Assembly (NCBI GenBank): GCA_028868825.1
Contig: JAGWTU010000010.1
Coordinates: forward strand, 62,001-126,000
Reading direction: 5' to 3'
From: Burkholderiales bacterium
GTDB lineage: Bacteria; Pseudomonadota; Gammaproteobacteria; Burkholderiales; Burkholderiaceae_C
DNA: 64,000 nt
Below are positions 1-64,000 of this stretch, in pieces (position 1 is the stretch's first letter; each line of letters opens with the position of its first letter). The position numbers were made by a program, and so were the translations under genes. A model generated the notes under the pieces. It searched no databases. It saw only the letters and a program-made list of their open reading frames with translations, and was not told the origin of the DNA.

Positions 1-103
1 ACTTGATCGCCATCTCCTCGGCCTTGGACGGCGATTGCGCGAACGCGGGCAGCGCGAGCGCCAGTGCGGCAGCGCAGAGCAAAGACTTGCGGGCTTGCTT
101 CAC
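1..103 (-). CDS. Secreted protein, N-terminal fragment (gene runs off the left edge)
   Basis: Only the first 34 codons are present. The minus-strand start is GTG at 103, preceded ten bases upstream by AGGAG, a good ribosome binding site. The product begins with positively charged residues (KQARK), a hydrophobic stretch rich in Ala and Leu, and a likely signal peptidase site after AFA, so it is probably exported to the periplasm. Nothing of the mature domain is visible and no function can be assigned. It is divergent from the ferredoxin-NADP reductase gene, so the intervening 119 bases probably carry both promoters. Confidence 0.7.
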   Translation of the reverse strand, partial: MKQARKSLLCAAALALALPAFAQSPSKAEEMAIK

Positions 104-222
104 GGTTTGGGGTCTCCTGGTGATGCGGGTTGCGTCGCGCCATCGGTCCGGTCGGTCGGATCGGGCCCGCGCGCCGCCGCATGTTAGCCAAGAAGCCCGC
201 CGCCGGCCGGCGGGGTGAGAAA

Positions 223-1044
223 ATGACCGCCCCCGTCCACCCGACCTCCACGGAGCCCTGCCCCAAGATGAGTGCCTACAGCACCGAGCGCGTGCTCAGC
301 GTCCACCACTGGAACGACACCCTGTTCACGTTCCGCTGCACGCGCGACCCGGCGCTGCGTTTCCAGAGCGGCCAGTTCGTGATGATCGGCCTCGTCGTCG
401 ACGGCAAGCCGCTCGTGCGCGCCTACAGCGTCGCCAGCGCGCATTACGAGGAGCAGCTCGAGTTCTTCAGCATCAAGGTCGCCAACGGCCCGCTGACGTC
501 GCGGCTGCAGCACCTGCAGGTCGGCGACGAGGTGCTCGTCGGGCGCAAACCGCATGGCACACTGATCCTGTCGGACCTGCTGCCGGCGCGCCATGTCTAC
601 CTCTTCGGCACCGGCACCGGGCTGGCGCCGTTCCTCAGCCTGATCAAGGACCCCGAGATCTACGAACGCTTCGAGAAGGTCGTGCTCGTGCACGGCGTGC
701 GCTACACGAACGAGCTCGCCTACCGCGAGATGATCGAGGAGGAGCTGCCGTCCAACGACTTCTTCGGCGAGGACGTGCGCGCCAAGCTGATCTACTACCC
801 GACCGTGACGCGCGAGCCGTTCCGCAACTCGGGGCGGCTCACCGACCTCGTCGACAGCGGCAAGCTGCAGGCCGACATCGGGCTGCCGCGCATCAGCGCC
901 GAACACGACCGGGCGATGATCTGCGGCAGCCCGAGCATGCTCAAGGACACCTGCGCGATGCTCGACGCCCATGGACTGAAGGTCTCGCCGCGCCTGGGCG
1001 AGCCCGGGCATTACGTCTTCGAGCGCGCCTTCGTCGAGCGTTGA
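223..1044 (+). CDS. fpr: Ferredoxin-NADP reductase
   Basis: FAD-dependent enzyme moving electrons between NADPH and ferredoxin or flavodoxin; cytoplasmic. The sequence shows the FAD-binding RAYSVAS motif, then GTGTGLAPFLS and the C-terminal MICGSPSML of the NADP-binding half, ending in an aromatic residue region (YVFERAFVER) as in bacterial FprA proteins. Two starts are possible. ATG at 223 has a GGGGTGAG ribosome binding site and gives 273 residues. ATG at 268 gives the usual family length of 258 residues (MSAYSTERV) but lacks a good site. I report 223 because of its site; the core is unaffected. Monocistronic, ending 10 bp from the convergent kinase gene. Confidence 0.9.
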   Translation: MTAPVHPTSTEPCPKMSAYSTERVLSVHHWNDTLFTFRCTRDPALRFQSGQFVMIGLVVDGKPLVRAYSVASAHYEEQLEFFSIKVANGPLTSRLQHLQVGDEVLVGRKPHGTLILSDLLPARHVYLFGTGTGLAPFLSLIKDPEIYERFEKVVLVHGVRYTNELAYREMIEEELPSNDFFGEDVRAKLIYYPTVTREPFRNSGRLTDLVDSGKLQADIGLPRISAEHDRAMICGSPSMLKDTCAMLDAHGLKVSPRLGEPGHYVFERAFVER

Positions 1045-1054
1045 CGCGCGCCGC

Positions 1055-4033
1055 TCAGGCGCGCTCGCCGTCGCCCTGGCCGATACCGTCGAGCGCGCGC
1101 AGGATCTTCTCGTACAGCAGCCGCGGCTCGAAGGGCTTGACGAGGAAGTCGTTCATGCCGGCGGCGAAGCAGCGCTCGCGGTCCTCGGCGTAGGCGTTGG
1201 CCGTCATCGCGATCACCGGCGTCGCCGCCAGCCCCGGCAGCGCGCGCAGGCGGCGCGTCGCCTCCGGGCCGTCCAGGCACGGCATCTGCATGTCCATGAC
1301 GATCAGCGCATAGCCGCCGCCGGCCGCGCGCTCGACCGCGGCTTGGCCGTCCTCGGCGATGTCGACGACGAGGCCGACGGCGGCGAGCACCTCGCGCGCG
1401 ACCTCGCGGTTGACCGGCTCGTCGTCGGCCAGCAGCACGCGCGCGCCGGCGTGGCGCAGCCGGATCAGCGCCGCGGCGTCGGCATCGACCGCCGCCGGGG
1501 CCGCGGCCTCGCCGGCGCGCCGCGCCAGGCGCGCCGTGAACCAGAAGCGGCTGCCCTGCCCCGGGTGGCTCTCGACGCCGACCTCGCCGCCCATCAGCTG
1601 CGCCAGCCGGCGCGTGATCGCCAGCCCGAGCCCGGTACCGCCGTAGCGGCGCGTCGTCGAGGTGTCGGCCTGCTCGAAGGCGCCGAACAGGCGCGGCAGC
1701 GCGCTCGCGTCGATGCCGATGCCGGTGTCGTCGACCTCGAAGCGCAGCGTCGCCTCGGCGGCCGTCGCCGCCAGCGCGACGGCGCGGATCGTCACCGTAC
1801 CGCGCTCGGTGAACTTGATCGCATTGGTGGCGTAGTTCAGCAGCGCCTGTTGCAGGCGCATCTCGTCGCCGACGAGGTCGCCGGGCAGGCACTGGGCCTC
1901 GACCCGCAGCACGAGCCCCTTGGCCTGCGCGCCGGCCAGCACGATCGAGCGCACGTTGCCGAGCACGCCCTCGACCGACAGCGGCCCCTCGGCGATGGCG
2001 AGCTTGCCGGCCTCGATGCGGCAGATGTCGAGGATGTCGTTGATGACGGCCAGCAGGTGGTTGGCAGCGGCGTCGATCTGGCCCAGCCGCGCCGCCTGCT
2101 TGGGTGTCACGCCCTCGCGGCGCAGCAGGAAGGCCATGCCGAGGATGGCGTTCATCGGCGTGCGGATCTCGTGGCTCATGTTGGCGATGAAATCGCTCTT
2201 CGCGCGGTTGGCGACCTCGGCCGCCTCCTTGGCCTCGACGAGATCGCGCTCGAAGCGCTTGCGCTGCGTGATGTCCTGGTGGAAGGCGATCAGCCGCGGC
2301 GCCGCACCGCCGCCCCCGACATGGTGGAAGACGGTCAGCTCGATCGGCACCCGGCTGCCGTCGGCGCAGCGATGCTCGGTCTCGAACTTGGCGTAGCCGC
2401 GCGCGCGCACGTCGGCGGTGCGACGCGCGCCGTCGGCGCCGGCCCAGGCGGGATCGATGTCGCCCAGCGCCAGGCCGAGGAAGGCCTCGACGCTGTAGCC
2501 CAGCGTGCGCGCGACCTGCGGATTGGCGTAGACGAAGCGCCCGTCGTCGACGCGCGACCAGGTGATGCCGATGCCCACGCTCTCCATCGCGAACTCGGTG
2601 TCGGCCAGGCGCCGCGATTGCTCCAGCAGGTCGGCCGTGCGCTGCTGCACCTGCTGCTCGAGCTGGCTGCGGTGGCGGTCGAGTTCCTCCTGTGCGAGCT
2701 TGAGCGCGCTGATGTCGCGCGTCATCGCGATCGTGCAGCCGACGCCGTCGACGTCGACCCGGGCGACCGACATCAGCCCCCACAGCGTCGAGCCGTCGTG
2801 ACGCCGGAAGCGCAGTTCGAGGTCACGCGCCTCGCCGTCCGCGCCGACCAGGGCAGAGACCCGGTCGCGGTCCTCCGAAGAGACCCAGATGCCCAGATCG
2901 CGCGGGCTGCGGCCCAGCACGGCGTCGCGCGCGTAACCGGTCAGGCGCACGAATTCCGCGTTCACGTCGAGGTAGGCGCCGTCGCTGCGGCGGTTGATCG
3001 TCACCGCGTCGAGGCTGGTCTCGAGCATCGTGCGGTAGCGCCCCTCGCTCGCGCGCTCGCGCCGCGTCGCCGCGCGCTCGGCCTTGAACAGGCGCCAGAA
3101 CCAGCTCGCCGCCGCGATCGACAGCAGCGCGAAGACGAGCGCGACGGCGACCGCCGCGCGCCGGTACTCGCGCCACAGCGCGAGGTAATCGTCGCTGCCC
3201 AGACCGACGACGAGATGGAAGGGCAGCACGCGCAGCCGCCGATAGCTGTCGGTGCGCTCGATGCCGTCACCGGTGTCGGCGGCATGGAAGGTGCTCGTCG
3301 CGACGCCGGAGGCGACGATCTCGGCCAGCGCCTTCGAATACTTCTTCGACCCGACGGCGGTCCGTCCGGGCTCGCCCACGGGCCAATGGGCGATCAGCCC
3401 CATCGCCGAGTCGCGCAGCAGCGCCACGCCATGGGGCCCGACGTCGATCTGCGCCAGCAGGCGCGCGAAATGGGCCACCGGGACGACCGCCAGCACGACG
3501 CCACCGAAACCGCCGTCGGGGCGGTCGTAGCGGCGCGAGAACGTGATCAGCCACTGCGCGTCGATGCGGCCGAAGATCGGGTCGCCGACGATCAGCCCCG
3601 CCGCCGCGCGGTCGCGATGGGTCTCGAAATAGCCGCGCCCGGCGGCGGTGGCGGTGCTGTTCGCGCCCAGTTCGTTGCCGTAGAGGATGCGCCCGGTGGC
3701 GTCGCTGACGCGGAACTTGGGCACGCCTTCGAGCCAGCCGCGGCGTTCCTCGAGCATGCGCTGCAGCCCCTCGGCGTCCAAGCGCCCCTGGGCGCGCAGT
3801 TCACGCTGCGCCTCGCTGGCGATCGAACGCAGCGCCTGGTCGATCGCCTGCGTCGAGTCGCTGATGGTCTGGTCCAGCAGCTGCGCCAGGTTCTGCGTCT
3901 GCTGACGCACCTCGGCCTCGCGCTGGCTCTTCGAGACCTGCAGCACCAGCGTCAGCAGCAGCACGACGAAGAGGTTCAGCGCCAGCACGCCCAGTACCAG
4001 CAGGCGGGCGAACGCGGCTTCCTTGGGCTTCAT
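1055..4033 (-). CDS. Hybrid sensor histidine kinase (Cache-like, PAS-PAS, HisKA, HATPase, REC)
   Basis: Inner-membrane two-component kinase of 992 residues. A membrane helix lies near residues 10-33 and a second near 290-313, enclosing a periplasmic Cache-like sensor region. Two PAS domains follow ([18 protein letters not shown] and a later [12 protein letters not shown] region). The HisKA motif [12 protein letters not shown] has its phospho-acceptor His near residue 621. The ATPase domain has N (NYATNAIKF), G1 (DDTGIGI) and G2 (GGTGLGLAI) boxes. A C-terminal receiver begins near 864 with the phospho-Asp near 914 (VMDMQMP). No response regulator is adjacent. The kinase-receiver half closely resembles that of the kinase at 7417-11613, suggesting duplication. 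Ligand unknown. Confidence 0.92.
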
Positions 4034-4179
4034 CCCACGGGGCGTGCGATTGGCGGAGCTGCGCGGACGTCGGATCCAGCTGGCATGGGGGCGATCGCGT
4101 TCGGGAATTCCTACCGGACTGAGGTATGGTACCCAGGTCGACAGGAACCCGTGCGCCGCGCATCGGCGAAAATCTCACG

Positions 4180-4800
4180 ATGGAGACACCCGGCAATCTC
4201 TTCTGCGTCGCCGCCCCCAGCGGCACCGGCAAGTCCAGCCTCGTGAAGGCGCTGCTCGAGCTCGATTCGCATCTGGCGGTGTCGATCTCGCACACGACGC
4301 GCGCGCCGCGCGGCCAGGAGCAGCCCGGGCGCGAATACTGGTTCGTCGACGAGGCCGAGTTCGCCGCCATGGTCGAGCGCGGCGAATTCTTCGAGCACGC
4401 CCAGGTCCACGGCCACCACTACGGCACCAGCCGCAAGGCCATCGAGGCCCGCCTCGCCCAGGGCGAGGACATGGTGCTCGAGATCGACTGGCAGGGCGCG
4501 CTGCAGATCAAGCAGCTGTTCGGGCACGCGGTGCTGATCTTCATCCTGCCGCCGAGCTGGGACGAGCTGTCGCAGCGCCTGAACCGCCGCGGCGAGGACC
4601 GCCCCGAGGTCATCGCGCAACGTCTGGCCAACGCCCGCACCGAGGTGGCCCAGGCCCGGCACTTCGATTTTGTTATCATCAACAGCTTGTTCGAGACGGC
4701 GCTCTTCGACCTCAAGACGGTCGTTCACTCCCAGCGCCTGAAGTACGCCGCCCAGCAGCGCAACCGTTCCCAGGTCTTCGCCGCGCTGGGGCTGATCTGA
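4180..4800 (+). CDS. gmk: Guanylate kinase
   Basis: Phosphorylates GMP to GDP with ATP in purine nucleotide metabolism; cytoplasmic. The 206-residue product has the expected family length. It shows the P-loop [14 protein letters not shown] near the N-terminus, the GMP-binding [11 protein letters not shown] and REYWFV segments, then [11 protein letters not shown] and the lid-region [17 protein letters not shown] at 4180 is chosen because the P-loop begins about 12 residues in, as in homologues; an upstream in-frame start at 4126 would add a non-conserved tail. It is followed 27 bp later by rpoZ and then spoT, the conserved proteobacterial gmk-rpoZ-spoT order linking GTP supply to stringent control. 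Confidence 0.97.
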
Positions 4801-4827
4801 CCCACGCAAGATAGAACCAAGGCAAAC

Positions 4828-5031
4828 ATGGCCCGCATCACCGTCGAAGATTGTCTCGTCAAGATCCCCAACCGCTTCCAGCTCGTGCTCGCCGCGACCT
4901 ACCGCGCGCGCATGCTCAGCCAGGGCCACGCGCCCAAGATCGAGACCAAGAACAAGCCCGGCGTGACCGCACTGCGCGAGATCGCCGCCGGCGAAGTCGG
5001 CATCGAGATGCTGCGCAAGGTGCCGATCTAA
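4828..5031 (+). CDS. rpoZ: DNA-directed RNA polymerase subunit omega
   Basis: Small RNA polymerase subunit that wraps the beta-prime C-terminus, assists core assembly and contributes to a ppGpp site. The product has 67 residues, the usual length in betaproteobacteria, starting MARITVEDC and containing [14 protein letters not shown] and the TALREIAAG segment typical of the family. The start has AAGG upstream (accaaggcaaac). It lies between gmk and spoT on the same strand and is followed directly by a strong factor-independent terminator, so gmk-rpoZ can be transcribed as a unit that ends before spoT. Confidence 0.97.
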
Positions 5032-5053
5032 TCGCCGTTGCCCGACCCCTTCG

Positions 5054-5090
5054 AGGGCGCCCCGCTCACGGCGGGGCGCCCTTTCCTTTT
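5054..5090 (+). terminator. Rho-independent terminator after rpoZ
   Basis: A 12-bp perfect stem (AGGGCGCCCCGC paired with GCGGGGCGCCCT) closes a five-base loop and is followed by TTTCCTTTT. It begins 22 bp after the rpoZ stop and ends about 30 bp before the spoT start, so it should end or attenuate gmk-rpoZ transcripts and partly uncouple spoT. Confidence 0.88.
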
Positions 5091-5120
5091 GTTCCGGGCA
5101 AAGAGCGCTAAATTCCGGGT

Positions 5121-7412
5121 ATGAGCCTGCGCTCGTTCGCCGCCGAACTGCTGCCTGCCGCCCTGCACGGGCTGCAGCGCGCGCCCGTGCCACCGGCCGA
5201 CGCCGCCCCGGCGGCCGACGAGGTCACGACCTTCGCCGCGCTGACCGAGAAGCTGGCCTACCTCTCGAAGCCGGATTTCAAGCTCGTGCGCGAGGCCTAC
5301 AAGTTCGCCGACGCGGCGCACCTGGGCCAGTTCCGCGCCAGCGGCCAGCCCTACATCACGCACCCGCTGGCGGTGGCCGGCCTGTGCGCCGAATGGAAGC
5401 TCGACGCCCAGGCCATCATCGCCGCGCTCACGCACGACACGATCGAGGACACCGGCGTCACCAAGGCCGAGCTGATCGAGAAGTTCGGCGCCCCGGCGGC
5501 CGACCTCGTCGACGGCCTGACCAAGCTCGACAAGCTGCACTTCAGCACGCGCGAGGAAAGCCAGGCCGAGAGCTTCCGCAAGATGCTGCTTGCGATGGCG
5601 CGCGACGTGCGCGTCATCCTCATCAAGCTCGCCGACCGCCTGCACAACATGCGCACGATGCAGGCGATGGTCATCGACAAGCGCCAGCGCATCGCGCGCG
5701 AGACGCTCGAGATCTACGCCCCGATCGCGCACCGCCTGGGGCTGAACCAGACCTACCGCGAGCTGCAGGAGCTGTGCTTCGAGCTGCTCCACCCCTGGCG
5801 CCACGGCGCGCTCGCCAAGGCCGTCAAGCGCGCGCGCGGCCACCGCCGCGACATCGTCGACCGTGTGCGCAAGGATGTCGAGCGCGCCTTCGGCGCGCAG
5901 AAGATCAAGGTCCACGTCAGCGGGCGCGAGAAGACGATCTACTCGATCTATCACAAGATGCGCGAGAAGCACACCGGCTTCGCGCATGTCAGCGACATCT
6001 TCGGCTTCCGCGTCGTCGTGCCCACGCTGACCGAGTGCTACATCGCGCTCGGTGTGCTGCATCAGCTGTACAAGCCGGTGCCGGGGCGTTTCAAGGACTA
6101 CATCGCGATCCCCAAGGCCAACGGCTACCAGAGCCTGCACACGACGCTGGTCTCGCCGCTGGGCACAGCGGTCGAGTTCCAGATCCGCACCGAGGCGATG
6201 CACGCGGTGGCCGAGAAGGGCATCGCCGCGCACTGGGTCTACAAGGCCGGCGACAAGGGCACGGCGGCGGCCGACGCGCAGCGCCTGTCGACGATGTGGC
6301 TGCAGAGCCTGCTCGACATCCAGGACGAGACGCGCGACGCCGCCGAGTTCCTCGAACACGTCAAGATCGACCTCCACCCCGACGCCGTCTATGTCTTCAC
6401 GCCGCGCAGCAAGATCCTGGCGCTGCCGCGCGGCGCGACGGCGGTCGATTTCGCCTACGCGATCCACTCCGACGTCGGCCAGCACACGGTGGCGGCCAAG
6501 GTCAACGGCGAGCCGGTGGCGCTGCGCACCGAACTCAAGAGCGGCGACGTCGTCGAGATCATCACCGCCCCCGGCGCGCGCCCGAACCCGGCCTGGCTGA
6601 GCATGGTGCGCACCGGCCGCGCGCGCAGCAAGATCCGCCACCACCTGAAGAACATGGAGGCCGAGGAATCGCGCGCGCTGGGCGAGAAGATGCTCAACCA
6701 GGCGCTGCGCGCCGAGGGCCTGCAGCCGCCCAGCAGCGATCCCACCGACGCCGAGGCGGTGGCGATCTGGCAGCAGGCGACGCGCTGGAGCGGCAACCGC
6801 AACCGCGGCGAGCTGATGGTCGACATCGGCCTCGGACGCAAGATCGCGACCATCGTCGCCAAGCGCATGGCGCAGATCATGGGCGAGCGCGGCATCAAGC
6901 CCGACGCGGTGACGCTGACGCTGGCGCGCTACGGCCAGGACGAGGGCGCGCTGACGCAGGGCGTCGTCGTCGTCGACGGCAGCGCCGGCGCGTCGATCCA
7001 GCTCGCGCCCTGCTGCCGGCCGATCCCCGGCGACGCCATCGTCGGCTACCTCGGCCGCGGCGAGGGGCTGATCGTCCACACCGCCGAATGCCCGACCGGC
7101 AAGCGCCTGTTCGAGCGCGACCCCGAGCGCTGGATGGAGGTCGAATGGGCCGAGGAGCCGACGCGCCCGTTCGAGACCCACCTCTCGGTGCTGGTGCGCA
7201 ACGGCAAGGGCGTGCTGGCCCAGGTCGCCTCGGCGATCAGCGCCGCCGAGGCCGACATCACCCACCTCGGCATGGATCCGCTGCCGACCGAGGAGAACAC
7301 CGAGCTGCGCCTGCTCGTGAGCGTGCGCGACCGCGTCCACCTCGCCGACGTGCTGCGCACGCTGCGCCGCGCGCCGGCGGTGCAGCGCGTCTCGCGCTAC
7401 CGCATCGGCTGA
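5121..7412 (+). CDS. spoT: Bifunctional (p)ppGpp synthetase/hydrolase (SpoT/RelA family)
   Basis: Long RSH protein (763 residues) that makes and degrades the alarmone (p)ppGpp in the cytoplasm. An N-terminal HD hydrolase domain carries an intact HDTIED motif near residues 103-108. The synthetase domain contains GRFKDYIAIPKANGYQSLHT near residue 320. Its RFKD signature is the form found in bifunctional rather than synthesis-only enzymes. A TGS domain starts near 410 (VFTPRSKILALPRGATAVDF) and an ACT domain occupies about the last 75 residues. Both catalytic domains look intact. It lies downstream of gmk-rpoZ but beyond a terminator, so it probably has its own promoter or depends on read-through. 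Confidence 0.95.
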   Translation: MSLRSFAAELLPAALHGLQRAPVPPADAAPAADEVTTFAALTEKLAYLSKPDFKLVREAYKFADAAHLGQFRASGQPYITHPLAVAGLCAEWKLDAQAIIAALTHDTIEDTGVTKAELIEKFGAPAADLVDGLTKLDKLHFSTREESQAESFRKMLLAMARDVRVILIKLADRLHNMRTMQAMVIDKRQRIARETLEIYAPIAHRLGLNQTYRELQELCFELLHPWRHGALAKAVKRARGHRRDIVDRVRKDVERAFGAQKIKVHVSGREKTIYSIYHKMREKHTGFAHVSDIFGFRVVVPTLTECYIALGVLHQLYKPVPGRFKDYIAIPKANGYQSLHTTLVSPLGTAVEFQIRTEAMHAVAEKGIAAHWVYKAGDKGTAAADAQRLSTMWLQSLLDIQDETRDAAEFLEHVKIDLHPDAVYVFTPRSKILALPRGATAVDFAYAIHSDVGQHTVAAKVNGEPVALRTELKSGDVVEIITAPGARPNPAWLSMVRTGRARSKIRHHLKNMEAEESRALGEKMLNQALRAEGLQPPSSDPTDAEAVAIWQQATRWSGNRNRGELMVDIGLGRKIATIVAKRMAQIMGERGIKPDAVTLTLARYGQDEGALTQGVVVVDGSAGASIQLAPCCRPIPGDAIVGYLGRGEGLIVHTAECPTGKRLFERDPERWMEVEWAEEPTRPFETHLSVLVRNGKGVLAQVASAISAAEADITHLGMDPLPTEENTELRLLVSVRDRVHLADVLRTLRRAPAVQRVSRYRIG

Positions 7413-7416
7413 ATCG

Positions 7417-10400
7417 TCAGCCGGGTGCCGGTGCCAGCCATTGCAGCAGCGCCCGGTACAGGCGCTCCGGGTCCATCGGCTTGGCGATGAAGTCGACCAT
7501 GCCGGCGGCCTCGCAGGCGCGGCGGTCGTCGGCGAAGGCGTTGGCCGTCAGCGCCAGGATCGGCGTCGCCGACCAGCCCGGCAGCGCGCGGATCGCGCGC
7601 GTCGCGCCGAGACCGTCGAGCCCGGGCATCTGCATGTCCATCAGCACGAGGTCGTAGCCGCCGGCGCGCGCGAGTTCGACCGCCGCCAGCCCGTCGGCGG
7701 CATGCGTGACGGCGAGGCCGGCGGCCTCGAGCAGCACGGTCGCGATCTCGGCGTTGATGTCGTTGTCCTCGGCCAGCAGCACGCGCGCACCGGCGTGGTC
7801 GCGGCGCAGCTGCGCCTCGGCCGCGGTGCCGGCGGCGGCCGGCGCCGCCTCGGCCATCGGGCCGCGGCCGCGTTGCAGCCGCACCGTGAACCAGAACGTG
7901 CTGCCGCGGCCGACCGCGGTCTCGACGCCGGCCTCGCCGCCCATCAGCCGCGCCAGCCGGTCGGTGATCGTCAGCCCGAGCCCGGTGCCGCCGTAGCGCT
8001 GGGCGGTGGCGCGGTCGGCCTGCTCGAAGGCGTGGAAGATGCGACCCGCTGCCTCGGGCGCGATGCCGATGCCGCTGTCCTCGACGGCGAAGCGCACCCG
8101 CAGCTCGCCGCCCTGCTCGCCGAGCAGCCGCGCGCGCAGCGCGATGTGGCCGCGCTCGGTGAACTTGACGGCGTTGCCCAGGAAGTTCAGCAGCGCCTGG
8201 CGCAGCCGCGTCTCGTCGCCGCGCAGCCATGGCGGCACGTCGCCCTCGTCGACCTCGAGCCGCAGACCCTTGGCCTGCGCGGCCTCGAAGATGATCGAAT
8301 GGACATGGTTGAACAGCGTCGACAGTCTGAAGTCGGCGATCGACAACTCGAGCGCGCCGGCCTCGATCTTCGAGAGGTCGAGGACGTCGTTGATGAGCGC
8401 CATCAGGTGCCGCGTCGCGCCGTCGATGGTGTCGAGCCGCTCGGCCTGGCGCGGCGTCACGCCCTCGCGGCGCAGCAGGTGGTTCATGCCGATGATGGCG
8501 TTCATCGGCGTGCGGATCTCGTGGCTCATGCTCGCCAGGAAGGTGCTCTTGGCGCGGTTGGCGTCGTCGGCGGCGTCGCGCTGGGCGCGCGTGCGCAGCG
8601 CGTCGATGCCGAAGGCGACGTTGCGCGCCAGCTCCTCGAGCAGCGCGACCTCGGCGGCGTCGAAGGCGTTGGGCTGAGCGGCGTAGAAGCTGAGCGCGCC
8701 GAAGGTCTGCGCCGGGCCGACCAGGGCCAGCGTGATGCTCGAGCGGAAGCCGTGGCGCAGCGCCGCCTCGCGCCAGGGCGCCATCGTCGCCGAGGTCCCG
8801 ATGTCCTGGACGACCTGCGTCGCGCCGCTGCGGATCGCGCGTCCGACGGTGCCGCGGCCGATGTCGCGCGCCTCGTCCCACGAGATCCGCACCTGGTCGA
8901 GGTAGCCGGCGGCGCGACCCGCCTGCGCGATCGGCACCACGGTCCGGGCCGGGTCGTCGCCGGGGCGGCCGATCCAGGCCATCTCGAAGCCGCCGGCCTC
9001 GACCACCGCGGCGCAGACGCCGGCGAGCAGCTGCGGCTCGTCCTGCGCCCGCACCAGCGCCATGTTGCCGCTGCTGAGCACGCGCAGCGAGCGGTTGATG
9101 CGCTGCAATGCCATCTCGGCGCGCTTGCGCTCGCTGATGTCGCGCCCGATCGCCACGCGGTGCGTGAGCCGGCCCTCGCCGTCGAACAGCGGCACCGCGG
9201 CGACCTCGGCCCAGAACGGCGTGCCGGCCTTCGTGTAGTGGATGCGTTCGGAACGCACGGTCACGCCGCGGTCGAGCGCGCGCGCGACGCGTTCGAGTTC
9301 GGCCGTGTCGGTGCCCGGTCCGCGCAGCATGCCGAGGTTGCGCCCGACGACCTCGTCGCGGCGCCAGCCGGTGAGGCGCTCGACCGCCTCGTTGGCGAAC
9401 ACGATGCGGCCGTCGGTGCCCGGCTCGGCGCGCGAGATCAGCACCATGTCGTCGAGCTGGGCGACGGCGGCGCCGAGCAGGCGCAGTTCCTCCTCGACGC
9501 GGCGGCGCTCGGTGATGTCGGCCAGCGTGACGACGATCTGGCGCGCGCCGCCAGCGCCGTCGACGAGCGCGAAGGCGTTGCACATCACCCAGCGCGGCGC
9601 ACCGCCGTCGGGGCGACCGATGGCCAGCAGCAGGTCCTGCACCGGCTCGCCGCTGTCGCGCACGCGCGCCGCCGGGTGCAGCGCCGGCGGCAGCGGCTGG
9701 CCGTCCTCGTCCTGCAGCCGCCAGTCGCCGTCGGTCGCCGTGCGGCCGACGAGATCGCGCGCAGCGTGGCCGAGGATGCGGCAGGCGGCGGCGTTGGCCT
9801 CGACGACGCGGGTCGCGCCGTCGTGGACGAGCACGCCCGCGCTGAGATTGGCCAGCAGCGTGCGCAGCCGCTCCTCGTTGGCGCGCAGCGCCTGCTCGAC
9901 GCGGTGGCGGTCGCTGACGTCGCTGAAGACGACGACGGCACCGCCGACGCCGCCGCCCGTGGTGCGGATCGGCGCCGCGCTCTCCGCGACATGGCGTTCG
10001 GTGCCGTCGCGCGCGGTCAGCTTGACGACCGCGGTGGCCACCGATCCGCGGCTCATCGCCTCGCGCGCGCGGTCGAGCGCGACGCCGGGCCGCTCGGGGT
10101 CCTCGACGCGGTAGACGCGCGCCAGCGGCTGCGCGGCGGCCGCGCCGGCGCTCCAGCCGGTGAGGCGTTCGGCGGCCGGGTTCATGCGCACGATCGCGCC
10201 CTCGGCGTCGGTGGCGATGACGGCGTCGCCGATCGAGCCCAGCGTCGTCGCCAGGCTCTGCTCGCTGCGCTCGAGCGCCCGCTGCGACTCCATGAAGTCG
10301 CTGATGTCCATGTGCGTGCCGACCATGCGCAGCGGCCGGCCGGCCGCGTCGCGCTCGAGCACCTGGGCGCGGTCGAGGATCCAGACCCAGTGGCCGTCGG

Positions 10401-11613
10401 CATGCCGCATGCGGTAGACCTGGTCGAAGCGCTCGGCCCGTCCCGACAGATGCGCCTGCTGCGCCACCATCACGCGCGGCCGGTCGTCGGGGTGGATCAG
10501 CGACGCCCAGTCGGCGTCGCTGCGCTCGGTCGCCCGGTGCGGCCGCCCGAGCATCGCGTTGCGGCGCTCGTTGACGGTCGTCGTGTCGCGCTCGAAGTCA
10601 TGGTCCCAGAGTCCGAGATCGGCGCCGCGCAGCGCCAGCTCGAGCCGCAGCGCGCCCTGGCGCTCGCGCGCGGCGGCGCTCGCCTCGACGTGCTGCATCG
10701 CCCGCTGGCGCCGCTGCAGCGTCGCCAGCGCCGCCGCCGCGGCCGCCGCCAGCAGCGCGAACAGCGCCACGGCGATGCCGGTCTGCCGCCACCAGTCGGC
10801 GTGGATCGCCGCCACGCGCCGGCCGACGCCGACGAGCAGCGGCCGCTCGGTCCCGGCCGACGCCGGCCGGATGCGGCCCAGCGCGACGCGCGTGTCGCCG
10901 GCGTCACCGGCCTGAGCGGTGTCCGCCCCGATGCGGCCCGTGAGCAGCGCGGCGCTCGCGTCGCCGGCGACGAAGGACGCGAACGGCGGGCCGAGCCCCT
11001 CCAGGCCCTGCCCCGCCGCGCCCGCGCGGTCGGGCTCGGACAGCAAGAGGCGGCCGTCGCCGCGCGCGACGAGCGCGACCATGTCGGGCATGACCATCAT
11101 CGAGCGCAACTGGCCCCGCAGCGCCTCGGTGTCCAAGGTCGCGACGACGGCGCCGCCGGCGCGGCCGGGGGCGGGCGGGAGCTTCAGCGTCAGGTCGACG
11201 CGATCGCCGTAGTCGCGGCCGATCTGCCCGGGCCGGCTCGACGCCGTGACGCGGTCGTCGCGGTCGAGCAGCGCGACGGTGCGCAACCCGGGTATCGCCT
11301 CGACGAGCGACCTCAGGCGCCGCTGCGCGCGCGGCTGGATGTCGTCGGCCGGCCAGACGCCGAGGTCGTCGCGCAGGCCGGCCATGGCCGCTCGCGCACC
11401 CTCCAGTTGCCGCGAGAGCGTGGCATCGATGGCGCGCACCTGGGCCGCCAGCAGGTGATCCTGCTCGTCATCGACGCGGCGGTACTCGGCATAGCGTGTC
11501 CAGGCGCCGAACAGCGCCATCGCGAGCAGCACCGCCCCCAGCAGCAGCCATTCCTGGCGCACGCGTCGCACGAGCGCGGCAGGCAGGTCGATGGAGGCGG
11601 CGCGATCGGACAA
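7417..11613 (-). CDS. Large hybrid sensor histidine kinase (multi-PAS, GAF, HisKA, HATPase, REC)
   Basis: Inner-membrane hybrid kinase of about 1,400 residues. A first membrane helix ([15 protein letters not shown]) lies near the N-terminus; a periplasmic sensor and a second helix follow. Four PAS-type domains come next (the first with HPDDRPRV, typical of PAS fold 3), then a GAF domain ahead of HisKA. HisKA has [14 protein letters not shown], the ATPase domain GGTGLGLTI, and the receiver LMDMQMP. The start is uncertain. The frame is open to a GTG at 11757, but that tail is Arg-rich and unlike a coding N-terminus, so I use TTG at 11613, shortly before the first helix. It converges on spoT with a 4-bp gap. 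Its signal is unknown. Confidence 0.9.
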
Positions 11614-11620
11614 GGCGGCT

Positions 11621-11668
11621 GAGCGGGTGCGGTTTATCCGACCGAGTATTGCATTCGCCGACCCGCTC
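11621..11668. repeat. 8-bp inverted repeat in the kinase leader
   Basis: GAGCGGGT at 11621-11628 is mirrored exactly by ACCCGCTC at 11661-11668, with 32 bases between. It lies just upstream of the proposed TTG start of the minus-strand kinase and in the shared leader with the divergent parA gene. It could be an mRNA hairpin or an operator; in DNA this GC-rich it could also be chance. Confidence 0.35.
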
Positions 11669-11789
11669 CCAAGGCGACAAAAGACCCCGCGCAGCCGCCC
11701 TGACCTGCGGCGACCGACGCGCGGCGCGCCGGCTCCGGCGTTTACGCTGCAGTGCACAATGACGGTTCAACCCAGCCGAGGAACCCGCC

Positions 11790-12560
11790 ATGCGCCGCGT
11801 CGTCTTCAACCAGAAAGGGGGCGTCGGCAAGTCGACGATCACCTGCAATCTCGCCGCGATCGCCGCGCAGCGGGGCCTGCGCACGCTGGTCATCGACCTC
11901 GACCCGCAGGCCAATTCGAGCGCCTACCTGATGGGCGGAAACGCCGACGCCGAAGCGGCCGGCGCGGCCGCCTTCTTCGAGGCGACGCTGAAGTTCGGCG
12001 TGCGCCCGGCCAGCGCCGCCGACTTCCTCAGCGCCACGCCCTGGGAGAACCTCGATCTGATGCCGGCCAGCGCCGCGCTCGACGAGATCCACGGCAAGCT
12101 CGAAAGCCGCTACAAGATCTACAAGTTGCGCGATGCGCTGGCTGAACTCGGCGAGGTCTACGACGAGATCTGGATCGACACGCCGCCGGCGCTGAATTTC
12201 TACACCCGCTCGGCCTTGATCGCCGCCGAGGGCTGCCTGATCCCGTTCGATTGCGACGACTTCTCGCGCCGCGCGCTCTACGGCCTGCTCGACAGCGTCG
12301 CCGAGATCCAGGCCGACCACAACGCGGCGCTGCAGGTCGACGGCATCGTCATCAACCAGTTTCAGGCCCGCGCCAGCCTGCCGCAGCGCACGGTGCAGGA
12401 ACTCGTGGCCGAAGGGCTGCCGGTGCTCACGCCCTACCTCAGCGCCAGCGTCAAGGTCAAGGAGTCGCACGAACTGGCGCGGCCGCTGGTCCACCTCGAC
12501 CCGCGGCACAAACTCACGCAGGAATTCATCCAGCTGTACGATGGCCTGCCCTCGCGATGA
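11790..12560 (+). CDS. ParA/MinD-family ATPase (orphan)
   Basis: Deviant-Walker ATPase of 256 residues. It begins with the KGGVGKST P-loop at residues 9-16, including the signature lysine. The Walker A-prime region [10 protein letters not shown] and the Walker B-like [15 protein letters not shown] follow. ParA-family proteins form ATP-dependent dimers on DNA or membrane and position cargo such as chromosomes or protein clusters. No ParB gene or parS-like repeat is nearby, so plasmid or chromosome partition cannot be assumed. The start has GAGGA upstream. The next gene, a peroxiredoxin-like protein, begins within about 15 bp of the stop, suggesting cotranscription. Cargo unknown. Confidence 0.88.
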
Positions 12561-12573
12561 AAGCCCCCCCGCC

Positions 12574-13185
12574 ATGCCCCCACGCCCTGCCCTTGCCCGC
12601 ACCGCAGCGGCCTGCTTCGCACTGCTGACGCTGGCCGCCGCGCCCGCCCACGCGGCGCTGAAGGCCGGCGACGCGGCGCCGCTGTTCACGGCACCGGCCT
12701 CGCTGGACGGCAAGAGCTTCGAATACGCGCTCGCCGCGGGCCTGAAGAAAGGACCGGTGGTCGTCTACTTCTACCCCTCGGCCTACACCTCGGGCTGCAA
12801 TATCCAGGCGCATCAGTTCGCCACGCATATCGACGAATTCGCCGCCGCCGGCGCCTCGGTGGTCGGCGTCTCGCTCGACAGCATCGAGCGGCTCAACAAG
12901 TTCTCGGCCGACCCCGACTATTGCGCCGGCAAGCTGGCGGTGGCGTCGGACGCCGACGGCCGCATCGCCAAGTCCTACGACCTGCGCGTGATCCCGCGCA
13001 TCCCCTTCGTCAAGGACACGCGCGACCAGGCCATCGACCACGGGTTCGCCGAGCGCACGACGTTCATCGTCGGACCCGACGGCAGGATCGCCGCCACCGT
13101 CGGCGGCGCCGATCCCGCGGTCAACGTGCAGCAGTCGCTCGAACGGGTGCGGCAGCTCAAGCCGGCCGCCGCGGCGAAGCATTGA
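12574..13185 (+). CDS. Exported peroxiredoxin (AhpC/TSA-like)
   Basis: Thiol peroxidase-like protein with a cleavable signal peptide: ALARTAAACFALLTLAAA then APAHA. The thioredoxin-fold segment VVVYFYPSAYTSGCNIQAHQF carries the peroxidatic cysteine in the P-x3-T-x2-C arrangement typical of peroxiredoxins. The protein would reduce peroxides in the periplasm, or be a Prx-like redox protein there. An in-frame ATG at 12541 would overlap parA; ATG at 12574 is preferred because the signal peptide then begins at once (203 residues). A possible resolving Cys occurs in DPDYCAGK. It is the second gene of a probable two-gene unit with the ParA-like ATPase. Confidence 0.85.
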   Translation: MPPRPALARTAAACFALLTLAAAPAHAALKAGDAAPLFTAPASLDGKSFEYALAAGLKKGPVVVYFYPSAYTSGCNIQAHQFATHIDEFAAAGASVVGVSLDSIERLNKFSADPDYCAGKLAVASDADGRIAKSYDLRVIPRIPFVKDTRDQAIDHGFAERTTFIVGPDGRIAATVGGADPAVNVQQSLERVRQLKPAAAAKH

Positions 13186-13195
13186 CGACGACGGA

Positions 13196-13702
13196 TCAGC
13201 GCCAGGCGTAGCGCAGCGTGAACTGCTGCTTGCGGCCCTTGCGCGCGAGGCTCGCGTCGGTGGCCACGGCCTTGCCGGCGTAGAGCAGGCCGAGCAGCGA
13301 CTGCATCGGCACGTAGACCTCGCTGCCCGAACGCCACGACAAGAGGCGCTGCGAGCGCAGCGCCTTGCGGCATTCGGCCGCCAGCGCGGCGATGTCGGCC
13401 GTCTCGGGGCCGTGGCCGGCGCCCTCGGGGGCGTCAGGGGCGTCGATCTCGAGCTGCCGGCGCAACGACGAGATCAGTGCGACCTCGTTCTCGGCTGCCG
13501 CGACCTCGCCCGGGTTGACGAAGCTGAAGAGGCAGCCGTAGCGGTCGTCGGCGGTCGTGCATTGCAGCGACGCGCCGCCGGCCGCGGACACCGCCGCTGC
13601 CGGCGCCTGGCGCTGGTAGGCGGTGGTCACGGTGGGCGTGCTGCAGCCGGCGGCGAGCCAGGCCGCCGCGGCGAGCGCGACGACGGTGCGGGCGATCTTC
13701 AT
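13196..13702 (-). CDS. Small putative lipoprotein, unknown function
   Basis: A 168-residue protein starting MKIARTVVALAAAAWLAAGC, a lipoprotein signal with lipobox LAAGC, so it should be lipid-anchored in the envelope. The mature part contains two further cysteines close together (LQCTTADDRYGCLF), possibly a disulfide, and a third in AAECRKAL. No known domain is recognised. It does not look like the T6SS lipoprotein TssJ. It converges with the peroxiredoxin gene and is divergent from the VOC-family gene, so it is probably monocistronic. Confidence 0.75.
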   Translation of the reverse strand: MKIARTVVALAAAAWLAAGCSTPTVTTAYQRQAPAAAVSAAGGASLQCTTADDRYGCLFSFVNPGEVAAAENEVALISSLRRQLEIDAPDAPEGAGHGPETADIAALAAECRKALRSQRLLSWRSGSEVYVPMQSLLGLLYAGKAVATDASLARKGRKQQFTLRYAWR

Positions 13703-13788
13703 GGCCGCCCATGGTGACGCTGCGGGCGCTGTCGCGGCGGCCCGAAAAGCGCCAGAATCGCGCGCCTGTCACTGCGATCGGAGTTGCC

Positions 13789-14562
13789 ATGTCGACGAAC
13801 CACGGTGCCTTCTGCTGGTACGAGCTGATGACCCCCGATCTCGACGCCGCGGCGCGTTTCTACGCCGGCGTGTTCGGCTGGACGGTGCGCGACGCCATCC
13901 CCGGCGATTCCACGTACCGCGTCGTCTCGACGCCGCAGGGACAGATCGGCGGCATGCTGGCGATCACCGACGCGATGCGCGAGCGCGGCGTGCCGCCCTG
14001 CTGGACCGGCTACATCGCGGTCGACAGCGTCGACACGCAGACCGCGCGCATCGTCGCCGCCGGCGGCGCGCTGCGCCATGGCCCCGAGGACATCCCCGGC
14101 GTCGGCCGCTACGCCGTCGTCGCCGATCCGCAGGGCGCGGTGTTCATCGTCTTCCGCGACGCCGGCGGCCAGGAGCCGCCGGCCATCGCGCCCGGCAGCA
14201 CCGGCCATGTCGGCTGGCACGAACTGCACGCCGGCGAAGGCCGCGCCGCCTTCGATTTCTACGCCGAGCAGTTCGGCTGGCAGCGCGGCGAGGCGATGGA
14301 CATGGGCGCGCACGGCGTCTACCAGATGTTCACGCGTGGCGCCGAGGCGCTCGGCGGCGTGATGACGAAGGACGCGAGCGAGCCGGGCCCATTCTGGCTC
14401 TACTACGTCAACGTCGAGGCGATCGACGCCGCGATCGCGCGCGTCGGCGCCGGCGGCGGCAAGGTCGCGATGGGCCCGCACGAGGTCCCGGGCGGCATGT
14501 GGATCGCCGTGGCCACCGATCCGCAGGGCGCCTGGTTCGCGATGGTGGCGCCCAAGCGCTGA
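13789..14562 (+). CDS. Two-domain VOC (glyoxalase/bleomycin-resistance fold) family protein
   Basis: A 257-residue protein with two tandem VOC modules. The first begins GAFCWYELMTPDLDAAARFY with FGW soon after; the second repeats the pattern (GHVGWHELHAGEGRAAFDFY, then FGW). VOC proteins bind a metal and act on diverse small molecules, including hydrolase, dioxygenase and antibiotic-binding roles. This double-domain form is usually annotated only as VOC family. The ATG at 13789 follows GGAG; an earlier in-frame start at 13711 would add an Arg-rich non-family tail. It converges on greB. The substrate cannot be deduced. Confidence 0.85.
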   Translation: MSTNHGAFCWYELMTPDLDAAARFYAGVFGWTVRDAIPGDSTYRVVSTPQGQIGGMLAITDAMRERGVPPCWTGYIAVDSVDTQTARIVAAGGALRHGPEDIPGVGRYAVVADPQGAVFIVFRDAGGQEPPAIAPGSTGHVGWHELHAGEGRAAFDFYAEQFGWQRGEAMDMGAHGVYQMFTRGAEALGGVMTKDASEPGPFWLYYVNVEAIDAAIARVGAGGGKVAMGPHEVPGGMWIAVATDPQGAWFAMVAPKR

Positions 14563-14588
14563 GCGGCGGCGCGCGGGTCCAGCGGCTT

Positions 14589-15146
14589 TCAAGGCGCCGG
14601 GTAGCGCACCTCGAGCACCTCGATGCGCTCGACGCCGGCCGGCGTCACGAGCTGCACCTCGTCGCCCTCGTGCGCCTTGAGCAGCGCGCGCGCGATCGGC
14701 GCCACCCAGCTGACCTCGCCGTGCAGGCTGTCGGCCTCGTCGATGCCCTTGATCGTGATCGTCTGCTCGCTGCCGTTCTCGCGCGCGTAGGTCACGGTGG
14801 CGCCGAAGAACACCTGCGTATGGCCGTGGTGGAGCGCCGGGTCGGCGACCTCGGCGATGTCCAGCCGCTTCGTCAGGAAGCGGATGCGGCGGTCGATTTC
14901 GCGCAACCGCTTCTTGCCGTAGAGGTAGTCGCCGTTCTCGCTGCGGTCGCCGTTCTTGGCCGCCCAGGAGACGGTCTCGACCATCTTCGGTCGCTCGGTG
15001 TCGAGCAGCTGCATCAACTCGGCGCGCAGCCGCGCATAGCCGGCCGGCGTGATGTAGTTGCGCGCGCCGGCGGGCAGCGGCGGCAGGCCCGGCGCCTCGT
15101 CGTCGTCGTCGGCGTCTTCGCTTTCCTTCACGAAGGCCTTGTTCAT
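14589..15146 (-). CDS. greB: Transcription elongation factor GreB
   Basis: Binds the RNA polymerase secondary channel and stimulates cleavage of backtracked transcripts. The 185-residue product has an N-terminal coiled coil beginning ITPAGYARLRAELMQL and containing NGDRSENGDYLYGKKRLREID, where the D and E residues at the tip coordinate the catalytic Mg. The C-terminal FKBP-like domain includes VSWVAPIARALLKAHEGD. The DYLYGKKRLREIDRR stretch separates GreB from GreA. An acidic linker (SEDADDDDEAPG) precedes the family core. It lies 22 bp after tagF on the same strand and could receive read-through from the T6SS operon, probably without functional linkage. Confidence 0.93.
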   Translation of the reverse strand: MNKAFVKESEDADDDDEAPGLPPLPAGARNYITPAGYARLRAELMQLLDTERPKMVETVSWAAKNGDRSENGDYLYGKKRLREIDRRIRFLTKRLDIAEVADPALHHGHTQVFFGATVTYARENGSEQTITIKGIDEADSLHGEVSWVAPIARALLKAHEGDEVQLVTPAGVERIEVLEVRYPAP

Positions 15147-15167
15147 GGCGGGGCTCCCGCGGCGCCT

Positions 15168-15848
15168 TCAGGGCGGACCGAAGAGGCTGGCCGCGCTCGC
15201 CGGCAGCCCCTGCGACAGCAGCAGCCGCGGCGCCGCCTCGTCGGGCCGCGCATGCCACCAGGCGCGGCCGCGGGCGCCATCCGACCAGCCGCGCTGGGCC
15301 TCGGCGCCGATGTGCTGCGCGGCGTCGAGAGCGTTGTCGATTTCTACCACGGCGCCGGCACCCTCGGGCCGCGCGGCGGCGGGCGGCGGCGCGACATCGG
15401 GCAGCGCCATGCGCGCGAGCTGCTCCTCGAGCTGCTCGGCCGTCCAGTCCTCGTGCAAGGCGTCGCGCGCGAGCTCGTCCAGGCGCGCCAGCCAATGCCA
15501 CAGCGCGGCCATCTGCTGCGTCGTCGCCGGCCCGGCGCCGAGCGCCAGCGCCAGCGTCAGCGGGAAATAGCGCCCGACGCGGTCGACCGAGGGCATCAGC
15601 ACGCCGGCCCAGAACTGCGTCCCCGCGGCACCGGGCAGCACGCCGGGCGCGAGCAGGAAACGCCAGCTCGGCGACGCCAGATAGTCGGCGAGCCAGCCCT
15701 CGGGCCGCGCCTGGCGCAGCGCCAGCAGCCCGGCGGCGAGCCAGCCGTCCCAGGGCTCGACGAAGGCGGCGTCGAGCCGGCGCGACGCGAAGTCGCCCAG
15801 CGTCGGCAGCTTGCCGTGCCAGCCGGGGGGCTTGCCGATCGCGTTCAC
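15168..15848 (-). CDS. tagF: T6SS-associated protein TagF (ImpM)
   Basis: A 226-residue TagF/ImpM-family protein, a cytoplasmic accessory that in characterised systems represses T6SS post-translationally by acting on the FHA-protein pathway. The diagnostic N-terminus GWHGKLPTLGDFASRRL is present, followed by WDGWLAAGL and the VGRYFPL motif. The GTG start at 15848 overlaps the tssM stop as GTGA, so the genes are translationally coupled. It is last in the minus-strand block tssK-tssL-tssM-tagF. The FHA and PP2C partners of this control module lie in the second T6SS block at 46904-49320. Confidence 0.92.
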   Translation of the reverse strand: MNAIGKPPGWHGKLPTLGDFASRRLDAAFVEPWDGWLAAGLLALRQARPEGWLADYLASPSWRFLLAPGVLPGAAGTQFWAGVLMPSVDRVGRYFPLTLALALGAGPATTQQMAALWHWLARLDELARDALHEDWTAEQLEEQLARMALPDVAPPPAAARPEGAGAVVEIDNALDAAQHIGAEAQRGWSDGARGRAWWHARPDEAAPRLLLSQGLPASAASLFGPP

Positions 15849-18800
15849 AGCGTCGCCGGGCAGCGGAACTGCTTGATCTCGCGCAGCTGGAACGGGTTGA
15901 ACACGCTCGCCGCGATGACGTCGACGCGCGCACGCTTGCCGCCCAGGTTCATCACGACGCTGAACTTCTCGGGCACGCCCGAGGGTTCGACCTGGAACTG
16001 GTCGAAGAGCCTGAACAGCGCCCAGGGCCCTTCGGTCATGACCAGCGGCCCGGCGTTGCCGAGTCCCGTCGTCAGCCGGATCACCGAGGCCAAGCGCGCG
16101 CTCGGCCAGGCAATCGAGATCGACGGCCCGCCCGGCAGCAGCTTCTGCAGCTGGCCGTCGATGTCGAGGTCGATCTCCTTCAGGCTCGGATCGAGCTCCG
16201 ACAGGCGCAGCTCGAAGCGCAGCGCCGGCGCCTTGCCGCCGCCGCGGAAGAAGACGTCGCGGATGCGCTGCGCGCGCTGGAACTCGGCCAGCGCCGCCGG
16301 CGCCACGGGGCGCGTGCCGTCGGTGAGCGGCTTGTAGGTCCATTGCGCGCCCGAGGTGTCGACGAGGTTGGCGAGCCGCCGCTGGTAGAAGTCGTCGAGC
16401 AGGCCGCCGGCGCCGAAGACCTGGCCGAAGTCGTCGGGCAGCACGTCGGCCTTCGAGCCGCTGGCAAACGGGTAGCGGCCGGTGATGGCGCGGTTGCAGA
16501 TGTCGGCGATCGGCTTGAGCTCGGCCGACAGGCCCTGCAGCTCGGCGCCGCGGCTCTGACCCTCGGCAGCGTCGGCGAGCTGGTCGACCATGCCGCGCAC
16601 CAGGTCGGGCTGCTGCGCCGCGGCGACCTTGGCCGCACCGCCGCCACCGCCCGGCGGCGGCGGCGACTTGCTCGCCTTCGCCGCGGCAACCGCCGCGAGC
16701 TGGCCGTAGAGGTCGGCGAACAGCTTGGTGGTGTCGTTGATCGGCGGCGGGTCGCCGGCGAACAGGCGGTGGATGGCGGCGTAATGGTCGTCGACCATCT
16801 TCTCCAGCGGTCCGCCGCCGCCGGTGTCGGCCGGTGCCGCACCGGCGAGCTTGGCGGCATCGGCCTTGGCCTGCGCGGCCAGCTTGTCGAGCGCGCCGGC
16901 GGCGCCGGGGGCCTGGACGAGCGTCGTCTGCTCGGAGACGCCGCGCAGCCAACCCGCCAGCGGCGAATCGACGGCGCCGAGCAGCCGCGCCACGGCGAGT
17001 GCGCGATCGGAGCCGCCGAGCTTCACGAGCCGCACATCGGCGAGGTAGGCGTCCCAGGTCTTGATGTAGTCCTCGAAATACAGCCGCCGCACCTTGTCGT
17101 TCAGCGCATTGCCCAGCGCCAGGTCGCGCACGCGCGCCGGGTCGTTGCGGATGCCCAGCACCCAGGATTCCTCGGCCGCGAGCTGCGGCAGCGTCTTGGC
17201 GATGCCCGGCAGCAGCACCTTGCGGTAGCCGTCGCGCGTGTACAGGCCCGAGATGCCTTTGGTCAGCGGTTCGGCGCTCGCGCGCTGGAACACCTGCGCG
17301 GCGTTCGGCCCTGCCGCGCCGGCGGCCGTGAAATCGGGCACCGTGCCGCTGCGGTACTGGCGCTTGATGCGGCTGTAGACGCGGTACTCGAGCGGATAGG
17401 CGTTGAGCATCTCGCGCGCGCTGGCGACGAGCGCATCGTCGCGCACCAGCGCGGCGCGCGGCGGGCCGAGTGCCAGCATCGCGTCGAGATGCTGGTCGAG
17501 CAGCGTGCGCTGCTCGCTCGGCATCGACTGCAGGTTGGCGTCCCAGTCGACATCGATCCAGGCCTTCAGCGCGGCGGCGTCGAAATGGTCGCTCTGGTAG
17601 AGCATCACGTAGGCCTTCAGCGCCTCGTAGGCGGCCTCGAGGTTGTCCTTGCCGGCTGCCCGCAGCCGCTCCTCGAGCCGGCGCGCGACGCGCGGCGCGA
17701 GCTGCGTGGCGAGCAGGCGGTCGTAGGCGATGCGTGCCGCCGCATCGAGCTTGTCGCCCTGGTACAGGCCCAGCGTGTTCAGCAGCGGCGGGTGATCGAT
17801 CTCGAAGCCCTCGGGCTTGGCGGCATCGCGCACCTGGGCCAGCGGCAGCGGCAGCGCGCTGACGTCGGCGGTGGTCGGCGGCGGCAGCGCGTCGACGGCC
17901 TGCTGCAGGCCGGCCAGGCGCGAAGCGACGAGTGCCGCCTGGTCGAGGTTGCGCGCGCGGCTCACGACCCAGCCCGCGACGACGAGCAGCGCGGCGACGC
18001 CCATCACCGCCATTGCGGCGCTGCGCACGACGCGGCGGCGGCGCTCGGCGACCGGATTCGTCGCCCCGAGCCCGCGCTCGGCGAAGACGACCTCGCCGAG
18101 CAACTTGTGCAGGAAGAAGCTCTTGCCGCGCCCCGGCGCGACCGCGGCGGCGCGCGGGTCGATGCCGAACGAGCGCGACAGCGTGCCCATCACGCGGTCG
18201 ATCGGCGATCCCTCCTGCGTGCCGCTGGTGAAATACACGCCGCGCAACCGCGAAGCCGCCTCGAGCGTGCCGCCGCCGCCGAACACCTGCCTGAGGAAAT
18301 CGGCCAGCAGCGGCTGCAGCGCCGCGAACTCCTGCGGGAAGGCGAACATCGCGCTGCGCCGCAGCACGTCGCGCTCGCCTTCCATGCGCTCGACGAGCTG
18401 CTGCACGAGGCGCTGCTGCAGCTGCTGGTAGAGCGCCGGGAAGGCGGCCAGCGCGTCGTCACCGACCTGGCCCTCGGCGAAGGTGAAGCCCCAGACCTGG
18501 TCGCGGTCGTCCTTGCTCAGCGCCTCGAAGCTCTCGTTGAAGCCGCCGATCAGGTCGGCCTTGGTGACGAGCACATAGACCGGCGCGCGCACGCCGAGCT
18601 TGGTCTGCAGCTCCTGCAGCCGCGCGCGCAGCTGCGCCGCATGTTCGGCGCGTTCGGTGCCGCCCTGCTGCAGCAGGTCCTGCACGTTGACGGTGAGCAG
18701 CACGCCGTTGAGCGGCTGGCGCGGCCGCGTGCGCACGAGCAGCGAGAGGAAGTTGTCCCAGGCGCTGGCGTCGACGTCCTTGTCCGATTCCTGCGTCGCG

Positions 18801-19351
18801 TAGCGGCCGGCGGTATCGATCAGCACGGCGTCGCGCGTGAACCACCAGTCGCAGTTGCGCGTGCCGCCGACGCCGCGCACCGCGCCCTTGGCGGCGTCGC
18901 CGAGCAGGAACTGCAGCCCGGCGTTCATCAGCGCCGTCGTCTTGCCCGAACCCGGGGCGCCGACGAAGGCATACCAGGGCAGCTCGTAGAGATAGGTGCC
19001 GCCGCCGAAGAACGAGCCGCCGCGCGCCTGGCGCAGCCGCTGCACGGCCTCCTCGAAGCGCTGCGCCAGCACCTGCGCCTCCTTGTCGGCGGCCGTCGGG
19101 CCGGCGCCCAGGCCCTGCAGCAGCGCGGCGTTGGTGCGCCGCCGCCGCCGCGCGACCCAGGCGATGCGGCCTATCCAGACGAGCCAGATCAGCGCCAGCA
19201 GCGTCGCGCGAACCCACAGCGGCGCCAGCGGCTGCGCCGAGCCGATCGCGATCAGCGGCCCGACCCACCAGATCAGCGCCGAGAGCGCGAGCAGGCCGAT
19301 CGTGCCCATCACGAGCGGGCTCAGCAGCCATTGGAGGAATCGCTTCATCAT
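15845..19351 (-). CDS. tssM: T6SS membrane complex protein TssM (IcmF/VasK/ImpL)
   Basis: Inner-membrane core of the T6SS trans-envelope complex, 1,168 residues. Two membrane helices lie within the first 65 residues. A cytoplasmic domain has an intact Walker A, GAPGSGKT at about 131-138, and an IDTAGRY motif. A third helix lies near 445-465 and a long periplasmic region ends with the TssM C-terminal domain, which contacts TssJ in other systems. The start ATG at 19351 overlaps the tssL stop (ATGATG) and the stop overlaps the tagF start. A Gly/Pro-rich stretch (SPPPPGGGGG) interrupts the periplasmic part. No tssJ gene is seen in the window. Confidence 0.96.
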   Translation of the reverse strand: MMKRFLQWLLSPLVMGTIGLLALSALIWWVGPLIAIGSAQPLAPLWVRATLLALIWLVWIGRIAWVARRRRRTNAALLQGLGAGPTAADKEAQVLAQRFEEAVQRLRQARGGSFFGGGTYLYELPWYAFVGAPGSGKTTALMNAGLQFLLGDAAKGAVRGVGGTRNCDWWFTRDAVLIDTAGRYATQESDKDVDASAWDNFLSLLVRTRPRQPLNGVLLTVNVQDLLQQGGTERAEHAAQLRARLQELQTKLGVRAPVYVLVTKADLIGGFNESFEALSKDDRDQVWGFTFAEGQVGDDALAAFPALYQQLQQRLVQQLVERMEGERDVLRRSAMFAFPQEFAALQPLLADFLRQVFGGGGTLEAASRLRGVYFTSGTQEGSPIDRVMGTLSRSFGIDPRAAAVAPGRGKSFFLHKLLGEVVFAERGLGATNPVAERRRRVVRSAAMAVMGVAALLVVAGWVVSRARNLDQAALVASRLAGLQQAVDALPPPTTADVSALPLPLAQVRDAAKPEGFEIDHPPLLNTLGLYQGDKLDAAARIAYDRLLATQLAPRVARRLEERLRAAGKDNLEAAYEALKAYVMLYQSDHFDAAALKAWIDVDWDANLQSMPSEQRTLLDQHLDAMLALGPPRAALVRDDALVASAREMLNAYPLEYRVYSRIKRQYRSGTVPDFTAAGAAGPNAAQVFQRASAEPLTKGISGLYTRDGYRKVLLPGIAKTLPQLAAEESWVLGIRNDPARVRDLALGNALNDKVRRLYFEDYIKTWDAYLADVRLVKLGGSDRALAVARLLGAVDSPLAGWLRGVSEQTTLVQAPGAAGALDKLAAQAKADAAKLAGAAPADTGGGGPLEKMVDDHYAAIHRLFAGDPPPINDTTKLFADLYGQLAAVAAAKASKSPPPPGGGGGAAKVAAAQQPDLVRGMVDQLADAAEGQSRGAELQGLSAELKPIADICNRAITGRYPFASGSKADVLPDDFGQVFGAGGLLDDFYQRRLANLVDTSGAQWTYKPLTDGTRPVAPAALAEFQRAQRIRDVFFRGGGKAPALRFELRLSELDPSLKEIDLDIDGQLQKLLPGGPSISIAWPSARLASVIRLTTGLGNAGPLVMTEGPWALFRLFDQFQVEPSGVPEKFSVVMNLGGKRARVDVIAASVFNPFQLREIKQFRCPATL

Positions 19352-20691
19352 GACTGCGGTGCCGCGGCGAGCAGCGTGATCTCGACGCGCCGGTTCTTCG
19401 CCCGCCCTTCGGGCGTGGCGTTGGCGGCGACGGGCTCGCTGTCGGCGCGGCCCTCGGCCGTGAGGCGCGACGGCGTCACCGACTGGGCGAGCAGCGCCTT
19501 GACATTGTTCGCGCGCGCCATCGACAGATGCCAGTTCGACGGGAAGCGCAGCGAGCGGATCGGCTGGTTGTCGGTGTGGCCGGCGATGATCACCGGCCCG
19601 GGCACGCGGTTCAGCGCCGCGGCGATGCGGCCGAACACCGGCAGCTCGCGATCGGCGATGTCGGCGCTGCCCGAATCGAAGACGCTGTCGCCGCGCAGCG
19701 TGACGATGCTGCGGTCGGCGAGGTCGCGCACCTCGACGGCGCCGGCCGCGATGTCGCTGGCCAGCAGTTGCGCAAGACGCGGCGGCGCCGCGGCGGGCGG
19801 CGGTGCCGGCGCTGCCGGTGCGGACTTCGCGGCCAGCGCCTGCAAGGCGGTGAAGGTGGCGTCGGTCTGCGCATTGAGCGTCAGCCGCAGCACGAGGAAC
19901 AGCAACAGCAGCAGGCCGGCGATCGCCGCGCCCAGCGCCCACAGCGGGATGCCGTCGGCCAGGCGCGGCGGCGCCGCGGCGATGCCCTGCCATTGCGTCG
20001 ACAGCGAGCGCTCGGCCGGCCCGGCCAGACCCCGCAGCTTGGCCGCGAGGCGCTCGCGCAGGCTGTCGAGCTGGGCCTTGCCGTTGTCCAGCACCTTGTA
20101 GCGGCCCTCGAAACCGAGCGCCAGCGCGACATAGACGAGCTCGAGCAAGTTGCGATGCTGGGCCGGGTTCTCGGCCAGGCGCGCGAGCAGCTGGAAGACC
20201 TTCTCGCCCCCCCAGGCCTCGTTGTGGAAATGCACGAGCAGGCTCTGACCGGCCCAGGCGCCGGCGCTGCCCCAGGGCGTGCTCGAAGCCGCCTCGTCGA
20301 GCAGCGTGCACAGGATGTAGCGCCCGGCGACGACCTGGTCGTTGGGCAGCCCCTGCGCGCGCGCCACCGATTCGAAGCGCTGCACGGCCTGCACGAGCGA
20401 TTCGCGCAGCGCCGCCGGATTCGCATGCCGCACCATCGCGCGCAGCCGCGGCGCCGCCGACAGCAGCGGCGCGGCGGCCGCGACGAGCGGGTTCAGGCTG
20501 GCCGTGCCGGGCAATTCGGGCAGCGCGCCGGCCGCCGCGGACGGCGCGCTGCCGGCCTGTGGCATGCCCAGCAGGGTCGCATCGCTGCCGGCCGCCGGCG
20601 CCTTGGCGCCGCGCCCGGCGCTGGGCTTGATCACCGTGCGGTCGGATTCGAATGCCGCGAACGGATCCGGTGCGGGGTCGTTTTCGCTCAT
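19348..20691 (-). CDS. tssL: T6SS protein TssL with OmpA-like peptidoglycan-binding domain (DotU/ImpK)
   Basis: Inner-membrane T6SS component of 447 residues. It has an N-terminal low-complexity region (1-60), a DotU-type cytoplasmic domain around 65-240 (YILCTLLDEAASSTPWG), a single membrane helix about 249-271 and a periplasmic OmpA-like domain from about 320. That domain shows the peptidoglycan-binding pattern GHTDNQP, SMARANNVKALL and KNRRVEI. It is therefore an evolved TssL that anchors the complex to the cell wall directly. It sits between tssK (25 bp gap) and tssM (overlapping). Confidence 0.96.
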   Translation of the reverse strand: MSENDPAPDPFAAFESDRTVIKPSAGRGAKAPAAGSDATLLGMPQAGSAPSAAAGALPELPGTASLNPLVAAAAPLLSAAPRLRAMVRHANPAALRESLVQAVQRFESVARAQGLPNDQVVAGRYILCTLLDEAASSTPWGSAGAWAGQSLLVHFHNEAWGGEKVFQLLARLAENPAQHRNLLELVYVALALGFEGRYKVLDNGKAQLDSLRERLAAKLRGLAGPAERSLSTQWQGIAAAPPRLADGIPLWALGAAIAGLLLLLFLVLRLTLNAQTDATFTALQALAAKSAPAAPAPPPAAAPPRLAQLLASDIAAGAVEVRDLADRSIVTLRGDSVFDSGSADIADRELPVFGRIAAALNRVPGPVIIAGHTDNQPIRSLRFPSNWHLSMARANNVKALLAQSVTPSRLTAEGRADSEPVAANATPEGRAKNRRVEITLLAAAPQS

Positions 20692-20716
20692 CGGGACTCC
20701 TCGACCTCGCGGTCGC

Positions 20717-22057
20717 TCAGGCTCTTACGGCCCAGAACTCCATGGCGAGGCCCGGAAATTCGCCGGCGATATGCATCGCCAGGCCGCCCGAGGTCTCGAG
20801 CTGCTTCCACAACTCGTTGCCGCGCGTCTCGAGTTCGAAGTAGGTGTAGCCGGCGTGGAACGGGATCTGCCGCGGCGCCACCGGCAGCGGCCGCAGCATC
20901 ACGCCGGGCAACTGCAGGTTGACGAGGTCGCGGATGCGCTCGGCCGGTCCGATCTTGACCTGCGTCGGGAAGCGCATGCGCAGCGCCTCGCCCGGCATCT
21001 GGGCGTTGACGGCGAGGACGAATTGCGCCGTGCGCTGGAGTTCGGTGTCGGCGATCACCGCGACGCGGATGCCGTGCTTGCGCTCCTGCAGCTCGATCGG
21101 GATCGCCGTCTGCTCGAGCACCATCGACAGCGATTGCCGCAGGTCGTTCATCAACGGCCTGAAGCAGCCGGCGAGGTCGTCGTGTCGGTAGTCGGGATAG
21201 GCGACGGGTCGCCGCTGTTCGCGGAAGGTCGACAGCTCGCCGGCGAGCGCGAGGGCGATCTCGTAGAAGCGCGACGGGTGCAGCAGCGGCAGCCGCTGCA
21301 GGTGCGCGAACAGCGGCTGGTGGCGGTTGATCAGCTGCAGCAGCAGGAAGTCGACGATCTCGCCGGTGCCGGCGCGGCCGGGCTGGGCGAGCCGCGCGCC
21401 GAGCGCCTCGCCGCGCTGGTGCAGCATGCCGTGGATCTCGCGCAGCCAGCCGTCGAGCACGACATGGGCGCTGGCGTGCAGCATCGGCGGCACGTAATGG
21501 TTGTCGAGCACGACGCGGCCGTCGGCACGGCGCTCGATGACGCGCACGGCGCCGATCGCGACATGGCCGTCGCCGGCGTCGCGCTGCAGCATCAGCCGCA
21601 GATTGAGCCGGCCGACCTGCAGCGGCGCCGTGCGCAGGCTCGCGGCATGGATGTCGGCGGCGTCGATGTCGGCCACGCGCAGCCGCGGCGGCATCGACGC
21701 TGCCTCGCCCGACTCGACATCGCTCTCGGGCACGCCGGGGCGCGACTGCGGCAGCGCCAGCACGACGATCTCGTCGCGCGCATCGGCGGGCACCTCGAAG
21801 GCCGGCGGCGCCGGGTCGTCGACCGGAATCGAGTAGCCCTGGCCATCGGGCAGCACACCGCGCGCCGCGGTGATCATGATGCGACCCTGCAGCAGCGCCG
21901 CATCGTCGATCTGCAGCGCCAGCCACCCCCAGGGCCAGGGCAGCGCGGCCGCGATGCGGCTCTCGAGCTGGCGCGCGAGGTAACGATCCTGCTGCTGGAA
22001 ATGCTGCGGCTGGAGGAACATGCCCTCGGTCCACATCACCTTGTTATGCCAGGTCAT
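20717..22057 (-). CDS. tssK: T6SS baseplate subunit TssK (ImpJ/VasE)
   Basis: A 446-residue baseplate protein linking the T6SS baseplate to the TssL-TssM membrane complex. The N-terminus carries the family signature VMWTEGMFLQPQHFQQQDRY, and a later conserved segment is YFELETRGNELWKQLE. ATG at 22057 (MTWHNKV) is chosen over an in-frame TTG six bases upstream. It is the first core T6SS gene of this minus-strand block. About 247 bp separate it from the methyltransferase gene, so that gap may hold its own promoter, though I see no convincing promoter hexamers there. Confidence 0.95.
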   Translation of the reverse strand: MTWHNKVMWTEGMFLQPQHFQQQDRYLARQLESRIAAALPWPWGWLALQIDDAALLQGRIMITAARGVLPDGQGYSIPVDDPAPPAFEVPADARDEIVVLALPQSRPGVPESDVESGEAASMPPRLRVADIDAADIHAASLRTAPLQVGRLNLRLMLQRDAGDGHVAIGAVRVIERRADGRVVLDNHYVPPMLHASAHVVLDGWLREIHGMLHQRGEALGARLAQPGRAGTGEIVDFLLLQLINRHQPLFAHLQRLPLLHPSRFYEIALALAGELSTFREQRRPVAYPDYRHDDLAGCFRPLMNDLRQSLSMVLEQTAIPIELQERKHGIRVAVIADTELQRTAQFVLAVNAQMPGEALRMRFPTQVKIGPAERIRDLVNLQLPGVMLRPLPVAPRQIPFHAGYTYFELETRGNELWKQLETSGGLAMHIAGEFPGLAMEFWAVRA

Positions 22058-22304
22058 CTGCAATCCATGCGTTTTGTGATGCCGCCGCGAGGGTGGTTCG
22101 AGCGGCGACGATACACGCGGTGCCGGTCATCGTCACCCGTGAACACGCGAGGGCACGGACTCTTCCGCGAGCCGCGCGCGATCGTTGAAATATGTGCCGC
22201 GGCGCCGGAACCGGCCGGATCGGATCGCCACCAAGGCGCGCCGTTCGATGCGCGGCGAACGGGCACCGGCGGCGCGAACGGCATCGCTATCGCCCTGCAT
22301 GCGA

Positions 22305-23426
22305 TCAGCGCCTGCGCAGCCGCGCCGCATGCACGGCATATTCCATCGCCGAACGGTCGCCGGTGCGCAGGTGCCAGGGCACGGCGTCGAGTTCGGACTC
22401 GATGACCAGGCCGAGGTCGACGCCGGCCGCGCGATCCGCCGAGAGGATGCGCCGCAGCTCGGCCGCGCTGGACCCGCGCGCCGGGCCGCGCTGGCCCACG
22501 CCGCCCAGCCATTGCGACACCGGCGTGGCCTGGGGCGACCAGTCGTAGGGCGATGCGTAGAGCGCCGCGGCGCCGCGCCCGAGCACGCGGCCGGTCTCGG
22601 CCAGCAGCGCCAGCGGCGCGGGCACGCAGTCGACGACGTTGAGCAGCAGCGCGCCGCCGAACGCCGCATCGGCGAAGGGCAAGGCGGCGACGTCGCAGCA
22701 CCAGTAGGCGATGCGTTCGGCCGGCACGTCGGGAACAGCGAAATCACAGCGGTCGAAGACGAGGCCGCCGCGGCGCAGCGCGAAGCGCGCACGGCCGGTG
22801 CGGCGCACGCGCTCGGCCACGCGCAGCATCGCGAAACCGAGGTCGACGCCGACGGCGATCTCGGCGCCGCGCCGCGCCAGCTCGACCGTGCCGCGGCCGG
22901 CGGCGCAGCCGAGGTCGATCCAGGCGCCCTGCACCGGCGCGCCCTGCAGCGGCCAGCAGGCCTCGAGCAGGCCGAGATAGGCGCCGCCGTGGCGCTGCGC
23001 CGCATCGGCGCCGGCGCCGTCGCCGGCCCCATCACCGGCCCGATCACCGGCCCGATCACCCCAGTGCGCCCAGCCGTAGATGCCCAGGTTGCTGCGCTCG
23101 GCGTGGAATTCCGACTGCGGACCGGCGGCGTCGCCGATCAGGCTCTCGGTGAACGGCGTGAGGTCGTCGCGGCGCAGCAGCGCCGGCAGCTGGTGCGCGC
23201 TCCAGCTCGCGATGTCGGCGACGACGATCGGGATGCCGTCGACGATCGGGTGCTCGCGCTGGCACAGCCGCTCGCTGCACACGAGCACGCCCTCGATGAT
23301 GTCGTCGCCGGCGGCCAGCGCCACCTCGCCCAGCGCCAGCGGCGCCGGCTCGCGGGCGGCGGCGCGGCAGGCCGCGGCGCAGACGGGGCAATGCGGGCGC
23401 AGGCGCCGGAAGTGATCGAGCCTCAT
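22305..23426 (-). CDS. SAM-dependent methyltransferase with N-terminal zinc-ribbon-like region, in a T6SS locus
   Basis: A 373-residue protein. The N-terminus contains CPVCAAAC, then LVCSERLCQREHPIVDGIPIVV, resembling the Trm112/YcaR-type zinc-ribbon region found ahead of some class I methyltransferases. After a GD(R/G)A tetrapeptide repeat comes a Rossmann methyltransferase with motif I IDLGCAAGRGTVELA, a motif II-like VGVDLGFAMLRVAE and a later LPFADAAFGGALLLNVVD. The substrate is unknown. It lies between the PAAR gene and tssK on the same strand, 34 bp after PAAR, so it may modify a T6SS component or effector; this is inference from position only. Confidence 0.8.
   Translation of the reverse strand: MRLDHFRRLRPHCPVCAAACRAAAREPAPLALGEVALAAGDDIIEGVLVCSERLCQREHPIVDGIPIVVADIASWSAHQLPALLRRDDLTPFTESLIGDAAGPQSEFHAERSNLGIYGWAHWGDRAGDRAGDGAGDGAGADAAQRHGGAYLGLLEACWPLQGAPVQGAWIDLGCAAGRGTVELARRGAEIAVGVDLGFAMLRVAERVRRTGRARFALRRGGLVFDRCDFAVPDVPAERIAYWCCDVAALPFADAAFGGALLLNVVDCVPAPLALLAETGRVLGRGAAALYASPYDWSPQATPVSQWLGGVGQRGPARGSSAAELRRILSADRAAGVDLGLVIESELDAVPWHLRTGDRSAMEYAVHAARLRRR
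23013..23060. repeat. In-frame 12-bp tandem repeat (four units)
   Basis: Four adjacent 12-bp units, the last two identical (GGCCCGATCACC) and the first two slightly diverged, lie inside the methyltransferase gene and encode GDRA/GDGA tetrapeptides between the zinc-ribbon-like and catalytic regions. A fifth, more degenerate unit may precede at 23001-23012. The unit is a multiple of three, so copy-number change would alter linker length without a frameshift. Confidence 0.85.
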
Positions 23427-23460
23427 GCAGGCTTCAGCGGCGGCATCGACGGCGGCGGCC

Positions 23461-23847
23461 TCAGCCGCCGATCATCGTCGTCGTCGAGCAGGGCGGAATG
23501 ATCTTGCCGGTGGGCGACGGGATCGGCGCGACGCAGCTCGCGAAGGCCACCATGTCGCCGGCGCGCGCCGCCGGCAGGCCGCCGATCAGCACCGTCGCCG
23601 AACCCTTGGCGATGAGACCCGGGCCGGCGGGGATGCAGCTGGCCATCAGGCAGGGCTGGGTCTGCGAGGTCACGACGGCCGCCGGCAGGTTGTCGATCAG
23701 CACCGTCGTCACGCAGTTGAGCAGGATGGGCAGCGGCTGCGGCGGGTGCGGCACCGGCGTGGGCACCGGCGCCGCGGGATGGATGGGCGCGTGGCAATGC
23801 GGTGCGTCGTGCAGCGTGTTGTCGCTGAGGCGGGCGGCGGGCGGCAT
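23461..23847 (-). CDS. PAAR-domain protein (T6SS spike tip)
   Basis: A 128-residue PAAR-superfamily protein that should form the sharp tip capping a VgrG trimer. It starts PPAARLSDNT and has an internal second PAAR-like pattern (GSATVLIGGLPAARAGDMVA), repeated Val-Leu-Ile strands (TTVLIDNLPAAVV), and scattered His and Cys residues that could bind zinc at the tip. A Pro-rich loop (PVPTPVPHPPQPLP) interrupts the fold. There is no C-terminal toxin extension, so any effector would be carried by other means. It sits 12 bp after the 106-residue protein and 34 bp before the methyltransferase. Confidence 0.88.
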   Translation of the reverse strand: MPPAARLSDNTLHDAPHCHAPIHPAAPVPTPVPHPPQPLPILLNCVTTVLIDNLPAAVVTSQTQPCLMASCIPAGPGLIAKGSATVLIGGLPAARAGDMVAFASCVAPIPSPTGKIIPPCSTTTMIGG

Positions 23848-23859
23848 CGCGGCGCGGCC

Positions 23860-24180
23860 TCAGTTGAGCCGGATCAGCGGCGCGACGACGCGCGCCTCGG
23901 CGCCTGCCGCGAGCTCGACATCGCCGCGCGCGTGAACCGCGAAGCGCTCGCATTCGACCTCGACCTGCTGCGCCGCCTTCAGCGACAGCTTCAGGCTCTC
24001 CATCTGCAGCACCGGCCCCTCGGCGGTGATGCGGATGCGCAGTTCGAGCCCGCCGTCGGCGCCGCGCACCTCGATGAGGTCGTCGCCGGCGCTCGCCGCC
24101 AGCGTCAGCCGACGCCCATGTTGCAGCGGCGCCTCGGTGGCGACGGGCAGCGGTACGGCGACGGCTGGGCGTTGAGGCAT
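23860..24180 (-). CDS. Small unknown protein at the head of the PAAR/tssK block
   Basis: A 106-residue protein with no recognised family. The start at 24180 has GGAG seven bases upstream. The sequence is mostly alternating hydrophobic and polar residues (VLQMESLKLSLKAAQQVEVE, then DVELAAGAEARVVAPLI), a pattern expected of beta strands and reminiscent of the repetitive C-terminal strands of VgrG proteins. Together with its position directly before the PAAR gene, this suggests a spike-associated role, which is inference. One cysteine, no signal peptide, no membrane segment. It probably starts the operon that includes PAAR and the methyltransferase. Confidence 0.65.
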   Translation of the reverse strand: MPQRPAVAVPLPVATEAPLQHGRRLTLAASAGDDLIEVRGADGGLELRIRITAEGPVLQMESLKLSLKAAQQVEVECERFAVHARGDVELAAGAEARVVAPLIRLN

Positions 24181-24290
24181 CTCGAATCTCCGAAGGCTGG
24201 GGCAGCGTAACACGACGCCGGCGGCACGCCGCCCGAGGTGAGTGGCCGCGACGCCGATCGCGTTCCCCGGCCTCCGCAATCGCCGCCCGC

Positions 24291-24866
24291 TCAGCCGGCG
24301 GCGGCGGCGCGCAGCGCGGCGAGCAGCGGCGCGTCGAGGCTGCCGAGCAGGCCGCTGCGCCGGGCGATGCGGCCTTCGCGGTCGAGCAGCGCGATCGACG
24401 CCGAATGGTTGTACTCGCCGCTGTCCAGGCGCCGGTACTGGACGCCGAGCACGGCGGCGATGCGCCGCACCTGGGCGGCCTCGGCGCGCGCCAGCGTCCA
24501 GTTCGCGCCGCAATCGTGAGCCTGCGCCGTCTTCTTCAGCACGGCGATGTTGTCGCGCTCGGGATCGAAACTGACCATCAGCAGGCGCACGCGCGCGCGC
24601 TCGGCCGGCGCCAGCGCGTCGACGAGGCGGTGCATCGTCTCGAAGATCAGCGGGCAGACCATCTCGCAGGAGCTGTAGAACATGCTCGCCAGCACCGGAT
24701 GGCCGCGCAGCGAGGCGAGCTCGAAGGGCCGCCCGTCCTGGTCGGTCAGCGGGGCGGCGAGGCGGTAGATCGAATCGCCCGGCAACTCGGAAGGCGCCGC
24801 GGCGATCACGCGGGAGGCGCACAGGGCGGCGCCGAGGCCGATCAAATAGCGACGACGGTCGATCAT
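24291..24866 (-). CDS. SCO1/SenC-family copper chaperone-like protein
   Basis: An exported thioredoxin-fold protein of 191 residues. The signal peptide is RRRYLIGLGAALCASRVIAA. The copper-binding CxxxC motif is present (SSCEMVCPL), and a His in GEYNHSASI matches the third copper ligand. SCO proteins deliver copper or reduce thiols during assembly of copper enzymes. Here the gene is the last of a nirK-nirV-like-SCO unit and its ATG overlaps the upstream stop (ATGA), so a role in copper loading of NirK is a reasonable inference; a cytochrome oxidase role is not excluded. Confidence 0.88.
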   Translation of the reverse strand: MIDRRRYLIGLGAALCASRVIAAAPSELPGDSIYRLAAPLTDQDGRPFELASLRGHPVLASMFYSSCEMVCPLIFETMHRLVDALAPAERARVRLLMVSFDPERDNIAVLKKTAQAHDCGANWTLARAEAAQVRRIAAVLGVQYRRLDSGEYNHSASIALLDREGRIARRSGLLGSLDAPLLAALRAAAAG

Positions 24867-25690
24867 GGCGGGCTTTCGTGGGGGACGCCTGGCGCCGGAC
24901 GCACGCAGCGGAACCCGAGGTTGGTGGTCGTGTCGGCGGCGTTCAGCGACGACAGCAGCGCGATGCGCATCAGCACGGCGTAGCTTTCGCGGTCGATCAC
25001 GCTCAAGGCGCCGGCGCCGCAGAACTTGAGGCGGTCGGGGTCGCCCTGGGTGCGACTGTCGCCGGCGATGAAGAGGGCGTTGTAGTCGTCGACCCACTCC
25101 CAGATCAGGCCGTGCAGGTCGCGCACGCCATAGGCATTCGCCTCGCCCCCGACGGCCGCGGGCTGCGCCGTCGACGGGCGTTCGTACCACTGCAGGATGC
25201 GCGCGCGCCAGCCCGCATCGCCGCGCGCATCGGTGCGCGTGGCGTCGGCGGCGGCGGCGTATTCCCATTCGATCCAGCTCGGCAGCCGCGCGCCCTCGCT
25301 TTCGCAATAGGCCTGCGCCGCGAACCAGCTGACATCGACGACCGGGCGCTGCGCCGCGGCCGCATCGGCGAGTTCGAGCGGCCCGGCCCAGCCGGCGAGA
25401 TAACGCCCGTCGGCGAACAGCGCCGGCGCGCGGCCGCGCTGCCATTCGGGATGGCGGCGCACGAAGGCCAGGAATTCACCGGCCGTGACCGGCTCGACGC
25501 GCATCGCGAATGCCGGCACCTGCACCGGCGCACTCGACTCGGGCGTGTTGCCCTGCGGCAGGATGCTCGTGAAGGTGCCGCCGGGCAGCACCACGTAGGC
25601 GCCGCCCTGTGCGAGCGCGCCGGCCGGCGCCAGCGCCGCGGCAAGTGCCGCGACCCAGGCTGCCAGCGCATGACGCGGGAACCGTTTCAT
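24863..25690 (-). CDS. nirV: NirV-like formylglycine-generating-enzyme-family protein
   Basis: An exported FGE/SUMF1-family protein of 275 residues with a signal peptide ending in GALAQ. Family landmarks are PVTAGEFLAFVRRHPEW, the PVVDVSWFAAQAYCESEGARLPS stretch (residues cited in part), GVRDLHGLIWEWVDDY and the terminal NLGFRCV. NirV proteins are encoded beside nirK in several denitrifiers and their biochemical role is unsettled. ATG at 25690 is preferred; a TTG at 25702 overlapping the nirK stop is the alternative. It sits between nirK and the SCO-like gene with overlapping or near-overlapping ends, so the three are almost certainly cotranscribed. Confidence 0.82.
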   Translation of the reverse strand: MKRFPRHALAAWVAALAAALAPAGALAQGGAYVVLPGGTFTSILPQGNTPESSAPVQVPAFAMRVEPVTAGEFLAFVRRHPEWQRGRAPALFADGRYLAGWAGPLELADAAAAQRPVVDVSWFAAQAYCESEGARLPSWIEWEYAAAADATRTDARGDAGWRARILQWYERPSTAQPAAVGGEANAYGVRDLHGLIWEWVDDYNALFIAGDSRTQGDPDRLKFCGAGALSVIDRESYAVLMRIALLSSLNAADTTTNLGFRCVRPAPGVPHESPP

Positions 25691-25698
25691 GGGCTCGA

Positions 25699-27216
25699 TC
25701 AATGCCCGCCGCCGGCCGCCGCGGTAGGCGCGGCGCGCCTGGCCTTGACGTCGTCGGCGCCGATGCGGCCGCCCGGATTGCCCCAGCTGTTGAGGACATA
25801 GGTCAGGATGTTGGCGACCGCGTCGTCGTTGAGCTGCGTCATCGGCGGCATCACCGAGTTGTATTCGACGCCGTTGACGACGACCTGGCCGCTGCGGCCG
25901 TGCAGCACGGTGTCGATCGCGCGCTTGAGATCGGCGGCGAGATAGTCGGACTTGGCCAGCGGCGGGAACACGCCGGCGAGTCCAGCGCCGTCGGCCTGGT
26001 GGCAGACCGAGCAGGTGCCGGCGAAGAGTTCGCGCCCGGCGTGGACCTGGTCCTCGAGCGTCAGCTTGCCGGCCGCCAGCGCGTCCGTGGCCTTGGTGAC
26101 GGCATTCAGATTCGCGCCGGCGCGGTCGCCGAGGTAGACCGAATCGATCTCCTTGCCCGAATAGATCGCCTTGTTCTCGGCGCCGTCGACCTTGAGGATG
26201 GCCAGCGCACCCTTGTTGAAGGCGCGGAAGATCGAATGATCGACGAGCACGTAGCTGCCCGGCACGCGGGTGCGGAATTCGGCGATCGCCGCGCCGCCCG
26301 AGGGGATCAGCGTCGTCTGCACATTGGTCTGGAAATTCGTGCCGCCCTCGAAACGCACCTTGTCGAAGATGGCGCCGATGACGTGGAAGCTCGAGACCAG
26401 GTTCGGCCCGCCGTTGCCGACGAACAGGCGCACCGTCTCGTTGACCTTGGCCTTGAGCGCGTGGTCGCCGGTGAGCGCGCCCTCGCTGCCGTTGAACAGC
26501 ACATAGGTCGGCTTCTCGTCGATCGCCTTTTCCATGTCGAATGGTTGATGCCCCTTCAGCCGATAACGCCCCGTCGTGTAGAAATCGCCCTGCATCACGT
26601 AATACTCGTGGTCGACCTTGGGCAGGCCCTGCGGCGGCTCGACGAGGATCAGCCCGTACATGCCGTTGGCCACGTGCATGCCCACCGGCGCGGTCGCACA
26701 GTGATAGACGTAGATGCCTTCGTTGAGCGCCTTGAAGGTGAATTGCGATTCATGCCCCGGCGCCGTGAAGCTCGACGCCGCGCCGCCACCCGGCCCGGTG
26801 ACGCCGTGCAGGTCGATGTTGTGCGGCATCTTGTTGGCCGGATTGTTCTTCAGGTGGAATTCCACCGTATCGCCCTGGCGCACGCGGATGAAGCTGCCCG
26901 GCACGGTGCCGCCGAAGGTCCAGAACGTGTAGCTCACGCCTTCGGAAATCGGCATTTCCTTTTCGACGACCTCGAGTTCGACGATGACCTTGGCCGGGTA
27001 ATTGCGCGCCACCGGCGGCGGCACGTTGGGCGGGCTCGTCAGCACGGCATGGATCGGCGCGCCGCGCGGCGGGCCGAAATCACCGCTCGCGCTCGCCGCG
27101 GGCGCGGCGGCCGGCGCGGCACTCGCGACCGCGAGACCGGCCACGAGGCCGGCCGTTCGCAGCGCCCATTCGACGACCCGGCTGCGTGCCGCGCTGTACC
27201 CAAGTTTGGTTTTCAT
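25699..27216 (-). CDS. nirK: Copper nitrite reductase with fused C-terminal cytochrome c domain
   Basis: Periplasmic enzyme reducing nitrite to nitric oxide, 505 residues. A signal peptide precedes two cupredoxin domains. Copper ligands and catalytic residues are visible: MPHNIDLHG (type 1 His, catalytic Asp, type 2 His), [16 protein letters not shown] (His, Cys, His, Met), SSFHVIG (catalytic His) and VLVDHSIF (type 2 His). From about residue 390 there is a class I c-type cytochrome domain with CSVCH near 402 and a later Met in VMPPMTQL, so the enzyme carries its own electron-entry heme, as in the Ralstonia pickettii type. The start has GGAG seven bases upstream. Expression is predicted from an FNR-type box and an NsrR operator just upstream. 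Confidence 0.97.
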
Positions 27217-27242
27217 TCATCGCTCCGTTTGAAGTGCTTTAT

Positions 27243-27265
27243 AAGATGCATCACTCATGCAGCTT
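27243..27265 (-). promoter_or_regulatory. NsrR operator at the nirK promoter
   Basis: The 23-bp imperfect palindrome has arms AAGATGCAT and ATGCAGCTT around a 5-bp centre. It matches 17 of 18 arm positions of the proteobacterial NsrR consensus (AAGATGCAT-N5-ATGCATCTT). It spans the position where the start point would fall if the nearby FNR-type box acts at -41.5, so a NO-sensitive repressor bound here would block nirK. Confidence 0.8.
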
Positions 27266-27288
27266 ATGAAATTCCACCCGGCAGAGAA

Positions 27289-27302
27289 TTGATGTCGGTC
27301 AA
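27289..27302 (-). promoter_or_regulatory. FNR/DNR-type box upstream of nirK
   Basis: TTGAT-GTCG-GTCAA differs from the TTGAT-N4-ATCAA consensus at one of ten positions. Its centre lies about 79 bp before the nirK start codon; placed at -41.5 it predicts transcription starting near 27254. A Crp/Fnr-family activator sensing low oxygen or NO is implied; which family member binds cannot be told. Confidence 0.75.
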
Positions 27303-27307
27303 TTTCA

Positions 27308-27326
27308 GCGGCCGAAAACCGGCCGC
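27308..27326 (-). terminator. Possible hairpin after the nor operon
   Basis: GCGGCCG and CGGCCGC form a 7-bp stem with a 5-base loop, 12 bp after the stop of the last gene of the nor unit. There is no clear U-run, so it is a weak candidate for a terminator or 3' stabiliser. Confidence 0.4.
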
Positions 27327-27337
27327 CGCGCGGCGAT

Positions 27338-27562
27338 TCATTTCGCAGGCGCGTCGCCGCCCCATTCAAGCCAGTCGTCGCCAAACAATTCGACCGGGTG
27401 CTGGGTGCGGTCGGAGCCGTTGCCGCACATCAGCGCATCGGTGGCGCAATAGCGGTCGCAGCCCCAGCAGGTGCGCTCGGGATGCGCCGGATGGATGGGG
27501 AAGCGTTTGGCAAGGCCCTCTTCGGGGCCGACGAAACGCTTGGGCGGTGGCGGTTCGCTCAT
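27338..27562 (-). CDS. DUF3079-family small cysteine-rich protein
   Basis: A 74-residue protein carrying the DUF3079 signature: KRFPIHPAHPERTCWGCDRY, then CATDALMCGNGSDRTQHP and ELFGDDWLEWG. Four closely spaced cysteines (CWGCDRYC plus MCGN) suggest metal binding, perhaps zinc or iron; the family has no assigned function. The ATG at 27562 lies 8 bp after the norD stop; an in-frame TTG at 27574 overlapping norD is an alternative. It is the last gene of the nor unit, so a role tied to NO metabolism is possible, but this is inference from position only. No signal peptide. Confidence 0.8.
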   Translation of the reverse strand: MSEPPPPKRFVGPEEGLAKRFPIHPAHPERTCWGCDRYCATDALMCGNGSDRTQHPVELFGDDWLEWGGDAPAK

Positions 27563-27570
27563 GCGGGGCG

Positions 27571-29400
27571 TCAATGCAGGCTGCGCGTGAGCTGCGCATA
27601 CAGGCCCGCCAGGCGTTCGGGCAGTTCAGCCGGACGCCGCACGACGGCGTAGCCGCCGGGCCCGAAGATGCGCGGCAGGTAGTCCTGGCCGTGGCTGTCG
27701 ACGGTGATGCAGAACGGATGCAGGCCGGCGCGGCGGGCCGCATGCAGCGCGTGGTGCGTGTCCTCGATGCCGTAGCGGCCCTCGTAGTGATCGACGTCGT
27801 TGGGCTTGCCGTCGGTGAGCAGCAGCAGCAGCCGCTGTTCGCAGGGCTCGGCCGCGAGCAGCGCCGTGGCGCGCCGCACGGCCGCGCCCATGCGCGTGTA
27901 GTGCGCCGGCGCGATGCGCTCGACCCGGCCGCGCGCGGCGCCGTCGTAGGGCTGATCGAAACGCTTCAGCTCGCTCAGTTGCACATCCATGCGGCGGCGC
28001 GAACTGAAGCCGTAGATCGCCGAGCGGTCGCCGGTGACGGCCAGCGATACACCGAACAGGTGCAGGCTGTCGCGGATGACGTCGATGACGCGGCGGCCGT
28101 CGGCCAGCGACGCCTCGGTCGACAGCGACAGATCGGCCAGCAGCAGGCAGGCGAGGTCGCGCCGGCGGCGCCGCACGGTGCGGTAGCAGTCTTCCATCGC
28201 GGCGCCGGGCTCGACGCGGCCGCGGATGCAGGCGTCGAGATCGATCTCGTCGCCCTGCGGCTGGCGGCGCAGCGTCTGGCGCTGCGGCGCCAGCGCCGAG
28301 AGCCGGTGCTGCAGCCGGCGCTGGTCGGCTCGCAGATGGGTCGGCAATTCGATCGCATCGGCATTCGCCGGCGCGCGGATGACGACCGCGCAATGGCCTT
28401 CGAGCAGGCGCCGGCTGCGGTAGTCCCATTCCGGAACCGGCACGGCCTGCGGCGCGGCGACGCCCGGGTCGTCGGCACCCGCGGCGCGGTCGAGATTCAT
28501 GCGCAGCGCCTTGGCCACCGCGCGGCCGTCGTTGCCGACGCTGATGAGGTCGAGGTCGTCTGCCGCGCGGGCGAGGTCCTCGTCGTCGTTGTCCTGGACC
28601 TCGTGGCGCACGCGGGCGTATTCGGTCCAGCTGAAGATCGATTCGGGGCGGAAGATGAGCAGGCCGCCGCCGCGCTCGGGCGCCTGCGCCGATTCGGCCT
28701 GTCGGCGCTGGCGGTCGTCCTGCAGCGTCGGCGCGGCGGTGGCGCCCTCGGCTTCGGGAGGCGGCGCGGCAGCGGCGCCGCGCAAGAGAACGTCGGGGCC
28801 GAGCCACAGCGGCACCGGCTGCGGCGCGCGACGCAGCGGCGGCCATGCGATTTCCTGCGCCGGGTCGGCGATGGCCGAGCGCAGCGCCGCCTCGAAGCGC
28901 GCCTCGTCCGGCGGCAAGGCCTCGGGCAACGGACGCCGCGCCACCTCGGCGGCGGCGAGCCGGCGGTAGTCCTGCGCGAGTCCGGCGTAGCGCTCGATGA
29001 GCCAGCGGCTGCCCAGCAGATTGCGCTGCGCCCAGTGGCCGCCTGCCGATGCCGCGGGCGCCACCGCGGCCAGCGCGGCCAGCCAGCGGTAGAGCGCGCG
29101 GTTGAGCGCGCGCTCGGGATAGATCGCCAGCGTCGGCGGCAGGCGCAGCGACTCCTCGTCGCAGGCGGCCTGCGCCACGCGCAGCCGCGTGCCGGCAAGC
29201 CGATCGGCCCAGCCGCGCCGCGCGCCGTGGCGCCGCGCCGCCGCGGCATCGATGCGCAGGCCGTGCGCGCCGCCGAGGGCGCGGAACAGCAGGCCGAGTT
29301 CGTCGCTCATCGTCGTCAGCTCGACGGCGGCGTCGCGATGCTCGGTCGCCGCCCAGCGCGTGACGATGCGGTGCCACCAGATGCCGACCCGCTCTTCCAT
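27571..29400 (-). CDS. norD: Nitric oxide reductase activation protein NorD
   Basis: A 609-residue cytoplasmic protein needed in characterised denitrifiers for maturation of nitric oxide reductase, acting with the AAA+ protein NorQ. The C-terminal von Willebrand factor A domain has an intact MIDAS, DLSLSTEAS at about residue 425, and a LLLTDGKPND motif. The N-terminal half is helical, with an acidic central region (QDNDDEDLARAADDLD). It follows norQ by 37 bp and precedes the DUF3079 gene by 8 bp on the same strand. Confidence 0.93.
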   Translation of the reverse strand: MEERVGIWWHRIVTRWAATEHRDAAVELTTMSDELGLLFRALGGAHGLRIDAAAARRHGARRGWADRLAGTRLRVAQAACDEESLRLPPTLAIYPERALNRALYRWLAALAAVAPAASAGGHWAQRNLLGSRWLIERYAGLAQDYRRLAAAEVARRPLPEALPPDEARFEAALRSAIADPAQEIAWPPLRRAPQPVPLWLGPDVLLRGAAAAPPPEAEGATAAPTLQDDRQRRQAESAQAPERGGGLLIFRPESIFSWTEYARVRHEVQDNDDEDLARAADDLDLISVGNDGRAVAKALRMNLDRAAGADDPGVAAPQAVPVPEWDYRSRRLLEGHCAVVIRAPANADAIELPTHLRADQRRLQHRLSALAPQRQTLRRQPQGDEIDLDACIRGRVEPGAAMEDCYRTVRRRRRDLACLLLADLSLSTEASLADGRRVIDVIRDSLHLFGVSLAVTGDRSAIYGFSSRRRMDVQLSELKRFDQPYDGAARGRVERIAPAHYTRMGAAVRRATALLAAEPCEQRLLLLLTDGKPNDVDHYEGRYGIEDTHHALHAARRAGLHPFCITVDSHGQDYLPRIFGPGGYAVVRRPAELPERLAGLYAQLTRSLH

Positions 29401-29437
29401 TCAGGCCTCCAGCGGCTGCGGCAGGCTGTTCATCACC

Positions 29438-30241
29438 TCATTCACCGAGGATCGCCCGTGCGACCTGCATCAGCCCTTCGACGATGCGCGCGTCGTCGCT
29501 CAGGCATTCGACGATCGCGACGCGGCAGGCCGGCACGGGCGCGAGGCCGAGCACGATGAGCCTTGCCGCGTCGACCAGCAGCCGCGTGCCCGGCGCCTCG
29601 TCGAGGTCATGCTCGGCCGTGCGGCGCAGCGCCGCGGCGAACTGCACGAGGCGGTGCGCCTGCGCGGGCGTGATGCCCGTCTCGCCGATGACGATGCGCT
29701 CCTCGACCTCGGGCGACGGAAAGCCGAAGCTCATCGAGACGAAGCGCTGGCGCGTGCTCGGCTTGAGCGCCTTGAGCAGGTTCTGGTAGCCCGGGTTGTA
29801 CGAGACGACGAGCATGAATTCGGCCGGCGCGCCGAGCGTCTCGCCCAGGCGGTCGATCGGCAGCATGCGGCGGTCGTCGGAGAGCGCATGCAGCACGACG
29901 GTGGTGTCCTTGCGCGCCTCGACGACCTCGTCGAGATAACAGATGCCGCCGGCGCGCACGGCCTGCGTCAGCGGGCCGTCGATCCAGTAGGTGCCTTCGG
30001 CGCCGATGAGATGGCGGCCGACGAGGTCGGCGGCGCTGAGGTCGTCGTGGCAGGAGACGGTGAACAGCGGCCGGCCCAGCCGCGCCGCCATGTGCTCGAC
30101 GAAGCGCGTCTTGCCGCAGCCGGTCGGGCCCTTGAGCAGCACCGGCAGGCGGCTGCGCCAGGCGAGTTCGAACACCTCGACCTCGTCGCCGCTGGCGGTG
30201 TAGGCGGGCAGCAGGGGGCGGTTCAGGGGCAGGACGGTCAT
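29438..30241 (-). CDS. norQ: AAA+ ATPase NorQ/NirQ (CbbQ family)
   Basis: A MoxR-like AAA+ ATPase of 267 residues that works with NorD to activate the NorCB reductase. It shows Walker A GPTGCGKTRFVEH near residues 38-50, the CbbQ/NirQ segment SCHDDLSAADLVGRHLIG, Walker B GGICYLDEVVEA and a sensor region VVSYNPGYQNLLKALKPSTRQ. The start has GGAG upstream. It lies within norC-B-E-F-Q-D on the minus strand. NirQ and NorQ are near-synonyms; norQ is used because of the neighbouring genes. Confidence 0.94.
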   Translation of the reverse strand: MTVLPLNRPLLPAYTASGDEVEVFELAWRSRLPVLLKGPTGCGKTRFVEHMAARLGRPLFTVSCHDDLSAADLVGRHLIGAEGTYWIDGPLTQAVRAGGICYLDEVVEARKDTTVVLHALSDDRRMLPIDRLGETLGAPAEFMLVVSYNPGYQNLLKALKPSTRQRFVSMSFGFPSPEVEERIVIGETGITPAQAHRLVQFAAALRRTAEHDLDEAPGTRLLVDAARLIVLGLAPVPACRVAIVECLSDDARIVEGLMQVARAILGE

Positions 30242-30264
30242 GACGGGAACTCCGGGGATTCGAT

Positions 30265-30555
30265 TCAGGGCAGCAGGAAGGCGAGCGCGACGAGCGATCC
30301 CACCCCTGCGAGATAGCAGAACATCGCCGCGCGCCAGCCCCAGTGGACGCGGCGCAGCCCCATGTAGTGGTCGACCACGAGTTGCCCCTTGGCGACGGCC
30401 AGCGTGAGGCCGGCGAGCACCAGCGGCGCGCCGGCGAGCGCGCGCGGGCCGATGTAGCTGATGCCGGTGAGCGCCAGCAGCGCGAGCCAGGCACGGGTCG
30501 GCGCCGCTGACGGTGCAGGTGCAGGTGCGGGTGCGGGTGCGGCGACGGCGGTCAT
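30265..30555 (-). CDS. norF: NorF-like small membrane protein (cytochrome oxidase subunit IV type)
   Basis: A small inner-membrane protein with three predicted helices: WLALLALTGISYI, LVLAGLTLAVAKGQLVVDHY and AAMFCYLAGVGSLVALAFLL. The pattern and the KGQLVVDHYMGLR segment fit the NorF/subunit IV-like accessory proteins next to NorE in nor clusters. ATG at 30555 is chosen because GAGAG lies seven bases upstream; ATG at 30573 is in frame but has no site. The N-terminus is an Ala-Pro repeat encoded by hexanucleotide repeats. It sits 22 bp downstream of norE. Confidence 0.8.
   Translation of the reverse strand: MTAVAAPAPAPAPAPSAAPTRAWLALLALTGISYIGPRALAGAPLVLAGLTLAVAKGQLVVDHYMGLRRVHWGWRAAMFCYLAGVGSLVALAFLLP
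30512..30541. repeat. Hexanucleotide repeat GGTGC(A/G), five units
   Basis: Five consecutive 6-bp units within the 5' end of the norF-like gene encode alternating Ala-Pro. Slippage here would change the length of the N-terminal tail in frame. Confidence 0.8.
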
Positions 30556-30577
30556 GGCAGGACTCTCATTCATGCAT

Positions 30578-31165
30578 TCAATGCAGGACGTAGACGAGGG
30601 CGAAGAGCACGATCCAGACGAGGTCGACCATGTGCCAGTACGCGCCCGCCGTCTCGACACCGGAGTGGCTGCGTGCGCTGTAGGCGCCGCGGCCGGTCTT
30701 CCAGGCGACGACGGCCAGGATCACCAGGCCCATCAGCACATGCATGAAATGGAAGAACGTCAGCGAGAGATAGAACATGTCGAACAGATTGCGCGACAGG
30801 CCGATGCCGCGCTCGGCATCGAGGCCGAATTCGCCGACCTTGAGCACGACGAAGGCGGCACCGGCCGTCAGCGCCGCGAGCAGCCAGCGACGGCAGGCGG
30901 CGGCGCGATCGGCGCGTATCGCCGCCGCGGCGCGCGCCACCGCATAGCTGCTGCTGATGAAGATCAGCGTGTTGGCCAGGCCGATGCGCCGATCGAGCAG
31001 CGCCTGGCCGGCCTCGAACAGCTCGAGATGGCTGCGCCGGGCCCAGGCGTAGACGATGAACAGGACACCGAACACGCCCATCTCGGCGAAGATGAAGATC
31101 CAGATCGCGAGGTCGCCCGGCAAGGCGCTTGTCGGCCCCTCGCCTCGCAGGCTGAGCGTGTTCAT
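30578..31165 (-). CDS. norE: NorE, cytochrome c oxidase subunit III-like protein
   Basis: A 195-residue integral membrane protein of the heme-copper oxidase subunit III superfamily with about five helices. It shows LAIWIFIFAEMGVFGVLFIVY (cited in part), TLIFISSSYAVARA, LSLTFFHFMHVLMGLVIL and the terminal YWHMVDLVWIVLFALVYVLH region, which carry the conserved Glu and His residues of subunit III. In denitrifiers NorE supports, but is usually not essential for, NO reductase activity. It starts 20 bp after the norB stop and is followed by the norF-like gene. Confidence 0.92.
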   Translation of the reverse strand: MNTLSLRGEGPTSALPGDLAIWIFIFAEMGVFGVLFIVYAWARRSHLELFEAGQALLDRRIGLANTLIFISSSYAVARAAAAIRADRAAACRRWLLAALTAGAAFVVLKVGEFGLDAERGIGLSRNLFDMFYLSLTFFHFMHVLMGLVILAVVAWKTGRGAYSARSHSGVETAGAYWHMVDLVWIVLFALVYVLH

Positions 31166-31185
31166 CGGGCTGTCGACAGTCTCGT

Positions 31186-32628
<1,443 letters not shown>

Positions 32629-33054
32629 TCAGCCCTGAACGTTGGGCGGCCAATGGTTCGTGTCGACATGCGACAGCCATTCGAAATAGGCGTTCAGGTC
32701 GTCGAAATCGGCGTCGCTGAAATCGAAATGCGGCATCTGGCGGCGGCCGGCGATGCCGGTGGGCTGGGTCTTGATCCAGGCCTTGACGAAGTCGGGTCCG
32801 CGGCGCACGTAGACGTTGCCGAGTTCGGGCGCGTAATAGGCGCCCTCGCCGTTGATCGTGTGGCAGCCGACGCAGTTGTTGCTGTCGACGAGGTACTTGC
32901 CGTGCCTGACGCTGGCGGTCAGCCGCTCGGCATGGTCGCGCTGCGGTATCTGCCGCCAGGTGTCGACGGTGAGCACGACATAGATGATGAGAAAGAAGGC
33001 GGCGCCGCCCAGGAAGATATTGCGCGCCATCGCCTTGGTGAAGATCTGCTGCAT
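32629..33054 (-). CDS. norC: Nitric oxide reductase small subunit (cytochrome c)
   Basis: Membrane-anchored monoheme cytochrome c of 141 residues that passes electrons to NorB. An N-terminal anchor helix (FLGGAAFFLIIYVVLTVDT) is followed by the heme motif CVGCH in SNNCVGCHTINGEGAYYAPEL and a Met ligand candidate in GRRQMPHFDF. ATG at 33054 (MQQIFTKAMARN) matches the family start and has GAGGG upstream; the reading frame is open further upstream but that portion overlaps the sigma54 promoter. It is the first gene of the nor unit. Confidence 0.97.
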   Translation of the reverse strand: MQQIFTKAMARNIFLGGAAFFLIIYVVLTVDTWRQIPQRDHAERLTASVRHGKYLVDSNNCVGCHTINGEGAYYAPELGNVYVRRGPDFVKAWIKTQPTGIAGRRQMPHFDFSDADFDDLNAYFEWLSHVDTNHWPPNVQG

Positions 33055-33100
33055 GGTTCTTGGCCCTCGGTGCGGGATCGTTGGTCTTGCCCACTTCAGC

Positions 33101-33115
33101 GCAAGGCCTGTGCCA
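33101..33115 (-). promoter_or_regulatory. Sigma54 promoter of norC
   Basis: On the minus strand TGGCAC-AGGCC-TTGC has both conserved sigma54 elements (-24 GG and -12 GC) at exact spacing. The predicted start point is near 33089, giving a leader of about 35 bases before norC. The dedicated sigma54 activator NorR is encoded divergently and its sites lie just upstream. Confidence 0.85.
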
Positions 33116-33155
33116 CGGCCGACTCCCTTGCAAATCAAGGACTTGGAATGGGCCA

Positions 33156-33170
33156 GGGTTGTTTCGACCC
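33156..33170. promoter_or_regulatory. NorR enhancer site 1
   Basis: GGGT-N7-ACCC, matching the GGT-N7-ACC NorR consensus; its centre is about 74 bp upstream of the predicted norC start point. Confidence 0.75.
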
Positions 33171-33180
33171 TGGGTTCTCA

Positions 33181-33195
33181 GGGTCGGATCGACCC
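33181..33195. promoter_or_regulatory. NorR enhancer site 2
   Basis: GGGT-N7-ACCC, a second perfect GGT-N7-ACC element, centred 25 bp from site 1 and about 99 bp upstream of the predicted norC start point. Confidence 0.75.
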
Positions 33196-33201
33196 TCGCA
33201 A

Positions 33202-33214
33202 GGTAGAATCAACC
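33202..33214. promoter_or_regulatory. NorR enhancer site 3, abutting the norR start codon
   Basis: GGT-N7-ACC ending at the base before the norR ATG, centred 20 bp from site 2. Binding here could also repress norR itself. Confidence 0.65.
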
Positions 33215-34744
<1,530 letters not shown>

Positions 34745-34786
34745 CGGCCGCCACCGGCGCGGCGAATACGGGCCTCGGCCGTCCGT

Positions 34787-34809
34787 TTGATGCATAGAAT
34801 ATGCAGCTT
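34787..34809 (+). promoter_or_regulatory. NsrR operator upstream of ccoG
   Basis: TTGATGCAT-N5-ATGCAGCTT shares the exact GATGCAT-N5-ATGCAGCTT core with the nirK operator and fits the NsrR consensus except at the two outermost left positions and one right-arm base. Its centre contains TAGAAT, a possible -10 element, so occupancy would occlude a promoter about 40 bp ahead of the gene. Confidence 0.7.
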
Positions 34810-34840
34810 TAGCCGACGACCGACCTGGCCGCCCTCCGCC

Positions 34841-36295
34841 GTGCAACCTTCCTCGCCACCTGTCGTGATACCGATCACTCCCGCGGCGCCCGCCGGCGAC
34901 GACGAACTCGAGGTCTCGCTCTACGCCAAGCAGGCCAAGATCTACCCGCGCGCGGTCAGCGGCTGGTTCGCGCGCTGGCGCTGGATCATGGTCTGGGTGA
35001 CGCAGCTCGTCTTCTACGGCGGCCCCTGGCTGAACTGGAACGCTCGTCAGGCGCTGCTGTTCGACCTCGACACGCGCGTCTTCTACGTCTTCGGCCTCGT
35101 GCTGCAGCCGCAGGATTTCATCTGGCTCGCGGCGCTGCTGATCATCGCCGCGCTGGCGCTGTTCTTCTTCACCGCCGTCGCCGGCCGCCTGTGGTGCGGC
35201 TATGCCTGCCCGCAATCGGTCTACACCGAGATCTATCTCTGGATCGAGCGCCATTTCGAGGGTGACCGCCAGGCGCGCATGCGGCTGGACGCCGCGCCCT
35301 GGAGCCTGAACAAGATCTGGCGAAAGGCCGGCAAGCAGACCTGCTGGATCGCCATCGGCCTGTACACCGGCTTCACCTTCGTCGGCTATTTCACGCCCAT
35401 CCACCACCTCGCGGCCGAACTCGCGAGCCTGAGCTTCACGCCCTGGGAATGGTTCTGGGTGCTGTTCTACGGCTTCGCCACCTACGGCAACGCCGGCTAC
35501 ATGCGCGAGCAGGTCTGCAAGTACATGTGCCCCTATGCGCGCTTCCAGAGCGCGCTCATCGACGCCGATTCGATGGTCATCGCCTACGACCCCGGCCGCG
35601 GCGACCCGCGCGGCTCGCGGCCGCGCAAGGTCGACCCGAAGACGCGCGGCCTCGGCGACTGCATCGACTGCACGCTGTGCGTGCAGGTCTGCCCGACCGG
35701 CATCGACATCCGCAACGGGCTGCAGAACGAATGCATCGGCTGCGCCGCCTGCATCGACGTCTGCGACGACGTGATGGGCAAGATGGGCTACGCGCCGGGG
35801 CTGATCCGCTATTCGACCGAGAACGGCGTCGCGCAAGGGCTGACGCGCGCCCAGATGCTGCGCCGCACGCTGCGCCCGCGCGTGCTGATCTACGGCGCGC
35901 TGCTGGCGCTGCTCGGCGCCGGCTTCGTCGTCACGCTGAGCCAGCGCGCGCCGTTCAAGCTCGACATCGTCAAGGACCGCGGCACGCTGGCGCGCGAGGT
36001 CGAGGGCGGCGCGATCGAGAACGTCTACGTGCTGCACATCGCCAACAGCACCGAGCAGCGCCAGCAATACCGCATCGCCGTCAGCGGCCTGCCGGGGCTG
36101 CGCATCGCCAGCGCGAGCGATCTCGCCGTCGACGCCGTCGGCCTGGCCTCGCTGCCGGTGCGCGTCGTGCTGCCGCCCGAGGTCGCGCAGGCCCATGCCG
36201 GCCGCGCCAACCCGGTGCTCTTCGAGGTCACCAGCGGCGCGAGCGGACAGGCCCGCACCGTGCAGCAGGCATCGACCTTCTTCGTGCCGCATTGA
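34841..36295 (+). CDS. ccoG: CcoG/RdxA/FixG-like membrane ferredoxin
   Basis: Inner-membrane protein with two [4Fe-4S] clusters, about 484 residues. It has four to five helices, the CGYACPQSVYTEIYLWIER and CKYMCPYARFQS segments, then the ferredoxin motif CIDCTLCVQVCPTGIDIRNG and CIGCAACIDVC (both quoted in part). An Ig-like FixG C-terminal domain follows. CcoG proteins assist cbb3 oxidase assembly, probably by reducing copper. No cco genes are nearby; the gene follows norR and has an NsrR operator, so it may serve copper or electron supply during NO stress. The start is uncertain: GTG at 34841 fits homologue N-termini, while ATG at 34790 lies inside the operator. Confidence 0.87.
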   Translation: MQPSSPPVVIPITPAAPAGDDELEVSLYAKQAKIYPRAVSGWFARWRWIMVWVTQLVFYGGPWLNWNARQALLFDLDTRVFYVFGLVLQPQDFIWLAALLIIAALALFFFTAVAGRLWCGYACPQSVYTEIYLWIERHFEGDRQARMRLDAAPWSLNKIWRKAGKQTCWIAIGLYTGFTFVGYFTPIHHLAAELASLSFTPWEWFWVLFYGFATYGNAGYMREQVCKYMCPYARFQSALIDADSMVIAYDPGRGDPRGSRPRKVDPKTRGLGDCIDCTLCVQVCPTGIDIRNGLQNECIGCAACIDVCDDVMGKMGYAPGLIRYSTENGVAQGLTRAQMLRRTLRPRVLIYGALLALLGAGFVVTLSQRAPFKLDIVKDRGTLAREVEGGAIENVYVLHIANSTEQRQQYRIAVSGLPGLRIASASDLAVDAVGLASLPVRVVLPPEVAQAHAGRANPVLFEVTSGASGQARTVQQASTFFVPH

Positions 36296-36325
36296 AGCAG
36301 GCCCACGCCGGCGTCGCAGCGGGTC

Positions 36326-36339
36326 TTGAGGCATGTCAA
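36326..36339 (+). promoter_or_regulatory. FNR-like box between ccoG and the hybrid kinase
   Basis: TTGAG-GCAT-GTCAA has intact TTGA and TCAA half-site cores at correct spacing but lacks the flanking T and A of the consensus. It lies 30 bp after the ccoG stop and about 170 bp before the kinase start. Only weak -10 candidates follow, so this is tentative. Confidence 0.4.
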
Positions 36340-36506
36340 GCGGGCCCCTGCCGATAGGCACTAGCGTCGACCCCAACTAGATTAAAGAATAGGTCGACTT
36401 GCGTTGAGGTGCGCATGCCTGCGCGCGGTCGGGGTCGCCGCGCCGCAACGACCGCGGCGGCGGACCGCGCCGTGGCGACAGCCGCCCGACGCCTGCGCGC
36501 GCAAGC

Positions 36507-39479
36507 ATGAAGCTGAGTTCCCTCTCGCGCGGATTCGTGGCGGTCCTGCTGCTGGCGCTGGCGGCCAATTTCGGCGTGCTGATGCAGATCCGCCACGCCG
36601 ACCTCGCCGTGCGCGACGCCTACGAGCAGCGCGACCAGACGCAGCGCTTCATCGAGGAACTGCTGCAGGAGAACGACCTCCTGGCCCACTTGGTCGAGAG
36701 CTTCGCGACGACCGGCGACACGCGCTACCTGACGACCTACTACGACATCCTGGCCGTGCGCGAGGGCGAGAAGGCGCCGCCCAATGTCGCCGACGTCGCG
36801 CTGTACTGGCGCCAGCTGATCGCCGCGCGCCGGCCGCGCCCGCTGGCCAGCGGCGGCAAGCCGCGCACGCTGATCGCGGCGATGGAGGCGCTCTCGTTCT
36901 CGGCCGATGAACTCGCATCGGCGCGGCGCATGCTGGAGGTCGCCACTCGGCTGCAGGCGATCGAGAAGATCGCCTTCGCCGCCACCCAGGGTCTGTACGA
37001 CGTCGCGCGCGGCGAGTTCGTCTCCGATGGCCGGCCCGATCGCGCCTACGCGATCGCCAGCGTCCACTCGGCGGCCTACGAGGCGGCGCACGCCGACCTC
37101 GTCGCCGCCGCCGGCCGGCTGCGCGCGCTCGCGCTCGGGCGCACGCAGCGCGTCGTCGACGAGACGCGGGCCTCGCTCAAGCGCGCCATCGCCACCGCGA
37201 TCTTCGTCAACGTCGCGCTGCTGATGCTGCTGGTCGTCGTCGTCGTCGCGCTGCGCCACCGCGTGCTGCGGCCGATCGCCAGCCTGGCCCGCCAGGCCGA
37301 AGGCCATGCCCGCGGCGAACACGACGGCCGCATCGGCCCCCACTCGGACTGGGTGCACGAACTCGAACTGCTGGGTCAGGCGCAGGACGAGATGGCGCGG
37401 TCCATCGAGATCGAACTGGCGCGCCGCGACCGCACCGAGCGCGATCTCGAGGCGGCACGCGCGCAGGCCGAGCAGGCGGCGCGCGCGAAGGCCAGCTTCC
37501 TGGCCAACATGAGCCATGAGATCCGCACGCCGATGAACGCCATCATCGGCCTCACCCAGCTGGCGCTGCAGACCGAGCTCAACGAACGCCAGCGCAGCTA
37601 CCTCAACAAGGTCCACGGCGCCTCGCAGGGGCTGCTGGGGATCATCAACGACGTGCTCGACTTCTCGAAGATCGAGGCCGGCGGCATGGGGCTGGAGCGC
37701 GCGCCGATGCGCATCGAGGAAGTCGTCGCGCAGGCCTGCGCGCTGGTGCGGCCGCTGGCCGGCGATCGCCCGCTCGAACTCGTCTGCGAATTCGCCGATG
37801 CCGCGCTGCTCGGCGCGCGCGGCACGATCGAAGGCGATGCGCTGCGCATCACGCAGGTGCTCACGAACCTGCTCTCCAACGCCATCAAGTTCACGCCCGC
37901 CGGTCAGGTGCGCCTGGTGGTCGACACGGTGCCTGCGGCCGACGGCGCTGGCGGCCCGATGCTGAGCCTGGCCGTCGCCGACACCGGCATCGGCTTGAGC
38001 ACCGAGCAGCAGTCGCGCCTGTTCCGCGAGTTCAGCCAGGCCGACGAGTCGACGACGCGACGCTTCGGCGGCACCGGCCTGGGCCTGGCCATCACGCAGC
38101 GGCTGGTGACGCTGATGGGCGGCTCGATCGGCGTGCGCAGCCAGCCCGACGCGGGCAGCCGCTTCACGGTGCTGTTGCCGCTGTCGCCGCTGCCGCCGGC
38201 AGCCGATGTGGCGCCGCTGCCCGCGCAGGCCGCCGGCGCCAGGCTGCTGGTGGTCGCCGCCGCGGTCGAGACGCGCGCCGCGCTGTGCGGACTGGCGCAG
38301 CACCTGGGCGTCGGCAACGCGGGCCGGCTCGCCGCGGCGGGCGATGCCGCGCAGGCGCTGGCGCTGCTCGCGCGCAGCGCCCGCGAAGGCCTGCCCTTCG
38401 ACCTGCTGCTCGTCGATCGCGCGCTGCCCGACGCCGCGGGGACGGCCTTGATCGAGCGCCTGCGCGCGCTGCAACCCGCGGCGCGGATCTACGTCATGGC
38501 GGCCTACGGCGACGACGCCTGGCGCGAGCAGGCCCTGCAGGCGGGGGCGACGGCCACGCTCGACAAACCCGTGCTGCCCGATGACCTGCGCCGCCTCTTC
38601 GGCCCCGCGCGCGCCGAACCGGCGCCCGCCGAACCGGCCCACCTGCAGGGCCTGCGCCTGCTGGTGGCCGAGGACAACATCGTGAACCAGACCGTCGCCG
38701 TCGAACTGCTGACCGGTCGCGGCGCCGAGGTCGACGTCGTCACCAACGGCCGCCAGGCGATCGAGCGCCTGGAATCCCGCGGCCCCGAGGCCTACGACGT
38801 CGTGCTGATGGACCTGCAGATGCCGGTGCTCGACGGCATCGAGGCGACGCGCAGGCTGCGCAGCCAGCCACGCTTCGACGGCCTGCCCATCCTCGCCTTC
38901 ACGGCGCACGCGCTGCACGAGGATCGCGAGGCGAGCCTGGCCGGCGGCATGCAGGGCTATCTGACGAAGCCGCTGAACGTGGGCGAGATGGTGCGTGCGC
39001 TGCGGCCCTACATCGGGCGAGCGAAGCGGGCGGCGCAGGCGAAGTCGGCGCCGGCGGCGGCTGCCTCCACGGCCGCAGCCACGGCAACGGTCGGTGCGGT
39101 GCCCGTGGCCTCGGCGCCGCCGGCGCTGCCGGGCATCGATCCGGCCGTCATCCGCGACGGCTTCGGCGGCGACATGGCCCTCTATCTGCAGGCGCTGCAC
39201 AGCGTCGCCGACAGCTACCGCGCCGGCATCGAGTCCTGGCGCCGCTGGCTGGGCGGCGACGATGACGACGAACTGCGACGCGCCGCGCACACGCTGCAGG
39301 GCCTGGCCGGCCTCGTGGGGGCGAAGGGGCTGCGCAGCCGGGCGATCGAACTCGAGCACGCGGCCAGGGCCCGCGACGGCGCCGCCGCGCTCGCCGCGCT
39401 CGGCCCGCTGCAGATCGTGCTGGCCGAGTTCGTCGCCGCCGTCGATGCCCATCGGCCCGCGTCCGCGGACCCGCTTTGA
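36507..39479 (+). CDS. Hybrid sensor histidine kinase with two receivers and Hpt domain
   Basis: Inner-membrane phosphorelay protein of 990 residues. Helices lie at about 8-27 and 228-249 around a periplasmic, largely helical sensor region, followed by HAMP. HisKA has [14 protein letters not shown] with His at 337; the ATPase domain has DTGIGLS and GGTGLGLAI. Receiver 1 has its acceptor Asp in LLLVDRALPD, receiver 2 in VLMDLQMPVLDG. A C-terminal Hpt domain has the acceptor His in AAHTLQGLAGLVGA. A complete His-Asp-His relay is thus in one chain, so an external output regulator is expected but none is adjacent. It heads a plus-strand run with a barrel protein and a PstS-like protein. Confidence 0.92.
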   Translation: MKLSSLSRGFVAVLLLALAANFGVLMQIRHADLAVRDAYEQRDQTQRFIEELLQENDLLAHLVESFATTGDTRYLTTYYDILAVREGEKAPPNVADVALYWRQLIAARRPRPLASGGKPRTLIAAMEALSFSADELASARRMLEVATRLQAIEKIAFAATQGLYDVARGEFVSDGRPDRAYAIASVHSAAYEAAHADLVAAAGRLRALALGRTQRVVDETRASLKRAIATAIFVNVALLMLLVVVVVALRHRVLRPIASLARQAEGHARGEHDGRIGPHSDWVHELELLGQAQDEMARSIEIELARRDRTERDLEAARAQAEQAARAKASFLANMSHEIRTPMNAIIGLTQLALQTELNERQRSYLNKVHGASQGLLGIINDVLDFSKIEAGGMGLERAPMRIEEVVAQACALVRPLAGDRPLELVCEFADAALLGARGTIEGDALRITQVLTNLLSNAIKFTPAGQVRLVVDTVPAADGAGGPMLSLAVADTGIGLSTEQQSRLFREFSQADESTTRRFGGTGLGLAITQRLVTLMGGSIGVRSQPDAGSRFTVLLPLSPLPPAADVAPLPAQAAGARLLVVAAAVETRAALCGLAQHLGVGNAGRLAAAGDAAQALALLARSAREGLPFDLLLVDRALPDAAGTALIERLRALQPAARIYVMAAYGDDAWREQALQAGATATLDKPVLPDDLRRLFGPARAEPAPAEPAHLQGLRLLVAEDNIVNQTVAVELLTGRGAEVDVVTNGRQAIERLESRGPEAYDVVLMDLQMPVLDGIEATRRLRSQPRFDGLPILAFTAHALHEDREASLAGGMQGYLTKPLNVGEMVRALRPYIGRAKRAAQAKSAPAAAASTAAATATVGAVPVASAPPALPGIDPAVIRDGFGGDMALYLQALHSVADSYRAGIESWRRWLGGDDDDELRRAAHTLQGLAGLVGAKGLRSRAIELEHAARARDGAAALAALGPLQIVLAEFVAAVDAHRPASADPL

Positions 39480-39529
39480 GCCCCGGACGCGCGCAACGCC
39501 GGCTGCCGAACATCCCCCATGGAGATCCG

Positions 39530-40825
39530 ATGAAGTCACCGACCCTCGCCTGCGCCCTCGCCGCGGCCCTGCTGACGCTGCCGCCGACGCCCGCGCGCGC
39601 CTTCGACGCCACCTGGTCCGGGTTCGCGACCCTCGGCTACGCGATCTCGAACTCGCGCTACACCGAGCAGGGCTCGATCGTCGATCGCGGCACCTTCAGG
39701 CGCGACACGCTGGCCGCCGAACAGCTCGACCTGCGGCTGAGCCCGCAATGGTCGGCGACGCTGCAGGCGCTGGCCGCGCCGGCGCAGAACAACGACGACC
39801 GCTGGCGACTGAGCGCGGAATGGGCCTTCGTCGCCTGGCGCCCCGACAACGATTGGCTGCTGCGCGCCGGTAAGACGCGATTGCCGCTGTACCTGTATTC
39901 CGAATCGCTGGACATCGGCGTCGCCAGCGACATGGCGCGGCTGCCGTACGAGATGTACTCGATCTCGCCGACCAACGAATTCACGGGCCTGTTCGTGACG
40001 CGCAACTTCGGCCAGGGCGAGCGCGACTTCAGCGTCGACCTCTACGACGGCGCGGCGCACACCGATCTGCGCGTGTGGCTGCGCGACGGCCAGGCGCCCC
40101 AGGTGGCGGCCGGGGCGCTGTACGACAGCGTCAAGGTCGAGGTGCGCGGCCTCGTCGTCACGGCGCGCGACCCGCGGCTGACCTGGCGCCTCGGCATCCA
40201 CAGCGCCACCACCCGGCGCAGCGACGGCCAGCCCTTGCCGGTGACCTACCCCTGGGTCGCGCTGGGGCCGGGCATCGGCTACTGGCAGGTGTCGTCCGAA
40301 CTGCCCGGACCCGGGCTGCAGACGGTCACCCGCGTGCGCAACCTGGCGCTCACCGCGGGTGCCGAGTGGAACCTCGGCGACGGCTGGCGCATGGCGGGCG
40401 AATTCGTGCGCATGCTGCAGCACGACACCCAGCTCGGCTCCGATTCGCGCGCCGGCTACCTGGCGCTGTTCAAGCGCATCGACGCCTGGACGCCGTATCT
40501 CAGCGTCGCGCGCCAGCGCTCCAGCGACGGCTTGCTGGCCTGGCGCGCGCAGCTCATCGGCGCCACCCTGCCCGCCGGCATACCCGGCGGGGCGCCACTC
40601 GTCGCCGCCGAGCGCGTCGCCGGCGAGTCGGTCTACGCGGCCGACCAGACCTCGATCGCCCTCGGCGCGTCGTACGCCGTCTCGCCCACCGCCAAGCTCA
40701 AGGCCGAACTCCTGCGCACCCGCGTCGGTGCCGCCTCGGCCCATTTCGACCCGCCGCCGGGCTACCCCGACGCGAAGCACCTGAGCGTGAACACCTTGTC
40801 GATCAACTTCAACATCGCGTACTGA
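39530..40825 (+). CDS. Putative outer-membrane beta-barrel (porin-like) protein
   Basis: An exported protein of 431 residues. The signal peptide ends PARA-F; the mature part consists of alternating short amphipathic strands (ATWSGFATLGYAISNSRY, WRLSAEWAFVAWRPDNDWLL) and ends in aromatic NFNIAY, all typical of outer-membrane barrels. No substrate can be assigned. ATG at 39530 follows GGAGATCC; a longer frame from 39476 begins inside the kinase gene. It lies 50 bp after the hybrid kinase and 10 bp before the PstS-like gene, suggesting a three-gene unit. Confidence 0.8.
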   Translation: MKSPTLACALAAALLTLPPTPARAFDATWSGFATLGYAISNSRYTEQGSIVDRGTFRRDTLAAEQLDLRLSPQWSATLQALAAPAQNNDDRWRLSAEWAFVAWRPDNDWLLRAGKTRLPLYLYSESLDIGVASDMARLPYEMYSISPTNEFTGLFVTRNFGQGERDFSVDLYDGAAHTDLRVWLRDGQAPQVAAGALYDSVKVEVRGLVVTARDPRLTWRLGIHSATTRRSDGQPLPVTYPWVALGPGIGYWQVSSELPGPGLQTVTRVRNLALTAGAEWNLGDGWRMAGEFVRMLQHDTQLGSDSRAGYLALFKRIDAWTPYLSVARQRSSDGLLAWRAQLIGATLPAGIPGGAPLVAAERVAGESVYAADQTSIALGASYAVSPTAKLKAELLRTRVGAASAHFDPPPGYPDAKHLSVNTLSINFNIAY

Positions 40826-40835
40826 GAGGCGAACC

Positions 40836-41258
40836 ATGAAGTTGGCAAGCACCCTCATCGCGCTGTGCCTGTGCCTGTTCGCTCTCGGCTCGCAGGCCCA
40901 GGACAAGGACGCCGTCGTCCTCATCGCCAATCCCTCGGTTCCGCACCTCGACCTCGCCACGGTCCAGCGCCTGTACACCGGTCGCGCCGTCGAGGTCGGC
41001 GGCAACGCCGTGGTCGTCGTCAACGCCGCACCCGGCAGCCCGTTGCGCGAGCGCTTCATGGCCACCGTGCTCAAGCAAAGCGACGAGCAGTACATCGCCT
41101 ACTGGACCGTGCGCAAGCACATCGGCAAGGGCACGCCGCCGGTGGAGCTGAAGTCGTCGGCCGAGATCATCGCCTTCGTGCTGGGCATGCCCGGCGGCGT
41201 CGGCTACATCGCGGCGTCCGACCTCAGGCCGGGAATGAACGTCGTGCTGCGGCCCTGA
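40836..41258 (+). CDS. Small PstS-like periplasmic protein
   Basis: A 140-residue exported protein with signal peptide ending GSQAQ. The mature sequence resembles part of phosphate-type substrate-binding proteins: VVLIANPSVPHLDLATVQRL then YTGRA, a central YWTVRKHIGKG, and the terminal VLGMPGGVGYIAASDL pattern. It is about half the length of a transport-type PstS and no ABC permease is nearby, so transport is unlikely; ligand sensing for the upstream kinase is a possible role (inference). GAGG precedes the start. Its 3' end overlaps the convergent cheD gene by 35 bp. Confidence 0.78.
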   Translation: MKLASTLIALCLCLFALGSQAQDKDAVVLIANPSVPHLDLATVQRLYTGRAVEVGGNAVVVVNAAPGSPLRERFMATVLKQSDEQYIAYWTVRKHIGKGTPPVELKSSAEIIAFVLGMPGGVGYIAASDLRPGMNVVLRP

Positions 41259-41787
41259 CCCCCTCCCGGGCGCGGCGGTCGAAGCGCTGCGTCGCCGAAG
41301 CGTCCGCTCCCGGCATCGCGACGGCCGCGACGGTGAGCGTGGCGGTCGTGCAGTCCAGCCGCATCTGCCGGGCGTGGTCGCCGCCCAGGTCGCGGCTGCT
41401 CAAGGCGATGCGGCGGGCCGCGAGCAGCGACAGCAGCGCCTCGACATTGAGCTGTCCGACCATCGGCGTGCGGCTGTCGCCGGCGGCGCGCCGGCTCATG
41501 TTCGCGCCGCCGGCGACATGGGCCTCGATCTGCGCCAGGTGTTCGGGTGCGGCCTGCATCAGCTGCAGCATCGACGCGATCGCCTGGTCGACGTAGCGCG
41601 CGCCGCGGGGCCAGTCGGGCGCGGGCGCGCGCGGCAGCAGGCAATGGGCGAGCGCGCACAGGCCGCGTTCGCGCCAGACGAAGGCGATGCCGACACAGGA
41701 GCCCAGCGTCGCCTTGAGGATCGTCGGCGGCCGGCCCAGCGCCAGCTCGCCCATGCGCACGGGCACCTCGGGCGCGTCGGCGTTCAT
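41224..41787 (-). CDS. cheD: Chemoreceptor glutamine deamidase CheD
   Basis: A 187-residue cytoplasmic enzyme that deamidates glutamines of chemoreceptors and tunes receptor activity. It shows the CheD landmarks ATLGSCVGIAFVW with the catalytic Cys, a conserved His in LCALAHCLLP, and HVAGGANM. A long C-terminal tail follows the core. The ATG at 41787 overlaps the cheR stop (ATGA), indicating coupled translation. It is last in MCP-CheW-CheR-CheD, and its end overlaps the convergent PstS-like gene. Confidence 0.9.
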   Translation of the reverse strand: MNADAPEVPVRMGELALGRPPTILKATLGSCVGIAFVWRERGLCALAHCLLPRAPAPDWPRGARYVDQAIASMLQLMQAAPEHLAQIEAHVAGGANMSRRAAGDSRTPMVGQLNVEALLSLLAARRIALSSRDLGGDHARQMRLDCTTATLTVAAVAMPGADASATQRFDRRAREGVRAAARRSFPA

Positions 41788-42608
41788 ACGCTGCGCTCGT
41801 AGATCTGCGGCTGCAGGAAACGGAACGGCACCTCCATCGAAGTCAGCGATTCCGCCTCGCCGATCACCAGCACGCCGGGCTCGCGCAGCGCCGGCGCGAT
41901 GCGCAGCACGATGCGCCGCGTGTCGTCGGCGTCGAAATAGATCAGCACGTTGCGCAGGAACACGATGTCGAAATGATCGCGCCAGGGGCTCTCGGCGAGC
42001 AGGTTGTGCTGCGTGTAGCTGATGCGATCGCGCAGCGGCGCGGCGAGTTCGAAGCCGTCGCCTTCGCGCCGCGCGTTGTGGCGGGCGTACAGCCCGGGCT
42101 CGGCGGCGCGGAACGCGGCGACGCTGGAGCCCGTGTACGAGCCCCGCCTGGCGTGCGCCAGCGGCTCGGCGCCGATGTCGCTGCCGACGATCTCGTAGTC
42201 GAAGTCGGGCCGCTGCAGCCGCTGCTCCTCGCAGCAGATCGCGATCGTGCAGACCTCCTCGCCGGTCGAGGCCGCGGCCGACCACAGGCGCAGCGGCCGC
42301 TGCGGCGCGCGCGCGACCCAGGCCGGCAGGAAGACCTCGCGCAGGTACTGCCAGACCCGGGGCGTGCGAAAGAACGCCGTCTGATGCGTCGTCACGGCGT
42401 CGATGAAGGGCTGGTGCTCGGCACCGTCGTCGTCCAGGTGGCGCAGATAGTCGTCCCAGCTGGCCAGGCCCAGGCCGCGCAGGCGCGGTCGCAGCCGCGC
42501 CTGCAGCATCGTGCGCTTGGACGCCGGCATGCGGATGCCGGTGTGTTCGCGCACGAGGTGCAGCACGCGACGCAGCGTCGCGCCGTCCATGTCGCCGAAC
42601 TCAGGCAT
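41784..42608 (-). CDS. cheR: Chemotaxis protein methyltransferase CheR
   Basis: SAM-dependent methyltransferase (274 residues) that methylates receptor glutamates. The N-terminal helical domain precedes the catalytic domain. SAM-binding LWSAAASTGEEVCTIA corresponds to motif I and FDIVFLRNVLIYFD is the CheR signature; TTHQTAFFRTPRVW matches the conserved T-x-F-F-R region. The ATG overlaps the upstream multi-CheW gene by 8 bp and its stop overlaps cheD. No TPR or CheW-binding C-terminal pentapeptide is seen. Confidence 0.94.
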   Translation of the reverse strand: MPEFGDMDGATLRRVLHLVREHTGIRMPASKRTMLQARLRPRLRGLGLASWDDYLRHLDDDGAEHQPFIDAVTTHQTAFFRTPRVWQYLREVFLPAWVARAPQRPLRLWSAAASTGEEVCTIAICCEEQRLQRPDFDYEIVGSDIGAEPLAHARRGSYTGSSVAAFRAAEPGLYARHNARREGDGFELAAPLRDRISYTQHNLLAESPWRDHFDIVFLRNVLIYFDADDTRRIVLRIAPALREPGVLVIGEAESLTSMEVPFRFLQPQIYERSV

Positions 42609-44157
42609 CGGCCGCGACGGCCTCGCGCTCGCCGACCGAGGCGACGATGCGCGCGACGTCGAGCAGCAGCAGGTGCGCCGTCTCGCCCCGCTCGTCGCGG
42701 GCCTGGATGACCTCGGAGACGTCGCCGCGCGTCGCCGCGTTGAGCGTCTTGCGCATCAGCAGCGGGATCGGGTAGCGGTTGGCCGCATCGACATGGGCGA
42801 TGCTGCGCACGCGGTCGACCTGCAGGCCGAGCAGCGCGCCCTCGTGCTCGAGCACGACGACGCGGCGCTCGGGCCGCGTCGCATCGTCGGCCTCGCCGAG
42901 CGCGTAGAACGCGCGCACGTCGACCACCGTGACGAGATCGCCGCGCAGGTTGTGCAGGCCGCGCACGAAGTCCGGCGCGCCGGGCATGGCGATCAGGCCG
43001 TCGCCGCCATCGATGATCTCGCGCACCTCGTTCATCGGCAGCGCGAAGGACTGCAGGGCGTCGAACCAGAGGTAGGTCCGGCGCATCGCGGCGCTGCGCC
43101 GCGCCGCCTGCGCCTGGTCGTTGCGGGCGGCGAACAGCGCGCTGTGCTGGCCCGAGATGCGGGCGATCTCGTCGTGGTCCATCACGCGCGCGCTGTCGAG
43201 CAGGAAGATCGGGCCGCGCTCGCCCAGATCGAGGCAGCCGGCGAACATCGCGGCGCGCTGGCGCGTCAGCACGGGCACGTGCAGCAGGTCCTCCTCGGCG
43301 TAGGCGGTGATGGCCTCGACGGCGTCGACGAGCAGGCCCACGTGCAGCGCCCCGAGCTTGAGGACGATGACGCGCTCCTCGCCGGCCGCGGCCGCCTCGG
43401 CGGTGGCAGCGGCCGCACCCGCCGCAGCGCGCGGCGCCGTCGCGCCGGCGCGCAGCAGGTCGGCGAAGCGCACGACGGGGACGAGGTCCTGGCGGATGCG
43501 CAGCAGGCCGGCGCACAGCGGTTCGGCCACCGGCGAAGGCTCGATGCCCTGCGCCGGCACGATCTCGTGCACGCCATGGATCTCGAAGGCCAGCATCAGG
43601 GCGCCGACGCGGAACGTGATGCAGCGCTGGTGCGCCCGCTTGGCGCGCGCCGCGAGGCTCGCACCCGCCGCGCTTTCGGCATGCGGCACGTTCTCGATCG
43701 AGACCAGGCGCTCGAGTTCGAGCACGCGGATGAGGTCGCCGCCGATGCGCAGCACGCCGGCGACGACGCCATGCGTCGACCCGTCCTCGTAGCTGAACAG
43801 CGTGCGTTCGTCGTCGCGCGGGCGCAGCACGCGCCGCGTCTGGTCGAACAGCAGGCCCAGGCGCACGCCGCGGTGCTGCACGATGGTGACCTTGGCGCCG
43901 GCCGGCGGCGCATCGTCGCCGAGGTCGAGCAGCCGGCGCATGTCCAGCAGCGGCATCACGGCGCCGCGCAGGTTGAACACGCCGGACACGAAAGCGGGCG
44001 CCAGCGGCATCGGCGCGACGGCCGCCGGCAGGTTCACGACCTCCTGCACATGGCGCACGTCGAGCGCGAATTCGCCGCCGCCGATGAGGAACGAGGCGTA
44101 GACGCCGGCGTCGGCTGCCGCCGCCGCACGGCGCGGGTTCGGTTCGATGGGGTTCAA
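42601..44157 (-). CDS. Triple-CheW-domain coupling protein
   Basis: A 518-residue protein made of three CheW-like domains, at roughly 14-160, 180-345 and 357-510. Each starts with the CheW pattern: FLIGGGEFALDVRHVQEVV, FRVGALMLAFEIHGVHEIV and FDALQSFALPMNEVREII. Domains 1 and 3 also have clear FNLRG/HNLRG turns followed by a strand. Single CheW proteins couple receptors to CheA; tandem forms could bridge several receptors. A TTG start at 44157 is inferred because GGGAG lies seven bases upstream and the first domain begins soon after; no suitable ATG exists. It follows the MCP gene by 26 bp and overlaps cheR. Confidence 0.87.
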   Translation of the reverse strand: MNPIEPNPRRAAAAADAGVYASFLIGGGEFALDVRHVQEVVNLPAAVAPMPLAPAFVSGVFNLRGAVMPLLDMRRLLDLGDDAPPAGAKVTIVQHRGVRLGLLFDQTRRVLRPRDDERTLFSYEDGSTHGVVAGVLRIGGDLIRVLELERLVSIENVPHAESAAGASLAARAKRAHQRCITFRVGALMLAFEIHGVHEIVPAQGIEPSPVAEPLCAGLLRIRQDLVPVVRFADLLRAGATAPRAAAGAAAATAEAAAAGEERVIVLKLGALHVGLLVDAVEAITAYAEEDLLHVPVLTRQRAAMFAGCLDLGERGPIFLLDSARVMDHDEIARISGQHSALFAARNDQAQAARRSAAMRRTYLWFDALQSFALPMNEVREIIDGGDGLIAMPGAPDFVRGLHNLRGDLVTVVDVRAFYALGEADDATRPERRVVVLEHEGALLGLQVDRVRSIAHVDAANRYPIPLLMRKTLNAATRGDVSEVIQARDERGETAHLLLLDVARIVASVGEREAVAADA

Positions 44158-44183
44158 GGCGCTGCTCCCGGGTCGGTCCCTGA

Positions 44184-45428
44184 TCAGCCCTTGGCCTTGA
44201 ACTCCTGGAACGCCTGGTGCAGGCGCCGGGCGCCGTTGTCGAGCTCGCGGCAGGCGCCGTCGATGCCCTCGGACGCGGCGGCCGACTTCTCGGTCTCCTC
44301 GGCGACCTGCTGCACCGAGTCGCCAATCATCTTCACCGCGCCGAGCTGTTCCTCGGCGGCGCTGGAGACTTCGGCGATCGCCTGGCCGGTCTGGCGGATG
44401 CCCTGGACGATGCGCGCGAAGGCGTCGCCGGCCTGGCGCGAGACCTCGCTGCCCTGCACGATGAGCTTGATCGAGCCGTTGATGAGCTTGGAGATCTCCT
44501 TGGTCGCCTGCGACGAGCGCTCGGCGAGCTTGCGCACCTCGTCGGCGACCACCGAGAAGCCCAGGCCATGGTCGCCGGCGCGCGCGGCCTCGATGGCGGC
44601 GTTGAAGGCCAGCATATTGGTCTGGCTCGCGATCTCGCTGATCACCTTGACGATCTCGGACATGTCCTCGGACGACTGGCGCAGCACCTCCATCGACTCG
44701 ATGGCCTTGGTCAGCGCGCTGCTGCCCTGCTCGGCCTCTTCCTGCGTCTTGCGCGCCACGGTGTCGGTGCCCTTGGCGCTCTGGGCGATCGTGTGGATCG
44801 AGGCCGTGAGTTCCTCGACCGAGGCGTTCATCTCCTCGGTCGTCGCGCACAGCGACTGCGCGCCGGCGGCCACCGAACCGGAGCGGCCGAGGATGTCGCG
44901 CGACTGATCCGAGAGCTGGCGCACGAGTTCACCGATCGACTGGTCGAGGTCCTGGGCGCGGCGCTTCTCGTCGCTGATGTCGCGCAGCGAGCCGGCCACG
45001 CGCAGCGGGTTGCCTTCGGCGTCGCGCAGCGTCGTGCCGCGGGCGCGGAACCAGCGGTATTCGCCCGACTTCATCTTCAGCTGGTATTCGCGGTCGTAGG
45101 GCGTCCTGCCCGTCTTGTCCATCAGGTGCGCGCCGAAGGCCTCGAACGTGATGTCCTTGTCGCTCGGGTGCAGCAGCGAACCCCAGCTGTCGAGCACGTT
45201 CGGGAAATCGCTCTCGTCCTGGTAGCCCAGCAGCTTGCGGAACTGATCGGACCACCAGAAAGGGGTCTGCGGCCCGATCTGGCCGTCGGCGGGATATTCC
45301 ATGTCCCACAGGCCTTCGCTGGCGCTCTGGTTGACGAGCTCGAAACGCGTCAGCGCCGCGGCCAACGCCTGCTCGACGGAAGCGGACTGCGCCTGGAGGG
45401 CTGCGGCATGCATGGACAGATCGGACAT
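44184..45428 (-). CDS. Soluble PAS-domain methyl-accepting chemotaxis protein
   Basis: A 414-residue chemoreceptor without membrane helices. A PAS fold-3-type domain lies at about 30-155 ([35 protein letters not shown]). The coiled-coil signalling domain follows, with the receptor tip motif [20 protein letters not shown] and [20 protein letters not shown] (each cited in part). It probably monitors an internal signal such as redox state or a cytoplasmic ligand. ATG at 45428 follows GGGAG at good spacing; the frame is open to 45512. It heads the MCP-CheW-CheR-CheD group. CheA, CheY and CheB are absent from the window. Confidence 0.92.
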
Positions 45429-45608
45429 CGACGGGCTCCCGGGAATGGTGCTGGGAAAGAAGCCGCACGGGCACGCCGCGCGCATGAAGGATTTGGACGA
45501 ACGCTTGATCACGAGCCGGACTGCGCATCCGGCACCGCAGTCCTTTCGGTCAGCCGCGCATGAACCTGAGTTTCGTAGACGTAGGTATAAGGACGCCTTG
45601 TTTCAGGC

Positions 45609-46883
45609 TCAGGCGCGCAGCGGCGCCGCGCGGCGCTGCGCGAGATGGCGCAGCCCGACCGCTGCGGCGGCGATGCCCGAGGCCGCCGCGACGGCGAGCG
45701 CCCAGCGCGGCCCCCAGGCGTCGGCGACCCAGCCGACGAGCGGCGCGCCCAGCGGCGTGCAGCCCAGGATGATCGCGAACAGGATCGCCATCACGCGGCC
45801 GCGCATCGCCGGCTCGGTGGCGAGCTGGACGAGGCTGTTGGTCGACGTCGTGAAGGTCTGCGCGGCGACGCCGACCGCGACGAGGAAGACGCCGAAGAGC
45901 CCCATCGTGGGCATCAGCGCCGCGATCGCGCAGCCGACGCCGAAGGCCGCCGCGGCGCCGATGAGCAGGCCGATGCGCGGGCGCGCGCGCCCGGCCGCGA
46001 GCAGCGCGCCGATGACCGAGCCCACCGCCATCAGCGACGTCAGCAGCCCGTACTGGTGCGCGTCGGCGTGGAACACCGTGACCGCCATCGTCGCGATGAA
46101 GATCGGGAAGTTGAGCCCGTAGGTCGCGATCAGGAACATCATCACCAGCACCGCGAGCAGATCGGGCCGGCCGCGGATGTAGCGGAAGCCGTCGCTCAGC
46201 CCCGAGCGTGCGCCCTCGGCCCGCACCACGGGGTGCAGCAGGTCCACGCGCAGCAGCAGCAGCGAGACGATGACGGCGATGAACGAGACGGCGTTGGCGA
46301 GGAAGACCCAGCCCGTGCAGATGCCGGCGATCATCACGCCCGCCACCGCCGGGCCGACCATGCGCGCGGCGTTGAACGAGGTCGAGTTCAGCGCCACCGC
46401 GTTGGGCAGGTCGCCGTCGCCGACGAGTTCGGCGACGAAGGTCTGACGCACCGGCGAGTCGAAGGCGGCCACGCAGCCCAGGCCGAAGGCGAAAACGTAG
46501 ACCTGCGCGAGCGTGACGACATGGGTCACCGTCAGCAGGCCCAGGCCGAGCGCGAGCAGCGCCATCGCGCTTTGCGTCGCGATGAGCAGCTTGCGGCGGT
46601 CGAGGTGGTCGGCGGCCCAGCCCGACAGCGGCAGCAGCAGGATCGGCGGCCCGAACTGCAGCGACATCACGATGCCCACGGCCGTCGCGCTGTGGTCGGT
46701 GAGCTGGGTCAGGACGATCCAGTCCTGCGCCGTGCGCTGCATCCAGGTGCCGATGTTCGAGACCAGCGCGCCGATCGCCCACAGCCGGTAATTCGGCACC
46801 GCGAGCGAACGGAAGGTCGCCGTCGCCCAGCGCCGCAGGCTGAGCTGGCGCAGCGCGGTGAGCAGCCTGGCAATCGACGTCAT
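45609..46883 (-). CDS. Major facilitator superfamily exporter (EntS-like)
   Basis: A polytopic inner-membrane transporter of 424 residues with 10-12 predicted helices, matching the MFS_3 (enterobactin exporter-like) group. Features are FRSLAVPNYRLWAIGALVSNIGTW (cited in part) at the N-terminus, the MFS loop GWAADHLDRRKLLIATQ and FDSPVRQTFVAELVG. The substrate is unknown. It lies just downstream of the PP2C gene on the minus strand (20 bp gap), so it could be cotranscribed with the T6SS regulatory genes, though no functional link is evident. Confidence 0.88.
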   Translation of the reverse strand: MTSIARLLTALRQLSLRRWATATFRSLAVPNYRLWAIGALVSNIGTWMQRTAQDWIVLTQLTDHSATAVGIVMSLQFGPPILLLPLSGWAADHLDRRKLLIATQSAMALLALGLGLLTVTHVVTLAQVYVFAFGLGCVAAFDSPVRQTFVAELVGDGDLPNAVALNSTSFNAARMVGPAVAGVMIAGICTGWVFLANAVSFIAVIVSLLLLRVDLLHPVVRAEGARSGLSDGFRYIRGRPDLLAVLVMMFLIATYGLNFPIFIATMAVTVFHADAHQYGLLTSLMAVGSVIGALLAAGRARPRIGLLIGAAAAFGVGCAIAALMPTMGLFGVFLVAVGVAAQTFTTSTNSLVQLATEPAMRGRVMAILFAIILGCTPLGAPLVGWVADAWGPRWALAVAAASGIAAAAVGLRHLAQRRAAPLRA

Positions 46884-46903
46884 GCGCCGATTGTGGCGGT
46901 CGC

Positions 46904-47665
46904 TCAGGCCGACGGCACCTCGCGCGTCCAGACCGCCAGCGCGCTGAAATTGTCGTGCGACTTCTTGTGCGCCGCCGCCTGCCGCACCTGGGTCGCGAGG
47001 GCACCGATCCAGCTCGCCGGATTCGGCGCCGCGGCCAGCGCGCGCTCGATCACCGCATCGTCGAGGTATTCCCACAGGCCGTCGGTGCACAGCAAGAAGG
47101 CGTCGCCGGCCTGCACCGCCTCGTCGCCCTCGCCGGCGCTGACCTCGAGCACCTCGGGCGCGATGCCCAGCGCCGAGCGCAGCTCGCTGCGCCGCGGGTG
47201 GCTGCGCAGCTGATCGGGCGCGAGCATGCCCGAATCGACGAGGCCCTGGACGAGGCTGTGGTCGCGCGTGCGCCGCAGCACGCGGCCGGCGCGCAGCCAG
47301 TACATGCGCGAATCGCCGGCATGGGCCCAATGCGCGCGGTGCTCGACGAAATCGATCACCAGGCAGACCACGGTGCTGTGCATGTCCTGGCGCGGCGTGC
47401 CGGCGACGCGCTGGGCGATCAGCACGTCGTTGGTGACGCGCAGCAGGCGGTCGAGCTCGCCCGCATGGGCCGTGGGCTGGACGGCGAAGCGCCCGATCAG
47501 CTCCTGCACGGCGATCTTCGACGCGATGTCGCCGCCGCCATGGCCGCCGGCGCCGTCGGCGAGCACGCAGCACAGATGCTGGCGCGAATGCCAGTGGCCG
47601 CAGGCATCCTCGTTGTAGTTGCGACCGCCGCGGTCCGACAGCAGAGCCACTTCGAGTCCGAGCAT
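46904..47665 (-). CDS. pppA: PP2C-family protein phosphatase of the T6SS (PppA/Stp1-like)
   Basis: Ser/Thr phosphatase of 253 residues. Metal-binding PP2C motifs are intact: RGGRNYNEDA, ADGAGGHGGGDIAS, HAGDSRMYWLR and a late KKSHDNFSALAV. In the Pseudomonas-type control module PppA opposes the kinase PpkA and dephosphorylates the FHA protein to keep T6SS off. The FHA gene lies immediately upstream (24 bp), and TagF is encoded in the other block. No PpkA-like kinase is in the window. ATG at 47665 has GGAGG upstream; ATG at 47677 is an alternative. Confidence 0.88.
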   Translation of the reverse strand: MLGLEVALLSDRGGRNYNEDACGHWHSRQHLCCVLADGAGGHGGGDIASKIAVQELIGRFAVQPTAHAGELDRLLRVTNDVLIAQRVAGTPRQDMHSTVVCLVIDFVEHRAHWAHAGDSRMYWLRAGRVLRRTRDHSLVQGLVDSGMLAPDQLRSHPRRSELRSALGIAPEVLEVSAGEGDEAVQAGDAFLLCTDGLWEYLDDAVIERALAAAPNPASWIGALATQVRQAAAHKKSHDNFSALAVWTREVPSA

Positions 47666-47688
47666 CCCAGCCTCCATCGTCTCCAGGC

Positions 47689-49320
47689 CTAGGGCGGCCC
47701 GGGCTCGCGCTGCAGCCGCTGCAGCTGGTCCTCGTAGGCGCGCAGGAAGGCGCGGCCGAAGAGTTCGTCGAAATCGTCCTGCGCCTCGGTCTGCAGCTGG
47801 CCGAAGAGTTCGGTGAACAGCTCCCACAGCCGCGCCTTGCGCGTCGCCGGGATCAGGCTGGCGAGCGCCGAGCGGTGCGTCAGCTTGGCCTCGAGCTGCT
47901 GCGGGTCGAAGCGCTGCAGCACGCCGTCGAGCGCCGCGCGCATGCCCGCCATGACGCCGATCTGGTGCGCGCGCAGGTCGTCGTAGGCGTCGCGCAGCGC
48001 CGGCGCGGCGGCCATGAAGCCCGGCGTCGTCGGCCCCAGCAGGTGGTTCAGCGCGACCTCGACCGTCGGCGAGAATTTCAGCGGGTTGTTCTCGCGCGCG
48101 ACGATCATCGTCATCTCGGCGCGCAACTCGCGCTTGAGCGCGGCGCGCGCGACCAGCAGCTCGACCGCGCCGCGCGTCGATTCGCGCAGCAGCACGCCGA
48201 TGAGGCGCATCAGCTCGGGCGTCAGCGCATCGAGCCGCAGCCCCGGCGTCGCCAGGCCCTCCTGCAGCGCCGCGAGCAGCGCGGCAGCATCGGTGGCCAT
48301 CGGCGTCGCCTGCGCCGCCGGCGCGGCGACGAACACGGCGGCGGGCGGCAACGGCGCCGCGGGCGTCGGCTTCGCCCGCGGCGGCGGCACCGGCACCGTG
48401 ATCGGCACCGGCTCGGCGGGCAGCGGCTGGCGCTTCGCGCTGCCCAGCTGCGCCCCCGGCAAGGTCACGACATGGCCGTCGGTCGACGGGTCCTGCCACG
48501 ACAGCACGGCACCGGCCGGCAGCGGCGCGGGCGCCGGCACGGCGCGCGACTCGGCCACCGGCAGCCGCATCGGCGTGTTCAGCTCCGAGGCGTGGTCGCT
48601 GGCGCTCGGCAGCACGAGCTGCGCCGTGTTCGCCAATGACTTCATCACGTCGTCGTGGCTGGCGCTGTTGGGCGCCGCCAGCGCCGCCGCGCTGGCACCC
48701 AGCGGATCGCCGGTCAGCGGCGCGGCGCCGAGGCCGAAAAGGTCGTCGAGGCTGTCGGCGCCGCCCTGCGGCAGATCGGCGAGGACGTCGCGGCCCGGCG
48801 CCGGTGCCGGCGCGCCGGCGTCGGTGGCGAACGGGTCCCAGTCGACGGGTATCGAGCCCGGCGTCAGTTTTGCGGCCGGCGCCGGTGCCGGCGCCGACCA
48901 GGGTGCGGCGGCAGGCGCGGGCCGCGGCGGCGCGATCGACGGCGCCGCATGGCCGCGCGGCGCGTCGTCGGCGAACAGCGCCTCGAAGGGATCGGCCGCC
49001 GGCTGCGTCGACGCCCCGGCGCGCACGCCCAGCAGGTAGCCGCCGATCTGCATCTCGTCGCCGGCCTTCAGCGGATGCTCGCGGCCGGCGCCGATCGGCA
49101 TGCCGTTGACGGCGATCGGGTTGCTGCCGTTGTCGACCACCGCATAGCCGCCGGCGCGGAACACGATGCGGGCATGGACGCGCGAGATCGTGCGCTCGGG
49201 GTCGGGCAGCACGAGCTGGTTGCCGTCGGCGCGGCCTATCGTGCCGCCGATCTCGTCGAACTGGGCCGACGGCCCCTGGGCCGGCGTCCCGTTGTAGCTG
49301 AGCACCGTCAGCACGATCAT
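47689..49320 (-). CDS. tagH: FHA-domain T6SS protein TagH (Fha/ImpI)
   Basis: A 543-residue cytoplasmic T6SS regulator/scaffold. The N-terminal FHA domain (about 20-105) has the phosphothreonine-binding pattern GGTIGRADGNQLVLPDPERT then ISRVHARI and NGSNPIAVNG. A Pro/Ala-rich linker leads to the C-terminal TagH/ImpI domain (from about 350), including RELRAEMTMIVARENNPLKF (cited in part) and KARLWELFTELFG. Phospho-binding is expected to promote T6SS assembly. The start at 49320 follows GGAG. It is placed between the PP2C phosphatase and two unknown genes downstream of vgrG. Confidence 0.92.
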   Translation of the reverse strand: MIVLTVLSYNGTPAQGPSAQFDEIGGTIGRADGNQLVLPDPERTISRVHARIVFRAGGYAVVDNGSNPIAVNGMPIGAGREHPLKAGDEMQIGGYLLGVRAGASTQPAADPFEALFADDAPRGHAAPSIAPPRPAPAAAPWSAPAPAPAAKLTPGSIPVDWDPFATDAGAPAPAPGRDVLADLPQGGADSLDDLFGLGAAPLTGDPLGASAAALAAPNSASHDDVMKSLANTAQLVLPSASDHASELNTPMRLPVAESRAVPAPAPLPAGAVLSWQDPSTDGHVVTLPGAQLGSAKRQPLPAEPVPITVPVPPPRAKPTPAAPLPPAAVFVAAPAAQATPMATDAAALLAALQEGLATPGLRLDALTPELMRLIGVLLRESTRGAVELLVARAALKRELRAEMTMIVARENNPLKFSPTVEVALNHLLGPTTPGFMAAAPALRDAYDDLRAHQIGVMAGMRAALDGVLQRFDPQQLEAKLTHRSALASLIPATRKARLWELFTELFGQLQTEAQDDFDELFGRAFLRAYEDQLQRLQREPGPP

Positions 49321-49398
49321 GCAAGAGCTCCGTCTCGTCCCGCCTTCCGATGTGGAAGCATAGCCGCCCGCGGCCGGCATCGGCTCGCGCGCCGCGCT

Positions 49399-50193
49399 TC
49401 AGCGCACGACATAGCAGCGATCGTCGATCCAGGCCACGCGCAGCGGCCAGGCGACGCGGCCGCCGCCGGCGACCTCGCTGCGCAGCACCGGCTCGCCGCC
49501 GGCGTCCAGGCATTCGAAGATGCGGCCATCGGCCTGCGGCCGCAGCAGCAGCGCGTCCGGCTGCGGCAGCGGCGGCTGCAGCGGCGCCTGCGCATGCAGC
49601 TGCTGGATCTGCAGCCGCAGCCGGCCGACATCGTCGGCGAGGTTGCGCTGGTAGGCCAGCGCGAGGTCCTCGAAGCGCAGCCGCGCCGCCTGCACCAGCG
49701 GTTCGGGGTCGCCGCGCGCCAGCGCCGCGGCGAGGCCCTGCAGCCAGGCGGCGATCGGCGCCACCAGCGCCTGCGGCGACGGCGGTGGCGGCATGTCGAA
49801 ATAGCGCCAGCGCGGGAAGGCGATCGGCAATTGCACCGTCTGCGCGATCGCATGCGGCGTCGTCGTCAGCTCGCCTTCGAGCGGCGCCCAGTCGATCTGC
49901 GCCAGCGTGCGCGCGTACTCGGGATGCGCGAGCTGGCCGATGCGCGGCAGCAGCAGGCGCAGGCTGGCGCCGCGCCGGCCGTCGCTGAGCAGCGCCTGCG
50001 GTGCCGCCGGCAGTCCCGGCGGTGGCGGCTCGATGACGAGTGCGAGCTCGTTCGCGCCGGCCAGCGTGTATTCGTGGATCGGCACCGTGACGGCGCGCCG
50101 CGCCGCCGAAGTGCGGGCGAGCGCGACACCGTTGAGCGAGGCCTCGGCGGCGACGCCCACGGTCTCCAGACGCAGCACGAGCAGTCGTTCCAT
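49399..50193 (-). CDS. Unknown protein encoded between vgrG and tagH
   Basis: A 264-residue protein that I do not recognise. It opens with a strand-rich region (LLVLRLETVGVAAEASLNGV; VTVPIHEYTLAGANELALVI) resembling a carbohydrate-binding or jelly-roll-like fold. The middle contains FPRWRYFDMPPPPSP and a helical stretch, and the end is again strand-rich (VAWPLRVAWIDDRCYVVR). No signal peptide or membrane helix. Its ATG overlaps the previous stop by one base (TGATG), so it is tightly coupled to the 573-residue gene. Position suggests a T6SS accessory, effector adaptor or effector; sequence alone does not decide. Confidence 0.7.
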   Translation of the reverse strand: MERLLVLRLETVGVAAEASLNGVALARTSAARRAVTVPIHEYTLAGANELALVIEPPPPGLPAAPQALLSDGRRGASLRLLLPRIGQLAHPEYARTLAQIDWAPLEGELTTTPHAIAQTVQLPIAFPRWRYFDMPPPPSPQALVAPIAAWLQGLAAALARGDPEPLVQAARLRFEDLALAYQRNLADDVGRLRLQIQQLHAQAPLQPPLPQPDALLLRPQADGRIFECLDAGGEPVLRSEVAGGGRVAWPLRVAWIDDRCYVVR

Positions 50194-51914
50194 CAGCCGG
50201 CGCTCCATTCGCACAGCGTCTGCTCGGGCCACAGCGGCAGCGTCAGGCTGCGCGTGCCGAGCACCGGATCGACGACGACCAACGGCAGCGTCGCCGCCGT
50301 CAGCCGCAGCGTCGCGAACCAGGTCCAGCCGCTGCCGCCGCTGCGCGGGCGCAGGCCGGCGCTGCCGGCGAGCGCGCCCTTGAGCGGACCGCCGGCCTGC
50401 AGCAGCGCGCCGCTGTCGGAGGCCAGCGGCGTCAGCTCGGCGACGAGGGGGATCTCGAATTCGGTGCGCGCGGGCAGCAGCAGGTCGAGCAGCGCCGGCT
50501 CGGCCGCGTCGCGCTTCATCTGCAGCGCCAGCGCCGCGCTGCCCGCGGCGTGCAGTGCCAGCCGCGCGCGCGCGCCGGCCTGCGCCAGTTCGGCCTCGAA
50601 ATGCAGGTCGCTGCGGCAGGCCTGCATCCCGATCCCGGCCCACAGGCGCATGAAGGCGGCCCCGGCCATGCCGCCCGTGCCCAGCCGCCAGCCCCAGGTC
50701 AGCGCGGCGTGGCCGAGCAGCAAACCGAGCTGGCCTTCGAGCTTCGCCTCGCTCGCCCCGGCGACGGCGGCCAGCGCGGCGAGCCAGGCCTGCTGCGCGC
50801 GCGCCGTCGCGGCTTCGAGTTCGACCGCGAAGGCCCGCTGCAGCGCCGCCGCGTCGACCTCGGCGCCGTCGCGCTCGACGCGGCAGCGCGTGCGCCCGGG
50901 CGCCGCCGGTGCGCGGGCCGCGACGACCGGCTGCGCGGGCGCGATCTCGCGCTCGATCTCGACGGCCGTCTGCGCGGCCGGCCAGACCCACACCTGGGCC
51001 GCCGGTGAGCCGATCGCGTCGCCCTCGTCGCGCAGCCCGCAGGTCTGGATCTCGAGGCGGAAGATGTCGGGCGTCGTCTCCTCGGCGATCGCCATGCCCG
51101 GCGCGGCCATGCGCTGCGCCAGCGTCGCCACCGGCCAGCTCACGGCGCGCGTCTCGTGGCCCTGCCAGCGCCACAGGCCATGCGTGCCGGCGTATTCGAG
51201 CGCCGGGTGCCGATCGCCGTCGCACGCCGCGTGGCTGCGCGAGCGCAGTTGCAGCTGCGCCGGCGGCCGCCGGCCGGGTTCGTGGGCGAGCAGCGCGATG
51301 ACCGGCGGCAGCGGCGTCGCCGCCGTCACGCGCAGCGGCGCCGGCGCCGACAGCGGCTCGCGCCGCAGGGCCTTGCCGTCGATGACGTAATGCGCACCGG
51401 GCGCCGCCTCGATCAGGCGCAGCTCGGCCGCCTCCAGATCGCAGGCGCGGCGCGGCGGCGGCGCGGCCGGCGGCGCGACCATCGCGCCCTGGCGGCCGCG
51501 CCGGCCGAAGGCGTCGATGAGCCGCTCGTCGGCGGCGATCAGCGCCTGCGGCGTGGCGCGCGCATCGTTGCCGCGGCGCTCGAGCTCGGCGACACTGCGC
51601 CGCACGAGCTGGTGCACGGTGGCCCAGGCGCGTTCGGGCGGTGCCGCGAGCAGCCCCTGCGCCCATTCGAAACCCGGCTTGTCGTGGAACGACGGCCCCC
51701 AGACGAACCAGAGATTGACGTAGCGCGCGACGGCCGGCGCCGCGTCGATGCCGCGATCGAGCGCACGTTGCACCGCCGTGGCGACGAATTCGGCATGGCG
51801 CTCGCCGAGCCGCTCATGCACCGTCGGCCACTGGGCGGCGAGCTGCGCGGCGAGCCGGCCGACGAAATCGGACCAGGCGGCTTCCTCGCGGGCCCAGGGA
51901 TCGCTCGGTTGCAC
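50193..51914 (-). CDS. Large unknown protein downstream of vgrG
   Basis: A 573-residue protein without a recognised family. The N-terminal 110 residues are helical with a WFVWGPSFHDKPGFEWAQGL segment; the middle carries APGAHYVIDGKAL and a WRWQGHETRAVSWPVATLAQR patch; the C-terminal 200 residues are rich in Ala/Leu and predicted strands. No signal peptide, membrane helix or known toxin motif is visible. The GTG start at 51914 lies 13 bp after the vgrG stop and the gene is coupled to the next one. Genes in this position often encode VgrG-loaded effectors or their chaperones, but here that is only an inference. Confidence 0.7.
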   Translation of the reverse strand: MQPSDPWAREEAAWSDFVGRLAAQLAAQWPTVHERLGERHAEFVATAVQRALDRGIDAAPAVARYVNLWFVWGPSFHDKPGFEWAQGLLAAPPERAWATVHQLVRRSVAELERRGNDARATPQALIAADERLIDAFGRRGRQGAMVAPPAAPPPRRACDLEAAELRLIEAAPGAHYVIDGKALRREPLSAPAPLRVTAATPLPPVIALLAHEPGRRPPAQLQLRSRSHAACDGDRHPALEYAGTHGLWRWQGHETRAVSWPVATLAQRMAAPGMAIAEETTPDIFRLEIQTCGLRDEGDAIGSPAAQVWVWPAAQTAVEIEREIAPAQPVVAARAPAAPGRTRCRVERDGAEVDAAALQRAFAVELEAATARAQQAWLAALAAVAGASEAKLEGQLGLLLGHAALTWGWRLGTGGMAGAAFMRLWAGIGMQACRSDLHFEAELAQAGARARLALHAAGSAALALQMKRDAAEPALLDLLLPARTEFEIPLVAELTPLASDSGALLQAGGPLKGALAGSAGLRPRSGGSGWTWFATLRLTAATLPLVVVDPVLGTRSLTLPLWPEQTLCEWSAG

Positions 51915-51927
51915 GGGGCCCCGGGCC

Positions 51928-53982
51928 TCAGCGGTGCGTCATCGGGTCGACCGGCGTCGCCGGCGCGTCGGGCGGCGGCGGGTCGCTCGGCGCGACCGGC
52001 TGCGGCGGGCTGCCCGAACCCGGACTGCCGCCGGAGTTGATCTGCACGATGGTGCCGGTGATGGACACGCCAGCCGGACTCAGCACGACCGAATTGCCGC
52101 CGACGACGAGGCTGATGTTCGTGCCGCCCTCGATGACGATGTTCGTGCCGCCCTTGATGTAGACGTTCTGCGCCGCCTCGGCGCCGATGTTGCCGCCGAT
52201 CTTCACGTGCAGATCGCTCTTGGACTTCAGCGAGATCGCGGCCCCCGATTCGGCCGTGATGTCCTGTTCGGCCTTCAGGCTGTAGACGCCGCCGCCCTTG
52301 ACGGCGATGTCGCTCGCCACTTCCAGCCCCAGCGCGGCGTCGAATTTCTGCTTCACCGCGCCGGTGACGCCCAGGCTGTAGGCGCCGGACACCTTGGCCT
52401 TCAGATCGCCACCGACGGTGTGCTGCTGATCCTTGCCGATCTGCGTCGTCAGGTCGGCCTCGATCATCTCCATCATGTCCTTCTGGGCCTGCAGCCAGAC
52501 GAGCTCGGATCCCGCCTTGTCCTCGAAGCGCAGTTCGTTGAACTCGGCCGCCGCGCCCTGCAGGCTGCGGCTCTTGATCGTGCTCACCGTCTTGTTGTCG
52601 GGCAGCGCGTAGGGCACTTTCTGCATCGCGTTGTAGACGCGGCCGGTGATGATCGGCTGGTCGGGGTCACCCTCGAGGAAATCGACGACGACCTCCTGGC
52701 CCAGGCGCGGCAGCGCGATCATGCCCCAGCCGTTGCCGGCCCAGGGCGATGCGACGCGCACCCAGCAGCTGCTGTCGCCGTCGTTGTGGCCGAGGCGGTC
52801 CCAGTGGAACTGGACCTTGACGCGGCCGTATTCGTCGGTCGTGATCGCGCCGTCGCCGCCGTCGCCGACGACGATCGCCGTCTGCGGCCCGGCGACGGTG
52901 GGCTTGCGCGTCGTGCGTTCGGGCCGGTAGGGCTCGGCATCGCCCTGGGCCTCGAATTCGCAGCGGAAGCTCGTGCGGCGTTCGTCGCCCGATTCGTAGC
53001 CCGCTTGCTGCATCTCGATGCGCGTCGCGCGCACCAGGTACTTCGCGTTCTGGTCGGCGCGCGGATGGTCCTGCAGCGTGAAGGTCGAACCCGCGGCCAG
53101 CCCGGGCGTGTTGCCGCCGCCGCTGTAGCGCCCGTAGAGCGAGCTGTGCTCGTCGACGCGCACCTGCGCCAGCGTGCCGCCGCGAGCGGCCGCGTCGTAG
53201 CGGCCCGGATAGTCGTAGACCTCGAACGCGGTCTGCGCATGGTCGCCGCCGCTGACGACGGCGCTGGCCGTGAGGTCGGTCGCCGGCTGCGTGAAATTCC
53301 AGTCGCGCACCACGACCTTGCCGGTCTGGATCTCGTGGCGCATATGCCAGCTCGAGATCGCCTCGAGTTCGGCCAGGCGCTGTTCGTCCTCGGTGTAGGG
53401 CACGTTCGCATAGCCGGCCATGGGCTGGAACGAGCTCGGCTTGTCGACGAGCACGAGCTCATGCTGGTCGGCGCCATGGCGGAAGAAGTAGCCGATGCCC
53501 TCCTCCTCGAGCAGGCGGCTGACGAATTCGAAATCGGTCTCGCGGTACTGGACGCAATAGACGCGCGGCGCGTAGCTGCCCTGCAGGTCGTCGGCGACGG
53601 TGCCGTTGTAGGCGCTGAAGACGGCCTTCACGATGTCGGGCACCGATTGGTTCTGGAAGATGCGCAGGTTGGCGCTGCGCGTGGCGAGCCAGAACCAGGG
53701 CCGCAGCGTGATGCGGTAGGCGAGATGGCGGCCGTCGACACCGTCGATGCCGAAGGCGGCGACGACGCCGTGGAACCAGCGCTTGGCGTCGCCGCCGACC
53801 TGCAGCGAGACGGCGGCCTTCTGGCCCAGCAGGTCGCCCGGCGCGACGGTCGCACTCGTCGCGATGGCGACGACCTGGAATTCGAACAGCCGCGAGATCT
53901 CCTCGCGCGCCGACATCGACCGGAATTTGAGTCCCAGGTCGGGACTCGTGACGAATTCCATCATCAATGGAGAGGCGGGCAT
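51928..53982 (-). CDS. vgrG: T6SS spike protein VgrG
   Basis: A 684-residue VgrG/Tli-family spike trimer subunit. The N-terminal gp27-like part includes VYCVQYRETDFEFVSRLLEEEGIGYFF (cited in part). The gp5-like OB fold has YGRVKVQFHWDR and PWAGNGWGMIALPRLGQEVVV, and PDQPIITGRVYN follows. The C-terminus is a repetitive beta-helix (GGTNIVIEGGTNISLVVGG) ending in a Pro-rich tail (PPQPVAPSDPPPPDAPATPV). No enzymatic extension is evident; the tail may dock PAAR or cargo. ATG at 53982 follows GAGG. It is divergent from the TssB/TssC-like fusion gene and upstream of two unknown genes. Confidence 0.95.
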   Translation of the reverse strand: MPASPLMMEFVTSPDLGLKFRSMSAREEISRLFEFQVVAIATSATVAPGDLLGQKAAVSLQVGGDAKRWFHGVVAAFGIDGVDGRHLAYRITLRPWFWLATRSANLRIFQNQSVPDIVKAVFSAYNGTVADDLQGSYAPRVYCVQYRETDFEFVSRLLEEEGIGYFFRHGADQHELVLVDKPSSFQPMAGYANVPYTEDEQRLAELEAISSWHMRHEIQTGKVVVRDWNFTQPATDLTASAVVSGGDHAQTAFEVYDYPGRYDAAARGGTLAQVRVDEHSSLYGRYSGGGNTPGLAAGSTFTLQDHPRADQNAKYLVRATRIEMQQAGYESGDERRTSFRCEFEAQGDAEPYRPERTTRKPTVAGPQTAIVVGDGGDGAITTDEYGRVKVQFHWDRLGHNDGDSSCWVRVASPWAGNGWGMIALPRLGQEVVVDFLEGDPDQPIITGRVYNAMQKVPYALPDNKTVSTIKSRSLQGAAAEFNELRFEDKAGSELVWLQAQKDMMEMIEADLTTQIGKDQQHTVGGDLKAKVSGAYSLGVTGAVKQKFDAALGLEVASDIAVKGGGVYSLKAEQDITAESGAAISLKSKSDLHVKIGGNIGAEAAQNVYIKGGTNIVIEGGTNISLVVGGNSVVLSPAGVSITGTIVQINSGGSPGSGSPPQPVAPSDPPPPDAPATPVDPMTHR

Positions 53983-54173
53983 GGATCCTCGGTGCGTTGG
54001 CACCGGACCCGCGCGAAGGCGCGGACGGCGACGTCGACGACTATACGGTGCGGGGCAGCGCTGCCGCCGTCCCGGCCATGAGTGGCCCGCGCCGCCATCC
54101 GGTTCCTCGAGAAAGCGATTGCGCTCGCCGCCCGAGATGAAGCACATTACGCGCGCAACCGTTGGAGCGAACC

Positions 54174-55586
54174 ATGCCCGGACGTCTGAAGATCGACATC
54201 GGCGCGGCGCCGCCACCGCTGCGGCGGCAGTCCCGCGGGCCCCTGCGGCTGCTGCTGATCGGCGACTTCAGCGCCCGGCCGCCGGGCCAGCGGCCGCCGC
54301 TGGCGCAGCGGCCGACGCTGCGCGTCGACGTCGACAACCTCGACACCGCGCTGCGGCGGCTGGCACCGCGGGCCGCGACGGCGGCGGCGGGAACGATAGC
54401 CTTCGATTCGATCGACGATTTCCACCCCGACGCGCTGTACCGCCGCCTCGACGGCTTCGCCGCCCTGCGCCGGCGCCGCGACGAGGCCGGCGACCCGCAG
54501 CGGCTGGCGCAGATCGCACCGGCGGCCGCCGCCGGCGGCGCCCCCGGCGCCGACCTGCTGGCCGGGCTGCTCGGCGGCCGGCCGGCCGGCAGCTCGGCAG
54601 CGCAGCCGGCGCATCGCGGCACGGACAGCGGCGGCGCCGCCGTCGAGGCGCTCTTGCGCGCGGCCGTGGCACCGCATGTCGTGCCCGACTTCAGCGGCGC
54701 GCAGGCACTGCTGCTGGCAGGCGTCGATGCGGCGGTGACGGCGTTGATGCGCTCGATCCTCCACGACGCCGCGTTCCAGGCGCTGGAATCGGCCTGGCGC
54801 GGTGTGCAATGGCTGATCCAGAACCTCGAACTCGACGAGCAGCTCGAGCTGCACCTGTTCGACGCGACGCGCGAAGAACTGGTCGCCGACATCGTGAGCC
54901 AGCGCGGCGAGCTGGCGCGCACCGGCGTGCATCAGGCGCTCGCCGACCGCTGGCGCGGCCTGCCCGACGAGCAGGGCTGGTCGATGCTGGCGGGGCTGGA
55001 CCGCTACGGTCCGGGCGATGCCGACATCGGCCTGCTCGCCGCGCTGGGGCTGATCGCCGCGGCAGCCGGCGGTCCCTTCGTCGCCGGCGCCGAACTCGCG
55101 CTGGCCGGCGCCGCGACGGCGGGCGCCGGCTGGCCGGCGCTGCGCCGCAGCGAGGCCGCACCCTGGCTCGGCCTGGCCGCGCCACGCCTGCTGCTGCGCC
55201 TGCCCTATGGCCAGGCGCACGATCCGGTCGAGTCGTTCGCCTTCGAGGAATTCGACGGTGTACCGGCGCACGAGCAGCTGCTGTGGGGCACCGGCTCGCT
55301 CGCGGTGGCGCTGCTCGCCGGCCGCGGCTTCATGGCGCGCGGCTGGGGCATGGAGCTCGGCGACGAACGCGAGATCGGCGACCTGCCGGCCTACAGCGTG
55401 ATCCGCGACGGCGAACGCGAACTGCAGGCCTGCGCCGAGCATTACCTCGGCGAACAAGGCGCGCAGGCGCTGCTCGAGGCCGGGCTGATGCCGCTCGTCA
55501 GCCACCGCCACCGCAATGCGGTGACGCTGCCGCGCCTGCAGTCGGTGGCCGAGCCGGCGCAGGCCCTGCGTTTCGGTGCGGCTTGA
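54174..55586 (+). CDS. Fused TssB-like/TssC-like T6SS sheath-related protein
   Basis: A 470-residue protein whose N-terminal ~110 residues resemble TssB (LRLLLIGDFSARP, LAQRPTLRVDVDNLD, IAFDSIDDFHPDALYRRL). The rest resembles TssC (VDAAVTALMRSILHDAAF, ALESAWRGVQWLIQNLELDE, APRLLLRLPYGQAHDPVESF, then AFEEF and LLWGTGSLAVAL). Normal TssB and TssC are separate proteins of about 170 and 490 residues, so this is a shortened fusion missing part of the TssC region. GGAG precedes the ATG. It is the only plus-strand gene in the block, divergent from vgrG across 191 bp. Sheath variant, cap/adaptor or regulator are possible roles. Confidence 0.82.
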   Translation: MPGRLKIDIGAAPPPLRRQSRGPLRLLLIGDFSARPPGQRPPLAQRPTLRVDVDNLDTALRRLAPRAATAAAGTIAFDSIDDFHPDALYRRLDGFAALRRRRDEAGDPQRLAQIAPAAAAGGAPGADLLAGLLGGRPAGSSAAQPAHRGTDSGGAAVEALLRAAVAPHVVPDFSGAQALLLAGVDAAVTALMRSILHDAAFQALESAWRGVQWLIQNLELDEQLELHLFDATREELVADIVSQRGELARTGVHQALADRWRGLPDEQGWSMLAGLDRYGPGDADIGLLAALGLIAAAAGGPFVAGAELALAGAATAGAGWPALRRSEAAPWLGLAAPRLLLRLPYGQAHDPVESFAFEEFDGVPAHEQLLWGTGSLAVALLAGRGFMARGWGMELGDEREIGDLPAYSVIRDGERELQACAEHYLGEQGAQALLEAGLMPLVSHRHRNAVTLPRLQSVAEPAQALRFGAA

Positions 55587-55619
55587 AGGCCGCCGCGCGC
55601 CGCGCCGACGCCGAACGGC

Positions 55620-56228
55620 TCAATAGGCGTCGGAGGTGATTTCCTCGACGCCGAAGATGGGCCCCGACATGCCGCCCGCCGACCGCGTCTGGACGTCGAC
55701 GCGCGTGGCCGCGACGCGTCCGCCGGCGAGATCGGCGAAGACGAGGGTCGCCGCATTCGTCGTGCCCACCGGGAATTCGGCGGCCATCCCGATCTTCTTG
55801 CTGAACAGCACTTCCTTGCGCGCCATCTCGGGCGCATCGCGCCAGGCGGCGACGTTGGGATCGTTCTTCATCTCGCAGGAGATATGGGCGACATAGATCT
55901 TGCCGTCGAGCCGGCCGACCTCGAAATAGCAGCCGCTGTAGGGCCCCGACGCGGCCCAGGTCTGGGCTCCCGAGAGAAAGCCGTAGACCGTCTTCTGCGC
56001 CAGGTACGGCACCCACATGCCGTCGCCGGCGTCGTCCTTGATCAGCTGCAGCAGGTTCTCGCCGGTGACCTGGCTGATCACGCGCTGCGAATCCTCGGTG
56101 CTGCGACGGATCGCGATCGACGCCTGCTGCGGATTGCCCCCGGCGCGCACGGTCGACAGCGCCGGTTCCTTGAGCAGCATCACCCCGGCATGCCGGTATT
56201 TCGCCAGGTCCGAATATTTGATCGACAT
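55620..56228 (-). CDS. Unknown protein in the clpV-vgrG interval (202 aa)
   Basis: A 202-residue protein that I do not recognise. It begins SIKYSDLAKYRHAGVMLLKE, has a central aromatic/glycine-rich part (GMWVPYLAQKTVYGFLSGAQ; ASGPYSGCYFEVGRL), two Cys residues and a C-terminus ending GGMSGPIFGVEEITSDAY. No signal peptide or membrane segment is predicted. The start at 56228 follows a GGAGAGCTCCC sequence almost identical to that before the next upstream gene, supporting a shared origin or coordinated translation. It is last in the minus-strand run clpV-136 aa-336 aa-202 aa. A T6SS cargo or immunity role is possible from position alone. Confidence 0.7.
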   Translation of the reverse strand: MSIKYSDLAKYRHAGVMLLKEPALSTVRAGGNPQQASIAIRRSTEDSQRVISQVTGENLLQLIKDDAGDGMWVPYLAQKTVYGFLSGAQTWAASGPYSGCYFEVGRLDGKIYVAHISCEMKNDPNVAAWRDAPEMARKEVLFSKKIGMAAEFPVGTTNAATLVFADLAGGRVAATRVDVQTRSAGGMSGPIFGVEEITSDAY

Positions 56229-56253
56229 GGGAGCTCTCCGCGCGGGTCCGAAT

Positions 56254-57264
56254 TCAGCCGAACACCTTCTTGACGGCGCGCGCCTTGACGCGCGCGAAGA
56301 AGCCCTTCTTCTGGTACGTGCCCTTGTTCGACTGCAGTCCATCGAGTTGCAGGTGCGACCGGTCGATCGCCTTCGCCGCGATCTTCAGCAGGGGATCCAT
56401 CTTCTCGGCCTTGAGCTTCTCGACCTTGTCCATCCACCCCGGCAGGCCGATGTCGGCGACGAACAGATTGGCCACCGACGAGGTGTCGGCGCAGGTCAGC
56501 AGATAGCAGCCGAGGATCGGGCAGGCGGCGAATACCGTCGCGTCGAGGGCGTCGGGATGGGCCAGCAGGCGGTTGCCGGCGCGCATGTCCTTGATGTCCA
56601 GGCCGAGCGCGAACAGCTTCAGGCCCAGCGTGGCCAGCGTGTTGCCCAGGCCGATGCCGGCCGTCGTCGCGGTGCCGAAATCGGCGAACAGGCCGGCGAT
56701 CTTGGCCCCGGTGACGGTGGCCTGGCGCGCCAGGTCGACCGAGTGCATGCCGATGTCGCGCTCGATGATGATCTTGATCGCGTCGGCCGCGGCGAGCGGG
56801 TCGCCGGGCCGGAAGCCCTTGCGGTATTCGCCATGCTTGTAGAGGTTGCGTGCGTCCTCGACGACGACCTTGGTCGCCTCGGCGAGCTTCTTGGCGCTCC
56901 AGAGCACGCCGATCACCGGCGTGACCTCGGCGATGAGCTGCTTGAACACCTCGCCGCCGAGCGCTTCGATCACGTCGTGGATGTTGTCGACATCGGCGCA
57001 CTCGCGCACGAAACCCTCGACGGCGGCCTTGAAGCCCGGCACCGACAGCGCCTTGGACGCCTCGGCCCCGCCCTTGACGAGCGATTTGACGTCCGACGCG
57101 ATCGACTTGCCGCTGGACAGCAGATCCTTGGCCGTCGACGCCCGCGCCGCATTGCCGAATTTCAGCTGCGTGCCGCTGAACATGTTGACGAGCAGCATGC
57201 GCCTGGCCTTGGCGAGTTCACCCAGGGCGACGAATTCTTCGCGGGACAATGACTTGCTGGGCAT
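56254..57264 (-). CDS. Unknown protein with hydrophobic segments in the T6SS locus (336 aa)
   Basis: A 336-residue protein of unknown family. The N-terminal half is largely helical and Lys-rich (TAKDLLSSGKSIASDVKSLV). Two Gly/Ala-rich hydrophobic segments follow: TTAGIGLGNTLATLGLKLFA near the middle and ATVFAACPILGCYLLTC with three cysteines. The C-terminus is strongly basic (KKGFFARVKARAVKKVFG). The combination of amphipathic helices and hydrophobic hairpin-like segments could suit a membrane-active protein, for example a pore-forming effector, but no family match can be claimed. AGGAGCTCCC precedes the ATG. It lies 25 bp before the 202-residue gene. Confidence 0.7.
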   Translation of the reverse strand: MPSKSLSREEFVALGELAKARRMLLVNMFSGTQLKFGNAARASTAKDLLSSGKSIASDVKSLVKGGAEASKALSVPGFKAAVEGFVRECADVDNIHDVIEALGGEVFKQLIAEVTPVIGVLWSAKKLAEATKVVVEDARNLYKHGEYRKGFRPGDPLAAADAIKIIIERDIGMHSVDLARQATVTGAKIAGLFADFGTATTAGIGLGNTLATLGLKLFALGLDIKDMRAGNRLLAHPDALDATVFAACPILGCYLLTCADTSSVANLFVADIGLPGWMDKVEKLKAEKMDPLLKIAAKAIDRSHLQLDGLQSNKGTYQKKGFFARVKARAVKKVFG

Positions 57265-57301
57265 GGGAGCTCCTGGTTGGGATCGTGCGATCGGCGGCGC
57301 G

Positions 57302-57712
57302 CTACCACGCCTTCTTCTTCGTCGTCCAGCCCTCGTCGTCGGTCACCGCAACGGTCTTCTTGTAGAGCCGCACCTGGATGTGCAGATTGAAGACATTGGC
57401 GCCGCCCTTGGCCGGCCAGGCGACGATGTTGACCTTGTTCTCGCCGCCGCCCTTGACCGTCTTGTAGGCATGATCGGTTCGCGTGTGCTTGTTCTGCACC
57501 GGCAGCGCCTTGAGCTTGTATTGCGTCTCGCCGTTGCGGAACTGGATCCACCTTTCGTAGCCGCCGAAAGTCTCCGACACGAGCCCGTCGATGTCGTCCT
57601 CGGTCACCGTGGTGCCGTAGTCGAGCTTATTGTTCCAGGCGGTCGCGGTGTTCTCCGCACCCAGCAACTCGGTCTCGATCCAACGCCACAGCGTCTTTGC
57701 GTCTTCGGTCAT
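57302..57712 (-). CDS. Unknown small protein directly downstream of clpV (136 aa)
   Basis: A 136-residue soluble protein, unrecognised. It starts MTEDAKTLWRWIETELL and is rich in Trp, Lys and strands (GGYERWIQFRNGETQYKLKA; FNLHIQVRLYKKTVAVTDDE). No signal peptide, Cys or membrane helix. GAGGAAA lies eight bases before the ATG at 57712; the frame is open upstream but that portion overlaps the gap after clpV. It follows clpV by 28 bp and precedes the 336-residue gene by 37 bp on the same strand, so the three unknown genes are probably expressed with the T6SS operon. Confidence 0.7.
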   Translation of the reverse strand: MTEDAKTLWRWIETELLGAENTATAWNNKLDYGTTVTEDDIDGLVSETFGGYERWIQFRNGETQYKLKALPVQNKHTRTDHAYKTVKGGGENKVNIVAWPAKGGANVFNLHIQVRLYKKTVAVTDDEGWTTKKKAW

Positions 57713-57740
57713 GTCGATTTCCTCGGGTGGGGGGGGGCGG

Positions 57741-60503
57741 TCAGGCGGCATCGAACTGGTAGCGGAAGCCGTGGTCGTCGACATCGACGGCCACGCGCTC
57801 GATTGGCTGCCCTTCCATCATCCGCGTCAGGAATTCGCGGCTGATGTCGGGCAGCATCGTGTTCGTCAGGATCGCATCGATCATCCGCCCGCCCGATTCG
57901 CTTTCGGTGCAGCGTGAAACGACGAGCTTGACGACCTCGTCGCTGTATTCGAACGGGATCTTGTAGCGCGCCTCGACGCGCTTCTTGATGCGGTTGAGCT
58001 GCAGCTTGACGATCTTGCCCAGCATCTCGTCGCTGAGCGGGTAATACGGAATCGTCACCAGGCGCCCGAGCAGCGCCGGCGGGAAGACCTTGAGCAGCGG
58101 CTCGCGCAGCGCCTTGGCCATGCCCTCGGGGTCGGGCATCAACTCGGGGTCCTTGCAAAGGCTGGCGATGAGGTCGGTGCCGGCGTTCGTCGTCAGCAGG
58201 ATGAGCGTGTTCTTGAAGTCGATGAAGCGCCCTTCGCCGTCCTCCATGAAGCCCTTGTCGAAGACCTGGAAGAACATCTCGTGCACGTCGGGGTGCGCCT
58301 TCTCGACCTCGTCGAGCAGCACCACGCTGTAGGGCTTGCGGCGCACGGCCTCGGTCAGCACGCCGCCTTCGCCGTAGCCGACATAGCCCGGCGGCGCGCC
58401 CTTGAGCGTCGAGACCGTGTGCGCCTCCTGGTACTCGCTCATGTTGACGGTGATCATGTTCTGCTCGCCGCCATACAGCGCCTCGGCCAGCGCCAGCGCC
58501 GTCTCGGTCTTGCCGACGCCCGAGGTCCCGGCGAGCATGAAGACGCCGATCGGCTTGCTCGGATTGTCGAGTCCGGCGCGGCTGGTCTGGATGCGCTTGG
58601 CGATCATCTCCATCGCGTGGTCCTGGCCGATCACGCGCTGCGCCAGCGCATCGGCGACCTTGAGGATGGTCTCGATCTCGTTGCGCGCCATGCGGCCGAC
58701 CGGAATGCCGGTCCAGTCGCCGACGACGGCCGCGACGGCCTGGTAATCGACGGTCGGCAGGATCAGCGGATGCTCGCCCTGCAGCGTCGCGAGTTCGGAC
58801 TGGACTTCCTTGAGCCGCGCGAGCTGCTGCACGCGTTCGGCCTCGCGCTGCGCCTCGCGGTCGCCCTCGGTCATGCCGGCCGCGGTCCGCGCGACCTGCG
58901 CCGCCTCGGCCGCGGCCGCCGCCTCCAGCGTGCTGCCCGTGCCCTCGACCGGCCGCAGGCCGCCGCGCAGCTGGGCGCGCAGCGCCAGCAATTCGTCGAC
59001 CAGTTTGCGCTCGGCGGCCCAGCGCGTGTCGAGCGCGGCCAGCCGTTCGCGCTCGGCGGCGAGCAGCTCGCCGGCGTCGCTCTCGCGCTTGCCGACATCG
59101 ACGCCGATCGCCTTCTCGCGCGCGATGATGCCGAGCTCGGTCTCCAGCGCCTCGATGCGCTTGCGGCTGTCGTCGACCTCGGCGGGCGTCGCATGCAGGC
59201 TCACCGCGACGCGGGCGCAGGCGGTGTCGAGCAGGCTCACGCTCTTGTCGGGCAGCTGGCGCGCCGGGATGTAGCGGTGGCTGAGCTTGACGGCGGCCTC
59301 GAGCGCCTCGTCGAGGATCTGCACCTGGTGGTGCTTCTCCATCGTGCTGGCGACGCCGCGCATCATCAGGATCGCCTTGGGCTCGTCGGGCTCGTCGACC
59401 TGCACGGTCTGGAAGCGCCGCGTCAGCGCCGGGTCCTTCTCGATGTGCTTCTTGTATTCGGCGAAGGTCGTCGCGCCTATCGTGCGCAGCGTGCCGCGCG
59501 CCAGCGCCGGCTTGAGCAGGTTGGCCGCATCGCCGGTGCCGGCGGCGCCGCCGGCGCCGACCAGCGTGTGCGTCTCGTCGATGAACAGGATGATGGGCTT
59601 GGGGCTGGCCTGGACCTCGTCGATGACGCTGCGCAGCCGCTGCTCGAATTCGCCCTTCATGCTCGCGCCGGCCTGCAGCAGGCCGACGTCGAGCGCGCGC
59701 AATTCGACTTCCTTGAGGCTCGGCGGCACGTCGCCGCGCGCGATGCGCTGCGCGAAGCCCTCGACGATCGCGGTCTTGCCGACGCCGGCCTCGCCGACGA
59801 GGATGGGGTTGTTCTGGCGCCGCCGCATCAGGATGTCGACGACCTGGCGGATCTCGTCGTCGCGGCCGACGATGGGGTCCATCTTGCCCTCGCGCGCCTG
59901 CGCCGTGAGGTCGACGGTGAATTTCTTCAGCGCCTCCTGCTTGCCCATCGCCGCCGGCGCGATCGCGCCGCTGGCCTCGCCGGGCGCGCCTGCGCCGGTG
60001 CTGCCGTCGCTGGCGCCCTGCCCGTCCTCGGGCGATCCGGCGACGATCTGGGTCAGGCTGTCGGACAGCTCGTCGACCTTGATGCGGTCGAACTGGCGGC
60101 TGATCGCGAGCAGCGCGTTGCGCAGGTTCTTCGTCTTCAGCATGCCGACCAGCACATGGCCGGTGCGCACGCTGCTGTCGCCGTAGAGCAGCGTGCCGTA
60201 GACCCAGCCGCGCTCGATCGCGTCGGGGATCTGTTCGGCGATGTCGCTGATGGCGGTGGCGCCGCGCGGCAGGCGGTCGAGCGCGGCCGTGAGGTCCTTG
60301 GCCAGCGCCGACATGTCGAGCTGGAAATGCTGGATCACGCGATGCCAGTCGCTGTCGGCACTCTGCACGATCTGTGCGATCCAATGCTCGAGTTCGACAT
60401 AGGGATTGCCGCGCAACTTGCAGAACACGGTGGCGCCCTCGACCGCCTTGTAGGCCGGCGGGTTGAGCTTGCCGAACAGCGTGACGCGGTTGATTTCTGC
60501 CAT
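57741..60503 (-). CDS. tssH: T6SS ATPase TssH (ClpV)
   Basis: A Clp/Hsp100 AAA+ unfoldase of 920 residues that disassembles contracted TssBC sheaths. The N-terminal domain starts FGKLNPPAYKAVEGATVFCK, as in ClpV. AAA-1 has GEAGVGKTAIVEG near 236-248 and IILFIDETHTLVGAGG. A middle coiled-coil region follows. AAA-2 has GTSGVGKTETALALAE near 660 and VVLLDEVEKAHPD. AGGAAA lies before the ATG at 60503. It follows tssG by 11 bp, matching the Pseudomonas H1-type order tssE-tssF-tssG-clpV. Confidence 0.96.
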   Translation of the reverse strand: MAEINRVTLFGKLNPPAYKAVEGATVFCKLRGNPYVELEHWIAQIVQSADSDWHRVIQHFQLDMSALAKDLTAALDRLPRGATAISDIAEQIPDAIERGWVYGTLLYGDSSVRTGHVLVGMLKTKNLRNALLAISRQFDRIKVDELSDSLTQIVAGSPEDGQGASDGSTGAGAPGEASGAIAPAAMGKQEALKKFTVDLTAQAREGKMDPIVGRDDEIRQVVDILMRRRQNNPILVGEAGVGKTAIVEGFAQRIARGDVPPSLKEVELRALDVGLLQAGASMKGEFEQRLRSVIDEVQASPKPIILFIDETHTLVGAGGAAGTGDAANLLKPALARGTLRTIGATTFAEYKKHIEKDPALTRRFQTVQVDEPDEPKAILMMRGVASTMEKHHQVQILDEALEAAVKLSHRYIPARQLPDKSVSLLDTACARVAVSLHATPAEVDDSRKRIEALETELGIIAREKAIGVDVGKRESDAGELLAAERERLAALDTRWAAERKLVDELLALRAQLRGGLRPVEGTGSTLEAAAAAEAAQVARTAAGMTEGDREAQREAERVQQLARLKEVQSELATLQGEHPLILPTVDYQAVAAVVGDWTGIPVGRMARNEIETILKVADALAQRVIGQDHAMEMIAKRIQTSRAGLDNPSKPIGVFMLAGTSGVGKTETALALAEALYGGEQNMITVNMSEYQEAHTVSTLKGAPPGYVGYGEGGVLTEAVRRKPYSVVLLDEVEKAHPDVHEMFFQVFDKGFMEDGEGRFIDFKNTLILLTTNAGTDLIASLCKDPELMPDPEGMAKALREPLLKVFPPALLGRLVTIPYYPLSDEMLGKIVKLQLNRIKKRVEARYKIPFEYSDEVVKLVVSRCTESESGGRMIDAILTNTMLPDISREFLTRMMEGQPIERVAVDVDDHGFRYQFDAA

Positions 60504-60514
60504 GGGGTTTCCTT

Positions 60515-61579
60515 TCAGTGGGCGAGTGCCGAATTCGGCACCAGATTCAATGCGGTGGCCATCCCCAGGCGCGGCGCGCCGACCCAGCTCGTCCAGCCCA
60601 GGCGGTTGCCGCGGCCGGGGCGCGTCGGCGGGACCTGCGCGCGCTCGAGTTCGAGCCGCAGATCCCAATCGAATTCATAACTGATGTATTGCCGCACGAG
60701 CGCCAGCATGGCCGGCAGCCGCGCCCCGCCGGGCAGCAGCGATTCGTAGGTCGCGAGGTCGAGCGGTCCGATATGGATGCGGAAGTGGTGCTGACGGTCG
60801 AACACCGCGGCACCGAGCACGGCGCTGGCGCCGAGCTGCGAGGTCGCGCCATGGCGCAGCCGGCCGGCGCGGCCGACGCGCGTGCGCTGCGCCGGCGGCA
60901 GCGCCATCCAGCGGCCGACGAACTGCTCGACGCGCACCGGCATGCCGAGGAAACCGGTGAGCAGTTGCGCCAGGCCGTCGGCGTTGCGCACCTGGCGCGA
61001 CAGCAGTCCGGCGTGGGCCAGCCGCGCATGGTCGGGCGCGGCGTCGCGGCCGCGCCAGGCGGCGCCGCCGACGCCGATCAGCGAGCCGACGTAATCGGCC
61101 CAGCGGTCGTCGCCGGGACGGTCCAGGCTCGCCGTCGGCTGCGCCTGCGCCCAGGCGCGGTAGAACAGCAGCAGCAAGCGGTGGTGGAAGAGGTCGGCGA
61201 AGCGGCCGAAGGTCTCGTCGCCCTTGTGCAGCCGGCGCTCGCGCGCATGGGCCGTGAGGTGCAGCGGCAGCGGGCCGTTGGGGCCGAAGAGGCCGAAGAA
61301 GCGCACCTCGACGCGCGGCCGGCCGCTGCGGTCGGCCGGGTCGACGGCCGCCAGCGTCGCCGGCGCGAACGACAGATCGGCGGCCTGGGCGAGGCGCAGC
61401 GGCTCGTCGGCCGGGCGTCGCGCCTGGCCCAGGCGCGGCTGCTGCGGATGCAGCGCCTCGATCAGCCGCAACGCGTGGAAATAGTCGTAGCGCCAGGGCT
61501 GGTCGGCGAGCGCGCGCCACAGCGCCGCGCGGCGGTCGTGCAGCGCCGCGCCGACAGCCGTTGCTTCGGCGGTTTTCAC
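60515..61579 (-). CDS. tssG: T6SS baseplate subunit TssG (ImpH)
   Basis: A 354-residue baseplate component that, with two TssF copies, forms the T6SS wedge. Family landmarks are RYDYFHALRLIEALHPQQPR near the N-terminus, VEVRFFGLFGPNGPLPLHL and FHHRLLLLFYRAWAQAQPT, plus GGARLPAMLALVRQYISYEF close to the end. A GTG start at 61579 overlaps the tssF stop (GTGA), so translation is coupled; no ATG fits. Confidence 0.94.
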   Translation of the reverse strand: MKTAEATAVGAALHDRRAALWRALADQPWRYDYFHALRLIEALHPQQPRLGQARRPADEPLRLAQAADLSFAPATLAAVDPADRSGRPRVEVRFFGLFGPNGPLPLHLTAHARERRLHKGDETFGRFADLFHHRLLLLFYRAWAQAQPTASLDRPGDDRWADYVGSLIGVGGAAWRGRDAAPDHARLAHAGLLSRQVRNADGLAQLLTGFLGMPVRVEQFVGRWMALPPAQRTRVGRAGRLRHGATSQLGASAVLGAAVFDRQHHFRIHIGPLDLATYESLLPGGARLPAMLALVRQYISYEFDWDLRLELERAQVPPTRPGRGNRLGWTSWVGAPRLGMATALNLVPNSALAH

Positions 61580-63444
61580 AGGATCGGCCTCGCGCCGCAG
61601 CGCGGCGGGCCGACGAGGATGTCGCCGCGGCCGCTCGAATGCAGCCGGGTCTGCGTGTAGCCGTTGAGCGAGACATGGCGGGCGAGGAAGCGCTCGAGCA
61701 CGCAGCCGAGCAGGAACGCGCTGGCGCCCTCGAACGCGAGGTCGTCGATCTCGATGCGCGCCTCGACGCCGCGGCCGAAGGTGATCGGCCCGGGCATCGG
61801 CAGCCGGCGCACGACGCCGGCCAGCCGCACCGAGCGCAGGCCGTCGATCTGGCGCTGCGCGCCGGCGTCGCCGGCGCTGGCGTACAGGCGCAGGATCTGG
61901 CGCAGCGCCGCGGCGCCCTGCTCGGCATCGGTGTCGGTGAGCGAGAGATGGTTCAGCGAGAGCTGGTTGATCAGCTTCCAGGCCGCGGAGCCTTCGCGCA
62001 GCGCCGATTGCGGCCGCGACGGCCCGCGCAGCACGTCGATGCGCTGGATCGGCGCCGTCTGCACCGGCGTCAGGTCGCCGCCGGCCTGGCCGATCGGCAT
62101 CAGCAGCGGCAGGTCGCGGTTCGTGCACAGCGCGCGCACGCCGAGTTGGCGCAGTTCGGCCGGGAAAGGCGCCTCGTGCGCGTCGACGACCGAGAGGTAG
62201 ATCTCGGTGCCGACATAGCCCGTGCGCGGCCCCTCGCGCTGCTGCGCCTGCGACAGCAGCCGCGGCTCGCGCTGCAGTGCGTAATAGGCGTCGTGGTGGC
62301 CGTCCTCGAGGTGGAAGGCGCTGTAGAACGGCAGGAAGCGCCATTCGGCATTCACGCCGCTGCCGTAGCCGAGCACCTCGGTGACGCTGTGGACCTCGAA
62401 GTCCAGCGGCCGCGTGCGGTCGGGGACGACGTGGAACTCGGCGCTCTCGGGTCCGACATGGATGCGGTCGCAGCGCCGCTCGAGCAGGTTGACGGCCGGC
62501 ACGCAATGCAGCGCGAGGCTGGACGCGTCGACGGCCTGCAGCAGCGCATCCTCGGCGCGGCCGAACAGCAGCACGATGTCGACCTCGGTGCCGCCGTGGC
62601 GGCGCAGCGCCTCGCCGAGGCCGCACAGGTCGAAGAACAGGAAGCGCTGCGGGAAGGCGAAATATTCCTGCAGCAGCCGGTGACCCTGGAAGCCGTGCAG
62701 CGTCGGCGGCAGCAGCGCCTCGTCGTCGCCGTAGCCGGCGGCCTCGACGCAGTCGGCGCCCAGCGCCTCGTGCCAGGGCGCCGGCCGCCGCGTCGGCAGC
62801 ACGAGCGCGCCGATGAGGCTGCCGCAGGCAAGTTCGTGCAGCTTGTAGGCGACCTCGTCGATGCCGGCGCAATGCAGCCGCAGGTCGTCGATTCCGATCT
62901 GCTTGAAATCCAGCCCCGCCGTCGTGCGCAGCCGCAGCCGCAGCCCCGAGCGGTAGCGGCGCAGTTCGGGCAGCGCGGCCAGCGGCAGGTCGGCGGCATG
63001 GGTGAAATATTCGACCTGCGCGAGTTCGAGCGGCCACATCGCCACGTCGTGCGCGGTCCTGAATTCGCAGGGCGTCGCGCCGGCGGCGCGGCCGAGCAGC
63101 GCACTGCCGCGCGCGAAGGTCACGCCGGCGGCCAGCGCCGGGTCGCCGAGGTCGGGCTGCAGCCGCGCGATCAGCATCGCCGGCACCGGCGCCAGGAACT
63201 GCGGGTAGACGATCTCGAGCAGGCGCTGCGTGAAGCGCGGGAATTCGGCGTCGAGCTTGAGCTGGATGCGGCCGGCGAGGAAGGCGAAGCCCTCGAGCAG
63301 CCGCTCGACGTAGGGGTCGGTGACCTCGAGTCCCTCGAGCCCGATGCGCGCGGCGATCTTCGGGAATTGCGCGGCAAATTCGGCGCCCATCTCGCGCAGA
63401 TGGCGCAATTCCTCGTTGTAGTAGCGCAGCAGGCGCGGGTCCAT
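61576..63444 (-). CDS. tssF: T6SS baseplate subunit TssF (ImpG/VasA)
   Basis: A 622-residue baseplate protein. It has the family N-terminus DPRLLRYYNEELRHLREMGA and FPKIAARIGL, followed by DPYVERLLEGFAFLAGRIQL and LLEIVYPQFLAPVPAM. C-terminal features include PSRPQSALREGSAAWKLINQ and LSLNHLSL, where TssF and TssG contact each other in known structures. It lies 12 bp after tssE and overlaps tssG. Confidence 0.96.
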   Translation of the reverse strand: MDPRLLRYYNEELRHLREMGAEFAAQFPKIAARIGLEGLEVTDPYVERLLEGFAFLAGRIQLKLDAEFPRFTQRLLEIVYPQFLAPVPAMLIARLQPDLGDPALAAGVTFARGSALLGRAAGATPCEFRTAHDVAMWPLELAQVEYFTHAADLPLAALPELRRYRSGLRLRLRTTAGLDFKQIGIDDLRLHCAGIDEVAYKLHELACGSLIGALVLPTRRPAPWHEALGADCVEAAGYGDDEALLPPTLHGFQGHRLLQEYFAFPQRFLFFDLCGLGEALRRHGGTEVDIVLLFGRAEDALLQAVDASSLALHCVPAVNLLERRCDRIHVGPESAEFHVVPDRTRPLDFEVHSVTEVLGYGSGVNAEWRFLPFYSAFHLEDGHHDAYYALQREPRLLSQAQQREGPRTGYVGTEIYLSVVDAHEAPFPAELRQLGVRALCTNRDLPLLMPIGQAGGDLTPVQTAPIQRIDVLRGPSRPQSALREGSAAWKLINQLSLNHLSLTDTDAEQGAAALRQILRLYASAGDAGAQRQIDGLRSVRLAGVVRRLPMPGPITFGRGVEARIEIDDLAFEGASAFLLGCVLERFLARHVSLNGYTQTRLHSSGRGDILVGPPRCGARPIL

Positions 63445-63455
63445 CGCTGCTCTCT

Positions 63456-63962
63456 CTAGCGGTCCAGTTCGCGCACCGCGACGCGGCCGGTCTCGAGATC
63501 GATGTCGGTCTGCAGCAGCAGCTCCAGCGGCACCGGCTGCGCCCAGAGCTGGCCCGAGATGCGGAAACCGATCTGGTTGTGATGGTCCATCTGCGCCTCG
63601 GACAGCACGGCCTCGACGGTCAGCGTCTCGGGCAGGATGCGCGGCTCGTGGTCGACGATGGCCTGGCGCACGCGCGCCTGCAGCACCAGCGGGTCGATCG
63701 TCGATGCCGTCAGCCCGGACAGCGCCGGCAGGCCGAAATTCAGCACCGAATCGCGCGCCTGCGGCGCCGCGCTCCAGTCGATGCCGGCGCCCGGCGCCGT
63801 CGTGTTGAAGAGCCAGACGAGATCGCGCAGCACGAGCTCGCGCATGCGCGTGCGGCCGATCACGCGCGCCTCGGCGCTTTCGTGGCGCGAGCCGACGTCG
63901 TCGTCGGTCAGCCGGTCGAGCAGCGCCGGCTGCAGGCGGTCCTGGGCCCGCAGCGTCGCCAT
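63456..63962 (-). CDS. tssE: T6SS baseplate subunit TssE (gp25-like)
   Basis: A 168-residue gp25/GpW-family baseplate protein that helps initiate sheath assembly. The conserved core includes RELVLRDLVWLFNTTAP, the SVLNFGLPAL segment and AIVDHEPRILPETLTVEAV; the family EPR motif is present in HEPRI. The ATG at 63962 overlaps the stop of the preceding gene (TGATG), indicating an operon running in from beyond the right edge of the window. Confidence 0.93.
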   Translation of the reverse strand: MATLRAQDRLQPALLDRLTDDDVGSRHESAEARVIGRTRMRELVLRDLVWLFNTTAPGAGIDWSAAPQARDSVLNFGLPALSGLTASTIDPLVLQARVRQAIVDHEPRILPETLTVEAVLSEAQMDHHNQIGFRISGQLWAQPVPLELLLQTDIDLETGRVAVRELDR

Positions 63963-64000
63963 CAGCAGGCCGCCTGCGCGGCTTCGGCCAGCGTCACCGA
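63962..64000 (-). CDS. C-terminal end of the gene upstream of tssE (probably a T6SS component)
   Basis: Only the last 12 codons and the TGA are in the window, encoding SVTLAEAAQAAC. The stop overlaps the tssE start. In H1-type T6SS loci this position is held by tagJ (impE), so that is the best guess, made on gene order only; the residues themselves are not diagnostic. Confidence 0.45.
   Translation of the reverse strand, partial: SVTLAEAAQAAC

What the first reader, a model, noticed from the sequence alone, without database searches (positions are those of the whole stretch)
54174..55586. TssB-like and TssC-like domains fused in one 470-residue protein
Residues about 1-110 resemble TssB and about 150-470 resemble TssC, though the two sheath subunits are normally separate genes of about 170 and 490 residues. 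The gene is the only one on the plus strand in the block and is divergent from vgrG. A shortened sheath-like fusion might cap, seed or regulate the sheath, or be part of an alternative contractile assembly.
Basis: partly seen in the sequence, partly recalled or inferred. Interest (0 to 1): 0.72.

Follow-up and report, generated by a model that had tools for sequence, protein, structure and literature searches.

The report
Fused, truncated secretion-sheath protein family
This gene encodes a single protein made from pieces of the two proteins that build the contractile sheath of a bacterial toxin-injecting machine, minus the part that lets them polymerise; it belongs to an old, conserved family found almost only in bacteria that have the machine, and so looks like a dedicated accessory to that machine.

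Summary
Window 54174-55586 (+) encodes 470 aa with a TssB/VipA domain (residues 23-103, E 5.7e-9) and a TssC/VipB domain (181-457, E 2e-40). It is neither a chance frame nor a relic: 44 of 44 full-length homologues scanned have both halves and none matches the TssC C-terminal gpW/gp25-like domain (VipB_2), which the ordinary TssC of the same cluster has. The 44 form one branch apart from 66 canonical TssCs; 7 of 7 close pairs tested show purifying selection. In 369 genomes of the window's class the fusion is found in 16, and 15 of these also carry canonical TssC, against 56 of 353 others. It adds to, and does not replace, the normal sheath. It keeps the sheath's middle domain, a TssB-like N-terminal arm and a TssC-N-terminus-like motif, both conserved in stretches predicted disordered. 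Best mechanism (inferred, 0.42): a non-polymerising single-chain sheath protomer that docks on sheath subunits and regulates assembly or ClpV recycling. In 23 of 44 loci it is divergent from a vgrG, which keeps a spike/cargo role open. No description of such a fusion turned up in the paper searches.

The parts
54174..55586 (+). fusion gene (TssB-like + TssC-like, 470 aa), ATG start with GGAG upstream
54174..54200 (+). residues 1-9, N-terminal arm MPGRLKIDI, matched by eye with canonical TssB 'PRVQIEYDV' (handshake donor strand beta1); disordered in the model but conserved
   Evidence: role of TssB beta1 from passages of PMC5807055
54240..54482 (+). TssB/VipA-like domain, residues 23-103
   Evidence: PF05591 E 5.7e-9; 44 of 44 proteins
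54549..54578 (+). linker motif ADLLAGLLGG (residues 126-135), aligned with the TssC N-terminus (SDLASLL); short helix in a disordered linker
54714..55544 (+). TssC/VipB-like middle-layer domain, residues 181-457; ends where canonical TssC continues into its gpW/gp25-like domain
   Evidence: PF05943; VipB_2 absent in 44 of 44, present in window TssC
53965..54173 (.). intergenic region between the divergent vgrG and fusion genes
51928..53964 (-). vgrG (frame open to 54216)
50193..51914 (-). 573-aa protein of unknown family, conserved beside vgrG (16 of 29 regions clustered, window included)
49399..50208 (-). 269-aa protein of unknown family, conserved beside the 573-aa gene (15 of 29 regions, window included)
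47689..49320 (-). tagH (FHA protein)
55620..57751 (-). three genes of unknown family (202, 336, 149 aa) in the position where some relatives carry cargo-type genes (DUF4123 adaptor, M35 peptidase)
57741..60503 (-). clpV (tssH), called by ClpB-type AAA domains and position
60515..61579 (-). tssG
61576..63444 (-). tssF
63456..63962 (-). tssE (gp25-like)
63962..64000 (-). end of tagJ/impE (continues to 64780 in contig C95), followed beyond the window by two hcp-like genes (named from their sequence starts, not scanned), tssC and tssB

Best explanation
[quoted passage not shown] Shown: it joins the TssB middle-layer part to the TssC N-terminal region and middle-layer domain, keeps an N-terminal arm like TssB's and a conserved motif like TssC's N-terminal one, and lacks the TssC C-terminal gpW/gp25-like domain and the TagJ anchor of TssB; it is conserved, under purifying selection, one branch on the tree, and found almost only where an ordinary T6SS exists. 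Inferred: it docks through its free arm onto an exposed acceptor sheet of ordinary TssC (a free protomer, an unfinished disc or a sheath end), where nothing can dock onto it in turn, so that it holds subunits unpolymerised or blocks an end, and its exposed TssC-like motif hands the complex to ClpV or keeps ClpV nearby. The net effect would be control of where and when sheath forms or is recycled.
For: Both Pfam halves in 44 of 44 proteins, VipB_2 in 0 of 44, and VipB_2 present in the window's TssC. AlphaFold2 model pLDDT 86, pTM 0.83: ordered core from residue 23, arm 1-22 and linker flanks low in confidence, short helix 127-132. Foldseek: the best nine PDB hits are T6SS sheath large-subunit chains. 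Mean information content (bits per column, 44 rows): arm 1-9 2.39 (about 2.1 without Met1) against 1.23 for 10-22; motif 126-135 2.12 against 1.41 and 1.04 in its flanks; TssC core 2.41. In PMC5807055 the handshake is made by TssC beta11-13 plus TssB beta1, and the middle domain by TssB beta2-3 and TssC beta1-4 and beta8 (passages). Fusion and canonical TssC co-occur: 15 of 16 against 56 of 353, Fisher p 7e-11, relatedness not corrected for; 40 of 42 fusion genomes have TssC. dN/dS 0.12-0.44 (NG86) and 0.05-0.22 (YN00), 7 of 7 pairs. One branch against 66 TssCs, SH-aLRT 100. Fusion rows in the six hosts whose TssC is not of the DLASLL kind all have an LLD-type linker motif like V. cholerae LLDEIM (6 of 6, against 3 of the other 38; typed by eye).
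Against: No interaction, structure of a complex or phenotype was measured or predicted (no multimer modelling was available). That beta11 and beta12 lie in the missing domain is my inference from the numbering; the match of the arm to TssB beta1 was made by eye, the arm is not a strand in the monomer model, and only 28 of 44 rows have the strict MxxR[MLIV]xF form. The motif covariation is confounded by descent: five of the six LLD-type rows form one clade, and three fusions of TagJ-bearing hosts (L058, L062, L143) have it too. In the TagJ class, to which the window belongs, the TssC N-terminus was found not to be needed for ClpV1 binding (PMC4239648, passages). In 20 of 44 loci no vgrG lies in the held flank and several fusions are solo genes away from recognised T6SS genes. 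Most T6SS-bearing genomes do without it (15 of 71 in the class sample have it). Co-occurrence does not say which component it touches.
Confidence: 0.42

Rival explanations
1. A VgrG/cargo-linked accessory: it uses the sheath fold to hold a VgrG-effector complex or baseplate at the nascent sheath, being specific for the spike and not for sheath turnover.
For: Divergent and within 2 kb of vgrG in 23 of 44 loci, including distant genomes (L138, L139, L141, L155), one more on the same strand; in G409 and G539 it sits with a vgrG on a contig other than that of tssC; some relatives carry a DUF4123-type or peptidase gene on its other side.
Against: 20 of 44 loci have no vgrG match in the held flank (some flanks are short, and divergent VgrGs could be missed). 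19 of the 23 vgrG-linked loci are from the named set around Rubrivivax and Paucibacter. No adaptor-type domain was reported in any member.
Confidence: 0.2
2. A specialised end or adaptor ring of the sheath, like the minor sheath paralogues of extracellular contractile injection systems (PVC/AFP; recalled), joining sheath to baseplate or to the distal TssA cap.
For: Sheath fold; Foldseek also lists PVC and Streptomyces injection-system sheath and baseplate chains, weakly. TssA is present in 18 of 20 fusion-bearing genomes searched, so the fusion would act beside it.
Against: It lacks the gpW/gp25-like domain; whether PVC/AFP paralogues keep theirs was not tested. Most T6SS-bearing genomes do without it (15 of 71 in the class sample have it).
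Confidence: 0.18
3. Decaying or non-functional duplicate of tssBC.
For: Shorter than TssB plus TssC and faster evolving: nine near relatives are 54-65% identical to it, while TssC of seven of the same genomes is 91-94% identical to the window's.
Against: dN/dS 0.12-0.44 in 7 of 7 pairs, one deep branch, conserved core residues and two conserved motifs, 15 of 16 co-occurrence with T6SS.
Confidence: 0.03
4. Sheath protein of a separate, alternative contractile machine.
For: Single-chain sheath subunits are the rule in phages and extracellular systems (recalled); some fusions are far from the T6SS cluster.
Against: No tube or baseplate gene was recognised beside the solo copies, by eye on translation starts and by BLAST to the window's T6SS proteins (no family scan was made there); no gpW/gp25-like domain; no phage record covers 80% of it; ordinary TssC in 40 of 42 genomes.
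Confidence: 0.03

Closest known systems
TssB/VipA (PF05591, TIGR03358)
   Same: residues 23-103 match; N-terminal arm resembles the PRVQIEY strand of canonical TssB
   Different: no TagJ-binding K/F anchor (0 of 44 with KF in the first 22 residues); match stops at profile position 118 of 155; fused to TssC
TssC/VipB (PF05943 + PF18945, TIGR03355)
   Same: N-terminal motif and helices, middle-layer core motifs (WRG, PRxLxRxPYG, FxFEE, LWG)
   Different: no gpW/gp25-like C-terminal domain (0 of 44), TIGR03355 score 129 under the cut-off 271.5, about 28% identity to the TssC of the same cluster
Tandem second TssC (as in Agrobacterium, PMC5813230, passages read)
   Same: an extra sheath large-subunit-like gene in some T6SSs
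   Different: the tandem copies seen here keep VipB_2
Minor sheath paralogues of PVC/AFP-type injection systems (function recalled)
   Same: specialised sheath-fold proteins beside a bulk sheath protein; weak Foldseek hits to such machines
   Different: different machine; they were not examined in detail

Membership tests
TssB/VipA | VipA domain | tested here: met
   PF05591 E 5.7e-9 over cut-off; 44 of 44
TssB/VipA | full-length equivalog score, C-terminal part included | tested here: not met
   TIGR03358 32 bits against cut-off 97; Pfam match ends at 118 of 155
TssC/VipB | VipB middle domain | tested here: met
   PF05943 139 bits; 44 of 44
TssC/VipB | gpW/gp25-like C-terminal domain | tested here: not met
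   VipB_2 absent in 44 of 44; present in window TssC
Polymerising T6SS sheath protomer | forms sheath with its partner | not testable with these tools
   needs purification or imaging
ClpV-recognised sheath subunit | N-terminal docking motif of TssC | tested here: inconclusive
   conserved motif in the linker at the matching place, but in the TagJ class the TssC N-terminus is not needed for ClpV1 binding (PMC4239648 passages)
TagJ-binding TssB | N-terminal Lys9/Phe10 anchor | tested here: not met
   0 of 44 rows with KF in the first 22 residues; anchor from PMC4239648 passages
T6SS accessory protein | occurs with T6SS core genes | tested here: met
   15 of 16 against 56 of 353; 40 of 42

The most novel reading that the evidence does not exclude
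A dead-end sheath subunit: the fusion gives its arm to an ordinary TssC but offers no acceptor sheet, and so acts as a built-in chain terminator or anti-polymerisation chaperone of the T6SS sheath, with its exposed motif calling in ClpV. None of the listings or passages seen in the searches made here describes such a control.
Probability: 0.28. Interest if true: 0.82.

Novelty: new variant of a known kind. Interest (0 to 1): 0.6.

Why it matters
How T6SS sheath length, start site and recycling are controlled is still being worked out, and the known factors (TssA, TagA, TagJ, ClpV) are not sheath homologues (recalled). A conserved protein built from the sheath protomer itself, but without its C-terminal polymerisation domain, gives a directly testable candidate, and environmental isolates that carry it are named here. 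It also warns that such genes can be taken for ordinary sheath subunits.

Tried and rejected
Replacement of TssA: rejected, since PF06812 is found in 24 of 26 genomes searched, 18 of 20 of the fusion-bearing ones (misses G025 and G026). Dependence on TagJ: rejected, since ImpE is present in 34 of 42 but absent in G684, G477, G578, G811 and G1006, which are 99-100% complete. Spread on plasmids or phages: no record in either collection covers 80% of the protein. Wrong frames: two stretches (60675-61640 and 49399-51666) were given in the wrong frame and corrected; the tssB query was in a wrong frame, so its 'tssB' rows mean nothing and are not used. The L003 stretch was cut short by me, so its lack of VipB_2 there is not evidence. 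The codon-based gene finder fails on lower-GC loci and sometimes called antisense frames; a length-based caller was used for L138-L155, so gene calls there are rough.

Literature: searches gave listings (20 of 111, 15 of 54 and 6 of 6 papers seen as titles and abstract starts), in which 'TssBC fusion' and 'TssB-TssC fusion' had no occurrence in the rows shown; searches gave no paper; one search gave three, of which passages of two were read. Boyer 2009 (PMC2660368) was read only as passages; its fusion remarks concern VgrG. Only open-licence PMC papers are held, so absence from print is not shown.

Rows dropped before counts: L070 and L073 (cut by contig ends), L142/G554 (start unsure) and G548 (only the TssC half lies on its contig) are not among the 44 aligned proteins; L142 is in the 44 loci, whereas the window itself is not. 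Of 78 canonical TssCs gathered, 12 near-copies were left out of the tree. The class search used E <= 1e-65, so 16 of 369 is a lower bound; distances to vgrG are to BLAST matches, not to gene ends.

Full report
WHAT WAS CLAIMED AND WHAT IS THERE. The frame 54174-55586 (+) gives 470 aa. Pfam finds T6SS_VipA (TssB) at 23-103, E 5.7e-9, and VipB (TssC) at 181-457, E 2.2e-40, both over their cut-offs. NCBIfam finds the two sheath models but under their equivalog cut-offs. Sequence comparison with the PDB gives TssC-type chains for the larger part and TssB-type chains for the front.

SURROUNDINGS. The window is G000:C95:62001-126000. By gene calls and Pfam the minus-strand block is tagH, two unknown genes (269 and 573 aa), vgrG, then the plus-strand fusion, three unknown genes, clpV, tssG, tssF, tssE, tagJ (ImpE), two genes that look like hcp (not scanned), tssC and tssB; from tagJ on it lies beyond 64000. 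Ordinary tssB and tssC therefore exist next door. By the starts of their translations, the genes at 15-22 kb look like tagF, tssM, tssL and tssK (not scanned against families).

A FAMILY, NOT A ONE-OFF. In 61 genomes searched (own included), nine close full-length homologues besides the window's own, one distant (G004) and one partial (G035) were found. A scan of named genomes gave 28 loci in Rubrivivax, Roseateles, Paucibacter, Leptothrix, Panacagrimonas and others (some are the same genomes as). An order sample had at least 3 of 300 (my count of listed matches that span both halves; the list was cut), a sample of the window's class, by inference Gammaproteobacteria in the GTDB sense, 16 of 369, and a phylum sample 3 of 398, window included each time. 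The 44 full-length proteins collected (window, 26 of the 28 named loci, 17 of 18 further unnamed loci) all match both Pfam halves and none matches VipB_2 (27 of 27; 18 of 18, window repeated). The window's TssC has VipB 53-355 and VipB_2 365-476. A tree of the TssC part puts the 44 fusions on one side of a branch from 66 TssCs (SH-aLRT 100; quick search, several long branches flagged). Seven of seven close pairs, two pairs of solo copies included, have dN/dS below 0.45 by NG86 and below 0.22 by YN00.

IT GOES WITH T6SS. Of 42 fusion-bearing genomes 40 have a canonical TssC with VipB_2 (misses G026 and G554, drafts of about 170 and 290 contigs). In the class sample 71 of 369 have it, and 15 of the 16 fusion genomes are among them, against 56 of 353 of the rest (Fisher p 7e-11; relatedness not corrected for). 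The fusion is thus an addition in a minority of T6SS-bearing genomes (15 of 71). TssA is present in 18 of 20 fusion-bearing genomes searched (24 of 26 in all); TagJ is not required (34 of 42).

POSITION. Of 44 loci, 23 have the fusion divergent from vgrG with a gap of 173-1917 bp, one has vgrG on the same strand 3.3 kb away, and 20 have no match in the held flank. In some gaps a further gene intervenes; the one scanned is a TPR-methyltransferase. On its other side some relatives carry cargo-like genes: of eight neighbour genes scanned, one is a DUF4123 protein and one an M35-type peptidase. In Rubrivivax sp. A210, Panacagrimonas and several other genomes the fusion is a solo gene among unrelated genes.

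ANATOMY. The AlphaFold2 model (27-sequence alignment, pLDDT 86, pTM 0.83) has an ordered core from residue 23 on, a low-confidence arm 1-22, and a low-confidence linker holding a short helix 127-132. Foldseek's best nine PDB hits are T6SS sheath large-subunit chains. According to passages of the P. aeruginosa sheath paper (PMC5807055) the inner-layer handshake consists of TssC beta11 and beta12, beta13 from a neighbouring TssC and beta1 from a neighbouring TssB; the middle layer of TssB beta2-3 and TssC beta1-4 and beta8; the outer three-helix bundle of one TssB and two TssC helices. Taken together (inference; no strand-by-strand superposition was made): the fusion keeps the middle layer and the TssC N-terminal helices, keeps the TssB arm (MPARLQFEF in a relative against PRVQIEYDV in canonical TssB), and with the gpW/gp25-like domain has lost beta11-13. 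The arm and the linker motif are islands of conservation in stretches predicted disordered (2.39 and 2.12 bits per column, against 1.0-1.4 around them), as expected of binding segments. The TagJ anchor KF of TssB is absent in all 44 (anchor residues from PMC4239648 passages).

THE LINKER MOTIF. The alignment puts the fusion's GADLLAGLLGG on the TssC N-terminus GSDLASLLQKEF. PMC4239648 (passages) reports LLDEIM-type motifs in V. cholerae-like TssC, which dock on ClpV, and a different EFASLL motif in P. aeruginosa HsiC1, of the TagJ class. In the six fusion rows whose host TssC is not of the DLASLL kind (L145-L148, L151, L152) the fusion motif is of LLD type in 6 of 6; in the other 38 rows it is so in 3 (L058, L062, L143) (typed by eye). 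N-termini of host TssCs were read for 37 genomes, not for the hosts of all 44. Five of the six are one clade, so this is suggestive only; and in the TagJ class the TssC N-terminus was dispensable for ClpV1 binding.

MECHANISM. Most likely (0.42) the protein is a non-polymerising protomer mimic: its arm can be given to an ordinary TssC, nothing can dock on it in turn, and its TssC-like motif is always exposed. It could keep protomers from self-assembling, stop growth at an end, or bring in ClpV. No binding was tested. The vgrG/cargo-adaptor rival (0.20) rests on the recurrent vgrG neighbourhood; an end-ring role (0.18) on the fold. A relic or a separate contractile machine is contradicted by the data.

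NOVELTY. The parts are known; the combination as a conserved, truncated, single-chain family beside an ordinary sheath was not found described in the open papers searched (mostly seen as listings), which do not cover subscription journals or preprints.

Noticed in passing
window 50193-51914 and 49399-50208 (-): Two genes (573 and 269 aa) conserved beside vgrG in 16 and 15 of 29 regions clustered, without any Pfam or NCBIfam match; a fold could not be run.
   Followed up: partly
L074-L076 and L144, C-termini: A subfamily of the fusion has a long low-complexity C-terminal tail with 2-3 copies of a DPELAALLASLG-like motif, the last copy at the very end of the protein; it resembles the linker motif and the TssC N-terminus.
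   Followed up: partly
L156-L160 (G684, G477, G578, G393, G811): Two tssC genes in tandem, both with VipB_2; consecutive tssC genes are known from Agrobacterium (PMC5813230, passage).
   Followed up: partly
window 55620-57751 (-) and the same place in relatives: Variable cargo-like genes between fusion and clpV; relatives include a DUF4123 protein and an M35-type peptidase here.
   Followed up: partly
L049:8512-9864 and the same place in seven other loci (L050, L060, L061, L065, L067-L069): A gene family lies between vgrG and the fusion, absent from the window; the L049 copy is TPR plus methyltransferase.
   Followed up: no
G000:C87 and the end of G000:C95: A second TssC, 95% identical to that of the window's cluster, is cut by the start of contig C87, while C95 ends inside tssB; the assembly is broken at near-identical sheath genes.
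   Followed up: no
several fusion members (for example L141, L143, L145, L148, L154): Distant members end in a conserved LxGxW-type tail.
   Followed up: no
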